Source: Pseudomonas sp. Q1-7 (GTDB lineage Bacteria; Pseudomonadota; Gammaproteobacteria; Pseudomonadales; Pseudomonadaceae). Taken from it: a DNA stretch of 64,000 bases. The notes under the pieces are model-generated. The model was not told where the DNA came from, made no database searches, and saw only the letters and a program-made list of their open reading frames with translations. The first letter of the stretch is position 1. Every line of letters starts with the position of its first letter. Location of the stretch: contig NZ_CP116304.1 in the NCBI RefSeq assembly GCF_028010285.1, positions 5,038,501 to 5,102,500 of the forward strand, in the 5' to 3' direction. Positions 1-64,000 of the stretch are shown here, piece after piece. The translations under genes and the position numbers were made by a program.

Positions 1-620
1 TAGCGGCCGTCGGGCTGCAGCGCCACGCGCACCGGCTCGGGCCCGGCGGGCAGGTTGCCGAGCACCTTGAATTCGCCGGTGTCCACCACCGCCACCTCGC
101 CGGCGCTGGGCATGGAGACGTAGAGCAGGCGGTCGTCGGCGCTGGCGGCCCAGTCCATGGGCGGGCGCTTGAGGGCGACGCGGGTCAGGGTGCTGGTGAT
201 GCCGCCCACCGAGGTCACCGGGTCGATCACGGTGAGGGCGGAGTCCTTGTTCATCACCACCAGGTAGTAGCTGTTCAGGTCCACCAGCGGCCGCGCGCTG
301 AGCACCCCCTTGAGGTAGGTGCCGATGCGCGCCTTGCACTGCTCCGCCCCACCGTCGGACAACGCCTGGTCGAGCCAGGCCCCCGGCACCTGCCCGGCCA
401 GCGGCTGGCCGGTGGTGGCGTCGGTGAGGCGCAGGCGGATATCGGCGAACAGGCCTTCGGTCAGCACCCCGTCGCTACCCAGGGGGCGGGCCTCGAATTC
501 GATGGCCACGCCATCGCGCACCAGCCGCTGGGTGGTCCCGGCCGCCTGTTCGGCCTGGGCCTGGACGGCCAGCAGGCCACTCAGCAGCAGCAGGCTCGAC
601 GCTTTCTGTAGGGCATTCAC
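1..620 (-). CDS. YVTN-type beta-propeller exported protein (3' part cut by window edge)
   Basis: This is the N-terminal part, about 206 residues, of an exported protein whose C-terminus lies outside the window. A GTG start at 620 has a strong GGGGAGGG ribosome site just upstream and gives a signal peptide (NALQKASSLLLLSGLLAVQA, then QAEQ). The ATG seen at 627 is in a different frame. Later segments such as YYLVVMNKDSALTVIDP, LLYVSMPSAGEVAVVDTGE and VLGNLPAGPEPVRVALQPDG are typical blades of YVTN/cytochrome-d1-like seven-bladed propellers. Such proteins are periplasmic, and several in Pseudomonas lie near alcohol or PQQ-dependent oxidation genes, but no such partner is visible here. The substrate is unknown. 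Family assignment is fairly firm; role is not. Confidence 0.75.
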   Translation of the reverse strand, partial: MNALQKASSLLLLSGLLAVQAQAEQAAGTTQRLVRDGVAIEFEARPLGSDGVLTEGLFADIRLRLTDATTGQPLAGQVPGAWLDQALSDGGAEQCKARIGTYLKGVLSARPLVDLNSYYLVVMNKDSALTVIDPVTSVGGITSTLTRVALKRPPMDWAASADDRLLYVSMPSAGEVAVVDTGEFKVLGNLPAGPEPVRVALQPDGR

Positions 621-788
621 CTGGCATCCCTCCCCTTTCCGGACCTTGCCCGGATGCGCGAGCAATGCCTGTGCCATAGGGAAAAGACCATTGGTTTCAG
701 CGAGTTGCGCCGTCAGGAAGGTGGGTGAAACGGCGATTCCCCACCCAATTCCCCTGTTGTGGGGAAACCGCGCAATGCCCGGAAAAAG

Positions 789-818
789 AAATCGCAGGCC
801 GGACCGCGCCTGCGATTT
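789..818. terminator. perfect 11-bp hairpin flanked by A and T runs
   Basis: The arms AAATCGCAGGC and GCCTGCGATTT pair perfectly around an 8-base loop. The hairpin is A-rich on its left and T-rich on its right, so it could terminate in either direction. It is oddly placed, because both flanking genes are transcribed away from it. It may therefore be a relic or may terminate an unseen small transcript. Confidence 0.4.
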
Positions 819-1053
819 TCGGGGTCATGGAAGCGGGCGTACGATGGGCATCGCTTCGCTCCACGCCACCCTGCGGACCAACCTGTGGGAGCTGTCCCCG
901 ACGGTCTGGCCTGCAGAAGCAACTTCGGTCGCTCCGCCCCCGACCGGTTCCACCCTGGGACATGGAAGGGAATTCACTCGCGAAGAATGTGCCACCGTGG
1001 CGACCCGTGCAGTCCCGACAAAACGGCGGATAACCTGACCGGCGCAACAGTTT

Positions 1054-1074
1054 TCGGCTTGTCGGACAGGCCGA
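1054..1074. promoter_or_regulatory. candidate TetR operator
   Basis: Two 10-base arms, TCGGCTTGTC and GACAGGCCGA, are inverted repeats with one mismatch around a single central G (position 1064). The centre lies 60 bases before the TetR start at 1124. Size and symmetry fit a TetR-family autoregulatory site. This is inferred from position only. Confidence 0.4.
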
Positions 1075-1123
1075 GCTGGGGTATCAGTGCAGGTCGCCAA
1101 CCCCCACAAGAATCAGGAAGCCC

Positions 1124-1792
1124 ATGACCTCACTGGTGCCCGCCCACAGCCCGACCCCTTCGGCAAAACCCGCCGGCCGCATCCGACAGAAAAACGAAGA
1201 GCTGATACTCGCCGCCGCCGAAGAGGAGTTCGCCCGCCACGGCTTCAAGGGCACCAGCATGAACACCATCGCCGTGCGCGCCGGGTTGCCCAAGGCCAAC
1301 CTGCACTACTACTTCAGCAACAAGCTGGGGCTGTACATCGCGGTGCTGAGCAATCACCTGGAACTCTGGGACAGCACCTTCAACACCCTCACCGCCGAGG
1401 ACGACCCGGCCGAAGCCCTGGCCCGCTATATCCGCGCCAAGATGGAGTTCTCCCGTCGCCAGCCGCTGGCCTCGAAGATCTTCGCCATGGAGGTGATCAG
1501 CGGCGGCGGTTGCCTGGAGGCCCACTTCGATCAGGACTACCGCACCTGGTTCAAGGGCCGCGCAGCGGTGTTCGAAGCCTGGATCGCCGCCGGCAAGATG
1601 GACCCGGTGGACCCGGTGAACCTGATTTTCCTGCTCTGGGGCAGCACCCAGCACTACGCCGACTTCAACACCCAGATCTGCCGCGTCACCGGCCGCAAGC
1701 GCCTGACCAAGGACGATTTCGAAGCGGCCACGCAGAACCTCATCCAGATCATTCTCAAGGGCTGCGGCCTGACGCCGCCCGCGACCGCCTGA
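1124..1792 (+). CDS. TetR-family regulator, RutR-like
   Basis: This is a 222-residue DNA-binding repressor-type protein. Residues about 25-75 form the TetR helix-turn-helix (EFARHGFKGTSMNTIAVRAG followed by LPKANLHYYFSNKLGLY). The C-terminal ligand domain resembles the RutR/YcdC group (LASKIFAMEVISGG, then a WFKGRAAVFEAW segment). In that group ligands are often pyrimidine- or nitrogen-related metabolites, but the ligand here is unknown. The start follows AGGAAGCCC. The stop overlaps the start of the YigZ gene in a TGATG junction, so the two are translationally coupled. A palindrome 50-70 bases upstream suggests autoregulation. No catabolic operon lies beside it, so the target genes cannot be named. 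Confidence 0.85.
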   Translation: MTSLVPAHSPTPSAKPAGRIRQKNEELILAAAEEEFARHGFKGTSMNTIAVRAGLPKANLHYYFSNKLGLYIAVLSNHLELWDSTFNTLTAEDDPAEALARYIRAKMEFSRRQPLASKIFAMEVISGGGCLEAHFDQDYRTWFKGRAAVFEAWIAAGKMDPVDPVNLIFLLWGSTQHYADFNTQICRVTGRKRLTKDDFEAATQNLIQIILKGCGLTPPATA

Positions 1793-2376
1793 TGCCTTAC
1801 ACCCTGTCCGCTCCCGCCGAATACCGCGAGGAGATCAAGAAGAGCCGCTTCATCGCCCACGCCGCGCCCGTGGCCAGCGCCGAGGAGGCCCAGGCCTTCA
1901 TCGCCCGCCTGTCCGAACCCGGCGCGTCCCACAACTGCTGGGCCTGGAAGCTGGGCAACCAGTACCGGTTCAATGACGACGGCGAGCCCGGCGGCACCGC
2001 CGGGCGGCCGATCCTCGCCGCCATCGAGGGCCAGGACTGCGACCAGGTGGCGGTGCTGGTGATCCGCTATTACGGCGGCATCCAGCTCGGCACCGGCGGC
2101 CTCGCCCGTGCCTACGGCGGCAGCGCCGCCAAATGCCTGCAAGGCGGCGCGCGGGTGGAGCTGGTGGCGCGCAGCCGCATCAGTTGCCACCCCGGCTTCG
2201 CCGAACTGCCACTGCTGAAGGCCCGCCTGGGCGAGTTCGAGGCCCTGCTGGAAAACGAGGTCTACGATGCCGAAGGCGCAGAGCTGGTGCTGGCCCTGCC
2301 GGAAGGCCGGATCGCCGACCTGGAGCGCCTGCTGCGGGACATCAGCCGGGGGCGCTTGGGGGTAAAGCGGCTGTAA
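1792..2376 (+). CDS. YigZ/IMPACT family protein
   Basis: This 194-residue protein belongs to the conserved YigZ (UPF0029/IMPACT N-terminal) family. The diagnostic segments are KSRFIAHAAPV near residue 18, the HNCWAWKLG and DDGEPGGTAGRPIL motifs around residues 45-75, and the RYYGGIQLGTGGLARAYGG motif near residue 90. The C-terminal DUF1949-like half (about 130-194) has the ferredoxin-like fold seen in EF-G-like domains. Bacterial members are thought to act around translation or the ribosome, but no reaction is established. The ATG overlaps the TetR stop codon, so the gene is probably expressed from the tetR promoter. Length is about usual for the family (about 200). Confidence 0.9.
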   Translation: MPYTLSAPAEYREEIKKSRFIAHAAPVASAEEAQAFIARLSEPGASHNCWAWKLGNQYRFNDDGEPGGTAGRPILAAIEGQDCDQVAVLVIRYYGGIQLGTGGLARAYGGSAAKCLQGGARVELVARSRISCHPGFAELPLLKARLGEFEALLENEVYDAEGAELVLALPEGRIADLERLLRDISRGRLGVKRL

Positions 2377-2417
2377 CCGCAGATCGCTCCCGCCCGATCC
2401 GGTTTCGACTCATGCCA

Positions 2418-2445
2418 TTGCCGCCAGCACCAAAATAGGTACACT
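2418..2445 (+). promoter_or_regulatory. probable sigma-70 promoter of the toxin-antitoxin pair
   Basis: TTGCCG (2418-2423) and TACACT (2440-2445) are separated by 16 bases, a good sigma-70 arrangement 30 bases upstream of the toxin start. No transcript data are available here, so this is a sequence match only. Confidence 0.5.
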
Positions 2446-2475
2446 CCGTCGCCATGCTGCAGGGATGAATGCAAC

Positions 2476-2817
2476 ATGGGAAATCTGCCGGTGATACTTA
2501 ACGTCAGGTTCTTCCGCACGGAAGCGGGGAGCGAACCCGTCAGAGATTGGCTCACCGAAATGACACGCGAAGCCAGACGCCTGATCGGGACGGACATCAA
2601 GACCGTGCAACTGGGGTGGCCGATCGGCATGCCCGTGGTGCGCAAACTGGACAATGGCCTCTGGGAGGTCAGAAGTACCTTGCCCGATGGCATCGCCCGC
2701 GTGATCTTCACGCTGGTGGGCTCTGAGATGGTCTTGTTGCACGGTTTCATAAAGAAGAGCCAGAAGACTCCATCGGTCGACCTGAAAACCGCCAAGCAAC
2801 GCAAAGCACGCCTCTGA
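2476..2817 (+). CDS. HigB-like toxin (RelE/Gp49 superfamily)
   Basis: This 113-residue small basic protein has the pattern of the phage Gp49-like HigB toxins. It starts with a beta strand and RDWLTEM helix, has a central VRKLDNGLWEVRS strand pair and IARVIFTLVG, and ends with LLHGFIKKSQKTP and a lysine-rich tail. Family members are ribosome-dependent mRNA interferases that are neutralised by the neighbouring helix-turn-helix antitoxin. The toxin gene comes first, as is usual for higBA, and the antitoxin follows after 7 bases. A plausible AGGG ribosome site precedes the ATG. Activity is inferred from family and context. Confidence 0.82.
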   Translation: MGNLPVILNVRFFRTEAGSEPVRDWLTEMTREARRLIGTDIKTVQLGWPIGMPVVRKLDNGLWEVRSTLPDGIARVIFTLVGSEMVLLHGFIKKSQKTPSVDLKTAKQRKARL

Positions 2818-2824
2818 GGTCAGC

Positions 2825-3127
2825 ATGAGCAAGCACTTAGGTTCCGATTTCGACGATTTCCTCACGGAGCAGGGCCTCGCCGAAGAGGTATCCGCCGCCG
2901 CACTCAAGCGCGTGATCGCCTGGCAGATCGAACAGGCGATGAAGGAACAGCACCTCAGCAAGAAAGCCCTCGCCGAACGCATGCACACCAGTCGCTCGGC
3001 CCTCGACAGAGCGCTCGACCAGAACGACGGCAGCATGACCCTCGCCACGCTGGCCGCCGCCGCCCAGGCCTTGGGCCGTCGCGTGGAAATCCGCCTGCTG
3101 CCCGCGGGCGACACCCCCACCCGCTGA
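2825..3127 (+). CDS. HigA-like antitoxin, XRE-type helix-turn-helix
   Basis: This 100-residue partner of the upstream toxin carries a Cro/CI helix-turn-helix at about residues 45-80 (KKALAERMHTSRSALDRALD, then SMTLATLAAAAQALGRRVEI). The last part resembles the dimerisation strand of HigA-type antitoxins. The N-terminal region (FDDFLTEQGLAEEVSAAALK) is typical of antitoxins annotated as Fis/XRE family. It likely binds the toxin and represses the shared promoter at about 2418-2445. It lies 7 bases after the toxin stop with an AGGTCAGC ribosome site, so the two are one transcript. Confidence 0.85.
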   Translation: MSKHLGSDFDDFLTEQGLAEEVSAAALKRVIAWQIEQAMKEQHLSKKALAERMHTSRSALDRALDQNDGSMTLATLAAAAQALGRRVEIRLLPAGDTPTR

Positions 3128-4485
<1,358 letters not shown>

Positions 4486-4507
4486 GCGGGCGCCCTGGCC
4501 GCGGGGC

Positions 4508-5995
4508 TCATCCGCGCCGGGGCCTGGCGGTCTTCCGTCCCCCGCCCAGCCGTCGCCAGCCCAGCACCACGCCGCTCAGGCAGATCAGCAAGCCGCCCAG
4601 GCTGCCGGCGATCATCAGCCCGTCGCGCAGCGCGCCCTGCGCCAGCAGGGGCGGCCAGTCCCAGCTGTGCAGCAGCTTGAACACCCAGCGGTAGACGCGC
4701 TGGCGTTCATCGAGGCGTTCCAGCACCACGCCGCTGCGCGGGTCGATATGCAGCCAGGTGCGCGCCGGGTCCTCCAGATGCACCCGCAGGATCGGCAGGG
4801 GCCGGTCGAGGTGGCCGCTCATGCTCTGTTCGGCACGGCCGTAGTAGTAGCTGTCATGCGCCTCCAGCCGCTCGATGCCGACCAGTTCGGCGGGCCACGA
4901 TGCGGCCAGGGTCCGCCACAGGCGCTGTTCCTCCAGCCCGATACGCACGCGACCGTCGCCCTGCAGCACCCGCAGGTTGCCGGCACCGTCGCGCGCCACC
5001 AAGTAGCCCTCTCCCGCCAGCATCCGCCACTCCAGTTCGCGAGCCTGGAAGCCGACGCGCCGCAGCTGCGCCAGCGCGGCCCCGGCTTCCAGGGGGAAGG
5101 CGTCGGGCTGCAGGTCGCCGCCCTGCCAGGCGGCCAGGGACAGCGGCCGAGGATGGTCGAAGAGCCGGCAGGGATTCATCGACAGCAGGCCGCTGAAGAT
5201 CCAGGCCAGGGCCAGGCCGCCGAACAGCAGACCGCCCAAATGGTGCCAGCGCGCCACGCCGCGATAGGGGCTGCGCGAGCCGCTGCGATAAGGCTTGCTG
5301 AAGCGCCAGCGCAGGACACCCACCACCAGGCCCAGCAAGGTCATCAGGGTGGCGGCCAGGGACAGGCCGATGAGCAGCGGCGACCAGGCGCCGTCCAGGG
5401 CGCCGCCACGCAACGGGTAGAGCCAGTGCAGCCAGGCGCCCAGCCAGTTCCAGGCACGCTCGTGCGCCGTGGCATCGCGCACCACGGCGCCGGTCTGGCC
5501 GGACAGGTAGAGCAGGCGGCCTTCGTCGCCGTCCAGTTGCACCCGCAGCAAGGGCCGGTCCGCATCCAGGCTGCGGGAATGGCTCCAGGCATCTTCATCG
5601 ACCCGGTCCAGGTAGCGTGCCGGCGCGGGACTGAACTGGCCGGCCGAGGCCAGGGCGAAGGCCTCGTCCACGACCGTTACCGCACGGCCACTGCGCGCCT
5701 GCACGGCGACACCGGGCCCTTGGGCGTAGGCCAGCAGGTAATGCGGCTGGCCGGCCAGGCTGGTGAGACGGATCGCCGTGGGTGCCTCGCTCCGCCCGGA
5801 GGCCGCCAGGGCCTCGGCAAGGTTCACGCAGCAGCCTTCGGCGCTGAGCACCGGCAGCCGCGCGAGGTGCTCGCGGGGCGTCAACTTGGGGTAGCCGACG
5901 TAGAGCATGACCAGACCGGAGACGAACCAGAGCGCCATGAGCAGGCACAGGCCGATGCCCAGCCAGCGGTGCCAGAGGTAGAGATAACGTTTCAT
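4508..5995 (-). CDS. PepSY-associated membrane protein (iron-uptake linked)
   Basis: This 495-residue inner-membrane protein has the PepSY_TM layout. The first helix follows KRYLYLWHRWLGIGLCLLMA, further helices lie near residues 205-230 (LLIGLSLAATLMTLLGLVVG), 250-270 and 460-480, and large periplasmic segments lie between. Conserved His residues in HRW, HWLYPL, HHLGG and HSWDW could bind haem or act in reduction of ferric siderophores. Such proteins commonly sit beside TonB-dependent receptors. Here the gene starts 7 bases after the receptor stop, so they form one operon. A ferric-siderophore reductase role is an inference from this association. Confidence 0.85.
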   Translation of the reverse strand: MKRYLYLWHRWLGIGLCLLMALWFVSGLVMLYVGYPKLTPREHLARLPVLSAEGCCVNLAEALAASGRSEAPTAIRLTSLAGQPHYLLAYAQGPGVAVQARSGRAVTVVDEAFALASAGQFSPAPARYLDRVDEDAWSHSRSLDADRPLLRVQLDGDEGRLLYLSGQTGAVVRDATAHERAWNWLGAWLHWLYPLRGGALDGAWSPLLIGLSLAATLMTLLGLVVGVLRWRFSKPYRSGSRSPYRGVARWHHLGGLLFGGLALAWIFSGLLSMNPCRLFDHPRPLSLAAWQGGDLQPDAFPLEAGAALAQLRRVGFQARELEWRMLAGEGYLVARDGAGNLRVLQGDGRVRIGLEEQRLWRTLAASWPAELVGIERLEAHDSYYYGRAEQSMSGHLDRPLPILRVHLEDPARTWLHIDPRSGVVLERLDERQRVYRWVFKLLHSWDWPPLLAQGALRDGLMIAGSLGGLLICLSGVVLGWRRLGGGRKTARPRRG

Positions 5996-6002
5996 GGGCG
6001 GC

Positions 6003-8162
6003 TCAGAAGCGGGTTTCCAGGCTCAGCTCGACGCTGCGCGGCGCGCCCAGGTAAAGCATGGTGGGCATCGCGCGTTGGGCGTAGACCTCGTCGGTGAGGT
6101 TGCGCACCCGCGCTTCCAGACGGGTGTCGGCATCCAGGCGGACCCGGGCGAAGGCACCGTAGAGGGTGTAGCCGGGGGCTTCGAGGCGGTTGGCCGCATC
6201 GGCGTAGACCGAGCCGACGTGACGGGCATCGACGCCCACCTGCCAATCCGGCGTCAGGTCATAGGTCAGCCAGAGGTTGGCGACGCGCGCGGGGGTATTG
6301 CTCGGCGTGTTGCCCTTGTGGGAAACGCTGGCGCCGCTGACCGTCTCGCTGAAGTCGCCGTACCAGGCGTCGGTGTAGGCGAAGCTGCCTTCGGCCAGCA
6401 GGCGCGGGGTGATCCGCATCGACCCGGCCAGTTCCAGGCCACGGCTGTACTGCTGCCCCACCGCCAGGCTCTGCCCGGGATTCAGCGGGTCGGTGGTGGC
6501 CAGGTTGCGCCGCTCGATCTGGTACAGGGCGAGGCTGGCGGCACCGCGTCCATCCGCCAGCTCGGTCTTCACGCCGACTTCCCACTGGCTGCCACGGGTC
6601 AGGTCGAAGTCCTGCACCTGGCCGGGGGTCGCGGTGCTGAGCATGCCCGCCGGCGGGTCCGCGGCGGTGCTGTATTGCACATACAGGTTGCTCGCCGGGC
6701 TGAGGGCGTAGACCAGGCCCAGGCGCCCGGTGGTGGCCCGGTAGTCGTGGGAGAAGGAGGCCGGGTTGTCGGCAGTCACGGTGCGGTGGTTGGTCACCTC
6801 CAGGCCGATCCGCTCATGGCGCAGGCCGCTGAGCACCGCCAGGCGCTCGGTCAGTTGCAGGTGGTGCTCGAAGAACAGCCCCCAGTCGTCCACCTGGTTG
6901 CTGCGGTCGCGCTGGTAGCCACGCTGCATGCCTGGTATGTCCCAGAACCCGCCCGGTTCGAAGCCGCCGGGCGTCACCTCGTCCACCACGCCCGGCAGCG
7001 AGCGCGGATAGCGCGTCTGCGCGTTGTGGCTGTAGTCCAGGCCCACCAGCCAGCGGCTGTCCAGGCCGAACAGGCTGTCCTCGCGGCGCAGTTCGAAGCG
7101 GTTGCCGTTGACCTCCTGCTCATGCCGCTGGAGCAGGGCGCCGGAGCGGATCACGGCGCTGTTGTCGGCGTTGTAGGCGTAGTTCTCCAGGTTCTGGAAG
7201 CTGCGGCTGGCGTTGTAGTGGTACAGGGTGTTACGCCACTGGGTGCGCTCGTCGAGCTGGTACTCGGTGATCGAGCGCAGCCAGCGCACGCGTTGCTGAT
7301 AGAAGCTGTCGTCGACGTTGAAGTTGCGCAAGCGATCGTCACGGTCGACCTTCAGGGTCCCGCCGCTGCCGTTCAGGGTCGGCGTTCCCCAGTAGGGTGT
7401 GTCGACCCGCTCTTCCTGGTACTCCAGGGCCAGGGTGTGGCTGAGCCGATCGTTGATGTCGGCCAGCAGGGAGAAGGCGCTGGTGAAGGCCTCGCGACGC
7501 TCGCGATCGACCGCGCTGTCGGCGCGGCTGTGGCTGAAATCCAGGCGCGCCACCAGGTGTTCGTTCAGCCCCTGGTTGAAGCCCAGGGCCAGTTCGCGGC
7601 TGTCCTGCGAGCCATAGCGCAGGCGCGCCTCGCGGAAGGATTCGCCGCGCTTGGGCAGCTTGGTCACGTAGTTCAAGGCGCCGCCCACCGCGCCGGCTCC
7701 GTTGAGGAAGCCCGAGGCTCCGCCTATGGCTTCGACGCGGTCGTAGATCCAGCCGTCCACCGGACGCGCGGCGATGGCGTCGTAATGCAGGCCGATGCCG
7801 TTGAACAGCTGGCCGATCTGGGCCCCACCGAAGCCGCGCCAGGTCACGGCGTTGCCCATGCCCGGCGGCGAGCTGGCGTTGACGCCGGGCACGCCGTCGA
7901 GCATTTCCCGGGTGTTGCGGGCGCCGCGCCGCTCGATGGCGTCGCGGTCGACCACGGTGACCGAAGCCGGGGTCTCGCGCAGGCTGAGGCCGAGGCGCGA
8001 GCCTGTGTCGCTGACGGCGCCGAGGTCGAGCCCTTCGGGAAGCGCCAGGACGGAGTCGGTGACGACCTGCTCGGGCAGGTACAGGGCCTCCTCGCCCAAA
8101 GCGGGAAGCGCCAGCGCGCAAAGAAGTGCCGCGCCCGGCAACCGGGCGAAGGTCTTGCTCAT
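6003..8162 (-). CDS. TonB-dependent outer-membrane siderophore receptor
   Basis: This 719-residue outer-membrane receptor begins at ATG 8162, giving the signal peptide SKTFARLPGAALLCALALPA with an AGGA ribosome site upstream. The longer frame to 8273 adds a non-conserved leader and is rejected. The plug domain shows SVTVVDRDAIERRGARNTRE, VPGVNASSPPGMGN, WRGFGGAQIGQLFNGI and a GGASGFLNGAGAVGGALNYV segment, typical of siderophore-type receptors. The barrel ends in the classic terminal aromatic strand (SVELSLETRF). The ligand is unknown, and no sigma/anti-sigma pair or Fur box is obvious nearby. A PepSY protein follows in the same operon. The divergent neighbour is a response regulator, and the shared region carries a palindrome. 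Confidence 0.92.
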   Translation of the reverse strand: MSKTFARLPGAALLCALALPALGEEALYLPEQVVTDSVLALPEGLDLGAVSDTGSRLGLSLRETPASVTVVDRDAIERRGARNTREMLDGVPGVNASSPPGMGNAVTWRGFGGAQIGQLFNGIGLHYDAIAARPVDGWIYDRVEAIGGASGFLNGAGAVGGALNYVTKLPKRGESFREARLRYGSQDSRELALGFNQGLNEHLVARLDFSHSRADSAVDRERREAFTSAFSLLADINDRLSHTLALEYQEERVDTPYWGTPTLNGSGGTLKVDRDDRLRNFNVDDSFYQQRVRWLRSITEYQLDERTQWRNTLYHYNASRSFQNLENYAYNADNSAVIRSGALLQRHEQEVNGNRFELRREDSLFGLDSRWLVGLDYSHNAQTRYPRSLPGVVDEVTPGGFEPGGFWDIPGMQRGYQRDRSNQVDDWGLFFEHHLQLTERLAVLSGLRHERIGLEVTNHRTVTADNPASFSHDYRATTGRLGLVYALSPASNLYVQYSTAADPPAGMLSTATPGQVQDFDLTRGSQWEVGVKTELADGRGAASLALYQIERRNLATTDPLNPGQSLAVGQQYSRGLELAGSMRITPRLLAEGSFAYTDAWYGDFSETVSGASVSHKGNTPSNTPARVANLWLTYDLTPDWQVGVDARHVGSVYADAANRLEAPGYTLYGAFARVRLDADTRLEARVRNLTDEVYAQRAMPTMLYLGAPRSVELSLETRF

Positions 8163-8345
8163 GGGGGATGGTCCTGGATGGCTGGAACGGATCATCGAGT
8201 CGGGCAAGTGGCGGCCGGACAACGACGATTTAGGAGCCGGGCAATGCTCGGCGAAGGAGCGCCACGCCCCCATAGGGCAAGTACGAAAATGCGCCGCCGG
8301 CGGGCAATGTGAGCGCCTGATGGCACGGGGCTAGAAGGCCATCTG

Positions 8346-8359
8346 TAGGAAATTTCCTA
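8346..8359. promoter_or_regulatory. BvgA-type palindromic site TAGGAAATTTCCTA
   Basis: This is a perfect 14-bp palindrome made of two inverted TTTCCTA heptamers. That heptamer (TTTCYTA) is the known half-site of Bordetella BvgA. The site lies between the divergent receptor gene (start 8162) and the BvgA-like regulator (start 8495), in a GC-rich region where such an AT-rich palindrome stands out. It is the best candidate for autoregulation of the two-component system and possibly control of the receptor. Confidence 0.6.
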
Positions 8360-8494
8360 GAGACAAGTAAGCACACCTCGATGTACGGCGGGCAGGCGCG
8401 GAGCCGCCCTTAAGATGGCCGCCGTATCCCTTGCATGACGCCCCGGCACGAACGCGCCGGACGCTCCCATGGCTGTAGCAAGGACCTTTTCTCG

Positions 8495-9154
8495 ATGGAT
8501 ACCGAGGCCCCCATGCAGACCCGAATCGTCATTGTCGATGACCACCCGATCACCCTGATCGGCATGCGCTACATGCTCAGCGCGAACCCGGACCTGGACA
8601 TCGTCGGCCAGGCCGAGGACCCCGACGGTCTTCTGAGCCAACTCGAGCAACACCGCTGCGACGTGCTCATCACCGACCTGATGATGCCGGGCGGCGCCCA
8701 GTCCGATGGGCTGCGCCTGATCGACCTGGTGCGCCGTCGCTACCCGCAACTGGCGATCATCGTCGTCACCATGCTCGACAATCCGGCGATGATCGCCGCG
8801 CTGCTCAAGCTGGGCGTCCGCGGGGTGGTCAGCAAGCGCGGCATGCTGGCGGACCTGCCCAAGGCCATCCGCGCCAACGGCCGCCGGCCTTTCCTGTCGC
8901 CCTCCTTGCGGCACCTGATGGATACCGTCGAGGCCGGTTCCGGCAAGCCGTTGGCCCAATTGGAAGCGCTGTCGCCACGGGAAGTGGAAGTGCTGCGCCT
9001 GTACGGCAGTGGCCTGGCCGTCGGCGAAATCGCCGAGCGCCTGGCCCGCAGCAAGCAGACCATCAGCGCGCAGAAGAGCAGTGCGATGCGCAAGCTCGGC
9101 CTGGACACCAACGCCGGGCTTTACCTCTACATCCAGGAAAACGGCCTGGCCTGA
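8495..9154 (+). CDS. LuxR-type response regulator, BvgA/EvgA-like
   Basis: This cytoplasmic regulator of 219 residues has an N-terminal receiver and a C-terminal LuxR/NarL DNA-binding domain. The receiver shows the acidic pair in IVDDHP, the phospho-acceptor Asp61 in VLITDLMMPGG, a VVTM switch segment and Lys in VVSKRG. The helix-turn-helix is LSPREVEVLRLYGSGLAVGE followed by IAERLARSKQTISAQKSSAM. The start is either 8495 (AAGGA 11 bases upstream) or 8513 (GAGG closer); the longer one is given. The next gene is a BvgS-like hybrid kinase 50 bases downstream, so this is almost certainly its phosphorelay output. It would bind the 8346-8359 palindrome if it follows BvgA. Confidence 0.9.
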   Translation: MDTEAPMQTRIVIVDDHPITLIGMRYMLSANPDLDIVGQAEDPDGLLSQLEQHRCDVLITDLMMPGGAQSDGLRLIDLVRRRYPQLAIIVVTMLDNPAMIAALLKLGVRGVVSKRGMLADLPKAIRANGRRPFLSPSLRHLMDTVEAGSGKPLAQLEALSPREVEVLRLYGSGLAVGEIAERLARSKQTISAQKSSAMRKLGLDTNAGLYLYIQENGLA

Positions 9155-9204
9155 GCCAGCCCCCATGTCGGCGGAGCGATCGACTCCGCCACCAGGAACC
9201 GTCC

Positions 9205-12200
9205 ATGCTCCCCATACTTCTCCGCTTGCCACGCCTGGCCGGCCTGTGCCTGATGCTGGGCCTGGTGCCGGTCGCCCGGTGCGACGATGCGTCCGCGCCG
9301 CGACTCCCGACCCTTGCCGAACTGGTGGACATGCGCCAGGCACTGCCGGCCCACCCGCTGCGGGTCAGCCAGATCCTCCCCTCGCCGACGATCCCGGCGA
9401 GCCGGGGCAACGATGGCCTGGATGGCATTACCCGCGACTACCTCGACGTGATCAGCGACTTCCTCGACCTGCCCCTCGAAGAAGTGCCCTATACCTCGGT
9501 GGAAGACGCCATCGAGGGGCTGCGCACCGGGGAGATCGACATCCTGACGCGCGCCACCGGCTTCGAGCTGGATCAGCCGGGGCTGGCCGGCAGCCTCCCG
9601 TACCTGGACAACGAGCCCATCATCGTCGGCCGTGGCGATGACAACAGCCTGTCGCCGGACCTCAACGGCAAGCGCGTCGCCCTGCTCGACCATTACGCCA
9701 GTCTCGGCGCCGCGCGCCACGCTTTCCCCCACGCCGAGGTCGAGACGGTGCGCAGCACCGCCGAGGGCCTTCGGCGCCTGGCCGAGGGCCGCGTGGATGC
9801 TTTCATCGGCGACACCCTGCGGGCCGGTTTCGAGATGCGCGCCCACCCGCACCTGGGCCTGCAGAACAAGTTCGCCGCCAACCTGCCGTCACCGGGATTT
9901 GCCTTCGCCACGCGAGACGACAACCGCACGCTGCTGGCGCTGATCGACCATGTGCTGGCCACCACGCCGCCGGAGCGGCGCGACGCGATCCGCGATCGCT
10001 GGACCCGCTCCGGCGGCCTCTTCGCGCCGACCGGCCCCTTCGCCCTCACCCCCCGCGAGCGCGACTGGCTGGCACGGCACGACAGCCTCACGCTGATCGC
10101 CCAGGAGTTGCCGCCTTACCTCTACCGAACCCGTGACGGCCAGTGGACGGGCCTCAGCGTGAACATCCTGCGCAGCCTGACCGATGCCTTCGCACTGCGC
10201 CTGGACATCCTCGACAGCCAGTCCCCGGCGCTCGACCGGGAGTGGCTGGAACAGGACCGGGCCCAGGTCGCCACCAGCCTGCTGGCGGACGCCGTAGCGT
10301 GGCGCGGCATGGCCACCACCGACCCCTTCAGCGTGCAGAGCTGGACCTTCATCGTTCGCGAGCAGGCCAGCTCGCCCAGCTCCCTGGAAGCCATGCACGG
10401 GCGCCGCCTGGTGTTGCCGGGCAACCACCCGTTGCGCGCCTACGTCGAGCAACGCTATCCGGACATCGAACTGGTGCACACCGATACCATCGAAGAGTCG
10501 CTGCAACTGCTGGCGAACGGCCGCGCCGATGCGTCCCTGGCGACGCCCCAGGGCGCCGATCGCCACCGGCGCTGGCTGAGCAGCCACGGGCTGCGCGCCG
10601 GCCAGCGGATCGAGGCCATGCCCCAGCCGCAGATGTTCGTCATCAGCCCGGGGAGCCCGGAGCTGCTGGGCATCCTCAACAAACTGCAGAACTCCCTGGA
10701 ACTGCCCGGAGAAACCGGCAACCGACTCCGGCTGCTGGCCGATACGCGCCACGAAAGGAGCCTGTGGGACAGCCTGCCCGGCTGGTTCTGGCAGTCGGCG
10801 CTGCTGGTGCTGGTCATTGCCGGGCTGTCAATGCTGTGGAACTGGCGCCTGCGCCACCAGGTGCGCCAGCGCCGCATCGCGCAGAACCAGTTGAGCGACC
10901 AGTTGGCCTTCCAGTTCTCCCTGCTCAACGGCCTGCCGACGCCGCTCTACGTGCGTGACCTGGAGGGCCGACTGAGCACCTGCAACCGCGCCTACGAGCA
11001 GTTCTTCGGCAGCTCCCTGGAAGAGCTGCGCGGCACCACGCCACTGGAGCAGGGCATGGAACCCCACAGCCAGGCGCTGGAACTCCAGCAGGCGTATGCG
11101 TGCCTGCTGGAGGACCGCCAGCCGCGCTTCCTCGACTGCTGCATCGAAGTGCGCGGTCAGCGGCATGACCTCTACCAGTGGCTGGTGCCCTTCTACAGCG
11201 CACGCGGCAAGCTGCAGGGCCTGCTCGGCGGCTGGATCGACATCAGCGACCGCAAGCAACTGGAGGACCAGTTGCGCGAAGCCCGGCAGACGGCCCTGGA
11301 AGCCAGCGCGGCAAAAGGCAAGTTCCTCGCCACCATGAGCCACGAATTGCGCACGCCGCTGAACGCCCTGGTCGGCCTGCTGGAACTGGAAACCGCCGGC
11401 CCTGGCCGAACCTCGGAGAACCTGCGCATCGCCCAGCAGTCGGCGCATTCGATGATCGACCTGATCGGCAACATCCTCGACCTGGACAAGATCGAGACCG
11501 GGCAGATGCAACTGGCCCCCCAGCCCACGTCACTGGAACCGCTGCTGCGGGGCAGCCTGGAGCTGTTCGCCGCCCAGGCACGGGAAAAGGGTCTCGCGCT
11601 CGAACTGGACTACCCGCTGGCCACTGATCGCCGCTACCGGCTGGACCCGCTGAAACTGCGTCAGGTGCTGCACAACCTGCTGGGCAACGCGCTGAAGTTC
11701 ACTGCCCGGGGCCACGTGACCCTGGGTGTGACCGAGCGCGAGACGGAGCCTGGCCAAAGCCTGTTGACCTTCCAGGTGAGCGACAGCGGCATCGGCATTC
11801 CCCGGGATATCCAGCCGCGCATCTTCGAGCCGTACCTGCAGGCCCACGCCGAGGTGGCTCACCTGTACGGTGGTTCCGGCCTCGGCCTGAACATCTGCCA
11901 CCGGCTGGTGGAGCTGATGGGTGGGCGCATCTGGCTGGACAGCGACCCCGGCCAGGGCTGCCGCGTCAGCTTCGAAATTCCCCTCGAACAGGCCCCGGAC
12001 GACGCCGCCCAGCCTGCCCTCACCGAGCAAAGAGCGACGCCAGCCGCCAGCGCGCTCAAGGTCCTGATCGTCGACGACGTGTCCACCAACGGCCTGGTCC
12101 TGCAGCAACAGCTGGCCAGCCTCGGCCACCAGGGCACCTTCGTCTGCAGCGGCGAGGCCGCCCTGCAAGCCTGGGAAGACGGCGACTTCGACGTGCTGAT

Positions 12201-12771
12201 CAGCGACTGCAACATGCCCGGCATGGACGGCTACGCCCTGGCCCGCGCCGTGCGGGCGCAAGAGCGGACACAGGGCCTCGAACCGCGACGCATCATCGGC
12301 TACACCGCCAGCGCGCTGGCCGACGAAGCGGCCCGCTGCCACGCAGCCGGCATGGACGAACTGATGATCAAGCCGGTGACCCTGGCCCGGCTGGACGAGG
12401 TCCTGGGCGACGCCCCGCTGCCGCAGGCCGCCGCCGCGGGCTTCGACCTGTCCCACCTCGAAGGCCTGCAGGGCGCCGACCCCGCCTTGCTGGCGCGACT
12501 GCTCGGCGAACTGCGCGGCAACCTGCTGCAGGAGCGCAACAGCTTGCTCGCTCCCCTGCCGGTGAACAATCCGCAGGCCATCGGCCAACGGGTGCACCGC
12601 TTGGGCGGCCTTGCCTGCACCATCGACGCGCCAGGCCTGATGCGCGCCTGCACCGACCTGCAGGTGGCCATGGAACAGGGCCCCGCCGCCCTGCACGAAC
12701 AGCAGGCGCGCCTGCTGGACACCCTCGACGGCTTGCTGCGCGACATCGAGGCGCGACTCGCCCAGCGCTGA
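9205..12771 (+). CDS. BvgS/EvgS-like hybrid sensor kinase
   Basis: This 1188-residue inner-membrane sensor has the full unorthodox layout. There is a signal peptide (1-26), two tandem periplasmic Venus-flytrap (SBP_bac_3) domains at about 45-265 and 285-505, a transmembrane helix at about 528-547, and a PAS domain at about 570-680 (PTPLYVRDLEGRLSTCNRAY). The histidine kinase has His713 in the ATMSHELRTPLNAL box and N/G boxes NLLGNALKF, GIGIPRDI and GGSGLGLNICH. A receiver follows with Asp1001 in ISDCNMPGMDG, then an HPt domain with His1131. The HPt motif reads HRLGG where most HPt domains have HxLKG. Two flytraps suggest sensing of small periplasmic ligands. It is coupled to the response regulator upstream. 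Confidence 0.93.
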   Translation: MLPILLRLPRLAGLCLMLGLVPVARCDDASAPRLPTLAELVDMRQALPAHPLRVSQILPSPTIPASRGNDGLDGITRDYLDVISDFLDLPLEEVPYTSVEDAIEGLRTGEIDILTRATGFELDQPGLAGSLPYLDNEPIIVGRGDDNSLSPDLNGKRVALLDHYASLGAARHAFPHAEVETVRSTAEGLRRLAEGRVDAFIGDTLRAGFEMRAHPHLGLQNKFAANLPSPGFAFATRDDNRTLLALIDHVLATTPPERRDAIRDRWTRSGGLFAPTGPFALTPRERDWLARHDSLTLIAQELPPYLYRTRDGQWTGLSVNILRSLTDAFALRLDILDSQSPALDREWLEQDRAQVATSLLADAVAWRGMATTDPFSVQSWTFIVREQASSPSSLEAMHGRRLVLPGNHPLRAYVEQRYPDIELVHTDTIEESLQLLANGRADASLATPQGADRHRRWLSSHGLRAGQRIEAMPQPQMFVISPGSPELLGILNKLQNSLELPGETGNRLRLLADTRHERSLWDSLPGWFWQSALLVLVIAGLSMLWNWRLRHQVRQRRIAQNQLSDQLAFQFSLLNGLPTPLYVRDLEGRLSTCNRAYEQFFGSSLEELRGTTPLEQGMEPHSQALELQQAYACLLEDRQPRFLDCCIEVRGQRHDLYQWLVPFYSARGKLQGLLGGWIDISDRKQLEDQLREARQTALEASAAKGKFLATMSHELRTPLNALVGLLELETAGPGRTSENLRIAQQSAHSMIDLIGNILDLDKIETGQMQLAPQPTSLEPLLRGSLELFAAQAREKGLALELDYPLATDRRYRLDPLKLRQVLHNLLGNALKFTARGHVTLGVTERETEPGQSLLTFQVSDSGIGIPRDIQPRIFEPYLQAHAEVAHLYGGSGLGLNICHRLVELMGGRIWLDSDPGQGCRVSFEIPLEQAPDDAAQPALTEQRATPAASALKVLIVDDVSTNGLVLQQQLASLGHQGTFVCSGEAALQAWEDGDFDVLISDCNMPGMDGYALARAVRAQERTQGLEPRRIIGYTASALADEAARCHAAGMDELMIKPVTLARLDEVLGDAPLPQAAAAGFDLSHLEGLQGADPALLARLLGELRGNLLQERNSLLAPLPVNNPQAIGQRVHRLGGLACTIDAPGLMRACTDLQVAMEQGPAALHEQQARLLDTLDGLLRDIEARLAQR

Positions 12772-12780
12772 CCGCCACAC

Positions 12781-12808
12781 GACGGACCCGCCGCCTGGCG
12801 GGTCCGTC
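12781..12808 (+). terminator. hairpin after the sensor kinase gene
   Basis: Arms GACGGACCCGCC and GGCGGGTCCGTC pair perfectly over 12 bp around a GCCT loop, 9 bases after the kinase stop. There is no T run behind it, so termination efficiency is uncertain. It separates the phosphorelay from the LPMO transcript. Confidence 0.6.
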
Positions 12809-12977
12809 CCACCACCGCCACCCGCCTCGCCCTTTCGTACTCGTCCAATGGGACGACCGGCCGCCGCTCGGCATTCTGCACTGGCCCTGGACGCCAAGGG
12901 CGAACGGCCTCCCGCACCGCTCTCCCCTGGCATCCAAGGCGCAAACCCAAATTTCAAACTCACTGCAAGGTAAAGCA

Positions 12978-14483
12978 ATGATCCTCTCCACCCGTACCCG
13001 GAGCCTGCGCAAACTGCCGCTGGCCATCGCCATCGGTCTGACCGCCCTGGCCAGCCAGCAAGCCTTTTCCCACGGCTATGTCGAAAGCCCGAAATCCCGC
13101 GCCCTCATGTGCTCGGCCAGCGGCGGCAGCCTGAACAAGGACTGCGGTTCCGTCACTTACGAGCCGCAGAGCATCGAGTACGCACCCGGCGTCAACCACC
13201 ACCACAACGGTGCCTACTGCGCCGATGACTTCCGCAGCTGCGGCCCGGCCGACGGCACCATCGCCGCAGGCGGTATCGCCAACTTCGCTCAGCTGAACGA
13301 GCAGTCCGCCACCCGCTGGCAGAAGACCACCATCAAGCCGGGCATGAACGAGTTCGCCTGGAAGTACACCGCCGGTCACTCCTCGGCCTATTACCAGTTC
13401 TACATCACCAAGAAGGACTGGAACCCGAACCAGCCGCTGACCCGCGATTCCTTCGAGCTCACCCCCCTGCTGCATGAAGATGCCGGCGGCAAGCGTCCGG
13501 AATCCGGCAGCAACACCAAGCACAAGGTGAACATCCCCGCCGACCGCAGCGGCTACCACGTGATCCTCGCCACCTGGAAGATCGGCGACACCGCCGCCAC
13601 CTTCTACCAGGCCATCGACGTGAACATCGACAACGACGGCGCCCCGGCTCCGGAGTGGAACATCATCGGTGCGGTCCAGCCCGAGCAGCTGCAGATCGGC
13701 GACAAAGTGATGACCCGCGTCTTCACCAACGCCGGCGAGCAGGCCGGTCGCCAGACACTGCTGAGCATCGACACCGCCGAACAGGCCCAGGCCAACACCT
13801 GGCCCTTCCTGCTGGCGCAGAAAGCCAACCAGGCCAACGCCGGCTACCAGATGGGCCAGCTGAACGCCGACGGTGAAGTGGTTCCGAACTACGGCACCAA
13901 CAACGTCTACACCAAGGCCGACAGCGATGTCGTACGCGTGGAAATCCAGAAGGAGCAGCCGAGCGTTCCGGGCGAACTGAGCCTCACCGGCCTGCAGGAC
14001 AGCTACACCCTGAAGGACGGCGCCGCCGACCTGCACTTCAACGCCATCGCCCAGGGCGGCAAGTACACCATCGACGCCACCGTGTTCAACGGCAAGGGCG
14101 AGAGCGTTGCCTACCAGCAGGGCCAGGCCGGCAATAACACCCCGCACTTCCACATGCCGCTGCGCGGCATGACCGAAGGCGGTTACGACCTGGTGGTCGT
14201 GGCCAAGCCGGAGAAAGGCGAGCTGCTGCAGCAGACCCACCACTTCACCCTGGAAGCCGAGGACAACGGCGGCGGCGAAGGCGGCAACGGCGACTACGAC
14301 TTCGTCTTCCCCGATGGCCTGAAGAGCTACAAGGCCGGCACCAAGGTCCTGGCGAAGGACGGCAACACCTACGAGTGCAAGCCGTTCCCGTACAGCGGCT
14401 ACTGCATCCAGTGGAGCGCGGGCGCCAACCACTACGAGCCGGGTGTCGGCTCCAACTGGCAAGACGCCTGGATCCGCAAGTAA
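12978..14483 (+). CDS. gbpA: secreted chitin-active LPMO, GbpA-like (AA10 plus binding modules)
   Basis: The 501-residue protein is a copper-dependent lytic polysaccharide monooxygenase of family AA10 that attacks or binds chitin outside the cell. The signal peptide is cleaved before His32 (AFS/HGYVESP), which supplies the N-terminal histidine of the copper brace; His134 in YTAGHSSAYY is the second. The AA10 domain spans about 32-210. Two GbpA-type middle domains follow to about 425, then a glycine-rich linker (DNGGGEGGNGD) and a C-terminal chitin-binding module at about 450-501 with YECKPFPYSGYCIQW. The architecture and length fit Vibrio GbpA (about 485) better than the shorter CbpD of P. 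aeruginosa. The type II secretion operon downstream is its likely exporter. Confidence 0.92.
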   Translation: MILSTRTRSLRKLPLAIAIGLTALASQQAFSHGYVESPKSRALMCSASGGSLNKDCGSVTYEPQSIEYAPGVNHHHNGAYCADDFRSCGPADGTIAAGGIANFAQLNEQSATRWQKTTIKPGMNEFAWKYTAGHSSAYYQFYITKKDWNPNQPLTRDSFELTPLLHEDAGGKRPESGSNTKHKVNIPADRSGYHVILATWKIGDTAATFYQAIDVNIDNDGAPAPEWNIIGAVQPEQLQIGDKVMTRVFTNAGEQAGRQTLLSIDTAEQAQANTWPFLLAQKANQANAGYQMGQLNADGEVVPNYGTNNVYTKADSDVVRVEIQKEQPSVPGELSLTGLQDSYTLKDGAADLHFNAIAQGGKYTIDATVFNGKGESVAYQQGQAGNNTPHFHMPLRGMTEGGYDLVVVAKPEKGELLQQTHHFTLEAEDNGGGEGGNGDYDFVFPDGLKSYKAGTKVLAKDGNTYECKPFPYSGYCIQWSAGANHYEPGVGSNWQDAWIRK

Positions 14484-14502
14484 CCCTTAACGCAGCCAGA
14501 AA

Positions 14503-14532
14503 GAACGTGGCGCTTCGGCGCCACGTTCGTTT
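14503..14532 (+). terminator. strong hairpin with TTCG tetraloop after the LPMO gene
   Basis: Arms GAACGTGGCGC and GCGCCACGTTC form a perfect 11-bp stem closed by a TTCG tetraloop, followed by GTTT. It starts 20 bases after the LPMO stop and 42 bases before the b561 start. The LPMO can thus be transcribed much more strongly than the secretion genes, with read-through supplying them. Confidence 0.8.
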
Positions 14533-14544
14533 CAGGGAATCGCC

Positions 14545-15060
14545 ATGACTCTCCAACCCTACTCGAAGCCACGCCGCGCACTGCACTGGTGCTTCGCCGT
14601 GGTCATCATCTGGGCCACCGTCAGCGGCTTCGTCAATGCCCTGGCGGACCTGCCCGAGGCCGTCCACGACGCCATCGCCTTCGTCAACGTTTCGCTCACC
14701 ACCCTGCTGATCCCACTGTTCGGCCTGCGCCTGTACTACGCCCTGGCCCACCCCGCGCCGCACGATACGCTGCATGGCAGCCAGGCCGCGCACCTGCTGG
14801 CCCAGGCCGGCCACCTGGCGCTCTACGTGAGCATCGCCGTGGTGCTGCTGACGGGTGTGCTGATGATGGATCGCCCGATCAGCGTGTTCGATCTGGTGGT
14901 GTTCCCCCAGCCCTTCGACGAGCCGGTGCTCATCGAGTTCTTCAACCTTGTCCATCGCTATAGCTGCGCGGCACTCGCCTTGCTGGTGGCCGGTCACATC
15001 CTGGCGGTGGTGATCCACCAACTGAGCGGCCGCAACGTGCTCAAGCGCATGGTGGCGTGA
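14545..15060 (+). CDS. cytochrome b561 family membrane protein
   Basis: This 171-residue four-helix inner-membrane protein is of the bacterial cytochrome b561 (CybB) type. The conserved haem-ligand histidines are visible in ALHWCF, in the HDAIAF helix, in GHLALYVS and in HRYSCAALALLVAGHI. Family members move electrons across or along the membrane between quinols and small acceptors. The position is unusual: it lies between a secreted copper LPMO, which needs an electron donor, and gspC, whose ATG comes 5 bases after this stop. Expression with the secretion operon is therefore certain if one transcript is made. A role in feeding electrons to the LPMO or the periplasm is an inference. Confidence 0.85.
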   Translation: MTLQPYSKPRRALHWCFAVVIIWATVSGFVNALADLPEAVHDAIAFVNVSLTTLLIPLFGLRLYYALAHPAPHDTLHGSQAAHLLAQAGHLALYVSIAVVLLTGVLMMDRPISVFDLVVFPQPFDEPVLIEFFNLVHRYSCAALALLVAGHILAVVIHQLSGRNVLKRMVA

Positions 15061-15065
15061 CCACC

Positions 15066-15626
15066 ATGAAACGCGCCCTCCCCGCACTGGCCCGGTTGTC
15101 CCTGCAGCGTTGCCTGCTGCCCGCTGGCGTCGCCGGACTGTGCGCCTGGCTGGGCTGGCTCGGCCTGGACGGCTGGCGCTACCAGCAGGCTGTCGCCGCT
15201 CAGGTCGAACAGGCCGCCGCCGCGCCGCCCAAGGTGCAGCAGCCCCACACCCGACCGGACGACCGGAGCATCGCCGAACTGTTCGGCGCCGTGCCGCCGG
15301 CACCGGTCGAGGCGCTCCAGCGCGCCGTGCCGCTGACCCTGCTGGCCAGCCTCGCCGAAAGCCAGGCCACCGCCTCCCGCGCACTGATCCAGTCCCCGGA
15401 GGGCAGCGTTTTCTACAGGCTCGGTGATCGCCTGCCCGGCGGCGCCCAGCTCAAGAGCGTGCAGGCCGACCACGTGGTGATCCAGTTGGGTGGCCGCGAA
15501 CACATCCTGCGCTTCGCCCGCTCGCAGGACCGCCTGCTGGTGCCGCGACCGGCCGCCAGCCCCGACCCACTCGCCGGAACCACCGGCCAGGGCGTATCGC
15601 CCTCGCCCGCGGAGACAACGCCATGA
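15066..15626 (+). CDS. gspC: type II secretion protein GspC (HR domain only)
   Basis: This 186-residue bitopic inner-membrane protein has an N-terminal cytoplasmic tail, one helix (LLPAGVAGLCAWLGWLGL) and a periplasmic homology-region domain at about 85-155 (PLTLLASLAESQATASRALI, then SVFYRLGDRLPGGAQLKSV). GspC links the inner-membrane platform to the secretin. Usual GspC/XcpP proteins of 230-290 residues add a PDZ or coiled-coil segment at the C-terminus. Here a short Pro-rich tail takes its place. An upstream in-frame GTG at 15057 overlaps the b561 stop; the ATG at 15066 is preferred. The stop overlaps the gspD start. Confidence 0.82.
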   Translation: MKRALPALARLSLQRCLLPAGVAGLCAWLGWLGLDGWRYQQAVAAQVEQAAAAPPKVQQPHTRPDDRSIAELFGAVPPAPVEALQRAVPLTLLASLAESQATASRALIQSPEGSVFYRLGDRLPGGAQLKSVQADHVVIQLGGREHILRFARSQDRLLVPRPAASPDPLAGTTGQGVSPSPAETTP

Positions 15627-17515
15627 ACCTGACCCGAATCACCGCTGCCCTGCTGATGCTCGGCACTCTGCTTTCCCCGTTGCCGACCCTGGCCGCCAAG
15701 GGCGCCGAACGCCAATGGACCCTGAACATGAAGGACGCCGAGCTGCGCGACCTGGTCAGCGAGGTCGGCGAGATCACCGGCAAGACCATGGTCCTGGACC
15801 CGCGCATGAGCGGGAAGGTGACGGTGCAGTCATCCTCCGCCATGGACCAGGATGGCATCTACTCGCTGTTCCTCACCGTGCTGCGCAGCCAGGGCTACGC
15901 GGCGCTCGACCAGGGCGATCGCGTGCTGATCGTGCCGGTGGCCGACGCCAAGACCAAATCCAGCGAGCAGTCCGGCGACGAGTTCGTCACCGAAGTGCTC
16001 GCCCTGCACAACGCCACCTCCAGCGAAGTGGCCGCCGTGGTGCGCCCGCTGGTGGCGCCGGACGCCTATGTGGCGCCGTCGGCCAGCTCCAACGCACTGG
16101 TGGTAACCGACAGCCTCAGCAACGTCGAACGCATCCGCCAGGTGGTCCGCGAGCTGGACAGCGCCGGCAGCCGCGCCTTCTCCACCCTGGAGCTCAAGCA
16201 CGCCTGGGCCATGGACGTGGCCAAGACCCTGACCGACAGCGTCACCCAGAACGGCACCGGCCCGAGCAGCGCCAAGGCCATCGGCGATGCCCGCAGCAAC
16301 CGCGTGATCCTCGTCGGCTCGTCCCAGGCCCGCCAGCAGATGGCCGAACTGGCCAGATCCCTCGACGTGCCCGGCAGCGCCAATGACAGCGCCCGCGTCG
16401 TGCGCCTGCACCACAGCGACGCCAAGCAGTTGGAAGAGCTGCTCAACGGCATCGGCAAGCGCATGGACGGCGGCCGCGGCAAGGACGGCGCCACACAGGG
16501 CGGCGGCGTGCTGGTCAGCGCCGACAAGAGCCAGAACGCCCTGGTGCTGATGGCCGAGCCGGCGCAACTGGCGATGCTCGACAAGGTCATCGGCGAACTC
16601 GACCGTCCACGCGCCCAGGTGCTGGTGGAAGCGGCCATCGTCGAGGTCAGCGGCGACATCAACGAAGCCCTCGGCGTGCAGTGGGCGGCCGGCGGCAAGC
16701 ACGCGGCGGGCGGCACCCACTTCGGCAATACCGGCCTGTCCATCGGCACCCTGCTCAACCGCGAGCCGGGCACACTGCCGAGCCTGCCGGACGGCGCCAT
16801 CATCGGCCTGGGCAGCAGCAACTTCAGTGCGCTGATCACCGCCCTGTCCAGCGACTCCAACAACAACCTGCTGTCCACGCCGAGCCTGCTGACCCTGGAC
16901 AACGAGGCCGCGGAAATCCTCGTCGGCCAGAACGTGCCCTTCCAGACCGGCTCCTACACCACCGACACCGCCGGTGCCAGCAACCCCTTCACCACCGTGG
17001 AGCGCAAGGACGTGGGCATCACCCTCAAGGTGACCCCGCACATCAACGAAGGCGACTCGCTGCGTCTGAAGGTGGAGCAGGAGAGCTCCGAGCTGGCCAC
17101 CGCGCCGGCCGGCGTCAGCACCAGCGACGTGATCACCAACAAGCGCGCGGTGAAGAGCACCATCCTCGCCGACGACGGCCAGATCATCGTGCTCGGCGGC
17201 CTGATCAAGGACAACGTCAAGACCCAGGTGAGCAAGGTGCCGCTGCTGGGCGACATCCCCCTGCTGGGCCGCCTGTTCAGCAGCACCAAGGAGATCAACG
17301 AGAAGACCAACCTGATGGTCTTCCTGCGCCCGACCCTGCTGCGCGACAGCGCCGACGGCCGCGACGTCAGCACCCGCAAGTACAACGACCTGCGCCAGAT
17401 GCGTTCGGCCAGTGGCGCCGCCAACAAGCTCCTGCTGCCCAGCGACCAGCGCGGCCTGTTCGACGCCAGCGCCAGGGACGAGGTCGTCGACATGCGCAAG
17501 GAAGAGCGCCCATGA
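15623..17515 (+). CDS. gspD: type II secretion secretin GspD
   Basis: The 630-residue outer-membrane secretin forms the export channel as a multimer. After the signal peptide ([15 protein letters not shown]) come the N0 domain at about 30-100 ([20 protein letters not shown]), three KH-like N domains to about 320, and the secretin core with [35 protein letters not shown], the gate region near [12 protein letters not shown] and the signature [17 protein letters not shown] short C-terminal tail may serve as a pilotin-binding region, but no pilotin gene is adjacent. Length is in the normal range. The gene overlaps gspC by 4 bases and gspE by 4 bases. Confidence 0.96.
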
Positions 17516-18996
17516 CGCCGGTCACCCGCCTGCCGTTCAGCTATGCCCGGCGCCATGGCGTGCTGCTGGAGCCCGGCGCCGACGGCCCGATCCTCTACTG
17601 CCGCGACGATGCGCCGCTGGAAATCCTCGCCGAGGTGCGCCGCCACTGCGGTGCCCCGCTGCGCGCCCGGGTGCTGGACGAGGACGCCTTCGCCCAGCAA
17701 CTGGCCGGCCACTACCGCGACGGCCAGGGCGACGCCATGCAGATGGCCGAGGGCCTGGGCGAACAGATCGCCGGCCAGGACGACCTGGCCAGCCTGGCCG
17801 AGCAGTTGCCGCAGACCACCGACCTGCTGGAGCAGGAAGACGACGCACCGATCATCCGCCTGATCAACGCCATCCTCGGCGAGGCGGTGAAGGCCAAGGC
17901 TTCGGACATTCACCTGGAAACCTTCGAGCAGCACCTCTCGGTGCGCCTGCGGGTCGACGGCCTGCTGCGCGAAGTGCTCCGTCCCCGGCGCGAACTGGCG
18001 GGGCTGCTGGTGTCGCGGATCAAGGTCATGGCCAAGCTGGACATCGCCGAGAAGCGCATTCCCCAGGACGGCCGCATCGCCCTGCGCATCGCCGGCCACG
18101 AAGTGGACGTGCGCGTGTCCACCCTGCCCTCGGCCCACGGCGAGCGGGTGGTGATGCGCCTGCTGGACAAGCAGGCCGGGCGCCTCGACCTTGCCCGCCT
18201 GGGCATGGCCGCGGCCACCCGCGAGCGCCTGGAAGGCGCCCTGCACCGCCCCCACGGGATCATCCTGGTCACCGGCCCCACCGGCTCGGGCAAGACCACC
18301 ACCCTCTACGCGGGCCTCGCCAGCCTCAACAGCCTGACCCGCAACATCCTCACCATCGAAGACCCGGTGGAGTACCACCTGCCCGGCATCGGCCAGACCC
18401 AGGTCAACACCAAGGTGGACATGACCTTCGCCCGCGGCCTGCGCGCCATCCTGCGCCAGGACCCGGACGTGGTGATGGTGGGCGAAATCCGCGACCGCGA
18501 GACCGCCGAAATCGCCGTGCAGGCGTCCCTCACCGGCCACCTGGTGCTGTCCACCCTGCACACCAACAGTGCCATCGGCGCCGTCACCCGCCTGGTGGAC
18601 ATGGGTGTCGAGCCCTTCCTGCTCTGCACCTCGCTGCTCGGCGTACTCGCCCAGCGCCTGGTGCGGGTGCTCTGCCCGGACTGCAAGGCGGCCGCCCCCG
18701 CCGACGCCGCCGCCTGCGGCCACCTCGGCCTGGACCCGGAGGCAGCGCCGCTGCTGCACCACCCGGTGGGCTGCCCGAATTGCCAGAACAGCGGCTATCG
18801 GGGCCGCCAGGGCATCTACGAGCTGGTGCTGTTCGACGAGCGCCTGCGCCAGTTGATCCACGAAGGCGCTGGCGAGGCCGCCCTTACCCGCCACGCCCGC
18901 CAGCACGGCCACAGCCTGTTCGCCGATGGCCGCGACAAGGTGCTGCAAGGCACCACCAGCCTCGAAGAATTGCTGCGCGTCACCCGGGAGGATTGA
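17512..18996 (+). CDS. gspE: type II secretion ATPase GspE
   Basis: This 494-residue hexameric cytoplasmic ATPase drives pseudopilus assembly. The N1/N2 domains (residues 1-120) bind the GspL cytoplasmic domain. The core shows Walker [11 protein letters not shown] with Lys261, the Asp box [10 protein letters not shown], Walker [13 protein letters not shown] and the His box [16 protein letters not shown] tetracysteine zinc site (CPDC with CPNC near residues 390-425) is intact, as expected for GspE rather than PilT. The start is ATG 17512, which overlaps the gspD stop (ATGA). Everything needed for activity is present. Confidence 0.96.
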
Positions 18997-18998
18997 GC

Positions 18999-20207
18999 AT
19001 GGCCGCCTTCGAATACCTCGCCATGTGCGGCGCCGGGCGCAAGAGCCGGGGCGTGCAGGAAGCCGACAGCGAACGCCAGGTGCGCCAGATGCTGCGCGAG
19101 CGCAACCTGATCCCGCTGCAGGTCAAGCCGGCGCGGGGCAGCCGCCGCCAGGGCGCCGCGACTTCCGCCCGCGGCCTCGGCCCGGCCGAACTGGCGCTGC
19201 TGACCCGTCAGTTGGCCACCCTGGTGCAGGCCGCCCTGCCGCTGGAGGAAGTGCTGGCGGCGGTGGCCGCCCAATGCGAGAAACGCAGCCAGCAGAGCAT
19301 GGTGCTGGCGATCCGCGCCCGCGTGCTGGAGGGCCATGGCCTGGCCCGCGCGATGGCCGACTTTCCCCGTGCCTTCCCACCGCTGTACCGCGCCACCGTG
19401 GCCGCTGGCGAGCGCGCCGGCCACCTCGGCCAGGTGCTGCTGCAACTGGCCGACTACACCGAGGCGCGCCAGGCCGCACGCCAGCAGATCCAGTTGGCCA
19501 TGCTCTACCCGAGCATCCTGCTGCTGGCAGCCTTTGGCATCGTCGGATTCCTGCTCGGCTTCGTGGTGCCGGACGTGGTCAAGGTGTTCGTCGACAGCGG
19601 CCAGGAGCTGCCCGCCCTGACCCGAGGCCTGATCGCCAGCAGCGCCGCCCTGCGCGACTACGGCCTGCTCCTGCTGGTGCTGCTCGCCGCGCTCGGCGGC
19701 GCGGCGCGGCTGGCGCTGCGCAAGCCGGCCTTGCGCTTGCGCTGGCACCGCGCGCAATTGCGCATTCCGGTGGTCGGCAAGGTGATCCGCGCAAGCAATT
19801 GCACCCGCTTCATCAGCACCCTGGCGATCCTCGGACGCAGCGGCGTGCCCCTGGTGGACGCGCTGGAGATCGCCGCCGAGGTGGTGGCCAACCAGCAGAT
19901 TCGTACGGGTCTGAAAGACGTGGCGCGCGCAGTGCGAGAAGGTGGCGGCCTGACCCGGGCACTGGAGCAGAGCGGCCACTTCCCGCCGATGATGCTCTAC
20001 ATGATCGCCAGCGGTGAGCGCTCCGGCGAGCTGGATTCCATGCTCGACCGCGCCGCCCGCCAGCAGGAAGCGCAACTGGCCAACCGCATCGCCATGCTGG
20101 TGGGCCTGTTCGAGCCGGCCATGCTGGTGTTCATGGGCGCCAGCGTGCTGCTCATCGTGCTGGCGATCCTGATGCCCATCCTCAGCCTCAACCAACTCAT
20201 CACCTGA
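18999..20207 (+). CDS. gspF: type II secretion inner-membrane platform protein GspF
   Basis: This 402-residue polytopic protein has two T2SSF cytoplasmic domains (about 65-190 and 265-390) and three membrane segments, including ILLLAAFGIVGFLLGFVVPD near residue 170-190 and AMLVFMGASVLLIVLAILM at the C-terminus. Typical motifs are LALLTRQLATLVQAALPLEE in domain 1 and NCTRFISTLAILGRSGVPLV in domain 2. It is thought to couple GspE to the pseudopilus. The ATG lies 2 bases after the gspE stop with a GGAGGATTG ribosome site. Confidence 0.95.
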   Translation: MAAFEYLAMCGAGRKSRGVQEADSERQVRQMLRERNLIPLQVKPARGSRRQGAATSARGLGPAELALLTRQLATLVQAALPLEEVLAAVAAQCEKRSQQSMVLAIRARVLEGHGLARAMADFPRAFPPLYRATVAAGERAGHLGQVLLQLADYTEARQAARQQIQLAMLYPSILLLAAFGIVGFLLGFVVPDVVKVFVDSGQELPALTRGLIASSAALRDYGLLLLVLLAALGGAARLALRKPALRLRWHRAQLRIPVVGKVIRASNCTRFISTLAILGRSGVPLVDALEIAAEVVANQQIRTGLKDVARAVREGGGLTRALEQSGHFPPMMLYMIASGERSGELDSMLDRAARQQEAQLANRIAMLVGLFEPAMLVFMGASVLLIVLAILMPILSLNQLIT

Positions 20208-20222
20208 CAGATAGGCATTGGC

Positions 20223-20651
20223 ATGCAACAGCAACAACGGGGTTTCACCCTGATCGAAATCATGGTGGTCGTGGTCATTCTCGGGGTGCTCGCCGCCCTG
20301 GTGGTGCCGCAGATCATGAGCCGGCCCGACCAGGCCAAGGTCACCGCCGCGCAGAGCGACATCAAGGCCATCGGCATGGCGCTGGACATCTACAAACTCG
20401 ACAACCACAGCTACCCGAGCACCCAGCAGGGCCTCGACGCCCTGGTGAGCAAGCCGTCCGGCACCCCGCAGGCGCGCAACTGGAACCCCGACGGCTACCT
20501 CAAGCGCCTGCCCGTCGACCCTTGGGGCAACGCCTACCAGTACCTCGCGCCGGGCAGCGAGGGCAACGCCTACGACCTGTTCTCCTTCGGTGCCGACGGT
20601 CGCGCCGGCGGTGAAGGCCTGAACGCCGACATCGGCAACTGGGGCCTCTGA
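20223..20651 (+). CDS. gspG: type II secretion major pseudopilin GspG
   Basis: This 142-residue major pseudopilin has a short 7-residue leader ending in Gly before FTLIEIMVVVVILGVLAALV. The Glu at position 5 of the mature protein is present and the site is cut and methylated by a prepilin peptidase. The C-terminal calcium-binding type domain (YPSTQQGLDALV, LKRLPVDPWGNAYQYL, YDLFSFGADG) is standard. No prepilin peptidase gene lies in this window, so PilD from the type IV pilus locus is presumably shared. It lies 15 bases after gspF. Confidence 0.96.
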   Translation: MQQQQRGFTLIEIMVVVVILGVLAALVVPQIMSRPDQAKVTAAQSDIKAIGMALDIYKLDNHSYPSTQQGLDALVSKPSGTPQARNWNPDGYLKRLPVDPWGNAYQYLAPGSEGNAYDLFSFGADGRAGGEGLNADIGNWGL

Positions 20652-20652
20652 G

Positions 20653-21144
20653 ATGCGACGTCGAGCGGCAGGCTTCACCTTGCTGGAAGTGCTGGTGGTG
20701 ATCCTCGTGATCGGCCTGTTCGTCGGCCTCACCTCGCTGGTGCAGGGCGACACCGGCGGCCAGCAGGCACGCCGCGAAGCCGAACAGCTGCGCGGCCTGA
20801 TCGGCCTGCTGCGCGAGGACGCGCTGCTCAACCGGCAGGCGTTCGGCCTGCGCATCGACCCCGAGCGCTACCAGGTGCTGCGCCTGGACGAGGAAGGCAC
20901 CTGGCAGCCGGCACCCGGCTACCGGGAACAGCGCCTGCCGGACAGCCTGCGACTGCGCCTGGAGCTGGACGACGAAACCGCCGGCCTCGGCGACGCCGGT
21001 CGCCGGCCCATGCCGCAGTTGCTGGTACAGCCCAGCGACGAGGTATCGCCCTTCACCCTGCTGGTGGAATACCGGATGACCCCGGTCCTGTCGCTGGCCA
21101 GCGACGGCCTGGAGGAGGTGCGCCTTGAACCGGTCGAACCCTGA
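20653..21144 (+). CDS. gspH: type II secretion minor pseudopilin GspH
   Basis: The 163-residue minor pseudopilin has the leader RRRAAG before FTLLEVLVVILVIGLFVGLT and the conserved Glu5. The remainder fits the GspH beta-sandwich (AEQLRGLIGLLREDALLNRQ, FGLRIDPERYQVLRLDEEG). Its ATG follows the gspG stop by one base. The 3' end overlaps gspI by 20 bases. Confidence 0.9.
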   Translation: MRRRAAGFTLLEVLVVILVIGLFVGLTSLVQGDTGGQQARREAEQLRGLIGLLREDALLNRQAFGLRIDPERYQVLRLDEEGTWQPAPGYREQRLPDSLRLRLELDDETAGLGDAGRRPMPQLLVQPSDEVSPFTLLVEYRMTPVLSLASDGLEEVRLEPVEP

Positions 21145-21505
21145 ACAACGCGGCTTCACCCTACTGGAAGTGATGGTCGCCCTGGCCATCTTCGCCACCC
21201 TGTCGGTGGCCCTCTACAGCGCGGCCCAGCATGTCGCCGGCAACAGCGCCGGCCTCACCGAACGCAGCCTGGCCCAATGGCTGGCGGACAACCGCCTCAA
21301 CGAACTGCGCGCACGCATGAAGACGGCCGCCACCGGCCACGCCGAAGAACGCATCGCCTTCGCCGGGCGCGACTGGCTACTGGAAAGCGAGATCGGCCCA
21401 GCGCCGGACCCGCAGCTGCTCAAAGTCAGCCTGGCGGTGAAGGTGGACGCTGCCCGGCCGGTGCGCCGCGCGCAACTGGTGGGCTTCATCGAGGCGCGGC
21501 CATGA
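21125..21505 (+). CDS. gspI: type II secretion minor pseudopilin GspI
   Basis: The 126-residue minor pseudopilin starts at TTG 21125, chosen because GGAGGAGGTG lies 3-12 bases upstream and no ATG fits. The leader NRSNPEQRG is followed by FTLLEVMVALAIFATLSVAL with Glu5. The LAQWLADNRLNELRAR helix is characteristic of GspI. It forms the pseudopilus tip with GspJ and GspK in known systems. Overlap with gspH (20 bases) and gspJ (4 bases) indicates coupled translation. Confidence 0.9.
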   Translation: MNRSNPEQRGFTLLEVMVALAIFATLSVALYSAAQHVAGNSAGLTERSLAQWLADNRLNELRARMKTAATGHAEERIAFAGRDWLLESEIGPAPDPQLLKVSLAVKVDAARPVRRAQLVGFIEARP

Positions 21506-22101
21506 CCCAGCGCGGCTTCACCCTGCTGGAAGTGCTGATCGCCATGGCGTTGTTCAGCCTGCTCGGCCTGGCCTGCTACCAGTTGCTGGAGCGGGTGACC
21601 CACAGCGAGAAGCGCATCGCCCTGCACGAGCAGCAGCTACGACAACTGCAGCGGGCACTGGGCCTCTTCGAGCAGGACCTGGCCCAGGCCATCGCCTACC
21701 CGCTGAGCGACGACCCCAGCCGGCGCCAGGCGCTGATCGGCCGCGCCGACGGCCTGCGCCTGGTGCGCGGCGGCTGGAGCAATCCGTTGCAGCAGCGACG
21801 CGGCGAGGTGCTGGAGATCCGCCATGACTGGAGCGACGGCCAGTGGCTGCGCGAGTACCGCGGCCAGCCGGGACGCGAGCTGGAAAACAGCGAAAGCCAT
21901 GCGCAACGCCTGCTGGACGGCGTCACCCTGAAGCGCCTGCGCTACATCGACCACGAAGGCCGCTCCTACGGCGGCTGGCCGGTCGGCAGCTCGCCGCTGA
22001 GCCTGCCCCAGGCACTGGAACTGGAGCTGGACGTGCCCGGCTACCCGGACATCCGCCGCGTCGTCCTGCTGCCCGGATACCCCGGAGCGGACGATGCCTG
22101 A
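21502..22101 (+). CDS. gspJ: type II secretion minor pseudopilin GspJ
   Basis: The 199-residue tip pseudopilin has a very short leader (MTQRG) before FTLLEVLIAMALFSLLGLAC with Glu5. The body shows LFEQDLAQAIAYPLSDDPSR and LRYIDHEGRSYGGWPV, in line with GspJ. The ATG overlaps the gspI stop (ATGA). It overlaps gspK by 8 bases. Confidence 0.9.
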   Translation: MTQRGFTLLEVLIAMALFSLLGLACYQLLERVTHSEKRIALHEQQLRQLQRALGLFEQDLAQAIAYPLSDDPSRRQALIGRADGLRLVRGGWSNPLQQRRGEVLEIRHDWSDGQWLREYRGQPGRELENSESHAQRLLDGVTLKRLRYIDHEGRSYGGWPVGSSPLSLPQALELELDVPGYPDIRRVVLLPGYPGADDA

Positions 22102-22969
22102 AGTTCGGACGCAACGGGGCGTGGCGCTGATCAGCGTGCTGCTGATCACCGCCCTGGTCACCCTGATCGTCAGCGACATGCTCGCCCGCCAGCGCCTCGC
22201 CGTCGCCAGCAGCGCCAACCAGCTCGCCCATCGGCAGCTCTGGCAACTGGCCCTGAGTGGCGAGGCCTGGGCCCGCCAGCAATTGCTCGCGGACCTGCGC
22301 GAGGCAGACAGCCTCAAGCGCGTGCACCTCGCCCAGCGCTGGGCCCAGGGCCCCCAGGCGTTCGACATCGAGGGCGGGCATATCCGCATCCAGCTGGAAG
22401 ACCTCAGCGGCCGCTTCGACCTCAACACCCAGCGCCCCGGCGGCGACCGTACCCAGCGCGCCCGCTATCAGCGCCTGCTGGCCCACCTGGAGCTGCCCGC
22501 CCATGACCCGGCGAGCCTGCCGGTGCGCTTCGCCAACGACGGCAAGCCGCTGCCCTTCGCCGACAGCAGCGAGCTGATGCGCCTGGAGCCGCTGGACGCC
22601 GCCGGCCTGCGCCGGCTACAGCCCTGGCTACGCACCACGGAGGGCGCGCTGAACCTGAACACCGCCCCGGCCGAAGTGCTGGCCGCCCTCGAAGGGCTCG
22701 ACCCCGGCGTCGCCCGGGCCATCGTGCAGGCACGGCCGGCCGAGGGCTACGAAAGCGTCCAGGCGTTCATCGAGCAGCCCCTGCTGCAGGATCGCCAGGT
22801 CCGCTCCCTGGGCCTGGGCGTCACCAGCGAATACTTCCGCGCGACCCTCGATGTCGAGCTGGGCGGACGCCGCCTACGCCTGATCAGCGACCTGCACACC
22901 AGCCTCGAAGGCCGGGTGAGCGTCCTGCGCCGCATCCTCGCCGCCCCCGTCCCCACCATTCCGGAGTAA
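22094..22969 (+). CDS. gspK: type II secretion minor pseudopilin GspK
   Basis: This is the 291-residue large tip pseudopilin. The leader ends TQRG before VALISVLLITALVTLIVSDM. As usual for GspK, the Glu5 of the other pseudopilins is absent. The SAM-like repeat domain includes LNLNTAPAEVLAALEGLDPG and VARAIVQARP near residues 195-220. Residues LEDLSGRFDLNTQ are also typical. The C-terminus ends close to the gspL start. Confidence 0.9.
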   Translation: MPEVRTQRGVALISVLLITALVTLIVSDMLARQRLAVASSANQLAHRQLWQLALSGEAWARQQLLADLREADSLKRVHLAQRWAQGPQAFDIEGGHIRIQLEDLSGRFDLNTQRPGGDRTQRARYQRLLAHLELPAHDPASLPVRFANDGKPLPFADSSELMRLEPLDAAGLRRLQPWLRTTEGALNLNTAPAEVLAALEGLDPGVARAIVQARPAEGYESVQAFIEQPLLQDRQVRSLGLGVTSEYFRATLDVELGGRRLRLISDLHTSLEGRVSVLRRILAAPVPTIPE

Positions 22970-22974
22970 CCCAC

Positions 22975-24063
22975 GTGCAAGCCTGGCTCTACCTCAGCAC
23001 CCCCGCGCCGGCCGACGGCGACTGGCCATTGACCTGGTGGCGAACCGGCGGCGATGCCGTCCAGGGCGACCTGGTGCAAGCCGCCGCCGACCTGGCCGGC
23101 CTCGAACTGACCCTGCTGCTGCCGGCGGAAGCCGCCAGCCACCACGAAATCGACGTGCCCGCGCGCAGCGGCCGCTGGCTGCGCCAGGCGATCCATTCGG
23201 CGCTGGAAGACAAGCTGCTGGACGACCCGGACAACCTGCACCTGGTGCAGGGTCCGCTGCGCGAGCGGCGCCACTGCCGGCTGTTCGTGCTCAAGCGCGA
23301 TTGGCTGGGGCAAGTGCTGGAACGCCTGGCCGGCCACGGCCTGGTCCCCGCGCGCGTCCACATCGACGCCGACTGCCTGCCGGCCGATCGCCCCCTGGCG
23401 CTGTTCTGCGCCGGTCGTTGGCTGATCGGCGGCGCGTTGCCGCAACGCCTGGCGCTGGGCGCCGACGACCTGGCCGACCTCAAGGGACGGCTGCCGGCGG
23501 CGCTGGACTGGCGCGAGGACACCCCCTGGGCGCTGCTGGCAGAAGGTTCGCGGCAGGCACTCGACCTGCGCACCGGCGAGTTCGCCCTGCGCCCCCGGCG
23601 GCGCGTGCCCTGGCGCGGCCTGGCGCTGCTGGTGGCCCTGGGCCTCGCCGCGCAACTGGTGCATGACGTCGGCAATCGGCTGCTGCTGGAACAACGCACC
23701 GCTGCCCTGGCCCAGGACAACCTGGCCACCTGGCAGCAGCGTTTTCCCGACCAGGGCCGGGTGGTCGACCTGGCCCGTCAGGTGCGGGCGCGGCAGCAGC
23801 AGGCCGGTCAATCCGACCTCGGCCTGGCCCACCGCCTGGACAACCTGGCGCGGCTCTGGAAATCCAGCGGCGGCGGCCTGGCCGAGGTCGGCCGCCTCGA
23901 CTACCAGGCGGGCGAAGGCTGGACCCTGCGGGTCAGCGCGCCCGCCTTCGCCGACATCGAACGCCTGCGCGAAGGCCTGGTGCGCCAGGGCCGTATCGTG
24001 CTGTCCGACTCCGCCGTGCGCGAAGCCGATGGCGTCAGCGCACGCCTGCAAATAAAGGACTGA
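22975..24063 (+). CDS. gspL: type II secretion protein GspL
   Basis: This 362-residue bitopic protein recruits GspE to the membrane. The cytoplasmic actin-like domain spans about 1-215 (AGLELTLLLPAEAASHHEID, and a WLRQAIHSALEDKLLDDP helix). One membrane helix follows (GLALLVALGLAAQLVHDVG), then a periplasmic ferredoxin-like domain at about 270-362. The GTG start has GGAG 6-9 bases upstream and lies 5 bases after gspK. The sequence is more divergent than those of GspD-G, as is usual for this subunit. Confidence 0.88.
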   Translation: MQAWLYLSTPAPADGDWPLTWWRTGGDAVQGDLVQAAADLAGLELTLLLPAEAASHHEIDVPARSGRWLRQAIHSALEDKLLDDPDNLHLVQGPLRERRHCRLFVLKRDWLGQVLERLAGHGLVPARVHIDADCLPADRPLALFCAGRWLIGGALPQRLALGADDLADLKGRLPAALDWREDTPWALLAEGSRQALDLRTGEFALRPRRRVPWRGLALLVALGLAAQLVHDVGNRLLLEQRTAALAQDNLATWQQRFPDQGRVVDLARQVRARQQQAGQSDLGLAHRLDNLARLWKSSGGGLAEVGRLDYQAGEGWTLRVSAPAFADIERLREGLVRQGRIVLSDSAVREADGVSARLQIKD

Positions 24064-24066
24064 ACC

Positions 24067-24540
24067 ATGCCGACTCTGATCCACCCCCTTCGCCAACAGT
24101 GGCAACGCCTGCCCCAACGCGAACAGCAGGCGCTGCTGGCGCTGGGCCTGTTCCTCGGCCTGGTGCTGGCCTGGCTGCTGCTCTGGCAACCGCAGAAGCA
24201 GGCCCTGGAGGCTGCCGAACGGCGTTACCAGGATGAATTGCAGTTGCGGCAGGACCTGCGCAGCCTGCCGGCGGCCGGCGCCGCGACACAGGGCGAGCGC
24301 GTCGACGCCTCGGCGTTGCCGGGCTTCCTGGCGCGAACCAGTGCCAACGCCAACCTGACCATCGAACGCATGGACAACGACGGGCCGGGGCGCATGAACC
24401 TCAGCCTGGAGGGCAGGCTGGACAGCCTGGTGGCCTGGCTGGAACGCCTGGAGGCCAGCGGCGTGAACGTGACCGCGCTGGGCCTGGAAGTGAGCCCGGA
24501 GGCCGACGCGAAGGCGCGTCTGGCGCTGGAAGCCGGCTGA
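24067..24540 (+). CDS. gspM: type II secretion protein GspM
   Basis: This 157-residue bitopic protein partners GspL. It has a short cytoplasmic N-terminus, one helix (ALLALGLFLGLVLAWLLLW) and a periplasmic ferredoxin-like domain at about 75-157 (LPGFLARTSANANLTIERMD and LVAWLERLEASGVNV). It is the last gene of the gspC-M run. No gspN and no gspO follow, because the convergent yhhQ gene ends 3 bases after this stop, without an obvious terminator between. Confidence 0.88.
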   Translation: MPTLIHPLRQQWQRLPQREQQALLALGLFLGLVLAWLLLWQPQKQALEAAERRYQDELQLRQDLRSLPAAGAATQGERVDASALPGFLARTSANANLTIERMDNDGPGRMNLSLEGRLDSLVAWLERLEASGVNVTALGLEVSPEADAKARLALEAG

Positions 24541-24543
24541 GGC

Positions 24544-25197
24544 TCAGGCCGGCTCGGCCCGTCCGGGTGTCAGCAGGCGCAGAATGCCGCCCAGCAGCAC
24601 GCCGTACAGCGGCACGAAGAGCAACAGGCTGACCGCCAGTTTCACGCCATAGTCCACACTGGCGATCTCCACCCAATGCTCGGCCATGAAGGGGTTGTCG
24701 CTGCGCCAGAAAGCCACCGAGAAGAAGGCGAAGGTGTCCAGCGCGTTGCCGGCGATGGTCGAGGCCACCGGCGCGATCCACCACTGGCGCATGCGCCGCA
24801 GGCGGTCGAAGACCTGGATATCCAGCACCTGTCCCAGCACATAGGCGAGGAAGCTGGCCAGGGAGATGCGCGCGACGAACAGGTTGAATTCGCCCAGCGC
24901 GCCGAGGCCCTGGAAGGTCGCATCCTGGAACAGCACCGAAACCACGTAGGACGCCAGCAGCGCCGGCAGCATGACCCGCGCGATGACCCGCCGCGCCGCC
25001 GCCTTGCCCATCAGGCGCACGGTCAGGTCGGTGGCGAGGAAGATGAACGGGAAGCTGAACGCACCCCAGGTGGTCTGCCAGCCGAACAGGGTCATGGGCA
25101 ACTGCACCAGGTAGTTGCTGGCGATGATGATGAGGATGTGGAAGGCGATCAGGCCGGTCAGCGCCGGGCGCCAGATCGAAGGCAATGCAGCGGGCAT
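24544..25197 (-). CDS. yhhQ: YhhQ queuosine-precursor transporter
   Basis: The 217-residue inner-membrane protein belongs to the COG1738/YhhQ family that imports preQ0/preQ1-type queuosine precursors for tRNA modification. Six hydrophobic segments are visible. Family motifs include FSFPFIFLATDLTVRLMGK near residue 45, LASFLAYVLGQVLDIQVFDR near 115 and ASTIAGNALDTFAFFSVAFW near 140. The start at 25197 is chosen because the AAAAAGGA ribosome site lies 11 bases upstream; the ATG codons at 25209 and 25239 would put that site inside the gene. A preQ1-like riboswitch overlaps this ribosome site. Confidence 0.88.
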   Translation of the reverse strand: MPAALPSIWRPALTGLIAFHILIIIASNYLVQLPMTLFGWQTTWGAFSFPFIFLATDLTVRLMGKAAARRVIARVMLPALLASYVVSVLFQDATFQGLGALGEFNLFVARISLASFLAYVLGQVLDIQVFDRLRRMRQWWIAPVASTIAGNALDTFAFFSVAFWRSDNPFMAEHWVEIASVDYGVKLAVSLLLFVPLYGVLLGGILRLLTPGRAEPA

Positions 25198-25206
25198 GGT
25201 GGTTCG

Positions 25207-25241
25207 CATCCTTTTTGCCGATGGGGTGAGGGAACCCATGT
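25207..25241 (-). promoter_or_regulatory. putative preQ1-I riboswitch
   Basis: On the minus strand the leader reads ATGGG, a TTCCCTCAC loop, CCCAT, then CGGCAAAAAGGA before the yhhQ start. The 5-bp stem, a pyrimidine-rich loop with C residues, the A-rich tail and a TCC in the loop able to pair with GGA in the tail match the H-type pseudoknot of class I preQ1 riboswitches. The tail is the ribosome site, so ligand would block translation. Control of YhhQ-family transporters by this class is established knowledge; this copy is inferred by eye. Confidence 0.5.
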
Positions 25242-25339
25242 CGCGGCCCCCTGGCCGACGACGGCGCGCATTCTAACTTGACCCGCACGTCAGGAAAAGC
25301 CGCTTCGTCCAGAGGAACCTACCGCTCCCGCCCGTTGGC

Positions 25340-25360
25340 AGCCCGGATGCAATCCGGGCT
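25340..25360. repeat. intergenic inverted repeat AGCCCGGAT-N3-ATCCGGGCT
   Basis: A perfect 9-bp inverted repeat with a 3-base loop lies between yhhQ and the MFS gene. A degenerate relative (GCCCGGATGCAATCCG) occurs near 26990 on the far side of the MFS gene. This is a common type of Pseudomonas intergenic repeat. Confidence 0.6.
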
Positions 25361-25440
25361 ACGCGCTTGTGGGATTTAAATCGCGATGGACCGCACAGCG
25401 CTCTCCTTGTGCCGGGGGAAACGCACAGAGGCGGGGACGC

Positions 25441-26868
25441 CTACTCCGCCCTTGCCCCATCCCCCCGGTCCACCAGGCTCAACACCGGCTTGCGACCCTC
25501 CTCTTCCGACAACGCCTCCAGCGTCAACCCACGGGTTTCCATGCCGAACACCCAGACCACCAGGGCCGCCACGCCGAAGCAGGCCGCCCCCAGGGCAAAC
25601 ACCCCGCCCTGGCCGGCGATGGGAAACAGCAGGCCGGTGATGGTCGGCCCGAGCAACGACCCGACACGTCCCACCGCCGACGCGAAGCCGGACCCGGTCG
25701 CCCGTGCCGAGGTGGGATAAAGCTCCGGCGTATAGGTGTAGAGCACGGCCCACATGCCGAAGAGGAAGAACTGCATGGCCAGGCCGGTGCCGATCAGCAG
25801 CGCCTGGTTGCCGCCGAACACCGCGCTCTGCCCATAGAAGAACGCCATGACACCGCCGCCCAGCAGGGTCAGCACACAGGTGGGCTTGCGCCCCCAGCGC
25901 TCCACCAGCCAGGCGGCAGCGAGGAAGCCGGGAATGCCGCCCAGGGAAATCAGCACCGTGTAGTACACCGACTGGGTGACGGCGAAGCCGGACTGCTGCA
26001 GGAGCGCGCTGAGCCAGGAGGTCAGGCCGTAGAAGCCCAGCAGGGCGAAGAACCACAAGCTCCAGAGCATCAGGGTGCGGCGCCGGTAGCGGGCCGACCA
26101 GAGCTCGCCGAAGGCGCTGAAGAAGCCCGGCGCGCGCGCCGCCTGGCGCGGCATGCGCTGGGGCTCGGGCAGGCTGTCGGTGCCAAGGGAGGTCATCACC
26201 CGCCGTTCGATGCCGCGCAGCACCCGGTCCGCCTCCCTGAGCCGGCCCACCTGTTCCAGCCAGCGCGGCGACTCGGGGATCAGGAAGCGGATGGCCAGGA
26301 CGAAGATCGCCGGAAAGGCCAGCACCAGGAAGATGTTGCGCCAGCCGACGGGCTCCAGCAGGACGTAGGACAGCATCCCGGCGGCGACGAAGCCCAGCGG
26401 CCAGAAGCCGTCCATCAGCGCGATGTACCGGCCGCGACGGCTGGCCGGGATCATCTCCGAGAGCAGTGACTGGGCGATGGGAAACTCCATGCCCATGCCG
26501 ATCCCCAGCAGGATGCGATAGAGGGTCAGGGTCTCCACGTCCTGGGCGGTGGAGCAAAGGAAACTGGCGACGCCCCAGAGGACAATGCTGCCCTGGAATA
26601 CCGGCTTGCGCCCGAAGCGGTCGGCCAGCAGCCCGGACAACGAAGCGCCGAGCACCATGCCGAAGAAACTGGAGCTGGCCAGCAGCCCCGCCTGGGCGCT
26701 GCTCAGGCCGAACTCGGCTTTGATCGAGCCGAGCAGGAAGGTCATCATCGCCAGGTCCATGGAATCGAAGAAAAACGCCAGGGCGATGATGATGAAGATC
26801 AGCCGGTGATAACCGCTGACCGGCAGGCGTTCGAGGCGTTCGGCGGCGCTGTAGCCGGGTGCGTGCAT
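25441..26868 (-). CDS. MFS transporter, metabolite:H+ symporter type
   Basis: This 475-residue transporter has 12 predicted membrane helices. Major-facilitator signatures are GLLADRFGRKPVF in the first cytoplasmic loop, RILLGIGMGMEFPIAQSLLS in helices 4-5, PESPRWLEQ before the central loop and AAAWLVERWGRKP in the second half. It resembles the sugar/aromatic-acid symporter group (YceI/NaiP-like). The substrate cannot be read from the sequence. The start at 26868 follows AAGGGACTCC. A longer open frame reaching 27357 runs through repeat DNA and a neighbouring gene in another frame and is rejected. The gene stands alone between intergenic repeats. Confidence 0.85.
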   Translation of the reverse strand: MHAPGYSAAERLERLPVSGYHRLIFIIIALAFFFDSMDLAMMTFLLGSIKAEFGLSSAQAGLLASSSFFGMVLGASLSGLLADRFGRKPVFQGSIVLWGVASFLCSTAQDVETLTLYRILLGIGMGMEFPIAQSLLSEMIPASRRGRYIALMDGFWPLGFVAAGMLSYVLLEPVGWRNIFLVLAFPAIFVLAIRFLIPESPRWLEQVGRLREADRVLRGIERRVMTSLGTDSLPEPQRMPRQAARAPGFFSAFGELWSARYRRRTLMLWSLWFFALLGFYGLTSWLSALLQQSGFAVTQSVYYTVLISLGGIPGFLAAAWLVERWGRKPTCVLTLLGGGVMAFFYGQSAVFGGNQALLIGTGLAMQFFLFGMWAVLYTYTPELYPTSARATGSGFASAVGRVGSLLGPTITGLLFPIAGQGGVFALGAACFGVAALVVWVFGMETRGLTLEALSEEEGRKPVLSLVDRGDGARAE

Positions 26869-27184
26869 GGGGAGTCCCTTCCTTCTCTGCGGGTGTGTCC
26901 CGAGTATGGGCAGGGCATGCACGCGGGGAATTGGCTGGATGCGACCTGGGGACAACTCTGGCCGACCTGCAGCCGCCGGAAGCCCGGATGCCCGGATGCA
27001 ATCCGCGGAAAACCCACCACCGCTCGTGATGCCGTTCAGATGAGCTTTTGGTTCCCTCTCCCGTTTACGGGAGAGGGTTAGGGAGAGGGCATAAACAGCG
27101 CTCGGGGATTTCACTGGGCGACGATCTGGCCGTCCGCTCCGGGATGCCCACTGTTGGTTTCCAGGAGGGGCGGGCGACGTACCG
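26869..27184. other. intergenic region with repeat hairpins, no gene
   Basis: This 316-base gap holds a degenerate copy of the GCCCGGAT repeat near 26980-27005 and the hairpin CCCTCTCCC-GTTTAC-GGGAGAGGG at 27054-27077, followed by TTAGGGAGAGGGC. The latter is a widespread gamma-proteobacterial intergenic repeat and may end the cytochrome operon transcribed leftward. No coding sequence is credible here. Confidence 0.6.
27054..27077 (-). terminator. CCCTCTCCC/GGGAGAGGG repeat hairpin
   Basis: A perfect 9-bp stem with a 6-base loop lies 108 bases beyond the stop of the b-type cytochrome gene. A related hairpin, CCTCTCC/GGAGAGG, follows tRNA-Sec at 62878-62896. It is probably a repeat element that can serve as a terminator. 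Confidence 0.45.
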
Positions 27185-27718
27185 CTATTCCGTCCTCGAC
27201 TTGCGCCGCCCGGTGACCATGGACCAGGGCAGGTTCTCGCGCAGGCGCACGCTTTCCACCAGCGCGGCGCCGACGTGCAGGCAGGCCAGGGCGAACAGGC
27301 TGTCGGCCATGAAGACATGGATATCGCGGGGCAGGTCCTCGCCCCAGAAATAGTCAATCTCTTCCATCAGGAAGCCGGTGACGCCCAGGCCGGCCATCAA
27401 CAGCAGCATGAGGATCATCACCAGCCCGCCCAGCGGCGAATGGCCCAGGCGGTGCAGGTGGCCGCCGCCGAGCAGGAGCCTGGCGTGGGCCAGCAGACGG
27501 GTCGGGCGCGGCCAGAAGTCGGCCCAGCGCGCCGGCACGGGCCCGACGAAGCCCCAGGCCACACGCACCAGCACCACCGCCACGGCGTAATAGCCCAGCC
27601 AACGGTGCCAGCCGTCACCCGCCTCGTTGAGGAAGTAATCGCCGATGAAGGCGACCACCAGGGACCAGTGGCCGATCCGCACCACCGGGTCCCAGAGGCG
27701 AACGGTTCCAGCGCTCAT
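27185..27718 (-). CDS. b-type cytochrome (b561/hydrogenase cytochrome b-like)
   Basis: The 177-residue membrane protein has four helices with haem-ligand histidines in RIGHWSLVVAFIGDYF, GDGWHRWLGYYAVAVVLVRV and ALACLHVGAALVES. It matches the cytochrome b/b6-domain group (COG3658-like) that receives electrons from soluble or membrane partners. It is the second gene of a two-gene operon with a small exported PepSY protein 3 bases upstream. Such pairs in proteobacteria often occur with c-type cytochromes, but none is present here. The acceptor is unknown. Confidence 0.82.
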   Translation of the reverse strand: MSAGTVRLWDPVVRIGHWSLVVAFIGDYFLNEAGDGWHRWLGYYAVAVVLVRVAWGFVGPVPARWADFWPRPTRLLAHARLLLGGGHLHRLGHSPLGGLVMILMLLLMAGLGVTGFLMEEIDYFWGEDLPRDIHVFMADSLFALACLHVGAALVESVRLRENLPWSMVTGRRKSRTE

Positions 27719-27721
27719 GGG

Positions 27722-27988
27722 TCAGTCCTCGATTTCCTCCTTGACCACCGCGCCGTCCACCGGGTTGAAGTAGATCTCGACCTTGCGCTTGTCCTTGTCC
27801 CAGCCGTAGATCTCGTAGCAGTTGCCGGCGGTGACCTTGAACTTCTTGATGTCGTAACCCTTGGCCTTGAGGTCTTCCTGGAACTTGCCCTGGTCTTGCC
27901 AGGTGGCCTTGTCGGCCGTGGTGCACTCGGTCCTGGCGAACGTCAGCGGGCTGACCAGGGCCAGGGAAAGGAGCAGGAGTTTGCGCAT
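27722..27988 (-). CDS. small periplasmic PepSY-domain protein
   Basis: This 88-residue exported protein has the signal peptide RKLLLLSLALVSPLTFA followed by one PepSY domain (FQEDLKAKGYDIKKFKVTAG, then CYEIYGWDKDKRKVEIYFNP). The two Cys residues (in RTECTT and NCYEIY) may form a disulfide. PepSY domains bind or modulate partner proteins; here the partner is probably the adjacent b-type cytochrome. The start follows a GGTCACTCCC stretch, a weak ribosome site. Confidence 0.82.
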   Translation of the reverse strand: MRKLLLLSLALVSPLTFARTECTTADKATWQDQGKFQEDLKAKGYDIKKFKVTAGNCYEIYGWDKDKRKVEIYFNPVDGAVVKEEIED

Positions 27989-28108
27989 GGGAGTGACCTC
28001 TGTTTGTACGTTATAGGGCTAAAGGCAATGCAAGGACGTCTCATTCACTGCCGTGACCAAGGAGATTAGGCGAGGCCCCGGTGGCTGTCATTTGTCGAAC
28101 CGCCGGCC

Positions 28109-30649
28109 TCAGCGGTGTTCGACCGCGAACTGTCCGCGCCCCGCGTGCTTGGCCCGGTAGCAGGCTGTATCCGCTTGTTTCAGGAGTTCCGCGGGCTGGG
28201 CATTGGCGCCGTGGATGCAGGCCATGCCGACGCTGGCGCCGACGCTGAGCACCTGTCCTTCCCAGGCCAGCGTCATTCCCTGGATCTGTTCGATCAGCCG
28301 CGCCGCCAGCAGTTCCGCCTGGGGCAACGGGCAGCTACGCAGGATCAGCGCGAACTCGTCGCCCCCCAGCCGCGCCAACTGGTCGCCCGCGCGCACCTGG
28401 GCCTGCATCAGGCGGGCGAGCCGGCGCAGCAGTTCGTCGCCGGCGGCGTGGCCGGCGCTGTCGTTGACCTGCTTGAAGCGGTCCAGGTCGATGAAGCAGA
28501 GCACGCTGTGACCGCCGTTCTGCAGCACGTCGCGGCAGTTTTCGCCGAGGGCATCCTCGAACGCCGGGCGGTTGAGCAGGCCGGTCAGGGCATCGTGAGT
28601 GGCGGCGTAGCGCAGGTGCTTCTGCATCGCCCGCGCCTCGCTGACGTCGGTGAGCACCAGCACGCAGCCGAGCAGCGCACCGTCGCCGCCGCGCATGGGC
28701 GCCGCCTGGCCGCGCAGGGCGATGGTGCCGCCGGCCGGGTGACGCAGCGAGGCCAGGCCCTGGAGGCTGGCGGCACTGCCCTGCTCCAGGCAGTCACGCA
28801 CCGGGTTGGCCACCAGCCGGCCATCCTCGCCTTCCAGCAGCAGTACCTGTTCGATGGGCAGGCCCTGGGCCTCTCCGCTGTTCCAGCCGCTGAGGCGCTC
28901 GGCAACCGGGTTGAGGAAGCTGACCCGGCCTTCCAGGTCGGTGGTGATGACGCCGTCGCCGATGGCGTCGAGGGTCACCTGCAGCCGTTCGCGCTCGTCG
29001 CGCAGGCGTTCGGCCAGTTGGCGCAGTTCACTGACGTCCCAGTTGGTGCCGACCAGGCACTGCGGCTTGCCGTCGGCATCGCGGACCAGCCGCGCGTACC
29101 CCTTGAGCATCCGCTGCTGGCCATCGCCACGGCGGATGCGGAATTCGATGTCCAGCCGCCGGCTGCCCTCCCGCGCGGCCGACATCTCGTGTTCGACGCG
29201 GGCGGCGTCGTCCGGATGCACGCAGGCGCACCAGTCGGCGTAGGACAGCCCGGCGCCCGGGGTACGGCCGTAGAGGCGGCACATGCCGTCGTCCCAGAGC
29301 AGGCGGTCGCTGGCCAGGTCCCATTCCCAGACTCCGACGCCGCTGGCCTCGGTGGCCACCGAGTAGCGCCGCGCCAGTTCCGCTTCACGCGCCTCGGCAC
29401 GCTTGCGGCGGTCGATGTCCTCGATCTGCGAGACGAAATACAGCGGCTCGCCCTTGTGGTCGCGCACCAGGGAAACCGCCAGCAGGCCCCAGATGTCCCG
29501 CCCGTTCTTGTGCAGGTAGCGCTTCTCCAGGCGATAGCTGCGACGCCGCCCGGCCAGGACCTCGCGCACCAGTTCAAGGTCGCCGGCCAGGTCGTCGGGG
29601 TGGGTGAGGTCCTGGAAACTCAGCCGGACCAGTTCGTCTTCGGCGTAGCCGAGCATCTCGCAGAGCGCGTGGTTGACCCGTTGCCAGCGGCCGTCCAGCC
29701 CCACCAGGGCCATGCCGATGGCGGAGTGGTCCATGGCGTCGCGAAAGCGCGTCTCGCTGGCGGTCAGTTCCCGGCGGCGCTTGCGCAACTGCTCCACGGC
29801 CGAGGCCAGCAGCAGGGGCGGTAGCAGCGCCAGCAACAGCGGCAGGTAGATCAGCAGCTCGCGCCAGCCCTTGTCCACATCCGGCGTCTCGAGCAGGCCG
29901 AAGGCGATGATCAGGCCACCGCTCACCGAAACCAGCGCCACCAGCAGCGCGGTGCCGGCGAAGGTCAGGCGCACCGCGGCGATGATCAGCGGCAGCGACA
30001 GGTAAACGAAAGGGAACGGCAACAGCAGCAGGACGATGGGCGTGCCCAGCAGCGTCACGCCGATGTAGAGCAGCAGCTCGCGGCGGCGGCGTTCGCCGAG
30101 GATTTCCCACCAACTGTGCTGACGCAGCCAGACCGCCAGGGGCAGCGCCGAGACGGCGCCGAGCATGGCGCCCTCGACCCAGAGCATCCAGCCACGTTCG
30201 AAGGATTCCAGCCCGTGCCAGGCGAGGATGCTCGCGCCCAGGCTGGCCCCCAGCAGCGGCGGCAGCATGGCACCGAAGGCAATGAACTGGAGGAAGGCAC
30301 CCGGGCTTTCGTTCATCCGCAACGGCGCGCCGCTGACCCGCAGCAGGGCCCCGGCCATGAGGATCTCCAGCAGGTTGGGCGGCAGGAAGCTGGCCGCCAG
30401 GAGCAGGCTGTCGCCGAATAGTAGATTGGCCAGCAGGTCGGCCAGCATCGCCGCCGCCAGCAAGGGCGCCCAGCGCCTCAGCGGCTGGTCCCAGAGCAGC
30501 GCCACGGTGAAGGCATTGGCGTACCAGAGGGTCGCGACGCTGCCAGGCTGGCGCGACAGCCAGACCGCCCCCAGCGCCAGCAGCAGATAGCCGGCGAAGA
30601 CCAGCAGCAGGGTCGGCAGCAACGCCGTGGGTTCGCGGGCAGGGCGCAT
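28109..30649 (-). CDS. MASE1-PAS-PAS-PAS-GGDEF diguanylate cyclase
   Basis: This 846-residue inner-membrane protein makes cyclic di-GMP. The N-terminal MASE1 sensor (about 10-300) has 8 or so helices with GSVATLWYANAFTVALLWDQ and LPPNLLEILMAGALLR. Three PAS domains follow (about 300-415, 425-545 and 555-670), the first with FRDAMDHSAIGMALVGLDGR. The GGDEF domain covers about 680-840 and has an intact GGDEF active site. RxxD (RAGD) lies five residues before it, forming the product-inhibition I-site. There is no EAL domain, so it is a cyclase only. Position gives no hint of its signal. Confidence 0.93.
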   Translation of the reverse strand: MRPAREPTALLPTLLLVFAGYLLLALGAVWLSRQPGSVATLWYANAFTVALLWDQPLRRWAPLLAAAMLADLLANLLFGDSLLLAASFLPPNLLEILMAGALLRVSGAPLRMNESPGAFLQFIAFGAMLPPLLGASLGASILAWHGLESFERGWMLWVEGAMLGAVSALPLAVWLRQHSWWEILGERRRRELLLYIGVTLLGTPIVLLLLPFPFVYLSLPLIIAAVRLTFAGTALLVALVSVSGGLIIAFGLLETPDVDKGWRELLIYLPLLLALLPPLLLASAVEQLRKRRRELTASETRFRDAMDHSAIGMALVGLDGRWQRVNHALCEMLGYAEDELVRLSFQDLTHPDDLAGDLELVREVLAGRRRSYRLEKRYLHKNGRDIWGLLAVSLVRDHKGEPLYFVSQIEDIDRRKRAEAREAELARRYSVATEASGVGVWEWDLASDRLLWDDGMCRLYGRTPGAGLSYADWCACVHPDDAARVEHEMSAAREGSRRLDIEFRIRRGDGQQRMLKGYARLVRDADGKPQCLVGTNWDVSELRQLAERLRDERERLQVTLDAIGDGVITTDLEGRVSFLNPVAERLSGWNSGEAQGLPIEQVLLLEGEDGRLVANPVRDCLEQGSAASLQGLASLRHPAGGTIALRGQAAPMRGGDGALLGCVLVLTDVSEARAMQKHLRYAATHDALTGLLNRPAFEDALGENCRDVLQNGGHSVLCFIDLDRFKQVNDSAGHAAGDELLRRLARLMQAQVRAGDQLARLGGDEFALILRSCPLPQAELLAARLIEQIQGMTLAWEGQVLSVGASVGMACIHGANAQPAELLKQADTACYRAKHAGRGQFAVEHR

Positions 30650-30820
30650 CAGCCGGGTCCCCCACGGCAGAAGCCGGTGACGTTACCGGCAGGATTCGGA
30701 CAGATCGCAGACGATTCAGCCACGGGGTTCTCCACGCGGACCAAGGCTTATCCAGACGATAGCGGAAGCTGGGCGCCGGGCAATTCGACGATCAGACGCC
30801 GACACCGCGCCGCCCGGCAC

Positions 30821-31735
30821 TCAGGTCCAGGGCGCGCCGACGAGCAGCGTGGCGCAGCGGGCCTGGACGAACTCGCGAAGCAGGCGCACCGGCTTGCCGA
30901 GCTGGGCGCGATGGGCACAGATCAGGTTCAGCGGCGTGGCCTGGCCGAGGTACCGCGTCAGGGCCAGTTCCAGGCGCCCGGCGTGGACATCCCCGGCCAC
31001 GTCCAGCCAGGACTTGTAGACCAGTCCCTGACCGGCCAGGGCCCAGCGCCGCACCACGTCGGCGTCGTCGCAGACACGGTTGCCGCTCACCGCAACGATC
31101 TGCTGGCGGCGGCCCTCGCTGAAGCTCCAGCGGTCATGCACACGCCCATTCAGCTGGTAGAGCAGGCAATTGTGCCGGACCAGGTCTTCGGGCTGGGCGG
31201 GCCGGCCATGGCGGGCGAAGTAGTCGGGCGAGGCGCAGAGTACCCGGCGATTGCCGGCGGCGAGCGGCAGCGCCACCAGGCTGGAATCCTCCGGCTCGCC
31301 ATAGCGGATGGCGATGTCCACCGACTGGCGAAACAGGTCGGCGACCCGGTCGCTCAGGTGCAGGCGCAGGCCCAGGCGCGGGTGCTCGCACTGGAACTCG
31401 TCGAGCCAGGGCAGCAGCACGTTGCGGCCGAAGTCGGAGGGCGCCGACAGTTGCAACACGCCGGCAATGTCCTCGCGGCCACCGGCCAGTTGCCGCCGGC
31501 CCTCCGCCAGGCTGTCCAGGGCGCCGCGCGCGTGGACGAGGAACTGCTCGCCCTCCGGCGTCAGGCGCAGGCTGCGGGTGGAGCGGGCGAAGAGGCGGGT
31601 CTCCAGTTGCTGTTCCAAGCGCTTGAGCCCGGCGCTGGCCACGGCGGGCGAGACGTCCAGCTTGCGCGCGGCCGCCGAGAGGCTGCCGTGGTCGGCAGTG
31701 GCGACGAACAGGGCGAGGTCGTCGAGGCGCAACAT
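30821..31735 (-). CDS. LysR-family regulator
   Basis: The 304-residue regulator has the LysR helix-turn-helix at residues 1-60 (LRLDDLALFVATADHGSLSA followed by AARKLDVSPAVASAGLKRLE) and a periplasmic-binding-like effector domain from about 90. The start at 31735 gives the conserved LysR N-terminus; the 29-residue extension to 31822 is rejected. It is divergent from the oxidoreductase gene, the usual arrangement for a LysR regulator and its target. The 100-base gap holds a GAAAG-N7-CTTTC repeat. The inducer is unknown. Confidence 0.9.
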   Translation of the reverse strand: MLRLDDLALFVATADHGSLSAAARKLDVSPAVASAGLKRLEQQLETRLFARSTRSLRLTPEGEQFLVHARGALDSLAEGRRQLAGGREDIAGVLQLSAPSDFGRNVLLPWLDEFQCEHPRLGLRLHLSDRVADLFRQSVDIAIRYGEPEDSSLVALPLAAGNRRVLCASPDYFARHGRPAQPEDLVRHNCLLYQLNGRVHDRWSFSEGRRQQIVAVSGNRVCDDADVVRRWALAGQGLVYKSWLDVAGDVHAGRLELALTRYLGQATPLNLICAHRAQLGKPVRLLREFVQARCATLLVGAPWT

Positions 31736-31750
31736 TTTCAAAACTCCATT

Positions 31751-31767
31751 GAAAGACTGTCGCTTTC
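31751..31767. promoter_or_regulatory. candidate LysR binding site GAAAG-N7-CTTTC
   Basis: This perfect 5-bp inverted repeat with a 7-base spacer lies 16-32 bases upstream of the LysR start and 69-85 bases upstream of the oxidoreductase start. Size and placement fit a LysR box. It is inferred from symmetry only. Confidence 0.4.
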
Positions 31768-31835
31768 TAGCCGATTTTTCTCGTCCACGGAATAACCGAT
31801 CCTGTGGCCCATCAAGCCCCATGCGGAGAATCCCG

Positions 31836-32852
31836 ATGAAAGCCGTCGCCTACTTCCAGAACCTGCCCATCGACAATCCCGAGTCCCTGCAGGACATCGT
31901 CCTGCCCGAACCACAGCCGGGCCCGCGCGACCTGCTGGTGGAAGTCCGCGCCATCTCGGTCAATCCGGTGGACACCAAGGTCCGCCGCAACGCCGCGCCG
32001 GAGGCCGGCCAGCCCAAGGTGCTGGGCTGGGACGTGGCCGGCGTGGTGAAGGCGGTGGGCAGCGACGTCAGCCTGTTCCAGCCGGGCGACCGGGTGTTCT
32101 ACGCCGGCGACCTGACCCGTCCGGGCGGCAACGCCGAGTTCCACCGGGTGGATGAGCGCATCGTCGGCCACATGCCCGAGAGCCTGGACTTCGCCCAGGC
32201 CGCCGCCCTGCCGCTGACCGCCATCACCGCCTGGGAACTGCTGTTCGACCGCCTGCAGATCGCCGAAGGCCAGGCCGACCAGGGCCAGAGCCTGCTGGTG
32301 GTGGGTGCCGCCGGCGGCGTGGGCTCGATCCTCGTGCAACTGGCGCGCCAGCTCACCGGACTGACCGTGATCGGCACCGCCTCACGCCCGGAAACCCAGG
32401 CCTGGGTCCGCGAGCTGGGCGCGCACCATGTGCTGGACCACAGCAAGCCGCTGGCCGAGGAACTGCGCCGGGTCGGCCTCGCCAGCGTGACCCACGTGGC
32501 CAGCCTGACCCAGACCGACCAGCACCTGGAGCAGTTGGTGGAAGCCCTGGCGCCCCAGGGCCGCCTCGGCCTGATCGACGACCCGGCGCAGCTGGACGTG
32601 TCCAAGCTCAAGCGCAAGAGCCTGTCGCTGCACTGGGAGTTCATGTACACCCGCTCGATGTTCCAGACCCCGGACATCCTCGAACAGCACCGGCTGCTGG
32701 AGCGCGTCGGCCAACTGATCGACGCCGGTGTGCTGAAGACCACCCTGGGCGAGCATTTCGGCGTCATCAGCGCCGCCAACCTGCGCCGCGCCCACGCACT
32801 GCTGGAAAGCGGCAAGGCCCGGGGCAAGGTCGTGCTGGAAGGATTCGCCTGA
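31836..32852 (+). CDS. quinone oxidoreductase-like medium-chain dehydrogenase
   Basis: This 338-residue cytosolic NAD(P)H-dependent oxidoreductase belongs to the zinc-binding alcohol dehydrogenase family 1 group (QOR-like). The N-terminal GroES-like domain has VEVRAISVNPVDTKVRRN and KVLGWDVAGVVKAVGSDV. The Rossmann domain carries LLVVGAAGGVGSILVQLARQ near residue 155. Zinc ligands of true alcohol dehydrogenases are absent, as in quinone oxidoreductases. The C-terminus (LRRAHALLESGKARGKVVLE) is standard. It is divergent from a LysR regulator that probably controls it. The natural substrate, probably an enone or quinone, is not known. Confidence 0.87.
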   Translation: MKAVAYFQNLPIDNPESLQDIVLPEPQPGPRDLLVEVRAISVNPVDTKVRRNAAPEAGQPKVLGWDVAGVVKAVGSDVSLFQPGDRVFYAGDLTRPGGNAEFHRVDERIVGHMPESLDFAQAAALPLTAITAWELLFDRLQIAEGQADQGQSLLVVGAAGGVGSILVQLARQLTGLTVIGTASRPETQAWVRELGAHHVLDHSKPLAEELRRVGLASVTHVASLTQTDQHLEQLVEALAPQGRLGLIDDPAQLDVSKLKRKSLSLHWEFMYTRSMFQTPDILEQHRLLERVGQLIDAGVLKTTLGEHFGVISAANLRRAHALLESGKARGKVVLEGFA

Positions 32853-33025
32853 GGGACTGCCGGCCTATCCGCGAGGGGCCGCACGGCGCCTCCCGCGAAC
32901 GGGCCTGACCGGCGAGCGGATGGGCGGGCGAACGGTTCGGTACGGGCGTGCACAGAGGCTAGACTTTCCCTGGTTTCGCCAGCGGCCGGCCGCGCCGCAT
33001 CGCTTCAGCTCAGCCGGTATACAGG

Positions 33026-34039
33026 ATGCGTACCACCCTCGCCCGACCCGCCCTTGGCGCGGGCCTCTACCTGCTGTCCGCCGGCACCTGGCTACTGGTG
33101 TTGGGCGCGGGACTGCTGAGCGCGCTGGGCCTGGTCCTGCTCAGCACCCTGCTGATCTTCCTCCTCGAACGCCGCCACCGCCTGGGCCGCGAGCGCCTGC
33201 GCCTGGGCCTGCGGCGCACCAGCCTGCAACTGGAGCAGGCGCAACGCGACGCCACCCTCGGCAACTGGGAGTATGACCAGGGCTTCGCCTGGAGCCCGGG
33301 GGCCCAGCGCATCCTCGGCTGCGGCGCGCAAGACAGCCTCGAAGGCCTGCTGAACCGCCTCCACCCCGCCGACCGCAACGCGGTGCAGCGCGGCCTGGAC
33401 GCGCTGCTCCTGCAGGGCGCCGCGTTGCTGGTGAACGCACGCCTGAACCTGCCCAGCGACCAGGCGCCGGTGTGGCTGGCCTTGCGCGGCGAGGCCCAGC
33501 CCGATGGCCGCTCGGCCGGCACGGTGCAGGACATCACGGCGCAGAAGCGTGACGAGGAAGCCTTGCGCAACAGCGAGCTGCGCTTTCGGCAACTCTTCGA
33601 GCAGACGCCGCGCATTGCCGTGCAGGGCTACGACCGGCAACGCCGGGTGATCTACTGGAACCGCGCCAGCGAAGAGCTCTACGGCTACACGGTGGACCAG
33701 GCCATGGGCCGCCATCTGGAGGAGCTGATCATCCCGCCAGCCATGCGCGACCAGGTGGTGGCCGATATCAACAACTGGATGATCGGCGGCCCGGCGATTC
33801 CCGCCAGCGAACTGACCCTGCAACGCCGCGATGGCACTCCGGTGACGGTGTTTTCCAGCCACCTGGTGCTGCGCAACCTGCACAACCAGTTGGAGCTGTA
33901 CTGCGTGGACATCGACTTCAGCGCCCTGAAGTCCGCCCGGGACGCCCTGCGGCAAAGCGAGAATCGCTGCCGGGAATTGCAGGAGCGCTTCGAGCGGCGC
34001 GCGGTGGAGGGGCAGTCAGGCCACGGCGGGCCGGTTTAG
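33026..34039 (+). CDS. membrane-anchored PAS protein without an output domain
   Basis: This 337-residue protein has two hydrophobic N-terminal segments (GLYLLSAGTWLLVLGAGLLS and LGLVLLSTLLIFLLE), then a degenerate PAS-like domain (about 75-170, with GNWEYDQGFAWSPGAQRILG) and a clear PAS domain at about 185-305 (FRQLFEQTPRIAVQGYD, WNRASEELYGYTVDQAMGRH). It ends with a short helical tail (ARDALRQSENRCRELQERFE) that looks like the start of a signalling helix. No GGDEF, EAL, kinase or helix-turn-helix domain follows before the stop. It may be a truncated sensor or a free regulatory subunit. No frame downstream restores an output domain. Confidence 0.72.
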   Translation: MRTTLARPALGAGLYLLSAGTWLLVLGAGLLSALGLVLLSTLLIFLLERRHRLGRERLRLGLRRTSLQLEQAQRDATLGNWEYDQGFAWSPGAQRILGCGAQDSLEGLLNRLHPADRNAVQRGLDALLLQGAALLVNARLNLPSDQAPVWLALRGEAQPDGRSAGTVQDITAQKRDEEALRNSELRFRQLFEQTPRIAVQGYDRQRRVIYWNRASEELYGYTVDQAMGRHLEELIIPPAMRDQVVADINNWMIGGPAIPASELTLQRRDGTPVTVFSSHLVLRNLHNQLELYCVDIDFSALKSARDALRQSENRCRELQERFERRAVEGQSGHGGPV

Positions 34040-34144
34040 GACAGGCGGCGGCTACCATCAGTCGCCTGCTTGATCGAGGTCATTTTCTGTCATTTGTGCG
34101 GGACTACACTCATTTTCCCGCCACACGATTGGGAGAGCACCGAA

Positions 34145-34324
34145 GTGAAAATTCTCGTTCGTCCGACGACCACGCCACAGGGCTCCAACTGGCAGGTATG
34201 CCTGGACCAGCACGCGGTGAGCTTTCGCAGCGAGGCGGAAGCGCGCCGCTTCGTCAGCGTCCTCGAGGAGCGCCTGAAAGCGCCCCATATGCTGCCGGAG
34301 ACGTCGCGACGAATCGCGAGTTAG
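34145..34324 (+). CDS. small hypothetical protein (59 residues)
   Basis: I do not recognise this gene. The preferred start is GTG 34145, which has GGGAGAG about 8 bases upstream and begins KILVRPTTTPQGSNWQVCLD. A longer frame to 34070 lacks a ribosome site. The product is a small soluble protein with a beta-strand pair then a helix (SEAEARRFVSVLEERLKAP), a layout like DUF2188-type small proteins. A TACACT element 35 bases upstream could be its -10 box. Confidence 0.6.
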   Translation: MKILVRPTTTPQGSNWQVCLDQHAVSFRSEAEARRFVSVLEERLKAPHMLPETSRRIAS

Positions 34325-34363
34325 CAGGCCGTTGAAAGACGTAGGTCGTGTTCCGACGGACTG

Positions 34364-35554
34364 TCAGCCCAAGAGCGCCTGACCGTTGCGGTCGAGGCGC
34401 CAGGTCAGCAGCGCACAGGTGGCCGCCGCGCCGCCACAGAGGCTGATGACCAGGGCGAGGGGCATGGCGCTGCCGTCGTGCAGCCACCCCACCAGGGCGG
34501 CGGCCCCCGCCGCCACACCGAACTGCAGACTGCCCATCAACGCCGAAGCGCTCCCCGCGTTGCGGCCCTGGCCGGCCATGGCGCAAGCCGAGGCATTGGG
34601 CAGAATGCAGCCCAGGCTGGCAATGCAGCCGAACAGCGGCAGCAACAAGGGCCAGAGCGCCTGGGTGTGCAGGCTGGACACCACCAGCAGGCTCAGCGCA
34701 CAGACCACATAGACCCAGATGATCCGGCGCATCCAGAACGCCGGTCCGCGATGGCGCAGCAACCAGGCGTTGACCTGGGCGACCAGGATGAAACCCGCCG
34801 CGTTGGAGCCGAACAGCCAGCCGTAATGCTCCGCCGGCACGCCATAAAGCTGGATGAAGACGAAGGGCGAGCCGGCGATGTAGGCGAACATGCCGGCGAT
34901 GGCGAAGCCGCCGGTCATGCCATAGACCAGGAACGACCCGTCGCCGAGCAGCCGCCGGTACTGTCCGAGGGCACCCCTCAGGGGCGCGCGCGGGGTCACG
35001 TTGGAGAGGGTCTCCGGCAACCAGGCGGCGACGCCCAGCAGCACCAGGACGCTGAACAGCGTCAATCCCCAGAAGATCGATTGCCAGCCGAACAGCTGCA
35101 GCAGCAGGCCGCCGCCCAGGGGCGCCAGGATCGGCGCCAGCCCCATCACCAGCATCAGTTGCGAGAACGCCTTGGCCGAGGCGACGGGGTCGCACAGATC
35201 ACGCACCACCGCCCGCGACACCACCATGCCGGCGCAACCGCCCAGGGCCTGGACGAAGCGTGCACCGATCAGCCATTCCAGGCTGGGCGCCAGGGCGCAG
35301 GCCACTGACGCCAGGGTGAAGAGGGTCACGCCCGCCAGCAGCGGCGGACGCCGGCCGAAGTGGTCCGCCAGGGGGCCATAGACCAGTTGGCCGATGGCCA
35401 GGCCGATGAAGTAGGACGCCAGGGTCAGCTGCACATGCTCCACATCCGTGGCGAAGGACCTGGCGATGGCCGGGAAGCTGGGCAGGTAGAAGTCGATGGC
35501 CATGGGGCCGAAGGCGCTGAGGGCGCCGAGCAGCAGGAGGATACGGAACGTCAT
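34364..35554 (-). CDS. Bcr/CflA-family multidrug exporter
   Basis: The 396-residue MFS drug:proton antiporter has 12 helices. It opens with MTFRILLLLGALSAFGPMAI then DFYLPSFPAIA, the family hallmark, and contains QLVYGPLADHFGRRPPLLAG (motif A) and the RFVQALGGCAGMVVSRAVVR motif in helices 4-5. Relatives export bicyclomycin, chloramphenicol or sulfonamides; the substrate here cannot be predicted. An alternative ATG at 35572 adds six residues. Neither start has a well-spaced ribosome site, so the choice follows family N-termini. Confidence 0.85.
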   Translation of the reverse strand: MTFRILLLLGALSAFGPMAIDFYLPSFPAIARSFATDVEHVQLTLASYFIGLAIGQLVYGPLADHFGRRPPLLAGVTLFTLASVACALAPSLEWLIGARFVQALGGCAGMVVSRAVVRDLCDPVASAKAFSQLMLVMGLAPILAPLGGGLLLQLFGWQSIFWGLTLFSVLVLLGVAAWLPETLSNVTPRAPLRGALGQYRRLLGDGSFLVYGMTGGFAIAGMFAYIAGSPFVFIQLYGVPAEHYGWLFGSNAAGFILVAQVNAWLLRHRGPAFWMRRIIWVYVVCALSLLVVSSLHTQALWPLLLPLFGCIASLGCILPNASACAMAGQGRNAGSASALMGSLQFGVAAGAAALVGWLHDGSAMPLALVISLCGGAAATCALLTWRLDRNGQALLG

Positions 35555-35637
35555 GGTCGAGGCTGGCGCCATCCCTTGCGAATCAGGCGCCAGATAGTAA
35601 CAGGGGTTGGGACGCTACAGCGGCGGAGCGGCTTTCC

Positions 35638-35736
35638 TGTGGGGGCGAATTCGTTCGCTGATGGGCGCCAGGCGCCCACCGCCGGAGCTACTGGCCGAAC
35701 CTGTCGGTCCGCTTAGCGAGTGAATTCGCTCCCACA
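35638..35736. repeat. inverted Pseudomonas intergenic repeat pair
   Basis: TGTGGGGGCGAATTCGTTCG (35638-) and its near inverse GAGTGAATTCGCTCCCACA (ending 35736) flank a small GGGCGCC-A-GGCGCCC hairpin. The same TGTRGGGGCGAATTCATTCGC type of unit recurs inside the 148-bp tandem array at 45.5-46.2 kb. It lies between two convergently placed ends/starts and could form a large stem. Confidence 0.65.
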
Positions 35737-35753
35737 ATCAATCCTCCTGATTC

Positions 35754-38700
35754 TTATCCTTCATGCGCCTGCTCGGCGCTGGGCGCCTTCTTGCGGTCCA
35801 ACCAGTCCGACGCCTTCTCCACCAGCATGAAGAACATGGGGATGAGGAAGGTCGCCAGCAGGGTCGCCGCCAGCATCCCGCCGATCACCCCGGTGCCGAT
35901 GGAGTGGCGACTCGCCGAGCCGGCGCCGGAGCTGATGGCCAGCGGCACGCAGCCGAGGATGAAGGCCAGGGAGGTCATGACGATGGGCCGGAAGCGCAGC
36001 CTCGCCGCCTCCAGCGCCGCCTGCGCCGGCTTCATGCCCTGTTCGCGGCAGAGTACGGCGAACTCGACGATGAGGATGGCGTTCTTCGCCCCCAGGCCGA
36101 TCAGGGTCACCAGGCCGACCTGGAAGTACACGTCGTTCTGGATACCCCGCAGCCATACCGCGAGGATGGCGCCGAATACCGCGAAGGGCACCGCGGTGAC
36201 CACCGCCAGCGGCAGCGTCCAGCGCTCGTACTGGGCGGCGAGGATGAGGAACACCATGATCAGGCCGAAGATGAATGCCGTGCTGCCGGAACCATGGGTG
36301 GCCAGCTCCTGGTAGGCCGAGCCGATCCAGCCGAGGCTGTAGTCCTCGCCCAGTACCTCGTCGGCCACTGCCTGCATGGCCTCCAGCGCCTGGCCGGAGC
36401 TGAAGCCCGGCGCCGGCCCGCCGAGCACCTTGGCCGCCGGGTAGACGTTGAAGCGGGCGTAGGAATCCGGCCCGAGGATACGCTCCACCCGCACCAGGGA
36501 CGACAGCGGCACCAGGTCGTCGCTGGCCGAGCGCACGTAGACCTGGTTCAGGTCATCCGGCTTGCGGCGGAACTCCGGTTCCGACTGCAGGCTCACCTGC
36601 CAGGTGCGCCCGTAGAGGGTGAAGTCGTTGACGTAGTAGCTGCCGAAGGTGGACTGCATGGCGGTGAACACATCGTTGATCGCCACCCCCAGGGCCCGCG
36701 CCTTGGTGCGGTCCAGGTCGATGTAGTACTGCGGTACGTTGGCGTTGAACGTGGTGTTCACCCCGGCCAGCTCGGGCCGTTTCGAGGCCGCCGCAACGAA
36801 CTTCTGCACCACCTCTTCCAACTGCTGAACCGTGCCGCCGCTGCGGTCCTGGATATAGGACTCGAAACCGCCGGTGGTGCTCATGCCGGTGATGGGCGGC
36901 GGGTTGAAGGAAAGCACGATGCCATCCTTCTCCGCAGCGCCCATGCGCATGAAGCTATGGGTCAGGTTGCGGGCATCCAGTTCCGGCGTAGTGCGCTCGC
37001 TCCAGTCCTTCAGCGGCACGAAGGACACGCCGGCGTTGCTGCGGGTGCCGAAGGTGAGGATGTCGAAGCCGGCGAAGGTCACCACATCCTGCACCGCCGG
37101 GTGCTTCATCAACACCTTGTCCATTTCGCTGGTGAGCTGTTCGGTGCGGGTCAGCGAGGCCGCCGGGGGCAGGAAGTAGGCGTTCAGCACATAGCCCTGG
37201 TCCTCGTCCGGCACCAGGGCCCCCGGCACCCGCCCGAACAGCAGCACCATCAGGGCGATCATGCTGCCGAACAGCAGCACGCCGAGCGCCGCGCGCTTGA
37301 GGAAGAACTGCACCCCGGCGCCATAGCCGGCGGTGACGCGGTCGAAGAAGGCGTTGAACCAGCGGAACGGCGCCGCCGGCGTGCCGTGGCCGGGCTTGAG
37401 CATCAGCGCGCAGAGGGCCGGCGACAGGGTCAGGGCGACGATCCCCGAGATCACCACGGATACCGCGATGGTGATCGCGAACTGCTGGTACATCTGCCCC
37501 GCCAGGCCGCCGAGGAAGCCCACCGGGATGAACACCGCGCAGAGCACCAGCACGATGGCGATGATCGGGCCAGTCACCTCCTCCATGGCCTCGATGGCCG
37601 CCTCGCGGGGGCCGATCTTCTTGGTCGCCATCACCCGCTCGACGTTCTCGATCACCACGATGGCGTCGTCGACCACGATGCCGATGGCCAGCACCATGCC
37701 GAACAGGGTCAGGAGGTTGATGGAGAAGCCGAGCATGTACATGCCGGCGAAGGTGCCCACCAGCGACACCGGGATCGCCAGCACCGGGATCAGGGTGGCG
37801 CGCCAGTTCTGCAGGAAGATGAACACCACCAGCACCACCAGCACCAGGGCCTCGAAGAAGGTGTGGATCACCTCCTCGATGGAGACCTGGACGAACTTGG
37901 TGGTGTCGTAGGGGATCTTGTAGGCGATGCCCTCGGGGAAGCGCTTGGCCAACCGCTCCATGGTGCTCTTCACCGCTTCCGCGGTGTCCAGCGCGTTGGC
38001 CCCCGGCTGCAGGTAGATGCCGAAGGCGGCGTTCTGCTGGCCGTTGAGGGCGGTCATCAGGGAATAGTCCTGGGCCCCCAGTTCGACCCGCGCCACGTCC
38101 TTGAGCAACAGGCTCGCGCCGGTGGCGTCGGAGCGCAGGATGACACCTTCGAATTCCTTGGGATCGGTGAAGCGGCCCTGGGTGGTCACCGTGTAGGTGA
38201 AGTCCTGGGGCTGGTTCAGCGGCTGCTGGCCGAAGCTGCCGGCGGCGAACTGGGAGTTCTGCTCGCGGATGGCGTTGACCACGTCCGTGGGCGTGAGGTC
38301 GTACTGCGCCAGCTTGTCCGGGCGCAGCCAGACACGCATGGAGTAGTCCTTGGAGCCGAACTGGCTGGCATCCCCCACGCCGGGAATCCGCTTCAGCTCG
38401 TCGATCACGTTGATCAGCGCGTAGTTGCTGATGAAGATCGGGTCGCGGGAATTGTCCGGCGAATACAGGGTGACCACCTGGAGGATGTCGGAGGATTTCT
38501 TCTCCACCTTCACCCCTTGCCGGCGCACCTCTTCCGGCAGCTTGGCCAGTGCGGCCTGGACCTTGTTGTTGACGTCGATGGTGGCCTGGTCGGGGTCGCG
38601 GCCCACCTCGAAATACACGGTCAGGCTCATGGCGCCGCTGCTGTCGGAGTTGGACAGCTGGTAAATCATGCCCTCCACGCCGTTGATTTCCTGCTCTAGG

Positions 38701-38894
38701 GGCGCGGCCACGGTTTCGGCGATGACCTGGGAGCTGGCGCCCGGGTAGACCGCCGACACCGAAACCTGCGGCGGGAGGATTTCCGGGTACTGGGCGATGG
38801 GCAGTGCGCGCATGGCGGCGAGGCCGGCGAGCACGATGACGATGGAGATGACCGCGGCGAATACGGGCCGGTCGATGAAGAAGCGCGAGATCAC
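35754..38894 (-). CDS. HAE1-family RND multidrug efflux permease
   Basis: The 1046-residue inner-membrane pump subunit has the AcrB/MexF architecture: 12 helices and two large periplasmic loops. Recognisable segments are [20 protein letters not shown] at the N-terminus, the [20 protein letters not shown] region, and the proton-relay Asp pair in [20 protein letters not shown] of helix 4. Helix 10-11 shows [19 protein letters not shown]. Substrate range cannot be predicted. It is the second gene of an operon with the adaptor, 16 bases apart, with no outer-membrane channel gene, so an OprM/TolC-type partner elsewhere is required. The nearest named relatives by eye are MexF/EefB-like pumps. Confidence 0.93.
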
Positions 38895-38910
38895 GATGGG
38901 CGCTCCTTCT

Positions 38911-40086
38911 TCAGGACTGCTTGGCGGCTTGTCCGGCGGGGGCCGGACCGGCCTCCACCGCCTTCACCGGCGAGTCCGGACGCACCTTGGGCAGCCCCTC
39001 GACGATCACCCGGTCGCCGACGGTAATGCCGGATTCGATCACCCAGCGCCCCTCACGGGTGTCGCCGGTCTTCACCTGGCGTACCCGGGCGATGCCGTCC
39101 TTGTCCACCACGTAGACGAAGGTGCCGCGCGGCCCCTGGGCCAGGGCGCGTTCCGGCAGGGTGATGGCCTGCGGCCGGGTGAAGCCTTTCACCAGCACCC
39201 GTACGAACATGCCGGGCAGCAGCTTCTGCTCGGGGTTGGGCACCACGGCGCGTGCGCTGACGGTACCGGTGCCGGTGTTGACGAAGCTGTCGGTGAAGTC
39301 CACGCGGCCGGACAGTGGATAGGAGGAGCCGTCGCCGAACTTGAGGTCGGCGCTGAGCAGGCCATCCGGCGGCAGTTCGACGGTGCCGTTCTTCACCCCC
39401 TCGCGCAGCCGTTCGGCCTCGGTGTCCGGGTAGGCGAAGTTGACGTAGATGGGATCGAGCTGGGTGAGTTGGGTGAGCAGGCTGCCGTTGGGATCGCCCG
39501 CCACCACCAGGCTGCCTTCGGAGCGGGTTTCCTTGCTGGTCATGCCGGAGATCGGCGCTTCCACCGTGGTGTAGTCGAGGTCGATCTGGCGAGCCTTCAC
39601 CTCGGCCTGGGCCGCCTCGACGTTGGCCTTGCTCTGCTCGAAATTGGAGATCGCGTTGTCCAGTTCGCTCTCGCTGGCGTAGCCCTTCTTCTGCAGCTCG
39701 CGGGTGCGCTTGAGGTCGCGCTCGGTCTGGCGATAGCGCGCCTGCTCCTGGGCCAGCGCCCCCTTGGCCCGGGCCAGGGCCGCTTCGTAGGTACGCGGGT
39801 CGATGCGGAACAGGATCTGGCCCTGCGTCACCCGGCTGCCTTCGGTGTAGGTGCGCTGCTGGAGGATGCCGCTGACCTGGGCCCTCACCTCCACCTCGCG
39901 AAAGCCCGCCGTCCGTCCGGCATATTCGAGAACCAGCGGCAGCGGCGCGGCCTTGGCGACTTCCACCACCACCTCCGGCGCGGGTGGCGCGCCTCCCGGG
40001 GTGTCGGCGGCGCCGACCATGTCCGCGACACTGGCGCTTGCGGCGAACAGTGCAAGGCTCAAGAAAAGGTTACGAGCGAACGGCAT
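38911..40086 (-). CDS. RND periplasmic adaptor (membrane fusion protein)
   Basis: This 391-residue adaptor connects the RND pump to an outer-membrane channel. The lipoyl halves are [20 protein letters not shown] and [20 protein letters not shown], separated by a coiled-coil hairpin at about 105-170 ([20 protein letters not shown]). Beta-barrel and membrane-proximal domains follow to the end. The signal peptide ([20 protein letters not shown]) has no lipobox Cys, so unlike AcrA or MexA it is probably not a lipoprotein. It is the first gene of the efflux operon, divergent from the TetR repressor. Confidence 0.92.
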
Positions 40087-40204
40087 AAGGTGTCTCCATA
40101 CAGGCGCCGAATCGGCAAGCGAAGCAAGCGGTAGCCATTACATCCAATTCTGTTCGTAAACGGCTGCGCACCGAGCAAAGCCGGTACACTCCGTCCCCAA
40201 ACAA

Positions 40205-40222
40205 GAATCCTAGTTAGTATTC
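40205..40222. promoter_or_regulatory. candidate operator for the efflux repressor
   Basis: GAATCCTAG and TTAGTATTC are 7/9 matching inverted arms just 11 bases upstream of the TetR start, in the 147-base gap between repressor and pump operon. The AT-rich palindrome is in the right place for TetR-type autorepression. It is inferred from position and symmetry. Confidence 0.35.
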
Positions 40223-40233
40223 GCCCAACCGCT

Positions 40234-40854
40234 ATGCGCAAAACCAAAGAAGAAGCCGAAAAGACCCGCGTCGCCATACTGGCTGCCGCCGAACACCTGT
40301 TCCTGGAGAATGGCGTGGCGCATACCTCCCTGGAACAGATCGCCCGCGCCGCCGGGGTGACGCGGGGCGCGGTGTACTGGCACTTCCAGAACAAGGCGCA
40401 CCTGTTCCACGAGATGCTCTCCCAGGTGCGCCTGCCCCAGGAGCAGATGATCGACCGCCTGTGCGGCTGCAATGGCCAGGACCCGATGCTGTCCCTGCGC
40501 GACCTCTGCCTGGAGGCCATCGTCAGCCTGGCGCGGGACGAACAGCGCAAGCGCATCTTCAACATCCTGCTGCACCGCTGCGAATTCACCGAGGATCTGC
40601 GCGAAGCCGAAGAGCGCCATTACGCCTTCGTCAATCAGTTCATCCAGCTCTGCGAGGCCCTGTTCGCCCGCCCCGCCTGCCACAAGCGCCTGCGTCCGGG
40701 CATCACGCCGCTGCAGGCATCGCGGGCGGTGCACGGGCTGGTGATCGGCCTGTTCAGCGACTGGACCCGCGATCCGAAGCTGTTCGACCCGCGAACGGAC
40801 GCCGAACCCATGGTGGATGCGCTGTTTCGTGGGCTGGTGAAGGACTGGGACTAG
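40234..40854 (+). CDS. TetR-family efflux repressor, AcrR/TtgR-like
   Basis: This 206-residue regulator has the AcrR-type opening MRKTKEEAEKTRVAILAAAE, helix-turn-helix TSLEQIARAAGVTRGAVYWH and FQNKAHLFHEM. The C-terminal half is the TetR_C_2 ligand domain (CLEAIVSLARDEQRKRIFNI, LLHRCEFTEDL, PGITPLQASRAVHGLVIGLF) shared with AcrR, TtgR and MexZ-type repressors. It is divergent from the RND operon, so repression of the pump and release by drug-like ligands is the natural inference. Confidence 0.92.
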   Translation: MRKTKEEAEKTRVAILAAAEHLFLENGVAHTSLEQIARAAGVTRGAVYWHFQNKAHLFHEMLSQVRLPQEQMIDRLCGCNGQDPMLSLRDLCLEAIVSLARDEQRKRIFNILLHRCEFTEDLREAEERHYAFVNQFIQLCEALFARPACHKRLRPGITPLQASRAVHGLVIGLFSDWTRDPKLFDPRTDAEPMVDALFRGLVKDWD

Positions 40855-40869
40855 GTGCTGATGGTGGGT

Positions 40870-40956
40870 CCCAAGGTTGGCGCTGAGGAACGAAACCCAA
40901 CACGGGTGTCTCGACCGTGAACGTTGGGCTTCGCCAGCTCAGCCGCAACCTACGGG
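40870..40956. repeat. imperfect inverted repeat of about 32 bp
   Basis: CCCAAGGTTGGCGCTGAGG..CCCAAC (40870-40901) and GTTGGGCTTCGCCAGCTCAG..ACGGG (40923-40956) are imperfect inverse copies, so the region can fold into one long stem. The GTTGGGCTTCG..CAACCTACGG unit is a common Pseudomonas intergenic repeat. It lies between the convergent tetR and copZ genes and may act as a bidirectional terminator. Confidence 0.55.
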
Positions 40957-40981
40957 CCCAGCATTTGCCGCGCCGCCGGAC

Positions 40982-41179
40982 TCAGGCCGCCTCGGCCGCA
41001 TAGCCCTCTTCGCGGATCGCCTCCAGCACCTGTGCCTCCGTCAGCCGGCTGGCCACGCGCACCTCGCCGGCCGCCAGGTCCACCTGCACGTCGGCGGCCT
41101 GGTCGTGGGCCTGCACAGCCTGAGTGATGGCGCGGACGCAATGCCCGCAGGACATGCCTTGAACCTTGAATACCTGCAT
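40982..41179 (-). CDS. copZ: copper chaperone CopZ (HMA domain)
   Basis: This 65-residue cytosolic metallochaperone begins QVFKVQGMSCGHCVRAITQA, with the MxCxxC copper site (MSCGHC) at residues 9-14, and has the ferredoxin-like HMA fold. It ends AIREEGYAAEA. It carries Cu(I) to CopA or CueR. The start at 41179 has AGGAGAACGACC upstream; the longer frame to 41242 reads through the promoter and is rejected. A CueR-type promoter lies 33-63 bases upstream. Confidence 0.92.
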   Translation of the reverse strand: MQVFKVQGMSCGHCVRAITQAVQAHDQAADVQVDLAAGEVRVASRLTEAQVLEAIREEGYAAEAA

Positions 41180-41211
41180 GGTCGTTCTCCTGGTGAGTGG
41201 AACCTGGGAGC

Positions 41212-41242
41212 AGTCTCGGCCTTGCCACCGTGGCAAGGTCAA
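41212..41242 (-). promoter_or_regulatory. CueR-type promoter of copZ
   Basis: On the minus strand TTGACC (-35) and GAGACT (-10) are separated by 19 bases, the over-long spacer of MerR-family promoters. The spacer carries the palindrome CCTTGCCACGGTGGCAAGG, perfect over 9+1+9 bases, matching CueR operators. CueR with Cu(I) would untwist the DNA and activate copZ. Confidence 0.8.
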
Positions 41243-41287
41243 GCCTGGCTCCTACACTGAAGTTCTCCACCCGCAGGAGACTTCGCC

Positions 41288-41659
41288 ATGCACGGCCTCC
41301 GCCCTGTCATCCTTGCCTTCCTCGCCGCGCCGCTGCTGGCCGAGGCCGCGCCCCCGGTCGACTATGGCGTGCTGATCATCTCCCGCGAGCGCCTGGAACT
41401 CGCCACCGCCTGCGACGTCGGCCTGTACCTGGAAGACCAACTGGCCGCGCGGCTGGTCCAGGGCCAGATCGTCTCCTTCAACCTGCCGCCGGGCCCGCTG
41501 TCGATCCGCCTCAGCCTGCTCGGCCCCGGCCCCTGCAAACCCGGCATCGAGCAACTTCGCCAGCAGAGCATCACGCTGGTGGCAGGACAGGTGAGCAAAT
41601 ACCGCCTGGCGCAGAGCACGGAAGGCCTCTACCTGGTGCCGACCACCGCCGTGCAATGA
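41288..41659 (+). CDS. hypothetical exported protein in the copper locus
   Basis: I do not recognise a named family for this 123-residue protein. It has a signal peptide (HGLRPVILAFLAAPLLAEA) cleaved near AAPPVDYG, then a domain that looks beta-rich (DYGVLIISRERLELATACDV, GLYLEDQLAARLVQG) with two Cys residues (ACDV, GPCKP) that could form a disulfide. An AGGAG site precedes the ATG. It sits between the divergent CueR promoters of copZ and copA, so it may be copper-linked, though no metal motif is visible. Confidence 0.7.
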   Translation: MHGLRPVILAFLAAPLLAEAAPPVDYGVLIISRERLELATACDVGLYLEDQLAARLVQGQIVSFNLPPGPLSIRLSLLGPGPCKPGIEQLRQQSITLVAGQVSKYRLAQSTEGLYLVPTTAVQ

Positions 41660-41663
41660 CCTC

Positions 41664-41694
41664 TTGACCTTGCCCTTGCGTCAAGGTTGATCCT
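41664..41694 (+). promoter_or_regulatory. CueR-type promoter of copA
   Basis: TTGACC (41664-41669) and GATCCT (41689-41694) flank a 19-base spacer TTGCCCTTGCGTCAAGGTT containing ACCTTG..CAAGGT arms. It closely resembles the Escherichia coli copA promoter in both sequence and spacing. It lies 26 bases before the copA start and overlaps the end of the preceding gene's downstream region. Confidence 0.85.
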
Positions 41695-41719
41695 AGGCTC
41701 ATGCCAAGGAGGATCATCC

Positions 41720-44125
41720 ATGACCCAGTCACTGTCCTTTGACCTGCCCATCAGCGGCATGACCTGCGCCAGTTGCGCCGGCCGCGTCGAGCGCGCCCTG
41801 GCCAGGGTGCCGGGCGTCCAGGCCGCCAGCGTCAACCTGGCCACCGAGCAGGCGCGCGTCCAGGCACCGGGTGACAGCCTGCCGGCCCTGGTGGCGGCGG
41901 TGCAGGCTGCGGGCTACGAAGTGCCGGCCCGGCGCCTGGAACTGGCCATCGGCGGCATGACCTGCGCCAGTTGCGCCGGTCGGGTCGAGCGGGCCCTGCG
42001 CAAGGTGCCGGGTGTGGCCGAGGTGACAGTGAACCTGGCCAGCGAACGCGCCCACCTGCAACTCTTCGGCCAGCCCGACAGCGCCCGCCTGATCCAGGCC
42101 GTGGAAGCCGCCGGCTATTCCGCCAGTCCGGTGGACGAAGACCGGCCACCGCAGGACGACGCCGAGGCCCGCCTGCGCCGCGAACGCTGGGCGGTGCTGC
42201 TGGCCCTCGCCCTGGCCCTGCCACTGGTCGTGCCCATGCTGCTGGAGTGGTTCGGCGGCCACTGGATGCTGCCGGCCTGGGCGCAGTTCGTGCTGGCCAC
42301 GCCGGTGCAGTTCATCCTCGGCGCGCGCTTCTACCGCGCCGCCTGGAAGGCGGTGAAGGCCGGCGCCGGCAACATGGACCTGCTGGTGGCCATCGGCACC
42401 AGCGCCGGTTACGGCCTGAGCCTCTACCAATGGTGGGCGGCCGCGCCCGGCCAGATGCCGCACCTGTATTTCGAGGCCTCGGCCGTGGTCATCGCCCTGG
42501 TGCTGCTGGGCAAGTACCTGGAAAGCCGCGCCAAGCGCCAGACCAGCGCCGCCATCCGCGCCCTGGAGGCGCTACGCCCCGAGCGCGCCACCCGCCTGGT
42601 GGAGGGCCGCGAGGAAGAAGTCGCCATCGCCGCCCTGCAACTGGACGACCTGCTGGTGGTGAAGCCCGGCGAGCGCTTTCCCGCCGACGGCGAGGTGAGC
42701 GATGGCCGGAGCCACGCCGACGAAGCCCTGATCAGCGGCGAAAGCCTGCCGGTGCCCAAACAGCCCGGCGACCGCGTCACCGCTGGCGCCATCAACGGCG
42801 AGGGCCGGCTGCTGGTACGCACCACCGCACTGGGCGGCGAAACCGTGCTGGCGCGGATCATCCGCCTGGTGGAAGACGCCCAGGCCGCCAAGGCGCCGAT
42901 CCAGAAGCTGGTGGACCGGGTCAGCCAGGTGTTCGTCCCGGCGGTGCTGCTGATCGCCTTCGCCACCCTGGCAGGCTGGCTGCTGGTCGGCGCCGGCGTC
43001 GAGACCGCGCTGATCAACGCGGTCGCCGTGCTGGTGATCGCCTGCCCCTGCGCCCTGGGTCTGGCCACCCCCACCGCGATCATGGCCGGCACTGGCGTCG
43101 CCGCGCGCCACGGCATCCTGATCAAGGACGCCGAAGCCCTGGAAGTGGCCCACGCCGTCCAGGTCGTGGCCTTCGACAAGACCGGCACCCTGACCTCCGG
43201 CAGCCCGCGCATCGCCCACCTGGCGGCGCGGGATGGCGATGAAGCGGAGCTCTTGCAACTGGCCGGCGCCCTGCAGCGCGGCAGCGAGCACCCCCTGGCC
43301 AAGGCCGTGCTGGACGCCTGCGCCGAACGCGGGCTGGACACGCCCGCCGTGGACGCCAGCCAGGCCCTCGCCGGCCGCGGCATCCAGGGCCGGGTCGGCG
43401 CCCGCCTGCTGGCTCTGGGCAATGCTCGCCTGCTGGAGGAGCAGCGCTTGCCGGGCGGCGAGCTGGCATCGCTTGCCACGGACTGGGAAGCCGAAGGCCG
43501 CACCCTGTCCTGGCTGCTGGAGCTGGAACCGGAACAGCGCGTGCTGGGGCTGTTCGCCTTCGGCGACACCCTCAAGCCGGGCGCGGCGGAGGCCGTCGCG
43601 GCCCTGGGCGGACGGGCCATCCACAGCCACCTGATCACCGGCGACAACCGCGGCAGCGCGCGGGTCGTGGCCGAAGCCCTGGGCATCGAATCCGTGCATG
43701 CCGAAGTGCTGCCGGCGGACAAGGCCGCCACCGTGGCCGAACTGAAAGCCCGGGGCGCGGTGGTGGCCATGGTCGGCGACGGCATCAACGACGCCCCGGC
43801 CCTGGCCGCCGCCGACGTCGGCATCGCCATGGGCGGCGGCACCGACGTCGCCATGCACGCCGCCGGCATCACCCTGATGCGCGGTGACCCGCGCCTGGTG
43901 CCGGCGGCCCTGGAAATCGCGCGGCGCACCTATGCCAAGATCCGCCAGAACCTGTTCTGGGCCTTCATCTACAACCTGGTGGGCATCCCCCTGGCCGCCG
44001 CCGGCCTGCTCAGCCCGGTGGTGGCGGGCGCGGCCATGGCGCTGTCGAGCGTCAGCGTGGTGAGCAACGCGCTGCTGCTGAAAACCTGGAAGCCGGACGC
44101 CCAACGACGCGAGGAAACGCCATGA
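41720..44125 (+). CDS. copA: Cu(I)-exporting P-type ATPase CopA
   Basis: The 801-residue P1B-type ATPase pumps Cu(I) from cytosol to periplasm. Two N-terminal HMA domains each carry [15 protein letters not shown] (about residues 10-75 and 80-145). Eight helices follow, with the CPC copper site at Cys442-Pro-Cys444, TGES-equivalent SGES in the actuator loop, phosphorylation Asp486 in DKTGT, and hinge motif [10 protein letters not shown]. The ATG at 41720 has AAGGAGG upstream; the earlier TTG at 41687 overlaps the promoter and is rejected. The stop overlaps cueR. Confidence 0.96.
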
Positions 44126-44523
44126 ATATCGGCCAAGCCGCCAAGAAAAGCGGGCTGACCGCGAAGATGATCCGCTACTACGAAGGCATCGGCCTCTTGC
44201 CGGAAGCCGGTCGCAGCGACAGCGGCTATCGCCAGTACGACGCCCAGGACCTGCACACCCTGGCCTTCATCAAGCGCTCGCGGGACCTGGGCTTCTCGCT
44301 GGAGGAAGTCGGCCGCCTGCTGCAACTCTGGCAGGACCGCCAGCGCGCCAGCGCCGACGTCAAGGCCCTGGCTCGCGACCATATCGAGGCGCTGAACCGC
44401 AAGATCGCGGAACTGGCCGGCCTGCGCGACACCCTCCAGGAGCTGGTGGATCACTGCCACGGCGACCACCGTCCCGACTGCCCGATCATCAAGGACCTGG
44501 AGTCAGGCGGCGGCTGCCACTGA
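44122..44523 (+). CDS. cueR: copper-responsive MerR-family activator CueR
   Basis: This 133-residue activator has the MerR winged helix ([39 protein letters not shown]), a dimerisation helix and the C-terminal metal loop [11 protein letters not shown], whose two Cys are spaced as in Cu(I)/Ag(I) sensors. It senses cytosolic Cu(I) and activates the 19-bp-spacer promoters of copA and copZ. The ATG overlaps the copA stop, so it is made from the copA transcript, giving positive feedback. The 3' end overlaps the convergent exporter gene by 35 bases. Confidence 0.94.
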
Positions 44524-45391
44524 ACACGCGGTGCAGTGCGCCGTTGGGCAGCACGGTGATCGCCAGTCCGACGAACACCAGCACGCAGGCCAGCCAACCG
44601 CTGGCGCTGAGCTGCTCACCCAACAGCAGCCAGCCGGACAACAGCCCCGAAACCGGCACGGCCAGGGCGAAGGGCGTCACCAGGCTGGCCGGATAGCGTT
44701 GCAGCAGGAAGCTCCACAGGCCGAAGCCGACAGTGGTGGCGAGGAAGGCGATGTAGACCAGCGCCCCAAGGCCACCCCAGCTCGGATGGCTGAGCGCGGC
44801 CGCGATGGCGTGCGGCCCTTCGAAGACGTATGACAGCACCAGCAGAGGCAGCGGCGGGACCAGGCTGACCCAGCAGATCAGCCGCAGCATGTCCCGGGCA
44901 CCGCTGCGCTTGGTGGCGATATTGGCGAAAGCCCAGGCCAGGGCCGCGGCGATCACCAGCATGAAGGCCAGCAGGCTGTCCCCCAGCGGCCGGCCAAGCC
45001 CGATCAGCACCAGCCCCGAGGCCGCCAGCAGCAGGCCCAGCAGGCCCCGGCGGCTGGGCCGTTCACCAAGGAACAGCGCGGCGATCAGAATGGTGAAGAA
45101 CACCTGGCTCTGCAGCACCAGCGACGACAACCCCGCCGGCATCCCCAGGTGCATGCCGACGAACAGCAGGCCGAACTTGATCACGCCCAACAGCAGGCCG
45201 ATCTGCACGATGCGCCAGAAAGGCGCCGGCAGCGGCCCACGCAGGACCAGCAGCGGCAGCGCCGCCAGGGCAAAGCGCAGGGCGCAGAACAGCAGGGGCG
45301 GAAAATCCTCCAGGCCGACCTTGATCACCACAAAGTTGACACCCCAGATCAGGGTGACCAGCAGGGCGAGGAGAATGTGCGGGAGAGGCAT
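44489..45391 (-). CDS. EamA-family DMT transporter
   Basis: This 300-residue inner-membrane transporter has ten helices in two EamA repeats (LLALLVTLIWGVNFVVIKVG in the first, LVIAAALAWAFANIATKRSG in the second). It is close to EamA/YdeD O-acetylserine/cysteine-type exporters, but the substrate is uncertain. The start follows GGAGCCC. It is transcribed toward cueR and overlaps its 3' end. A TGTAT-GG-ATACA palindrome about 50 bases upstream could be a regulator site. Confidence 0.87.
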   Translation of the reverse strand: MPLPHILLALLVTLIWGVNFVVIKVGLEDFPPLLFCALRFALAALPLLVLRGPLPAPFWRIVQIGLLLGVIKFGLLFVGMHLGMPAGLSSLVLQSQVFFTILIAALFLGERPSRRGLLGLLLAASGLVLIGLGRPLGDSLLAFMLVIAAALAWAFANIATKRSGARDMLRLICWVSLVPPLPLLVLSYVFEGPHAIAAALSHPSWGGLGALVYIAFLATTVGFGLWSFLLQRYPASLVTPFALAVPVSGLLSGWLLLGEQLSASGWLACVLVFVGLAITVLPNGALHRVFSGSRRLTPGP

Positions 45392-45440
45392 GGCGAGGGC
45401 TCCGGAACGTCAGGCACACGCTAACAGCCAGGCGGGCAGA

Positions 45441-45452
45441 TGTATGGATACA
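45441..45452. promoter_or_regulatory. short palindrome TGTAT-GG-ATACA upstream of the EamA gene
   Basis: This 5+5 palindrome with a 2-base centre lies 50-61 bases upstream of the exporter start, in otherwise GC-rich DNA. It could be a GntR/MocR- or LysR-type site. No regulator gene is adjacent, so this remains a guess. Confidence 0.3.
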
Positions 45453-45544
45453 GATGGACGGGAAAATCGTGGAGGCCTGTATGGCCCGGCAACGCTTGCC
45501 GATGACGCCGCTCCTTGTGGGGGCGAGCAGGCCACAGGCCTGTC

Positions 45545-46225
45545 GTAGGGTGGATGACGCTCTTTTCATCCACCAGCGGTGCCTAGCCGCGCCACGCGTG
45601 GTGGACCGATGAAGCGTGGTCCACCCTACGAATTCCCGGCCGCACCGCACTGTAGGGGCGAATTCATTCGCCAAGGACAGCGCAGCTGTCCCGTAGGGTG
45701 GATGACGCTTTTTTCATCCACCAGCGGTGCCCAGCCGCGCCACGCGTGGTGGACCGATGAAGCGTGGTCCACCCTACGAATGCCCGGCCGCACCGCACTG
45801 TAGGGGCGAATGCATTCGCCAAGGGCAGCACAGCTGTCCCGTAGGGTGGATGACGCTCTTTTCATCCACCAACGGTGCCTAGCCGCGCCACGCGTGGTGG
45901 ACCGATGAAGCGTGGTCCACCCCACGAATGCCCGGCCGCACCGCACTGTAGGGGCGAACTCATTCGCCAAGGACAACGCAGCTGTCCCGTAGGGTGGATG
46001 ACGCTCTTTTCATCCACCAGCGGTGCCCAGCCGCGCCACGCGTGGTGGACCGATGAAGCGTGGTCCACCCTACGAATGCCCGGCCGCACCGCACTGTAGG
46101 GGCGAATGCATTCGCCAAGGACGGCGCAGCTGTCCCGTAGGGTGGATGACGCTCTTTTCATCCACCAACGGTGCCCAGCCGCGCCACGCGTGGTGGACCG
46201 ATGAAGCGCGGTCCCCCCACGGAAC
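45545..46225. repeat. 148-bp tandem repeat array, four full copies plus one partial
   Basis: The unit start GTAGGGTGGATGACGCT occurs at 45545, 45693, 45841, 45989 and 46137, exactly 148 bases apart each time. The fifth copy stops after about 88 bases. Each unit has an 85-base imperfect palindrome, from GTAGGGTGGAT to GTCCACCCTAC, containing two hairpins, then about 63 bases with TGTAGGGGCGAATKCATTCGC and CGCAGCTGTCC. Copies differ at only a few positions. Open frames across the array are repeat by-products. The remaining sequence from 45392 to 46319 holds no gene. Confidence 0.92.
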
Positions 46226-46271
46226 GGCATCTGCCATGCCACTCATTCGCGAAAGGCGGCGAAACGCCGCC

Positions 46272-46299
46272 CAAACAAAAAGGGCCGCATGCGCGGCCC
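46272..46299 (-). terminator. rho-independent terminator of the ferritin gene
   Basis: On the minus strand GGGCCGC-GCAT-GCGGCCC is followed by TTTTTGTTTGG, a perfect 7-bp stem with a T run, 21 bases after the ferritin stop. Confidence 0.9.
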
Positions 46300-46319
46300 C
46301 TTCCTTCAACCCGATACCA

Positions 46320-46784
46320 TCAGGCCTGCGACTGCAGGTAGTTCTGCAGGCCGATGCGGTCGATCAGGCCGAGCTGCTGTTCCAGCCAGTAGGCGTGGTC
46401 TTCCTCGGTGTCCTTGAGCTGGGCGGCAAGGATGTCGCGGCTCATGTAGTCCTTGTGCTTCTCGCACAGGGCGATGCCCTTGCTCAGCGCGGCACGCACT
46501 TCGTACTCCAGCTTGAGGTCGGCACGCAGCATGTCCGGCACGGTGTGGCCCGGGTGGATGGTGCGCGGGCGCATGTCGGGGGTGGCTTCGAGGAAGAGGA
46601 TGCGCTGCAGCAGGGCATCGGCGTGCTGGGTTTCTTCTTCCATCTCGTGGTTGATGCGTTCGAAGAGCTTGGTGAACCCCCAGTCCTGGTACATCCGCGA
46701 ATGCAGGAAGTACTGGTCGCGGGCGGCCAGCTCGCCGCGCAACAGCTCCTTGAGGTACTCCACCACGTCGGCTTGGCCTTGCAT
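46320..46784 (-). CDS. bacterioferritin-family ferritin (BfrA/FtnA type)
   Basis: The 154-residue protein forms 24-mer iron-storage shells. Ferroxidase ligands are visible at Glu18, Tyr25, Glu51 and His54 (EEETQH), with Glu and His in the [14 protein letters not shown] helix. The haem-ligating Met52 of true bacterioferritins is Thr52 here, as in the P. aeruginosa BfrA/FtnA protein, which it resembles closely; Met48 is present. It therefore probably stores iron without the inter-subunit haem. The start at 46784 follows AGGAGACGCACCG; the longer frame to 46808 is rejected. A clear terminator follows. Confidence 0.9.
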
Positions 46785-46848
46785 CGGTGCGTCTCCTGAA
46801 AAAATCAATGAGCAAGGATCGTGCGCCGATCCCTCCCGGTCAAGCGCG

Positions 46849-47742
46849 TCAGCCCCCCATCCAGGGTGGCGTGGGCTCTTCCCGCTCGACGGGGCCGTCC
46901 CGCTCGGCCAGAGCGGCCTGACGGCGGGCTTCCTCGGCCAGGGCAGCCTTGATTTCGCGCATCACGGCGTCCAGGTCGGCGGCGTCCTCGGGCTCGGCGA
47001 ACTCGCCGGTCAGTGCGGTTTCCGGCGTCAGCTTGCCCTCTTCGTACAGCGCCCACATTTCCTTGGCGTAGCGGGTGTACTTCAACTCGGGCGCGAACTG
47101 GCCGAAATACGCGGACATGTTGCCGACATCGCGCTCCAGCATGCGGAACGCATGGTTGTTGCCAGCGGCGTCCACCGCCTGCGGCAGGTCGATGATCACC
47201 GGTCCGTAGGGGTCGAGCAGCACGTTGAATTCGGACAGGTCGCCGTGGACCAGCCCCGCGCAGAGCATCTTGACGATCTCGCCGATCATGAAGGCATGGA
47301 ATTCGCGGGCGTCCTCGGGCGTCAGGTCGACGTCGTTCAGGCGTGGCGCGGCATCGCCCGCGCCGTCGCCGACCAGCTCCATCAGCAGCACGCCATCGAG
47401 GAAGTCGTAAGGCTTGGGCACCCGCACCCCGGCACCGGCGAGGCGGAACAGCGCGGCCACCTCGGCGTTCTGCCAGCTTTCCTCGCGTTCGCGGCGGCCG
47501 TACTTCGAGCCCTTGGCCATGGCCCGGGCATCGCGGCTGTTGCGTATCTTGCGGCCTTCCTGGTACTCGGCGGCCTGGCGGAAACCGCGCTTGTTGGCCT
47601 CCTTGTAGACCTTGGCGCAACGCAGCTCGGTGCCGCAGCGCACGACGTAGACGGAGGCTTCCTTGCCGCTCATCAGCGGACGCAGGACTTCATCGATCAG
47701 GCCATCTTCCAGCAGAGGCTCGAGGCGTTTCGGGGTTTTCAT
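46849..47742 (-). CDS. RIO-type serine protein kinase
   Basis: This 297-residue protein is a RIO1-like kinase of the bacterial PA-type group. Motifs are the P-loop-like [14 protein letters not shown] near residue 25, the catalytic loop [13 protein letters not shown] near 185 and the metal-binding IIDLPQAVD near 200. N-terminal basic residues follow the start [15 protein letters not shown]. The longer frame to 47967 is rejected because the added segment overlaps a different reading frame remnant and has no homology. Targets in bacteria are poorly known. The C-terminal 50 residues are acidic and probably disordered. Confidence 0.87.
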
Positions 47743-47797
47743 GCGGGTGCAGCGACAGCCTTGTAAGAGTGGGAACACTGGGCCGACGTTATACGGC

Positions 47798-47971
47798 ATG
47801 CCCCCATTTCCCGCCATCCACGACGCGACAGGCCGCAACGAAGGTGACGACCTGACCCTGGCTGTGGAAAGCGCCACGCCGGAAGCCCTGGAGCGTCTGC
47901 AGGAAACCGTCGGCAGCCACTTCGTGCGGGAAGCCACTTCACCGCAGGTTGGCGCTTCGCTCGGCACCCAC
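47798..47971 (+). pseudogene. possible DUF2218 remnant
   Basis: The plus frame here reads DDLTLAVESATPEALERLQE then TVGSHFVREA, which looks like the C-terminal part of DUF2218 proteins (a V/E-A-A-D helix then VGSHLxRFAFRE). The expected N-terminal half and the final beta strand with Trp are missing, and the frame runs into the 3' end of the AraC gene on the other strand. I read it as a decayed fragment. It could be chance, so confidence is low. Confidence 0.35.
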
Positions 47972-48766
47972 TTACATCGGGCGGAACAGCTCGCCCGGCG
48001 TCACGCCGAACAGGCCCTTGAAAGCGGCGATGAAGGCCGAAGGCGACTCGTAGCCGCTGGCCAGCGCGACTTCGGTGACACTGGCGCCGCCCTCCAGCGG
48101 TTGCAGCGCCGCCAACAGGCGCAGGCGCTGGCGCCACCGGCGGAAGCTCAGCCCGGTTTCGCGCTGGAAGGCTCGGGTCAGGGTCTTTTCCGAGGTGTTC
48201 AGGCGCGCCGCCCATTCCCCCAGGCTATGGCCGAGGTCCGGCTGGGCCACCAGTTCACCGCAAAGCCGCAGCAGGCGCGGCTCCCCCGGCATCGGCAGGG
48301 AGAACCCCGCCTCCGGCAAGGCCTGGAGCTGGTCCAGCAGCACCGCCGCCAGCCGCGCCTCCGGGCCTTCGTCTTCGGGGTACTCCACCGGCAGCTCGCA
48401 GAAGGCCTTGATCAGCTCCCGCGCCAGGGGCGTCACCTCCAGCACCCGGCAGCGCGCCGGCGCCCAGGCGCAGGCATCGCGGCGCACATAGAGGCTGCGC
48501 ATTTCGGCGTGCATCGAACTCACCACTTCATGTTCCAGCCCGGCCGGCACCCACACTGCCCAGTGCGGCGGCGCGTAGTAGCTGCCGGCGGCGGTGTGCA
48601 CGCCGAGCACACCGCTGATGGCGTAGGAGAGCTGCACCCAGTCGTGGCTGTGGCGGGCGGTCCAGGAGCCGGCGCGCAGGCTTTCGGCGCGGGCGTAGAG
48701 TGGGCGCGGCAGCTGTTCGAGCCGGGGAATCTGGCGCTGCAGATCGACCTGTCCGTTTGGCGACAT
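47972..48766 (-). CDS. AraC-family regulator
   Basis: The 264-residue regulator has an N-terminal cupin (RHSHDWVQLSYAISGVLGVH, APPHWAVWVPAGLEHEV) and two C-terminal helix-turn-helix motifs (LGEWAARLNTSEKTLTRAFQ; VTEVALASGYESPSAFIAAF). It resembles the NimR/YdeO cupin group. It is divergent from the symporter-like gene 82 bases away and probably controls it. Confidence 0.9.
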   Translation of the reverse strand: MSPNGQVDLQRQIPRLEQLPRPLYARAESLRAGSWTARHSHDWVQLSYAISGVLGVHTAAGSYYAPPHWAVWVPAGLEHEVVSSMHAEMRSLYVRRDACAWAPARCRVLEVTPLARELIKAFCELPVEYPEDEGPEARLAAVLLDQLQALPEAGFSLPMPGEPRLLRLCGELVAQPDLGHSLGEWAARLNTSEKTLTRAFQRETGLSFRRWRQRLRLLAALQPLEGGASVTEVALASGYESPSAFIAAFKGLFGVTPGELFRPM

Positions 48767-48848
48767 CTGTTGACCCCATGTCGTTAGACGGTCGGATTCT
48801 GCGCCCGCTAGTCTGCGGCCTCAAGTTCGCTCGAAAAACGGAGGCCGC

Positions 48849-49853
48849 ATGTCGGCACTCAAACCCCTGAAGCGCCTGTTCACCGACTGGTTCCTCGGCG
48901 GCATGCTGCTGGCTGTCGCCCTGGCCTGCCTGTTCCCGGACATCGGCAAGCACGGCGGCGCCCTGCACGCCGGCAGCCTGATCAACGCCGGGGTGTTCCT
49001 GGTGTTCTTCCTCCATGGCATCAACCTGTCCACCGAGCAGATCCGCCAGGGCCTCGGCAACTGGCGCCTGCATGTCATGGTGCAGCTCTTCACCTTCGCC
49101 CTGTTTCCGCTGTTCTGGCTGGGCGCGAACACGCTGCTGAGTGGCCAGGTCCCGCCCGCGCTGATGCTCGGCTTCTTCTACCTCTGCGCCCTGCCCTCGA
49201 CCATCTCGTCCTCGGTGGCACTGACCGGCAGCGCCGGCGGCAATGTGCCGGCGGCCATCCTCAACGCCAGCCTGTCGAGCCTGCTGGGGGTCTTCCTGAC
49301 GCCCTGGCTGGTCAGCCTGGTGGCCGACGCCAACGGCGGCATCGACCTCGGCCAGACCCTGCTCGACCTCAGCCTGCTGCTGCTCCTGCCGCTGCTGCTG
49401 GGCCAGATACTGCGCCCGCTGTGGGGGCGGTTCTTCGCCCGCTGCAAGCGCTACACCGCAGTGTTCGACAAGCTGGTGATCCTGCTGCTGGTGTTCGCCT
49501 CGTTCAGCGATTCGGTGGCCGGCGGCGTCTGGCAGCAGCAAGGGCCGGAAATCCTGCTGCAGGCCTTCGCCGGCTGCGCCCTGTTGCTGGCCCTGATGCT
49601 CTGGCTGACCACCCGCTCGGCTCGCGTGCTGGGCTTCAACCACGAGGACGAGATCGCCGCGGTGTTCTGCGCCACCAAGAAGTCCCTGGCCGCCGGTGCG
49701 CCCATGGCTGCCATCATCTTCGGCGCCAGTCCGGCGTTGGGCCTGATCCTGCTGCCGATCATGCTCTACCACCAGATGCAGTTGATCGTCTGCGCGGTCA
49801 TGGCCGAGCGCTATGCGCTGCGCGGCCGCGCCCTGCAGGCCGCGGCGGCCTGA
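48849..49853 (+). CDS. bile acid:sodium symporter-family transporter (YfeH-like)
   Basis: The 334-residue inner-membrane protein has about ten helices of the SBF-like/PF13593 fold. Telltale segments are VFLVFFLHGINLSTEQIRQG, ALPSTISSSVALTGSAGGNV and FCATKKSLAAGAPMAAIIFG near residues 270-295. These are the discontinuous-helix regions that bind substrate and Na+ in relatives. The natural substrate is unknown and is unlikely to be bile acid. It is divergent from an AraC regulator. Confidence 0.88.
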   Translation: MSALKPLKRLFTDWFLGGMLLAVALACLFPDIGKHGGALHAGSLINAGVFLVFFLHGINLSTEQIRQGLGNWRLHVMVQLFTFALFPLFWLGANTLLSGQVPPALMLGFFYLCALPSTISSSVALTGSAGGNVPAAILNASLSSLLGVFLTPWLVSLVADANGGIDLGQTLLDLSLLLLLPLLLGQILRPLWGRFFARCKRYTAVFDKLVILLLVFASFSDSVAGGVWQQQGPEILLQAFAGCALLLALMLWLTTRSARVLGFNHEDEIAAVFCATKKSLAAGAPMAAIIFGASPALGLILLPIMLYHQMQLIVCAVMAERYALRGRALQAAAA

Positions 49854-50085
49854 CCTTCAGGCTTCACCCCCGTAGCGGGGTGGAGCCCCCCCCACTCCTG
49901 TGTCCGAATCCCCACTCCCGGCGCGGTGCGACCCCGCATTCCCACCGTGCGCCGCGCGCCAGAGCGGTTTTCCGCGCCTGGCACAGCCATTGCTCAGCCC
50001 CTGTCGCACCGGTGAAACACTCCGCTGCAGGCCGGGACGGCTGCACGCGTCCGAACGCAATCGCGCGATAGGGAGGTTCTTTCGA

Positions 50086-50421
50086 ATGACTGGCCACAGG
50101 CTGCTGTCCGAACCCGAGTTGAGCGTTACCGAATTGCCGTTCTCCGAAGACGGCGCCGATGCCGCCTTCACCAGCAGGATTCCGCCCAGGGCCGACCGCA
50201 AGGAGCCCACCCAGGCGCCCTGGATCGAATACCTGGGTGGGCAGTGGGTGGTGGTCAAGCGCCCACCCCGCTCAGCGGAGCGGCGTAGCTTCCATGCCAT
50301 GCGCCAGCATGTGGACAAGTTGCTGGAACAGGGCTGGAGCATCACCGGCCGAGACCCGGTGCGGCTGGAGCGGCATCAGCGGGTGAAGATCGTCCGCGGC
50401 GGCCTTCTGCTGGATGGTTGA
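50086..50421 (+). CDS. hypothetical protein (111 residues)
   Basis: I do not recognise the family. The ATG at 50086 is preceded by GGGAGG at good spacing. The protein is soluble and hydrophilic, with an acidic N-terminal half, a WIEYLGGQWVVVKRPPRSAE strand segment and a helical HAMRQHVDKLLEQGWSITGR part near the C-terminus. Codon use matches the surrounding backbone. The IS element was inserted 37 bases after its end. Confidence 0.6.
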   Translation: MTGHRLLSEPELSVTELPFSEDGADAAFTSRIPPRADRKEPTQAPWIEYLGGQWVVVKRPPRSAERRSFHAMRQHVDKLLEQGWSITGRDPVRLERHQRVKIVRGGLLLDG

Positions 50422-50450
50422 AGGCCGGCACGGCGCCGGAAACCCGCAGG

Positions 50451-50458
50451 CAAAAAAA
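50451..50458. repeat. left 8-bp target-site duplication CAAAAAAA
   Basis: This copy of CAAAAAAA directly abuts the left inverted repeat of the insertion sequence and is identical to the copy at 51764-51771. Confidence 0.85.
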
Positions 50459-51763
50459 GGTTCATCGCGCTTTCCCGGGGAAGGCAGCCTTGATTTTCAG
50501 GAAGAAGTAGGCTGAGTCTCGGAAGCCATAGGCCATGCGCTTGATCACCTTGATACGGTTATTCACGCCCTCCAGCAGGCTGGTATGTAGGTGGAAACGT
50601 GCACTGGCGAGGATGCCCCGGGCGTATTTGCGCAGGTTGCGGGCAAAGCGTTGCAGTGGCGCCAGACCGCTGTCCCGGGCATGCCGTAGCCAACTTCGCC
50701 AGCGCCGCCAGCCCTCCTGCACACTGGGGGCGTACCAGATTGCCTTTAACGCATCCTTGAGCACATAGACCGTGGCCAGTGGTTGGTTGGCCGCGAGCAG
50801 CTCTTGCAACTGCACGGCCTGCCCGTCCTTGAGGTTGTCGTGATTGCGCAGTAGCAGCCAGCGACTCTGCTTGACCACCTTGCGCGCCGTTTTGTCTTCG
50901 CGCAGGAGGTTGGCCTGGTCGACGCGGATACGGTCGATCACCTCACGGCCGTAGCGCGCCACCACGTGGAACAGGTCATACACCACTTCGGCCTGCGGGC
51001 AGTGCCGCTTCACCTCCAGGTCGAAAGCCGTGTTCATGTCCATCGCCACCGCCTCGATCTGCTGGCAGCGCTCGCCCAGCAATTCGAAGAACGGGCGAAT
51101 CGCCTCGCGGCTGTTGCCATGCCCGACCCACAGCACCCGCGTCCGCTCGGCATCCATGATCACCGTGGCATAACGATGCCCCTTGTGCAGGGCGAACTCG
51201 TCCATCACCAGACGGCGAACATCGCCCGGCTTGAAAGCGCCAACGGCGGCCTCCAGGCGGCGCTTATCGAGCGTCTTGAGCGTGTGCCAGTGCAGGCCGG
51301 TGAGGCGGCTGACATGACTGATGGGCAGCAATTGCAGCAAGCCTTCGAGCCAGACGCGCAAGCGTTGGGTCAAACGCGACACCGGTTCCAACCAGCTGAT
51401 CCGCTCGGTTACCCGCCCACAACTCAGGCAATCGACGCGGCGCACCGGTAGCTGGAGCAAGACGCGCTGGTCGAACAGATCGCGATCGCGCACCTGACGA
51501 GTCCGCCGCTCATGGATCAATGGACAGGCTTCACCACAGCGTCCGCATTCGGGGACGGAGCCGACTTGAGGCTCGAGCTCGATTAGCAGGGTGTCGTGGG
51601 TTGATTGGCGACAGGAGACGACTGCGTAGCCTGGCCAGAAAGCAGCAAGATCAATAGGATGCACGGCGGCAGCAGGGGGTGGTGGTTGGTTCGTTTGGCG
51701 ACTGCCAATCTAACCACTTCCCTGACTGTCAACTCGCTCTTCCCCCTGATCCCGCGAAGAACC
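50459..51763 (-). mobile_element. complete ISL3-family insertion sequence, 1305 bp
   Basis: The element is bounded by imperfect 22-base terminal inverted repeats (left GGTTCATCGCG..GGGG at 50459-50480; right, read outward, GGTTCTTCGCG..GGGG at 51742-51763; 16 of 22 identical). It is flanked by 8-bp direct repeats CAAAAAAA, the usual duplication size for ISL3. It carries one intact transposase gene on the minus strand. The left repeat overlaps the end of that gene. It appears intact and recently inserted. Confidence 0.92.
50462..51664 (-). CDS. ISL3-family transposase
   Basis: The 400-residue transposase starts with a zinc-finger of the zf-ISL3 type (CGRCGEACPL and CLSCGR near residues 40-82), then a helix-turn-helix (LLQLLPISHVSRLTGLHWHT). 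The DDE catalytic domain follows, with Asp in VMDEFALHKGHRYATVIMD, Asp in AVAMDMNTAFDLEVKRH and Glu in LLEGVNNRIKVIKRMAYGFR. No frameshift or stop interrupts it, so the element should be able to move. Confidence 0.94.
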   Translation of the reverse strand: MHPIDLAAFWPGYAVVSCRQSTHDTLLIELEPQVGSVPECGRCGEACPLIHERRTRQVRDRDLFDQRVLLQLPVRRVDCLSCGRVTERISWLEPVSRLTQRLRVWLEGLLQLLPISHVSRLTGLHWHTLKTLDKRRLEAAVGAFKPGDVRRLVMDEFALHKGHRYATVIMDAERTRVLWVGHGNSREAIRPFFELLGERCQQIEAVAMDMNTAFDLEVKRHCPQAEVVYDLFHVVARYGREVIDRIRVDQANLLREDKTARKVVKQSRWLLLRNHDNLKDGQAVQLQELLAANQPLATVYVLKDALKAIWYAPSVQEGWRRWRSWLRHARDSGLAPLQRFARNLRKYARGILASARFHLHTSLLEGVNNRIKVIKRMAYGFRDSAYFFLKIKAAFPGKAR

Positions 51764-51799
51764 CAAAAAAAGGGCGGCTCCGACACTGCGGGCCGCCCT
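51764..51799 (-). terminator. terminator of the thiolase gene, interrupted by the IS (includes the right target duplication)
   Basis: On the minus strand GGGCGGC and GCCGCCC arms (51792-51798 and 51772-51778) form a hairpin with a 13-base loop followed by seven T, ending in G. The T-tract at 51764-51771 is the right-hand CAAAAAAA target duplication, so the IS landed immediately behind the terminator without removing it. Confidence 0.8.
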
Positions 51800-51857
51800 A
51801 AATCACGGAGTTGCTTACATCGCGTGGCGCCGATGACTTGACGCCACAGGTATTGGA

Positions 51858-53135
51858 TTACCGTTCGAGGATCGCGGTCACACCCTGGCCGCCGGCGGCA
51901 CAGATCGAGATCAGCCCGCGTCCCTCGCCGGCCACGGAAAGCAGCTTGGCGAGGTTGGCGACGATGCGCCCGCCCGTGGCGGCGAAGGGATGCCCAGCCG
52001 CCAGGGAACTGCCCTTGACGTTCATCCGGCTGCGCTCGATGGCCCCCAGGGGCTTGTCCAGGCCGAGGCGAGTCTTGCAGTAATCGGCGTCCTCCCAGGC
52101 CTTGAGGGTGCAGAGCACCTGGGCGGCGAAGGCTTCGTGAATTTCGTAGAAGTCGAAGTCCTGCAGGCTCAGGTTGTTGCGCGCCAGCAGGCGCGGCACG
52201 GCGTAGACCGGCGCCATCAGCAGGCCTTCCTCGCCGCTGACGAAATCCACCGCCGCCGCTTCGCCGTCGCGAAAATAGGCGAGGACCGGCAGCCCGCGCG
52301 CCTTGGCCCACTCCTCGCTGGCCAACAGCACCACCGAGGCGCCGTCGGTGAGCGGCGTGGAGTTGGCCGCCGTGAGGGTGCCGCGCGCACCGCGCTCGAA
52401 CACGGGCTTCAAGGTCGCCAGCTTTTCGGCGTTGATATCCGGGCGCAGGTTCTGGTCGCGGGTCAGGCCGCGAAAGGGAGTCATCAGGTCGTTGTGCCAG
52501 CCCTCGGCATAGGCCGCCGCCAGCTTCTGGTGGCTGGCGACGGCCAACTGATCCTGCGCGTCACGGGGGATGGCCCAGGTCTGCGCCATCAGCTCGCAAT
52601 GCTCGCCCATGGACAGCCCGGTGCGCGGCTCGCCATTGCGCGGGATATGCGGCGCCAAGTGGCGCGGGCGCACCTGCAGCAGGGCCTTGATCTTGTCGCC
52701 GGTGGACTTGGCGCGGTTGGCTTCGAGAAGAATCTTGCGCAGGCCTTCGTTGACCCCGATGGGCGCGTCGGAGGTGGTGTCCACGCCGCCGGCGATGCCG
52801 CAGTCGATCTGCCCGAGGGCAATCTTGTTGGCCACCAGGATCGCCGCCTCCAGACCGGTGCCGCAGGCCTGCTGGATGTCGTAGGCCGGGGTTTCCGGCG
52901 CCAGGCGCGAACCCAGCACGCATTCGCGGGCCAGGTTGAAGTCCCGCGAATGCTTGAGCACCGCCCCGGCGGCGAACTCCCCCACACGCACGCCGTGGAG
53001 GTTGAAGCGCTCCACCAGCCCTTCCAGGGCGCTGGTCAGCATGTCCTGGTTGCTCGCCGTGGCGTAGACGGTATTGGAGCGGGCGAAGGGGATGCGGTTG
53101 CCGCCGACGATGGCGACCCGGCGAAGCTGGGCCAT
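51858..53135 (-). CDS. acetyl-CoA C-acetyltransferase (thiolase, FadI-like)
   Basis: The 425-residue enzyme cleaves or condenses beta-ketoacyl-CoA. Catalytic residues are Cys91 in QQACGTGLEA, His in DFYEIHEAFAAQVL and Cys in ISICAAGGQGV near the C-terminus. The start at 53135 (MAQLRRVAIVGGNRIPFARS) follows AAGGAGTCATC; the longer frame to 53270 is rejected. It is divergent from the FabG4-like gene and, with it, the AraC and MaoC genes, forms an acyl-chain module also found in P. aeruginosa (PA4785/PA4786 by memory). The last Cys motif AAGGQG differs from the usual GGGQG. Confidence 0.92.
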   Translation of the reverse strand: MAQLRRVAIVGGNRIPFARSNTVYATASNQDMLTSALEGLVERFNLHGVRVGEFAAGAVLKHSRDFNLARECVLGSRLAPETPAYDIQQACGTGLEAAILVANKIALGQIDCGIAGGVDTTSDAPIGVNEGLRKILLEANRAKSTGDKIKALLQVRPRHLAPHIPRNGEPRTGLSMGEHCELMAQTWAIPRDAQDQLAVASHQKLAAAYAEGWHNDLMTPFRGLTRDQNLRPDINAEKLATLKPVFERGARGTLTAANSTPLTDGASVVLLASEEWAKARGLPVLAYFRDGEAAAVDFVSGEEGLLMAPVYAVPRLLARNNLSLQDFDFYEIHEAFAAQVLCTLKAWEDADYCKTRLGLDKPLGAIERSRMNVKGSSLAAGHPFAATGGRIVANLAKLLSVAGEGRGLISICAAGGQGVTAILER

Positions 53136-53298
53136 GATGACTCCTTGCGATGGGGGTTTGCGGGATGCAGTGTCGGCTACAAGACTAGACGCCTGGATTG
53201 GCCGCCTCGCCGTCCGGCGGGTCAGCGCGGTCAATTGCGCGCAACGCCGGTCTGCGTAGAGTGGGCCCACTTTCGATTGTCAGCAGGAGCGCCAGCCC

Positions 53299-54654
53299 AT
53301 GAACGACCGTTACCTCGCCTTTGCCAACTCCAACGCCGGCCGGCGCCTGGTGGGCGCCCTCGGCCTGCCGGCGCCGGTACGCCTGGAGCGCTGGATGGCG
53401 GGACGCGCACGGCCGGTGGACGGCGCACTGCTGATCGGTGGTGGCGGCGCCCTGGCCGAAGCTGCCAGCGCCGTGCTGAACAAGCTGACCGACCAGCAGT
53501 TCGCCGACGCCGAAGGCCGCTTCGGCCTGCCACGCTGGACCGCCGAGCACGGCCCGAAGCTCAAGGCGCTGATCTACGACGCCAGCGCGCTGACCCGCTT
53601 TGAGCAACTGATCGAGCTGCGCGATTTCTTCCAGCCGGCCCTGAAGGGCCTGGGCCAGTGCCCGAAGGTGGTGGTGCTGGCCCGCGCCCCGGAATCCACC
53701 AAGGACCTGGTGGCGGCCAGCGTGCAGCGCTCCCTGGAAGGCTTCACCCGCAGCCTCGGCAAGGAAATCCGCCGGGGCGGCGCCGTGCAACTGATCTACG
53801 TCGGCAAGGGCGCCGAAGACCAACTGGAAGGCGCCCTGCGCTTCTTCCTCTCGCCGAAGAGCGCCTACGTTTCCGGCCAGGTACTGCGCCTGGCGGCCTG
53901 CGCTGAGAAGGTACAGGACTGGACCCGGCCGCTGGCCGGCAAGCGCGCCCTGGTCACCGGCGCCTCTCGCGGCATAGGCGCCGCCATCGCCGAAACCCTG
54001 GCCCGCGACGGCGCCGACGTGGTCCTGCTGGACGTGCCCCAGGCGAAGGACGCGCTCGACGGCCTGGCCGCGCGCTTGGGCGGCCGTGGCGTGGCCATGG
54101 ACATCACCGCCGCCGACGCCGCCGACCAACTGCTGGACGCACTGCCGGAAGGCGTGGATATCCTGGTGCACAACGCCGGCATCACCCGCGACAAGACCCT
54201 CGCCAAGATGAGCGACGACTTCTGGAACGCGGTGATCGACGTCAACCTGCGCGCCCCGCAGGTGCTGACCCAGGCCCTGCTGGACGCCGGCAAGCTGCAC
54301 GACAACGGCCGCGTGGTGCTGATCGCCTCCATCAGCGGCATCGCCGGCAACATGGGCCAGACCAACTATGCGGTGAGCAAGGCGGGGGTGATCGGCCTGG
54401 CGCAGAACTGGGCGCCGGTCCTGGCCAAGCGCGGCATCAGCATCAACGCCGTGGCGCCGGGTTTCATCGAAACCCAGATGACCGCCGCGATTCCGCTCAC
54501 CCTCCGTGAGGCCGGCCGGCGCATGAACGCCATGAACCAGGGCGGCCTGCCGCAGGACGTGGCCGAAGCCGTGGCCTGGTTCGCCCAGGCCGGCTCCGGC
54601 GCCCTCACCGGGCAGGTGATGCGGGTGTGCGGGCAAAGCCTGCTGGGGGCTTGA
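53299..54654 (+). CDS. two-domain 3-oxoacyl-(acyl carrier) reductase, FabG4-like
   Basis: The 451-residue protein is a high-molecular-weight FabG. The first ~200 residues form a flavodoxin-like domain without cofactor motif (DRYLAFANSNAGRRLVGALG). The C-terminal SDR domain has the GASRGIGAAIA NADH-binding loop, the HNAGITRDKT motif and the catalytic YAVSK with Tyr357 and Lys361, after ASISGIAGNMGQ. Mycobacterial FabG4 relatives reduce long-chain beta-ketoacyl-CoA with NADH. Together with the divergent thiolase this suggests reversible acyl-CoA chain processing. Confidence 0.92.
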   Translation: MNDRYLAFANSNAGRRLVGALGLPAPVRLERWMAGRARPVDGALLIGGGGALAEAASAVLNKLTDQQFADAEGRFGLPRWTAEHGPKLKALIYDASALTRFEQLIELRDFFQPALKGLGQCPKVVVLARAPESTKDLVAASVQRSLEGFTRSLGKEIRRGGAVQLIYVGKGAEDQLEGALRFFLSPKSAYVSGQVLRLAACAEKVQDWTRPLAGKRALVTGASRGIGAAIAETLARDGADVVLLDVPQAKDALDGLAARLGGRGVAMDITAADAADQLLDALPEGVDILVHNAGITRDKTLAKMSDDFWNAVIDVNLRAPQVLTQALLDAGKLHDNGRVVLIASISGIAGNMGQTNYAVSKAGVIGLAQNWAPVLAKRGISINAVAPGFIETQMTAAIPLTLREAGRRMNAMNQGGLPQDVAEAVAWFAQAGSGALTGQVMRVCGQSLLGA

Positions 54655-54686
54655 GCCTCGATCAACGCGGGCACAGAGAACGCCCC

Positions 54687-55691
54687 TCAGGCGCTTTCGC
54701 CCTTGCCCCTGCGCCGGAATTCCACCGGCGTCTCGCCGACCCAGCGCTTGAAGGCGCGGTAGAAGGTGCTCGGCTCGGAGAAACCGGTGCGCTCGACGAT
54801 CACCTCGATGCGCTCGTCGGTCTTCAGCAGCAGTTCCTTGGCCAACCGGCAGCGGTAGTCGGTGACCAGGTCGTTGAAGCGCACCCCGGCCAGGGTCAGG
54901 CGCTCGCGCAGGCGGCGGGCCGGCATGTTCAGGCGCGCGGCCACCTGCTCCAGGGTGGCGCCGCCGTTCACCAGCAGCTCGCCGATCAGCTCGCGCACCT
55001 GGTGCACCAGGTCCAGCCGCTCCACTTCCGCCAACTGGCGACGGGCCAGGGACTCGTGCATGCGCAGCAGGTCCGGGGCGGCGTGGCGCGAGGGCCGGTC
55101 CAGCACATCGGCCGCGAAGATCAGCGCATAGCGATCGGCGCCCAGCGTCGCCGGGCAGCCGTAGACCGCCCGGTAGCGCTCGGCGGGCGCGCCTTCGGTG
55201 TGCATCAGCTGCACTTCATGGGGTTTGAACTGGCCCTCGGTCAGGGCGTGGAACAGGCGGATCACCGCCCCGGCGAGCATTTCCGGAAAATGCCGGTTGC
55301 TGCCCGCGTTCTGGCCGAGGGAAAGCACGGCGCGGTCGTCCTCTACTTCCAGCCGGGCGCTCAGGGTGTCGGAGAGCAGGCGCACGTAACGCAGGGCGTG
55401 GCGCAGCCCCTCGCCGAAGGTGCCGCTGGAAAGGAACAGGTATTCCAGCAGCAGGCCGTGGAACGCCGGCAGATGGCTGGCCAGGTGAAGGCCGACATGC
55501 TCTTCGCCGCATGCGTCGGCAGCGGCCTTCCAGAACTGGGTTTGCGCAGCATGGGGGAAACGACCTGCGGGCAACCCGCCAGGCGGCAGGCCCACACGCT
55601 CCAGGACCTTGTCCGGGTCGGTGCCGCTGGCACGCAGGGCGTCGATCACCGGGCGCAGCAGCGCCACATCGTCGGTCAGATCACGCATCAT
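54687..55691 (-). CDS. AraC-family regulator (OruR/ArgR-type)
   Basis: This 334-residue regulator has the long N-terminal 'arabinose-binding' type domain (PF12625-like; DDVALLRPVIDALRASGTDP and RLLSDTLSARLEVEDDRAVL). The C-terminal AraC DNA-binding domain shows LEQVAARLNMPARRLRERLT and VIVERTGFSEPSTFYRAFKR followed by WVGETPVEFRR. It sits convergent with the FabG4-like gene and divergent from the MaoC gene, so it probably regulates this lipid module. The inducer is unknown. Confidence 0.9.
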   Translation of the reverse strand: MMRDLTDDVALLRPVIDALRASGTDPDKVLERVGLPPGGLPAGRFPHAAQTQFWKAAADACGEEHVGLHLASHLPAFHGLLLEYLFLSSGTFGEGLRHALRYVRLLSDTLSARLEVEDDRAVLSLGQNAGSNRHFPEMLAGAVIRLFHALTEGQFKPHEVQLMHTEGAPAERYRAVYGCPATLGADRYALIFAADVLDRPSRHAAPDLLRMHESLARRQLAEVERLDLVHQVRELIGELLVNGGATLEQVAARLNMPARRLRERLTLAGVRFNDLVTDYRCRLAKELLLKTDERIEVIVERTGFSEPSTFYRAFKRWVGETPVEFRRRGKGESA

Positions 55692-55858
55692 TTTGGGAGA
55701 GTTCTTATTGTCTGCGAGGCGCGGCCATCTTATGCGGCTTCTTCCCCAGGGCTCAAGGCCGCGATTGACTGCCCTGCCGCAGGCTGCAAACCGTCGGCCA
55801 ATGCCGCTCCGCCGCCACTGGCTATGCTGAGCCCCATTCGCCTCAAGGAGACTGCCCC

Positions 55859-56713
55859 ATGGCCATCGACTGGCTCGACCTGCCCGCTCCCCCCGCCCTC
55901 CCCGGCCTGTTCGCCCGCGCCGCCGTGCGTCGCGGCATGCGCGGCCAGGCGCTGCCCGAACTGGGGGTACGCTGCCCGGTGACGATCGACCCCGGCCACC
56001 TGGCGCGCTACCGGGCCGTCTGCGGGTTCAGCGACAAGGGCCTGCTGCCGGCGACCTATCCCCACATCCTCGCCTTCCCGCTGCAGATGCGCCTGCTCAC
56101 CGACCCGCGCTTCCCCTTTCCGCTGCTGGGCCTGGTGCATCTGGAGAACCGTATCCGCGCGTTTCGCGCCCTGGGCGGCCTCGGCCCCTTCACCGCGAGC
56201 GTGCAGGTGGCCGACCTGCAACCCCATGAAAAAGGCGCCACCTTCAGCCTGATCACCCGCCTGGAAGACCAGCTCGGCCTGGTCTGGGAAGGCGACAGCC
56301 GCATCCTCTTCCGCGGCCTGCACCTGCCCGGCCAGCCCGCGCCGCGCGCCAGCGAGGACAGCCTGCCCCTGTCGCACCTGGACCAGTGGTACGCCTCCGC
56401 CGACATCGGCCGCCGCTACGCCCGCGTCGCCGGTGACTACAACCCCATCCACCTGTCGACCCTCAGCGCCAGGGCGTTCGGGTTCCCCCGCGCCATCGCC
56501 CACGGCCTGTGGAACAAGGCGCGCTGCCTGGCGACCCTGGAGATCCACCTGCCCGCCGCCGGTTACGAGGTGGAGGTGCGCTTCCAGAAACCCATGCTGC
56601 TGCCCGCTGAAGTCACCCTGCTGGCCAGCGCGGCGGGGCCTTCGGGCCAGCTCGCCCTGCGCGGCAAGGGCGACACCCCGCACATGGCCGGAAGCTGGCG
56701 CCCCCTCGCCTGA
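55859..56713 (+). CDS. MaoC-like acyl dehydratase
   Basis: The 284-residue protein has a hot-dog fold hydratase domain with the signature YARVAGDYNPIHLSTLSARA then FGFPRAIAHGLWNKAR at about residues 185-220, including the catalytic Asp (GDYN) and His (IH). The N-terminal half is the second, degenerate hot-dog. Relatives hydrate (R)-enoyl-CoA. With thiolase and FabG4-like reductase this would complete a beta-keto to enoyl cycle. The start follows AAGGAG. Confidence 0.86.
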   Translation: MAIDWLDLPAPPALPGLFARAAVRRGMRGQALPELGVRCPVTIDPGHLARYRAVCGFSDKGLLPATYPHILAFPLQMRLLTDPRFPFPLLGLVHLENRIRAFRALGGLGPFTASVQVADLQPHEKGATFSLITRLEDQLGLVWEGDSRILFRGLHLPGQPAPRASEDSLPLSHLDQWYASADIGRRYARVAGDYNPIHLSTLSARAFGFPRAIAHGLWNKARCLATLEIHLPAAGYEVEVRFQKPMLLPAEVTLLASAAGPSGQLALRGKGDTPHMAGSWRPLA

Positions 56714-56766
56714 CCCTTGCGCGGGCGGTAGCGCAGCGGGACCATAGGCGGCTCAAGGAGAGCACC

Positions 56767-57069
56767 ATGAACCTCGACGAACTCACCACCCGCCTGCACG
56801 CCATCCGCGACCGGAACGACTGGCGGCAATTCCACAGCCCGAAGAACCTGGCCATGGCCGCCAGCGTGGAAATGGCCGAGCTGGTGGAAATCTTCCAGTG
56901 GCTCAGCGAAGACCAGTCGCGCCAGTTGCCGCCGGAAAAGCTCGCCCACGCTGGCCAGGAAGTCGGCGACATCATCCTCTACCTGCTGCTGCTCTGCGCC
57001 GAGCTGGGCCTGGACATGGATGCCGTGGTGCGCGCCAAGCTCGCCGACAGCGAAAGGCGCTTCACATGA
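56767..57069 (+). CDS. MazG-like nucleotide pyrophosphohydrolase
   Basis: This 100-residue all-alpha NTP pyrophosphatase resembles the dCTPase/RS21-C6 branch. The metal-binding ExxE...ExxD pattern is visible as VEMAELVEIF and GQEVGDIILYLLLL. It would clear non-canonical or excess nucleoside triphosphates. Its stop overlaps the cmoM start (ATGA), so the two are cotranslated. Confidence 0.9.
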   Translation: MNLDELTTRLHAIRDRNDWRQFHSPKNLAMAASVEMAELVEIFQWLSEDQSRQLPPEKLAHAGQEVGDIILYLLLLCAELGLDMDAVVRAKLADSERRFT

Positions 57070-57815
57070 GCGACCGCCATTTCGACGAACTGGCGACGCG
57101 CTTCGCCGAAAAGATCTACGGCGGCGCCAAGGGCGCCATCCGCCTCGCGGTGCTCCAGGCCGACCTCGCCGAAGCCCTGCCTGAACGCCCGCTGCGGGTG
57201 CTGGACGTTGGCGCCGGTCTCGGCCACATGGCGCTCTGGCTGGCCCAGCGCGGCCACCAGGTGACCCTCGCCGAACCCGCCGAGCCCATGCTCGAAGGCG
57301 CCCGCCAGCGCTTCGCCGACGCGGGCCAGGCCGCCACCTTCATCCAGGCGCCCTGGCAGGACCTGCTGGGCCAGCTCACCGAACCCTACGACCTGGTGCT
57401 CTGCCACGCCGTGCTGGAATGGCTGGCCGACCCGCACGCGATCCTGCCCGTGCTGCACCAGCTCACCGCGAAGGACGGCCTGTTGTCCCTGGCCTTCTAC
57501 AACAAGGACGCGCTGATCTACCGCAACCTGCTCAAGGGCCATTTCCGCAAGCTGCGCAAACACCGCTTCGCCGGCGAAGGGCAAAGCCTGACCCCGCAAC
57601 AGCCACTCGATCCGCGCGACCTGGCGGCGCAACTCGACGGACACTGGCGGGTCGAAAAACAGAGCGGTGTGCGCGTGTTCCACGACTACATGCCCCAGGA
57701 GTTCCAGGCCAAGGCCGAGCTGGTGGACCTGCTGGAAATGGAACTCGCCTACCGCCGCCATCCCAGCTACCAGGGACTGGGCCGCTACCTGCACTGGATC
57801 TGCCGGCCGCTGTAA
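57066..57815 (+). CDS. cmoM: tRNA 5-carboxymethoxyuridine methyltransferase CmoM
   Basis: The 249-residue SAM-dependent methyltransferase methylates cmo5U34 of certain tRNAs to its methyl ester. It opens [20 protein letters not shown] then [17 protein letters not shown], the family signature. Motif I is [20 protein letters not shown], and [13 protein letters not shown] and [19 protein letters not shown] follow. The start at 57066 overlaps the MazG stop by 4 bases. Confidence 0.88.
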
Positions 57816-57826
57816 AAGGAGGCCTC

Positions 57827-58426
57827 ATGAAACTGCTCGCACTGCTCGCCGCTGCGCTGCTGCTTGGCGCGTGCCAGAGCCCCAACCCCTACCAGTACCA
57901 GTCCCGCCCGGTGCCGCCCGCGCCGCCGGGCGTGGACAGCCTGTTCGACGCCAGCGCCTATCCCGCCCCGCCCCGCGACTTCGGCCGCTACCGCAGTTGG
58001 GCCTGGCTGGACGGCCAGCTTCCCGCCGGCAACAACTGGGCGACCCCCGAACAGATGGCCGACATGGTCAATGCCGGCCTCGACCAGCACGGCCTGCGCC
58101 CGGCCCGCACCCCTGGCCAGGCCGACCTCAGGGTCAGCGCCAGCCTGCGCTATGAAAAGCGCCTGCGGCAGTACGACGACTACGGCGGTGCCTACTACGG
58201 CAGCGGCCCCTGGCACGACCAGTACGGCGCCTGGGCCAGCGTGCCCATCGTGCGCACCTACGAGGAACAGGTGGCAGTGGTCTACCTGCAATTCTTCGAT
58301 GCCCGCGACAACCAGCTGGTGTGGAGCGGCAGCGGCGAAGCTTCCGCCAATGGCGACCGCGCCGACGGCGTGGCCGCGCTGCGGGCCGCGATGAAGGACG
58401 CGCTGGACGGCTACCCGCCGCATTGA
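57827..58426 (+). CDS. DUF4136 lipoprotein (first of two)
   Basis: The 199-residue lipoprotein has the signal [15 protein letters not shown], with the lipobox LGAC. The DUF4136 domain shows [13 protein letters not shown] near residue 45, [13 protein letters not shown] and [20 protein letters not shown]. It ends [12 protein letters not shown]. Function is unknown; anchoring is probably in the outer membrane. AAAAGGAGG precedes the start. A paralogue follows 84 bases later. Confidence 0.87.
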
Positions 58427-58510
58427 AGCACGTCCCACGGCTGCCAGAATCCCCTTGCCCAGCGCCCTGCCATGGGGTTCGATAACGATTCCGGCAGAGG
58501 AGATCCGATC

Positions 58511-59068
58511 ATGATCCGCCGCACGCTGCTCCTTTCCACCGCCCTGCTCCTGGCCGCCTGCCAGAACTACAACGTCAATCGCGATTACGACAGCAGCCGC
58601 GATTTCGGCGCCTACCGCAGCTGGAGCTGGAAGGAACCCGCCCTGCAATACAGCCCCGACGATCCGCGCATCAAGAGCGACCTCACCGAACAACGCATCC
58701 GCGATGCCGTCGGCCAGCAACTCGACCAGCGCGGCCTGCGCCCAGCCGCCAGCGGCCAGGCCGACCTCAACGTCCAGTCCTGGCTGATCGTCGACGAGCG
58801 CCAGCAGCAGACCAGCTACAACTACGGCGGTCACTGGGGCGGCTATTGGGGAGGTTACTGGGGCGGCCCGGCCTACACCGAAACCCGCATCTACAGCTAC
58901 AAGGTCGCCACCATCCAGGTGGACATGTACGACAGCAAGGACGGCAAGCTGGTCTGGCGCGGCAGCGCCGAACAGATCATGCAAAGCGCCCCGCCGAGCC
59001 CCGCCGAACGGGAAGCCGCCATCCGCGAAACGGTCGCCAAGGTGATCGCCCAATACCCCCCGCACTGA
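58511..59068 (+). CDS. DUF4136 lipoprotein (second of two)
   Basis: This 185-residue lipoprotein has the signal IRRTLLLSTALLLAAC with lipobox LAAC. It parallels its neighbour: FGAYRSWSWKEPALQY, QLDQRGLRPAASGQADLNVQ, VDMYDSKDGKLVWRGSAEQI and the same terminal PPH. A Gly/Trp-rich run (GGHWGGYWGGYWGGP) sits mid-protein. The pair arose by duplication. The GNAT gene follows after 7 bases. Confidence 0.87.
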   Translation: MIRRTLLLSTALLLAACQNYNVNRDYDSSRDFGAYRSWSWKEPALQYSPDDPRIKSDLTEQRIRDAVGQQLDQRGLRPAASGQADLNVQSWLIVDERQQQTSYNYGGHWGGYWGGYWGGPAYTETRIYSYKVATIQVDMYDSKDGKLVWRGSAEQIMQSAPPSPAEREAAIRETVAKVIAQYPPH

Positions 59069-59075
59069 GGTCCCG

Positions 59076-59561
59076 ATGCCCGACCTGAACCACCGCCCCG
59101 CTCTCGCCGAAGACCTCCACGACGTCGTCCGCTTCCCCCAGGATGCGGACGAACTCTTCTTTGCCTACCCCAAGGCGAGCTGGCCGCTGACCGTCGGCCA
59201 ACTCGCCGCCGCCATGGCCGAACGGCGTGGCAGCACCGTCGCCCTGCTGGACGGCGAGGTCGCCGGCTTCGCCAACTTCTACCAGTGGCAGCACGGCGAG
59301 TTCTGCGCCCTCGGCAACATGATGGTGGCGTTCTGGGCGCGCGGGCAGGGCGTGGCCCGCTACCTGATCGAAGCCATGGAGCGCCAGGCCCGCGAGCAGT
59401 ACAAGGCCCGGCTGATGAAAGTGTCCTGCTTCAACGCCAACGCAGGCGGCCTGCTGCTCTATACCCGCCTTGGCTACCAGCCCCGCGCCATCGTCGAACG
59501 CCATGCCCCGGACGGCCGCCGCGTGGCCCTGGTCCAACTGGACAAACCCCTCACGGACTGA
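59076..59561 (+). CDS. GNAT acetyltransferase, PA4794-like
   Basis: The 161-residue GNAT enzyme transfers acetyl from acetyl-CoA. It matches the P. aeruginosa PA4794 type closely (FANFYQWQHG, CALGNMMVAFWARGQGVARY). The RGQGVA-type acetyl-CoA loop is in that segment, and KVSCFNANAGGLLLYTRLGY is the last strand and helix. PA4794 has been reported to acetylate peptide lysines and to bind beta-lactams. The same specificity here is inferred. Confidence 0.9.
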   Translation: MPDLNHRPALAEDLHDVVRFPQDADELFFAYPKASWPLTVGQLAAAMAERRGSTVALLDGEVAGFANFYQWQHGEFCALGNMMVAFWARGQGVARYLIEAMERQAREQYKARLMKVSCFNANAGGLLLYTRLGYQPRAIVERHAPDGRRVALVQLDKPLTD

Positions 59562-59573
59562 CCACTGCCCGCC

Positions 59574-60077
59574 ATGACCATTCGCCCTGCCCAGCCGGAC
59601 GAACTGCCGCTGCTGGCCGCCATCGAACGGCGCGCCGCCGCGCGCTTCGGCCCCGACGACCTGCCGCCCCAGCTTCGCGGCGACACCCTGCCACTGGCAT
59701 GCCTGCAGCGCGCCCAGGCCACCGGCCTGCTCTGGGTGGCCGTTGCAGCCGACGCCAGCCCGGCCGGCTTCCTCGCGGCGGAAGCCGCCGGAGCAGCGCT
59801 GCACATCTGCGAGGTAAGCGTCATCCCCGAACAGGGCGGCCAAGGCCTGGGCCGCGCGCTGCTGGAAGCGGCGAGGCGGCACGGGCAAGAGACCGGCTTC
59901 GCGGCCCTCACGCTCACCACCTTCGACCATCTCCCCTGGAACCGTCCCTTCTATGAACGGCTGGGATTCCGCGTAGTCGCCGCCGAGGCATGCGACGAAC
60001 ACCTGCGCCAGGCGCTGATCGCCGAAACCCGCGCCGGCCTGCGCAACCGGGTAGCCATGCGCCGCGAGTTGCCGTGA
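59574..60077 (+). CDS. GNAT acetyltransferase
   Basis: The 167-residue GNAT protein shows TIRPAQPDELPLLAAIERRA at the start, the acetyl-CoA loop EQGGQGLGRALLEAARRHGQ near residue 83 and NRPFYERLGFRVV near 122. The substrate is not known. It starts 12 bases after the PA4794-like gene, so the two are probably co-transcribed. Confidence 0.88.
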   Translation: MTIRPAQPDELPLLAAIERRAAARFGPDDLPPQLRGDTLPLACLQRAQATGLLWVAVAADASPAGFLAAEAAGAALHICEVSVIPEQGGQGLGRALLEAARRHGQETGFAALTLTTFDHLPWNRPFYERLGFRVVAAEACDEHLRQALIAETRAGLRNRVAMRRELP

Positions 60078-60122
60078 ACCGGTCGGCGCCTCGTGGCGCC
60101 CCGCTCGCACCGGTCACTAAAC

Positions 60123-60180
60123 TTATCCACATGGCACCGGCGCGCCGGTGCCGGGCGGGGAGCGGGACGCTCCTCCTTGA
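60123..60180. other. leader of the ybaK gene: DnaA-box 9-mer and 20-bp palindrome
   Basis: A perfect TTATCCACA (60123-60131) is followed 1 base later by the perfect 20-bp palindrome with arms GGCACCGGCG and CGCCGGTGCC (60133-60152). GCCGGC-TTC-GCCGGC then forms another hairpin near 60183-60197 ahead of the gene. The strong hairpins could attenuate read-through from the GNAT gene. Confidence 0.5.
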
Positions 60181-60238
60181 GTGCCGGCTTCGCCGGCTTA
60201 CCGGGAGCGACAAGCCGGCGCCTGGCAGGAGGTGTCCC

Positions 60239-60706
60239 ATGACCATGATCACCCAGCTGCAAAGCAGCCTGACTCAACACAAAACCCGCTTCGACGTGCT
60301 CAGCCACGCCAAGTCCATGACCACCCGCGAAGCCGCCCGCCGCGCCGGCATCCCACCGCAACAGATGGCCAAGCCGGTGATCCTCGACGACTTCCAGGGC
60401 AACTGGCTGATGGCCGTGGTGCCCGCCTCGCGCCATGTCGACCTGGAAAAGGTCCACAAACTCACCCACCGTCACTGGCGCCTGGTACACGAACGCGACT
60501 TCGGCAAGCGCTTCGCCGACTGCGAAACCGGCGCGATTCCCGCCGTGGGCAATCTCTTCGGTCTCGACACCCTGGTCGACCAGTCCCTCACCGAACAATC
60601 GGACATCTACTTCGAATCCGGTCGGCACGACGAACTGGTACACATGAGCGGCAAGCAATACATGGCGCTGATTCCTGAAGCGAAAAGCGGACGGTTCTGC
60701 GAGTAG
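60239..60706 (+). CDS. YbaK-family aminoacyl-tRNA editing protein
   Basis: The 155-residue YbaK/EbsC-type protein deacylates mischarged tRNAs in trans in known members. Motifs are the helical start with FDVLSHAKSMTTREAARRAG, the MAKPVILDDFQGNWLMAVVP strand containing the catalytic-type Lys, GAIPAVGNLFGLDTLVDQSL and IYFESGRHDELVHMSGKQY. The ATG at 60239 follows GGAGGTGTCCC. A strong bidirectional hairpin ends the transcript. Confidence 0.87.
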   Translation: MTMITQLQSSLTQHKTRFDVLSHAKSMTTREAARRAGIPPQQMAKPVILDDFQGNWLMAVVPASRHVDLEKVHKLTHRHWRLVHERDFGKRFADCETGAIPAVGNLFGLDTLVDQSLTEQSDIYFESGRHDELVHMSGKQYMALIPEAKSGRFCE

Positions 60707-60724
60707 AACCACCCCCACGGAAAA

Positions 60725-60754
60725 GCCCCCGCTCCCTGTTCAGGGAGCGGGGGC
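60725..60754. terminator. strong bidirectional hairpin
   Basis: Arms GCCCCCGCTCCCTG and CAGGGAGCGGGGGC form a perfect 14-bp stem with a two-base TT loop between the convergent ybaK and lipoprotein genes. It starts 18 bases after the ybaK stop and is preceded by an A run. Confidence 0.8.
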
Positions 60755-60788
60755 AGTTCAGGCTCGAGGGCCGACGCGTCTCGCGCCG

Positions 60789-61241
60789 CTAGCGAATATC
60801 TCCGCAAAACACATCCACCCCACCATCCGCCGGGCTGGTCCGCAGCACCAGCGAATGCTCGCTCGCCCGCAACGTCGACAGTGGCACGGGAGCGGACTTC
60901 GACAGGCGCCAGACATCGCCCTCGACGTGGCGGTAGGTGTTCACCGTGCGGTTCAGCTCATAGGCCGGCGTGGCGCCCGGCGCCGAGCAGGTTCCCGGGT
61001 AGATGTAGGTATAGAGATGGACCGGCCGCGTCACGCCGGACGGCACACCGCTGACGAACAGGGAAATGGCGGTTTCGTCCCCGCGCGGCACCAGCGTCGC
61101 CATGCCGATGCGCCCCGCATTCTGCTGCGTGGCCGCCAGCCTGACGTCGACCCGCTGGTCGTCCGGGGTTCCCACAGAAGCCGCGCAGCCGCCCAGGCCG
61201 ACGGTGAGCAGGAAGAAGATCAGAAGCCGTGCCGCATACAT
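60789..61241 (-). CDS. hypothetical lipoprotein
   Basis: The 150-residue protein has a lipoprotein signal ending LTVGLGGC. The body has the strand pattern GMATLVPRGDETAISLFVSG and VPSGVTRPVHLYTYIYPGTC that recalls CHRD/superoxide-dismutase-like beta domains, without their metal ligands. Two further Cys (GTCS, VFCGD) could pair. I do not recognise a named family. It is convergent with ybaK. Confidence 0.7.
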   Translation of the reverse strand: MYAARLLIFFLLTVGLGGCAASVGTPDDQRVDVRLAATQQNAGRIGMATLVPRGDETAISLFVSGVPSGVTRPVHLYTYIYPGTCSAPGATPAYELNRTVNTYRHVEGDVWRLSKSAPVPLSTLRASEHSLVLRTSPADGGVDVFCGDIR

Positions 61242-61367
61242 TGCGGGCCTCCCCGCGTGGAAGCGTTCGACTCCCCACTATAGGCGCGGGCACGGCGAAT
61301 AGAGCGTTGCGCTACCAGCGGTCGATGCGGCAGCGAAAGCCGGGCTGGGGAAGCGCCGGCAACGCAC

Positions 61368-61652
61368 TCAGGGCTTGTACTGGTGCTGCGCCACGCACCA
61401 CTTGCTGGCCGGGTCCTTCGAGCGGGTGCAGGAATTGCGGAAAATCACCTGGGCATGCTGCTGGCAATTCCGGAACTGCTTGGAGCCCTTCTCGTTCTTG
61501 CTGCAGACCGTGTCCAGGGCGATAGCGCCATCGCGCTCCTGCCAGTTCAGGTAATAGTTGTTGCTGTCCTGCTTGGGCTTGGCCGGGGTCGCGGCGAAGG
61601 TCACGCTCGCCACGAGTACCAGCGCGCTGCCGAGTGCGAATCGGATGCTCAT
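61368..61652 (-). CDS. hypothetical small exported protein
   Basis: This 94-residue protein has a signal peptide (SIRFALGSALVLVASVTFA) followed by a mature domain with four Cys (TVCSK, RNCQQ, NSCTR, KWCVA) that probably form two disulfides. The mature part is basic and polar (NWQERDGAIALDTVCSKNEK). No known family is evident. The 285 bases from 61653 to 61937 upstream hold no gene. Confidence 0.68.
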   Translation of the reverse strand: MSIRFALGSALVLVASVTFAATPAKPKQDSNNYYLNWQERDGAIALDTVCSKNEKGSKQFRNCQQHAQVIFRNSCTRSKDPASKWCVAQHQYKP

Positions 61653-61937
61653 TTCAACTCCTAAGGTCGCTTGTGCCGGGTGCGCCTTCTAAGAGGCGCT
61701 GCCATGGAGCGGTGCCGCCAACACTGTCGCAAAGCCTAGTCAACTGAACCGCCAGTCTTGCGCGTGCTCAGCGCAGACACGGCGAAAAAACTGCAGGAAT
61801 AGTGCGGAGCGCCAGGCAAGGCCGCAAGGGCCGCGGGCTCCAACGGAGCGACCGTCCGTCTAAATGTCAGGCTCGACACTAAGAAGGCGACGCAACTTAC
61901 GGATAAGACTGGGAAAGGCCGGGTGCGAAAGCAGTTG

Positions 61938-62210
61938 TTAATCCGTGTTGGGGGTTGCCGAGTTTGAACTCGGTGCATCGCTGTCCGGGCTCGTTTGCCC
62001 AATTTCAGGCATGACCTCGCCGGTCATCAGCCACCACCGATAGTGAGGATAGAGATTCCCCAACTTCTCTAGTTCCTCCGCTCCAAAGCGTGCCTTGCCC
62101 CGCTTGATGCTCTGCCAACGCACATAGTCCTTGCTGTTGACCTCAGCCAAGTCTTTCAGGCTCGCCATCGCCAGTAGCTGGAGCGCCCTATTGGCCATCC
62201 CTTCAGCCAT
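61938..62210 (-). CDS. phage-type small DNA-binding protein
   Basis: This 90-residue protein has a helix-turn-helix-like segment LKDLAEVNSKDYVRWQSIKR then GKARFGAEELEKLGNLYPHY followed by RWWLMTGEVMPE. This arrangement is typical of small DNA-binding proteins found near prophage or island ends in Pseudomonas. The acidic, Ser/Pro-rich tail is probably disordered. The start may be 62210 or 62198; neither has a strong ribosome site. Two inverted operator-like sites lie upstream, suggesting autorepression. Confidence 0.65.
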   Translation of the reverse strand: MAEGMANRALQLLAMASLKDLAEVNSKDYVRWQSIKRGKARFGAEELEKLGNLYPHYRWWLMTGEVMPEIGQTSPDSDAPSSNSATPNTD

Positions 62211-62224
62211 TGAAAAGCACCATT

Positions 62225-62280
62225 ATGGACTATTGCCATATCTCTGAATTCATGGATAATGCGAAATGGAAATAGTCCAT
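62225..62280. promoter_or_regulatory. pair of near-identical inverted 15-bp operators
   Basis: ATGGACTATTGCCAT (62225-62239) and ATGGAAATAGTCCAT (62266-62280) are inverted relative to each other and identical at 14 of 15 positions. Each is itself nearly palindromic (ATGG..CCAT). Centres are 41 bases apart, about four helical turns, in an AT-rich spacer between the divergent DNA-binding protein and the 62411 gene. This is the layout of a phage-style operator pair. Confidence 0.6.
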
Positions 62281-62410
62281 AAATACGCATCGAACGAGTT
62301 GACCGAATACTGACGGAACCAGCAGGGAACTGGAAGGGCTCTGCATGTCCGCAAGAAGCCGCTGTCCAACGGTGACGTCCCTCCCTGAACGGCTTGAAAG
62401 GAAATCGAGC

Positions 62411-62701
62411 ATGGCTGATTTCAACACCCCCACCGCCCTTTCCCTGCTGGGCCGAACCGCGATGGTCGAACTGGTCTGGGACGACGATCCGCGTCCGCTC
62501 TGGGTGTGCGTGCATATCCTGGGCGTGGTGCTGCGGCTGGACGGGGTGTATGAGCATCCGCACTTCCTGACGATGGATGTGCACGAACTGGAGCCGTTTC
62601 CCAACGAGATGTTCTGGACCAATATCCGGCGGCTATATCCGCTGCGGTGGCGGGATGGCGCTCGTGGATTCAGGCCCGCGCCGTGCGATTGCGAGGCGTA
62701 G
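62411..62701 (+). CDS. hypothetical protein (96 residues)
   Basis: I do not recognise this family. The ATG at 62411 has AAAGGAAATC upstream. The protein contains ALSLLGRTAMVELVWDDDPR, LWVCVHILGVVLRLDGVYEH and PHFLTMDVHELEPFPNEMFW, with several Trp and acidic residues, and no membrane segment. The stop codon lies inside a GTAGGGTGGA repeat. It is divergent from the DNA-binding gene. Confidence 0.65.
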   Translation: MADFNTPTALSLLGRTAMVELVWDDDPRPLWVCVHILGVVLRLDGVYEHPHFLTMDVHELEPFPNEMFWTNIRRLYPLRWRDGARGFRPAPCDCEA

Positions 62702-62727
62702 GGTGGACCACGCTTTACCGGTCCACC
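62698..62727. repeat. GTAGGGTGGACC..GGTCCACC intergenic repeat
   Basis: This single copy of the palindromic GTAGGGTGGA-type repeat is related to the core of the 148-bp array at 45.5-46.2 kb. Its first bases form the stop codon of the 62411 gene. Confidence 0.7.
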
Positions 62728-62877
62728 AGCGGGGCCAAGTCAGGCAAGGGGGATGGAAGGGCTATCGATGCCTGAGCCCTGGAGCAAAAGAATCCGTCTT
62801 CGTTTTCCCACCACCGGCCGGGGATGGATGGACGAGCGGGAGGGACTGGCAGCGTGTGCCGTCCGACTTCCCCAGCC

Positions 62878-62896
62878 CCTCTCCAAGCGGGAGAGG
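62878..62896 (-). terminator. hairpin downstream of tRNA-Sec
   Basis: Arms CCTCTCC and GGAGAGG with a 5-base loop lie 10 bases beyond the tRNA 3' end on the minus strand. There is no T run; it belongs to the same repeat type as 27054-27077. Confidence 0.4.
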
Positions 62897-62906
62897 CGCG
62901 CGTGTT

Positions 62907-63002
62907 TGGCGGAAGGCAGTGGGAGTCGAACCCACCCAGGAACGGCTGCCGTCCCCCACCGGGTTTGAAGCCCGGCCACGCCACCGGGCGTGCTTGCCTT
63001 CC
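62907..63002 (-). tRNA. selC: selenocysteine tRNA (anticodon TCA)
   Basis: The minus strand folds as a 96-base tRNA with encoded CCA. The acceptor stem is 8 bp (GGAAGGCA with TGCCTTCC), the D arm is extended, and the anticodon stem-loop is CCGGG-CTTCAAA-CCCGG with anticodon TCA at 62966-62968. There is a long variable arm (GGGACGGCAGCCGTTCC region) and a T arm GGGTTCGACTCCC. Long acceptor and variable arms are specific to tRNA-Sec. It reads UGA in selenoproteins such as formate dehydrogenase; selA and selB lie outside the window. Confidence 0.96.
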
Positions 63003-63149
63003 ATGTTGATCTATAAGGCTTTTTCCGTGCCTACCTGCTGTGCAAGCGGGGAGGTGTCGAAGAACTGTCGAAAATCCTATCGGACCATACAACAAAACAT
63101 CCCAGGATGCGGCCTGCCGCAAGGCGAGCTTAGCGCAGAGTGCCCAGGT

Positions 63150-64000
63150 TCAAGGCAGTAGTTTGCCCGACATTTCAGCAATGACGATCTTTTCGATGCA
63201 GCGCAGCGCCCTCATCTCCCCGGGGAATGCATGCCTGACCTCGGGCTGCAGCCTGGCTATCTCGTCGTTTTCACGCTGCACCTGGTCGATGAGTTGCTCA
63301 GCACCTTTACGTACCGCTGTAGCCAGCTGGACGACCTGTGTTCGCGCCGTGGCCGGCTTGATCGCGAGTATCCCGGCCGCCTCGACCAGCAGATCCAGGC
63401 TCATGCGCTCCAAACGCTCTTCACCCGCTATGGGCCAGGCCATGGTCACGGTGCCCGGCCAATAGTCCTTGTCGAAGGCTTTGGTGGTCCAGACGGCGGT
63501 GCTCAGCAGGTCGTAGAAGGGTGCCAACTCCAGCCCCCGAGGGCTCATGAGGAAGCTGAGGTTTTTCAAGTGTGCATCGGTATTGCCGACCAGGACGTTG
63601 AACGTCAGCCATTGGAAGAGCTGCAGCCGGGCCCTGGCCGGAATGCGGCACATCGCGCTCAACTCACGCAGGCGCCCGACGTTGCCCGCGTGGTACTTGG
63701 CCGTCCTATCCAGGTTGAGCACCTGGCAGGCGTCCAGGCAGTGAAGCCTCGTCCATCCAGCCGCGGTGAAGGTCCTATCGAAACGCTCGACCAGGTAGAC
63801 CGGCATGGGGATGTATTTTCGGGTCACGGCCGGAACGGGCAGGCCCACCTTTCTGGCGAGCGTCATCACGAACCACTCGTTGATCACCGAATGGGCAAAG
63901 TCGCCGCCCGGATGATCCGGTTTGAGGATATGCGTCGACGGTTCGTTACCGCCTGGTTCCAGGAACTGCCCTTCCTCAGCGCGGAGTGCGACTTTGTGTT
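63150..64000 (-). CDS. HipA-family Ser/Thr kinase toxin (start beyond window edge)
   Basis: The frame continues to the window end, so the N-terminus is missing; about 283 residues are present. Motifs are GNEPSTHILKPDHPGGDFAH, the catalytic-type VGNTDAHLKNLSF and APFYDLL. The kinase fold is that of HipA, whose family members phosphorylate targets such as GltX and cause growth arrest when not bound by HipB. Any HipB partner would lie outside the window. It may also be an IS- or island-borne element, given the phage-type genes and tRNA-Sec nearby. Confidence 0.9.
   Translation of the reverse strand, partial: HKVALRAEEGQFLEPGGNEPSTHILKPDHPGGDFAHSVINEWFVMTLARKVGLPVPAVTRKYIPMPVYLVERFDRTFTAAGWTRLHCLDACQVLNLDRTAKYHAGNVGRLRELSAMCRIPARARLQLFQWLTFNVLVGNTDAHLKNLSFLMSPRGLELAPFYDLLSTAVWTTKAFDKDYWPGTVTMAWPIAGEERLERMSLDLLVEAAGILAIKPATARTQVVQLATAVRKGAEQLIDQVQRENDEIARLQPEVRHAFPGEMRALRCIEKIVIAEMSGKLLP

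Follow-up and report, generated by a model that had tools for sequence, protein, structure and literature searches.

The window, by which we mean the whole 64,000-nt stretch of DNA analysed (Pseudomonas sp. Q1-7, NZ_CP116304.1 of GCF_028010285.1, forward strand, 5,038,501-5,102,500), carries a two-component system, an LPMO gene, a b561-family cytochrome gene and the type II secretion genes gspC-M, arranged as follows.

8435-9154, plus strand: LuxR-type response regulator, TtsR-like (Response_reg 7.3e-22, GerE 1.2e-10); same place in the PA7 locus
9205-12771, plus strand: TtsS-like hybrid sensor kinase with SBP_bac_3 sensor (SBP_bac_3, PAS, HisKA, HATPase_c, Response_reg)
12978-14483, plus strand: AA10 LPMO, GbpA/CbpE-type (Pfam and NCBIfam)
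14484-14544, plus strand: strong hairpin in the LPMO/b561 gap, without a T-run (-28 kcal/mol, z -4.37)
14545-15060, plus strand: b561-family cytochrome, Asn48 replacing CybB His45 (PF01292 2e-22)
15057-15626, plus strand: gspC (start GTG 15057 or ATG 15066; T2SSC 3.2e-13)
15623-17515, plus strand: gspD secretin (TIGR02517 521.5 bits)
17512-18996, plus strand: gspE ATPase (TIGR02533 685.8 bits)
18999-20207, plus strand: gspF, 402 aa (frame reading; matches the Xcp-like gspF of the same genome at 510 bits)
20223-20651, plus strand: gspG major pseudopilin (Pfam, NCBIfam)
20653-21144, plus strand: gspH (TIGR01708 84 bits)
21125-21505, plus strand: gspI (Pfam, NCBIfam)
21502-22101, plus strand: gspJ (TIGR01711 115.4 bits; start set by comparison with other loci)
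22094-22969, plus strand: gspK (T2SSK 2.1e-17)
22975-24063, plus strand: gspL (T2SSL 8.3e-20, GspL_C)
24067-24540, plus strand: gspM (T2SSM 2.7e-24)

Pfam assigned gspC, D, E and G-M, and NCBIfam assigned C-E and G-J as well. An open reading frame at 18926-20017 was rejected as gspF, being in the wrong frame and matching neither Pfam nor NCBIfam. Profile matches and frame reading confirmed that the LPMO, b561 and gspC-M genes form one run, as the first-pass annotation had it. The overlaps that it described throughout hold, with the starts as taken here, for five of the ten gsp junctions (C/D, D/E, H/I, I/J and J/K), while the other five (E/F, F/G, G/H, K/L and L/M) are gapped by 1-15 bases. 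The TtsR/TtsS-like pair upstream of the LPMO gene (8435-12771) was missing from it, and its description of a self-contained secretion and reduction system was given up, as the single Peptidase_A24 match in the genome lies outside the run.

A terminator had also been placed after the LPMO gene. The stretch at 14484-14544 does fold strongly, none of 200 shuffled sequences reaching as low an energy. It has no intrinsic-terminator T-run, however, and is absent from the list of the terminator scan, and it was therefore ruled out as an intrinsic terminator. Folding at -12 kcal/mol or below was seen in 37 of 38 post-LPMO stretches, its own included and with no shuffled control; one of the 39 stretches, of 3 bases, was excluded and the others were trimmed at 150 bases.

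The LPMO matches LPMO_10 (3.7e-42), GbpA_2 and GbpA_D3 in Pfam, so that GbpA domains 2 and 3 are both present, and scores 616.5 bits against the NCBIfam GbpA equivalog (cut-off 481). It is the sole LPMO_10 match in the genome. The copper brace of His32 and His134 noted earlier is present and, together with Phe209 (the axial Phe), conserved in all 48 family LPMOs. The signal peptide would be cleaved before His32, giving an N-terminal His.

The gene order, from two-component system through LPMO and b561 to gspC-M, is identical to that of the PA7 locus (L142, NC_009656.1), and a gspD+E tree (quick method, midpoint root; G008 excluded as its gspE lies beyond its stretch) places the window and PA7 in one clade of 13 with an SH-aLRT of 100. 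Identity to the PA7 proteins is 77% for the LPMO, 65% for b561 and 54% for gspC; at most three first-look candidates per genome were scored in the LPMO comparison and at most eight in the gspC comparison, absences in both being less sure. The TtsR-like and TtsS-like proteins have PA7 homologues at 335 and 1457 bits. With gspC-M beside a GbpA-type LPMO, a TtsS/TtsR-like pair adjoining and grouping with PA7 Txc, the locus is the Txc-type/CbpE secretion system known from PA7, regulators included. Txc, CbpE and TtsSR of P. paraeruginosa PA7 were reportedly described by Cadoret in 2014. The earlier pairing of an LPMO with a dedicated T2SS accordingly stands in order and clade and is not new.

In PA7, CbpE is exported by Txc under TtsSR control (PMC12369383, PMC8623646). 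Since Txc occupies PSPA7_1407-1417, CbpE 1419 and the two-component system 1420-21 (PMC12369383), PSPA7_1418 is left for b561. The first-pass annotation had called the cytochrome undescribed, a view that was rejected, as a cytochrome b561 gene, a GlcNAc-binding protein and a Yts1-like T2SS were reported together in P. aeruginosa and P. putida in 2012, as was a cytochrome b gene upstream of yts1 in Yersinia (PMC3521999). Literature searches, outside which most subscription journals lay, returned no mention of PSPA7_1418, nothing for LPMO, cytochrome b561 and type II secretion by those names, nothing beyond a dust-mite transcriptome for LPMO, b561 and electron, PMC3521999 alone for b561 with a chitin-binding protein and type II secretion, and, for an Asn axial ligand in bacterial cytochrome b561, PMC9234869 and the off-topic PMC4602095.

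An Xcp-like T2SS is also present in the Q1-7 genome and could export the LPMO. Export by another T2SS had been named as a refutation of the first-pass reading; such a system does exist, yet in P. paraeruginosa, where Xcp and Hxc are present too, CbpE is ascribed to Txc (PMC12369383, PMC8623646).

The order LPMO-b561-gspC was found in 24 of the 39 LPMO-T2SS loci and is therefore not a matter of chance. The search of other Pseudomonas genomes proposed at first pass thus recovered the arrangement, and the concern that it might be found only here does not apply. At a threshold of at least 200 bits, 28 of the 398 genomes carried a b561 of the subfamily, and 26 of these carriers belong to the set of 39 LPMO-T2SS genomes (raw counts that ignore kinship; nine best first-look candidates scored per genome, making absences less sure than in the 39-genome set). 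Every candidate was scored in these 39 and in nine genomes with an unlinked GbpA-type LPMO. None of the nine carried the subfamily, 12 of the 39 lacked it and in one more the locus retained just a remnant of 63 residues. The same three copper-site residues are conserved in the LPMOs of those 12 genomes. Ten genomes with a b561 of 169-186 bits, none among the 39, form a further subgroup, with Asn in both sequences read, and their inclusion raises the carriers outside LPMO-T2SS genomes from 2 to 12 of 359.

Among 79 named b561 loci (L173, being short, was excluded from the b561 tree), 61 link b561, LPMO and T2SS, a raw count that ignores kinship. The linked loci belong to Pseudomonas and, in other gene order, to Yersinia, Serratia and Pantoea, and depending on lineage b561 precedes the gsp cluster, follows it or lies within it; in all five loci compared between the two locus sets, b561, gsp genes and LPMO lie on one contiguous stretch. 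The remaining 18 have no LPMO or T2SS within 10 kb, one of them (L177) beginning at a contig edge. An intact orphan b561 of P. lurida adjoins a uroporphyrinogen decarboxylase gene, and the gene after one orphan relative encodes a CCP_MauG di-haem peroxidase. The placement of b561 between LPMO and gspC requires at least seven changes on the gspD+E tree, where the label "none" for G312 and G332 means not between these two genes, both genomes carrying the subfamily elsewhere.

These natural absences led us to reject b561 as a requirement for LPMO export. A part for it in assembling or energising the T2SS is very unlikely, given that the subfamily is missing from 12 LPMO-T2SS genomes and that T2SSs in general are not known to have a b561-like subunit; its linkage to the T2SS speaks in favour. 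That question was posed in PMC3521999, whose authors wondered if the cytochrome had any function and raised a preferred insertion site. The latter would make b561 a passenger, or a neighbour of the insertion site, with its own housekeeping role, in keeping with its repeated absence (the 12 genomes and the tree changes above) and with the persistence of intact orphans such as that of P. lurida. We consider this unlikely, as 26 of the 28 carriers are LPMO-T2SS genomes and as the position of b561 varies while its linkage to the gsp cluster persists, which disfavours a single insertion site.

The b561 protein matches the PF01292 profile, as do five other proteins of the genome, and its predicted four-helix fold has E. 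coli superoxide oxidase (CybB) as best match. The haem 2 pair of CybB is, as judged from topology, probably H45 and H137. Asn48 occupies the His45 position in 25 of 25, 51 of 51 and 79 of 79 sequences of three sets, so that the sequence does not fit two bis-His haems as in CybB, and H14, H90, H151 and H158 are conserved across the sets. H90, H151 and H158 correspond to the quinone-site His87, His151 and His158, of which H151 is a haem 1 ligand in CybB (PMC11869295). We infer the haem state of the Asn48 protein from these residues: the periplasmic-side haem ligand is likely altered, with His137 kept and Asn48 in place of the second His, and both the haem on the cytoplasmic side and the quinone site look intact. 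Of the superoxide-collecting residues of CybB (R30, R35, R38, R108 and K134; PMC11869295) only one is kept, as R110, residues 33, 38, 41 and 134 being L, E, H and N; loop columns of this mapping are approximate and K134 was placed by offset. R110 is nearly invariant across the sequence sets, and roughly half of the sequences carry Lys at the R38 position.

The ligand and antenna residues led us to reject an ordinary superoxide oxidase. Scavenging of periplasmic superoxide or peroxide from the copper-loaded LPMO prior to export, which the predicted fold match and the peroxidase gene beside one orphan relative would suit, is doubtful with four of the five collecting residues lost. The first-pass notion of a reduction system fared poorly, given the altered ligand, the 12 genomes without the cytochrome and others that keep it without the module. 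Electrons would have to pass from ubiquinol over two haems to a diffusible carrier and on to the exported LPMO, which an inner-membrane b561 presumably could not contact directly. Linkage to the LPMO gene, the conserved quinone-site histidines and the want of a clear bacterial donor protein (PMC10154616) argue for such a supply. It is nonetheless improbable: a likely haem ligand is substituted, LPMOs of genomes without b561 retain their copper sites, no carrier gene appears among the Pfam matches of the scanned genes of the run, and the other PF01292 proteins are at hand. The cytochrome could plausibly be a redox partner of the LPMO, and is at best a weak candidate for its dedicated electron donor. 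A far-fetched variant holds that Asn48 leaves an open, oxygen-reactive periplasmic-side haem and that the CybB reaction runs in reverse; ubiquinol would be oxidised and the released superoxide or H2O2 would prime and fuel the LPMO leaving via the co-encoded T2SS.

The reading we favour, and consider probable, is a Txc locus that exports the LPMO, with b561 as an accessory, quinone-linked redox or reactive-oxygen cytochrome dispensable for secretion. The TtsS/TtsR-like pair, LPMO and gspC-M T2SS would form one Txc unit, the exported LPMO attacking chitin-like polysaccharide. The cytochrome, an inner-membrane protein of a CybB-like subfamily, would most likely perform its chemistry at the periplasmic face and serve the same lifestyle as the LPMO. 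We infer the direction of electron flow and the link to LPMO chemistry.

A clear protein donor to bacterial LPMOs, and the need for one, are not established (PMC10154616). The b561 described here accompanies an LPMO and the T2SS that exports it across two bacterial orders, one of its likely haem ligands is invariably changed, and it is naturally missing from related genomes; together these features open the donor question to gene removal and spectroscopy. Asn48 offers a concrete residue for the question of function raised in PMC3521999, and quinol-driven superoxide or H2O2 release, if true, would be a genetically linked fuel supply for a bacterial LPMO.

The Txc/CbpE locus and the presence of b561 in it were already known; the subfamily Asn substitution, as read from sequence, is described here. 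Compared with PA7 Txc, order and clade are the same, whereas the three compared proteins share 54-77% identity, the species is another and genes alone were compared. Yts1/ChiY of Yersinia enterocolitica likewise links a T2SS, a GbpA-like protein and a cytochrome b gene, but there the genes for cytochrome and regulator precede the gsp cluster and the GbpA-like gene comes after it, with a PclR regulator, yts1O and yts1S (PMC3521999). E. coli CybB (5oc0) resembles b561 in its fold, four helices and quinone-site histidines, and differs in His45 and in the superoxide antenna that b561 has mostly lost (PMC11869295). In LcoA-BcnA (PMC9113575) a b561 gene is also linked to that of an envelope or exported partner, there a lipocalin; the partner in the window is a different one, and no YceI lipocalin is among the Pfam matches of the scanned genes of the run. 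Cbp2D of Cellvibrio japonicus is, like b561 in the donor reading, a candidate bacterial protein donor to LPMOs, but has c-type domains and a carbohydrate-binding module, whereas b561 is a b-type membrane protein (PMC8981238).

The run of LPMO, b561-family cytochrome and gspC-M described in the first-pass annotation was recovered with exact coordinates, as was the GbpA-like character of the LPMO with both its histidines. The features of the run and its downstream flank are:

12978-14483, GbpA-type LPMO with His32 and His134
14545-15060, b561-family cytochrome
15057-24540, gspC-M
24544, opposite strand to the run, Vut_1 transporter gene, marking the end of the run
27185-27718, (-) strand, second PF01292 b561-family gene (82.9 bits), 2.6 kb beyond gspM

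Gene overlaps, said to hold throughout, were observed at 5 of the 10 gsp junctions while the other 5 are gapped by 1-15 bases, a count that depends on the start codons chosen in the analysis. Upstream of the LPMO, and omitted from that annotation, are genes for a regulator of LuxR type and for a hybrid kinase whose sensor is SBP_bac_3. The terminator claimed between LPMO and b561 proved instead to be a strong hairpin lacking a T-run. In 37 of 38 loci, that of the window among them, the post-LPMO stretch reaches a folding energy of -12 kcal/mol or lower, as calculated without a shuffled control; such folding would fit partial attenuation or mRNA processing.

At a cut-off of E 1e-60 or lower, 48 of 398 surveyed Pseudomonadaceae genomes have a match to a GbpA-type LPMO, adjoining gsp genes in 39 and unlinked in 9. 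The LPMO-b561-gspC order, which had been proposed as worth seeking in other Pseudomonas, recurs, with b561 between both in 24 of the 39 LPMO-T2SS loci. Among the remainder, b561 is placed after gspM in G312, lies on a different contig from the locus in G332 and persists as a 63-residue remnant at the locus in G386. The subfamily carrying Asn48 in place of the likely haem ligand His45 of CybB was absent from 12 of the 39 genomes; best b561 matches there reach 46-58 bits, with none at threshold in one (G229), compared to 210-257 bits for subfamily members among the 39. None of the 9 unlinked-LPMO genomes carries the subfamily (best match 65 bits). Matches of 200 bits or more occur in 28 of the 398 genomes, 26 within the 39 and 2 within the other 359 (Fisher 7e-29, kinship ignored); adding ten weaker matches (169-186 bits) raises carriers outside the 39 to 12/359.

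Placement of b561 between LPMO and gspC requires at least 7 changes on a gspD+E tree of 38 rows, against a shuffled mean of 11.5, with 2 of 500 shuffles equally low. The between-position b561 is clustered on the tree, yet often lost or moved. As joint descent predicts, b561 distances in the 24 loci that have it correlate with LPMO distances (Spearman 0.78) and with gspD distances (0.64), neither value matched in 2000 permutations.

A wider scan of genome_contigs, covering 84,980 species with one genome each, gave 181 relatives. Among the best 79 loci, b561 is linked to both LPMO and T2SS in 61, of which 57 hold both inside flanks of up to 10 kb and 4 (three Yersinia, one Pantoea) have the LPMO immediately beyond the gsp genes. 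Gene order is LPMO-b561-gsp in 53 and b561 after gspM in 3. In the 5 Enterobacterales loci b561 precedes gsp, with the LPMO after gsp in 4 and further upstream in 1 (Serratia); all 5 genomes have LPMO_10 genes. Several species, such as P. otitidis, P. protegens and P. chlororaphis, have two tandem GbpA-type LPMO matches before b561 (loci L034, L035, L143, L146, L150, L154, L156, L157, L158 and L160).

The other 18 of these 79 are orphans, one at a contig edge, and 13 of their genomes have LPMO_10 genes. Four from the P. fluorescens group (L187, L193, L204, L210) cluster on a b561 tree with the three b561-after-gspM species and have a downstream flank in common with them. The simplest reading is that the module was lost and b561 stayed behind; tree supports there are modest. 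In these four and in the orphan L201, b561 lies directly downstream of a shared gene cluster, which Pfam identifies in L193 as uroporphyrinogen decarboxylase. In Erwinia mediterraneensis (L178), whose genome gave no LPMO_10 match, TtsR- and TtsS-like genes adjoin b561 and no gsp cluster was found within 10 kb. In a Chromatiales MAG (L181, 10517-11983) the gene after the Asn-type b561 codes for a CCP_MauG di-haem peroxidase.

The Q1-7 genome, a single 5.78 Mb contig, contains one LPMO_10 match, six PF01292 matches and one Peptidase_A24 match, the last not inside the run. A second T2SS has gspD-gspC divergent from gspE-M, which we take to be the Xcp layout; both T2SSs are candidate exporters of the LPMO, itself predicted to be exported. 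The genome's third GspD-N0 match is weak and falls in a secretin-like frame; no further gsp match occurs within 20 kb of it. The b561-family gene at 27185-27718 has His at the Asn48 column, or else is the one row with Gly there, and therefore falls outside the subfamily. Elsewhere in the window, a PepSY_TM membrane protein gene adjoins a TonB-dependent receptor gene (4508-8273, (-) strand), likely a separate iron-uptake pair judged by inferred role, and a selenocysteine tRNA gene occupies 62907-63002 (-).

A 2012 paper already reported the cytochrome link and asks whether it reflects an insertion-site effect or function (PMC3521999). A single fixed insertion site is disfavoured since the cytochrome shifts position relative to the gsp genes while linkage persists, and an essential role in export is disfavoured as the cytochrome is frequently missing. 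What remains is a putative facultative redox accessory that might feed, protect or merely accompany the LPMO, roles that sequence does not distinguish. The Asn48 change sharpens the question of its role toward the LPMO.

The locus itself is ordinary, and its modest interest rests with the cytochrome subfamily. It is the known Txc/CbpE system: P. aeruginosa PA7 (NC_009656.1) has identical gene order, and gspD+E of both fall in a single clade of 13 (SH-aLRT 100). In PA7, Txc is PSPA7_1407-1417, CbpE 1419 and the two-component system 1420-21 (PMC12369383); with these assigned, PSPA7_1418 is the b561 by position. According to a second paper, CbpE leaves the cell via Txc, and both txc and cbpE are under positive control by TtsSR (PMC8623646).
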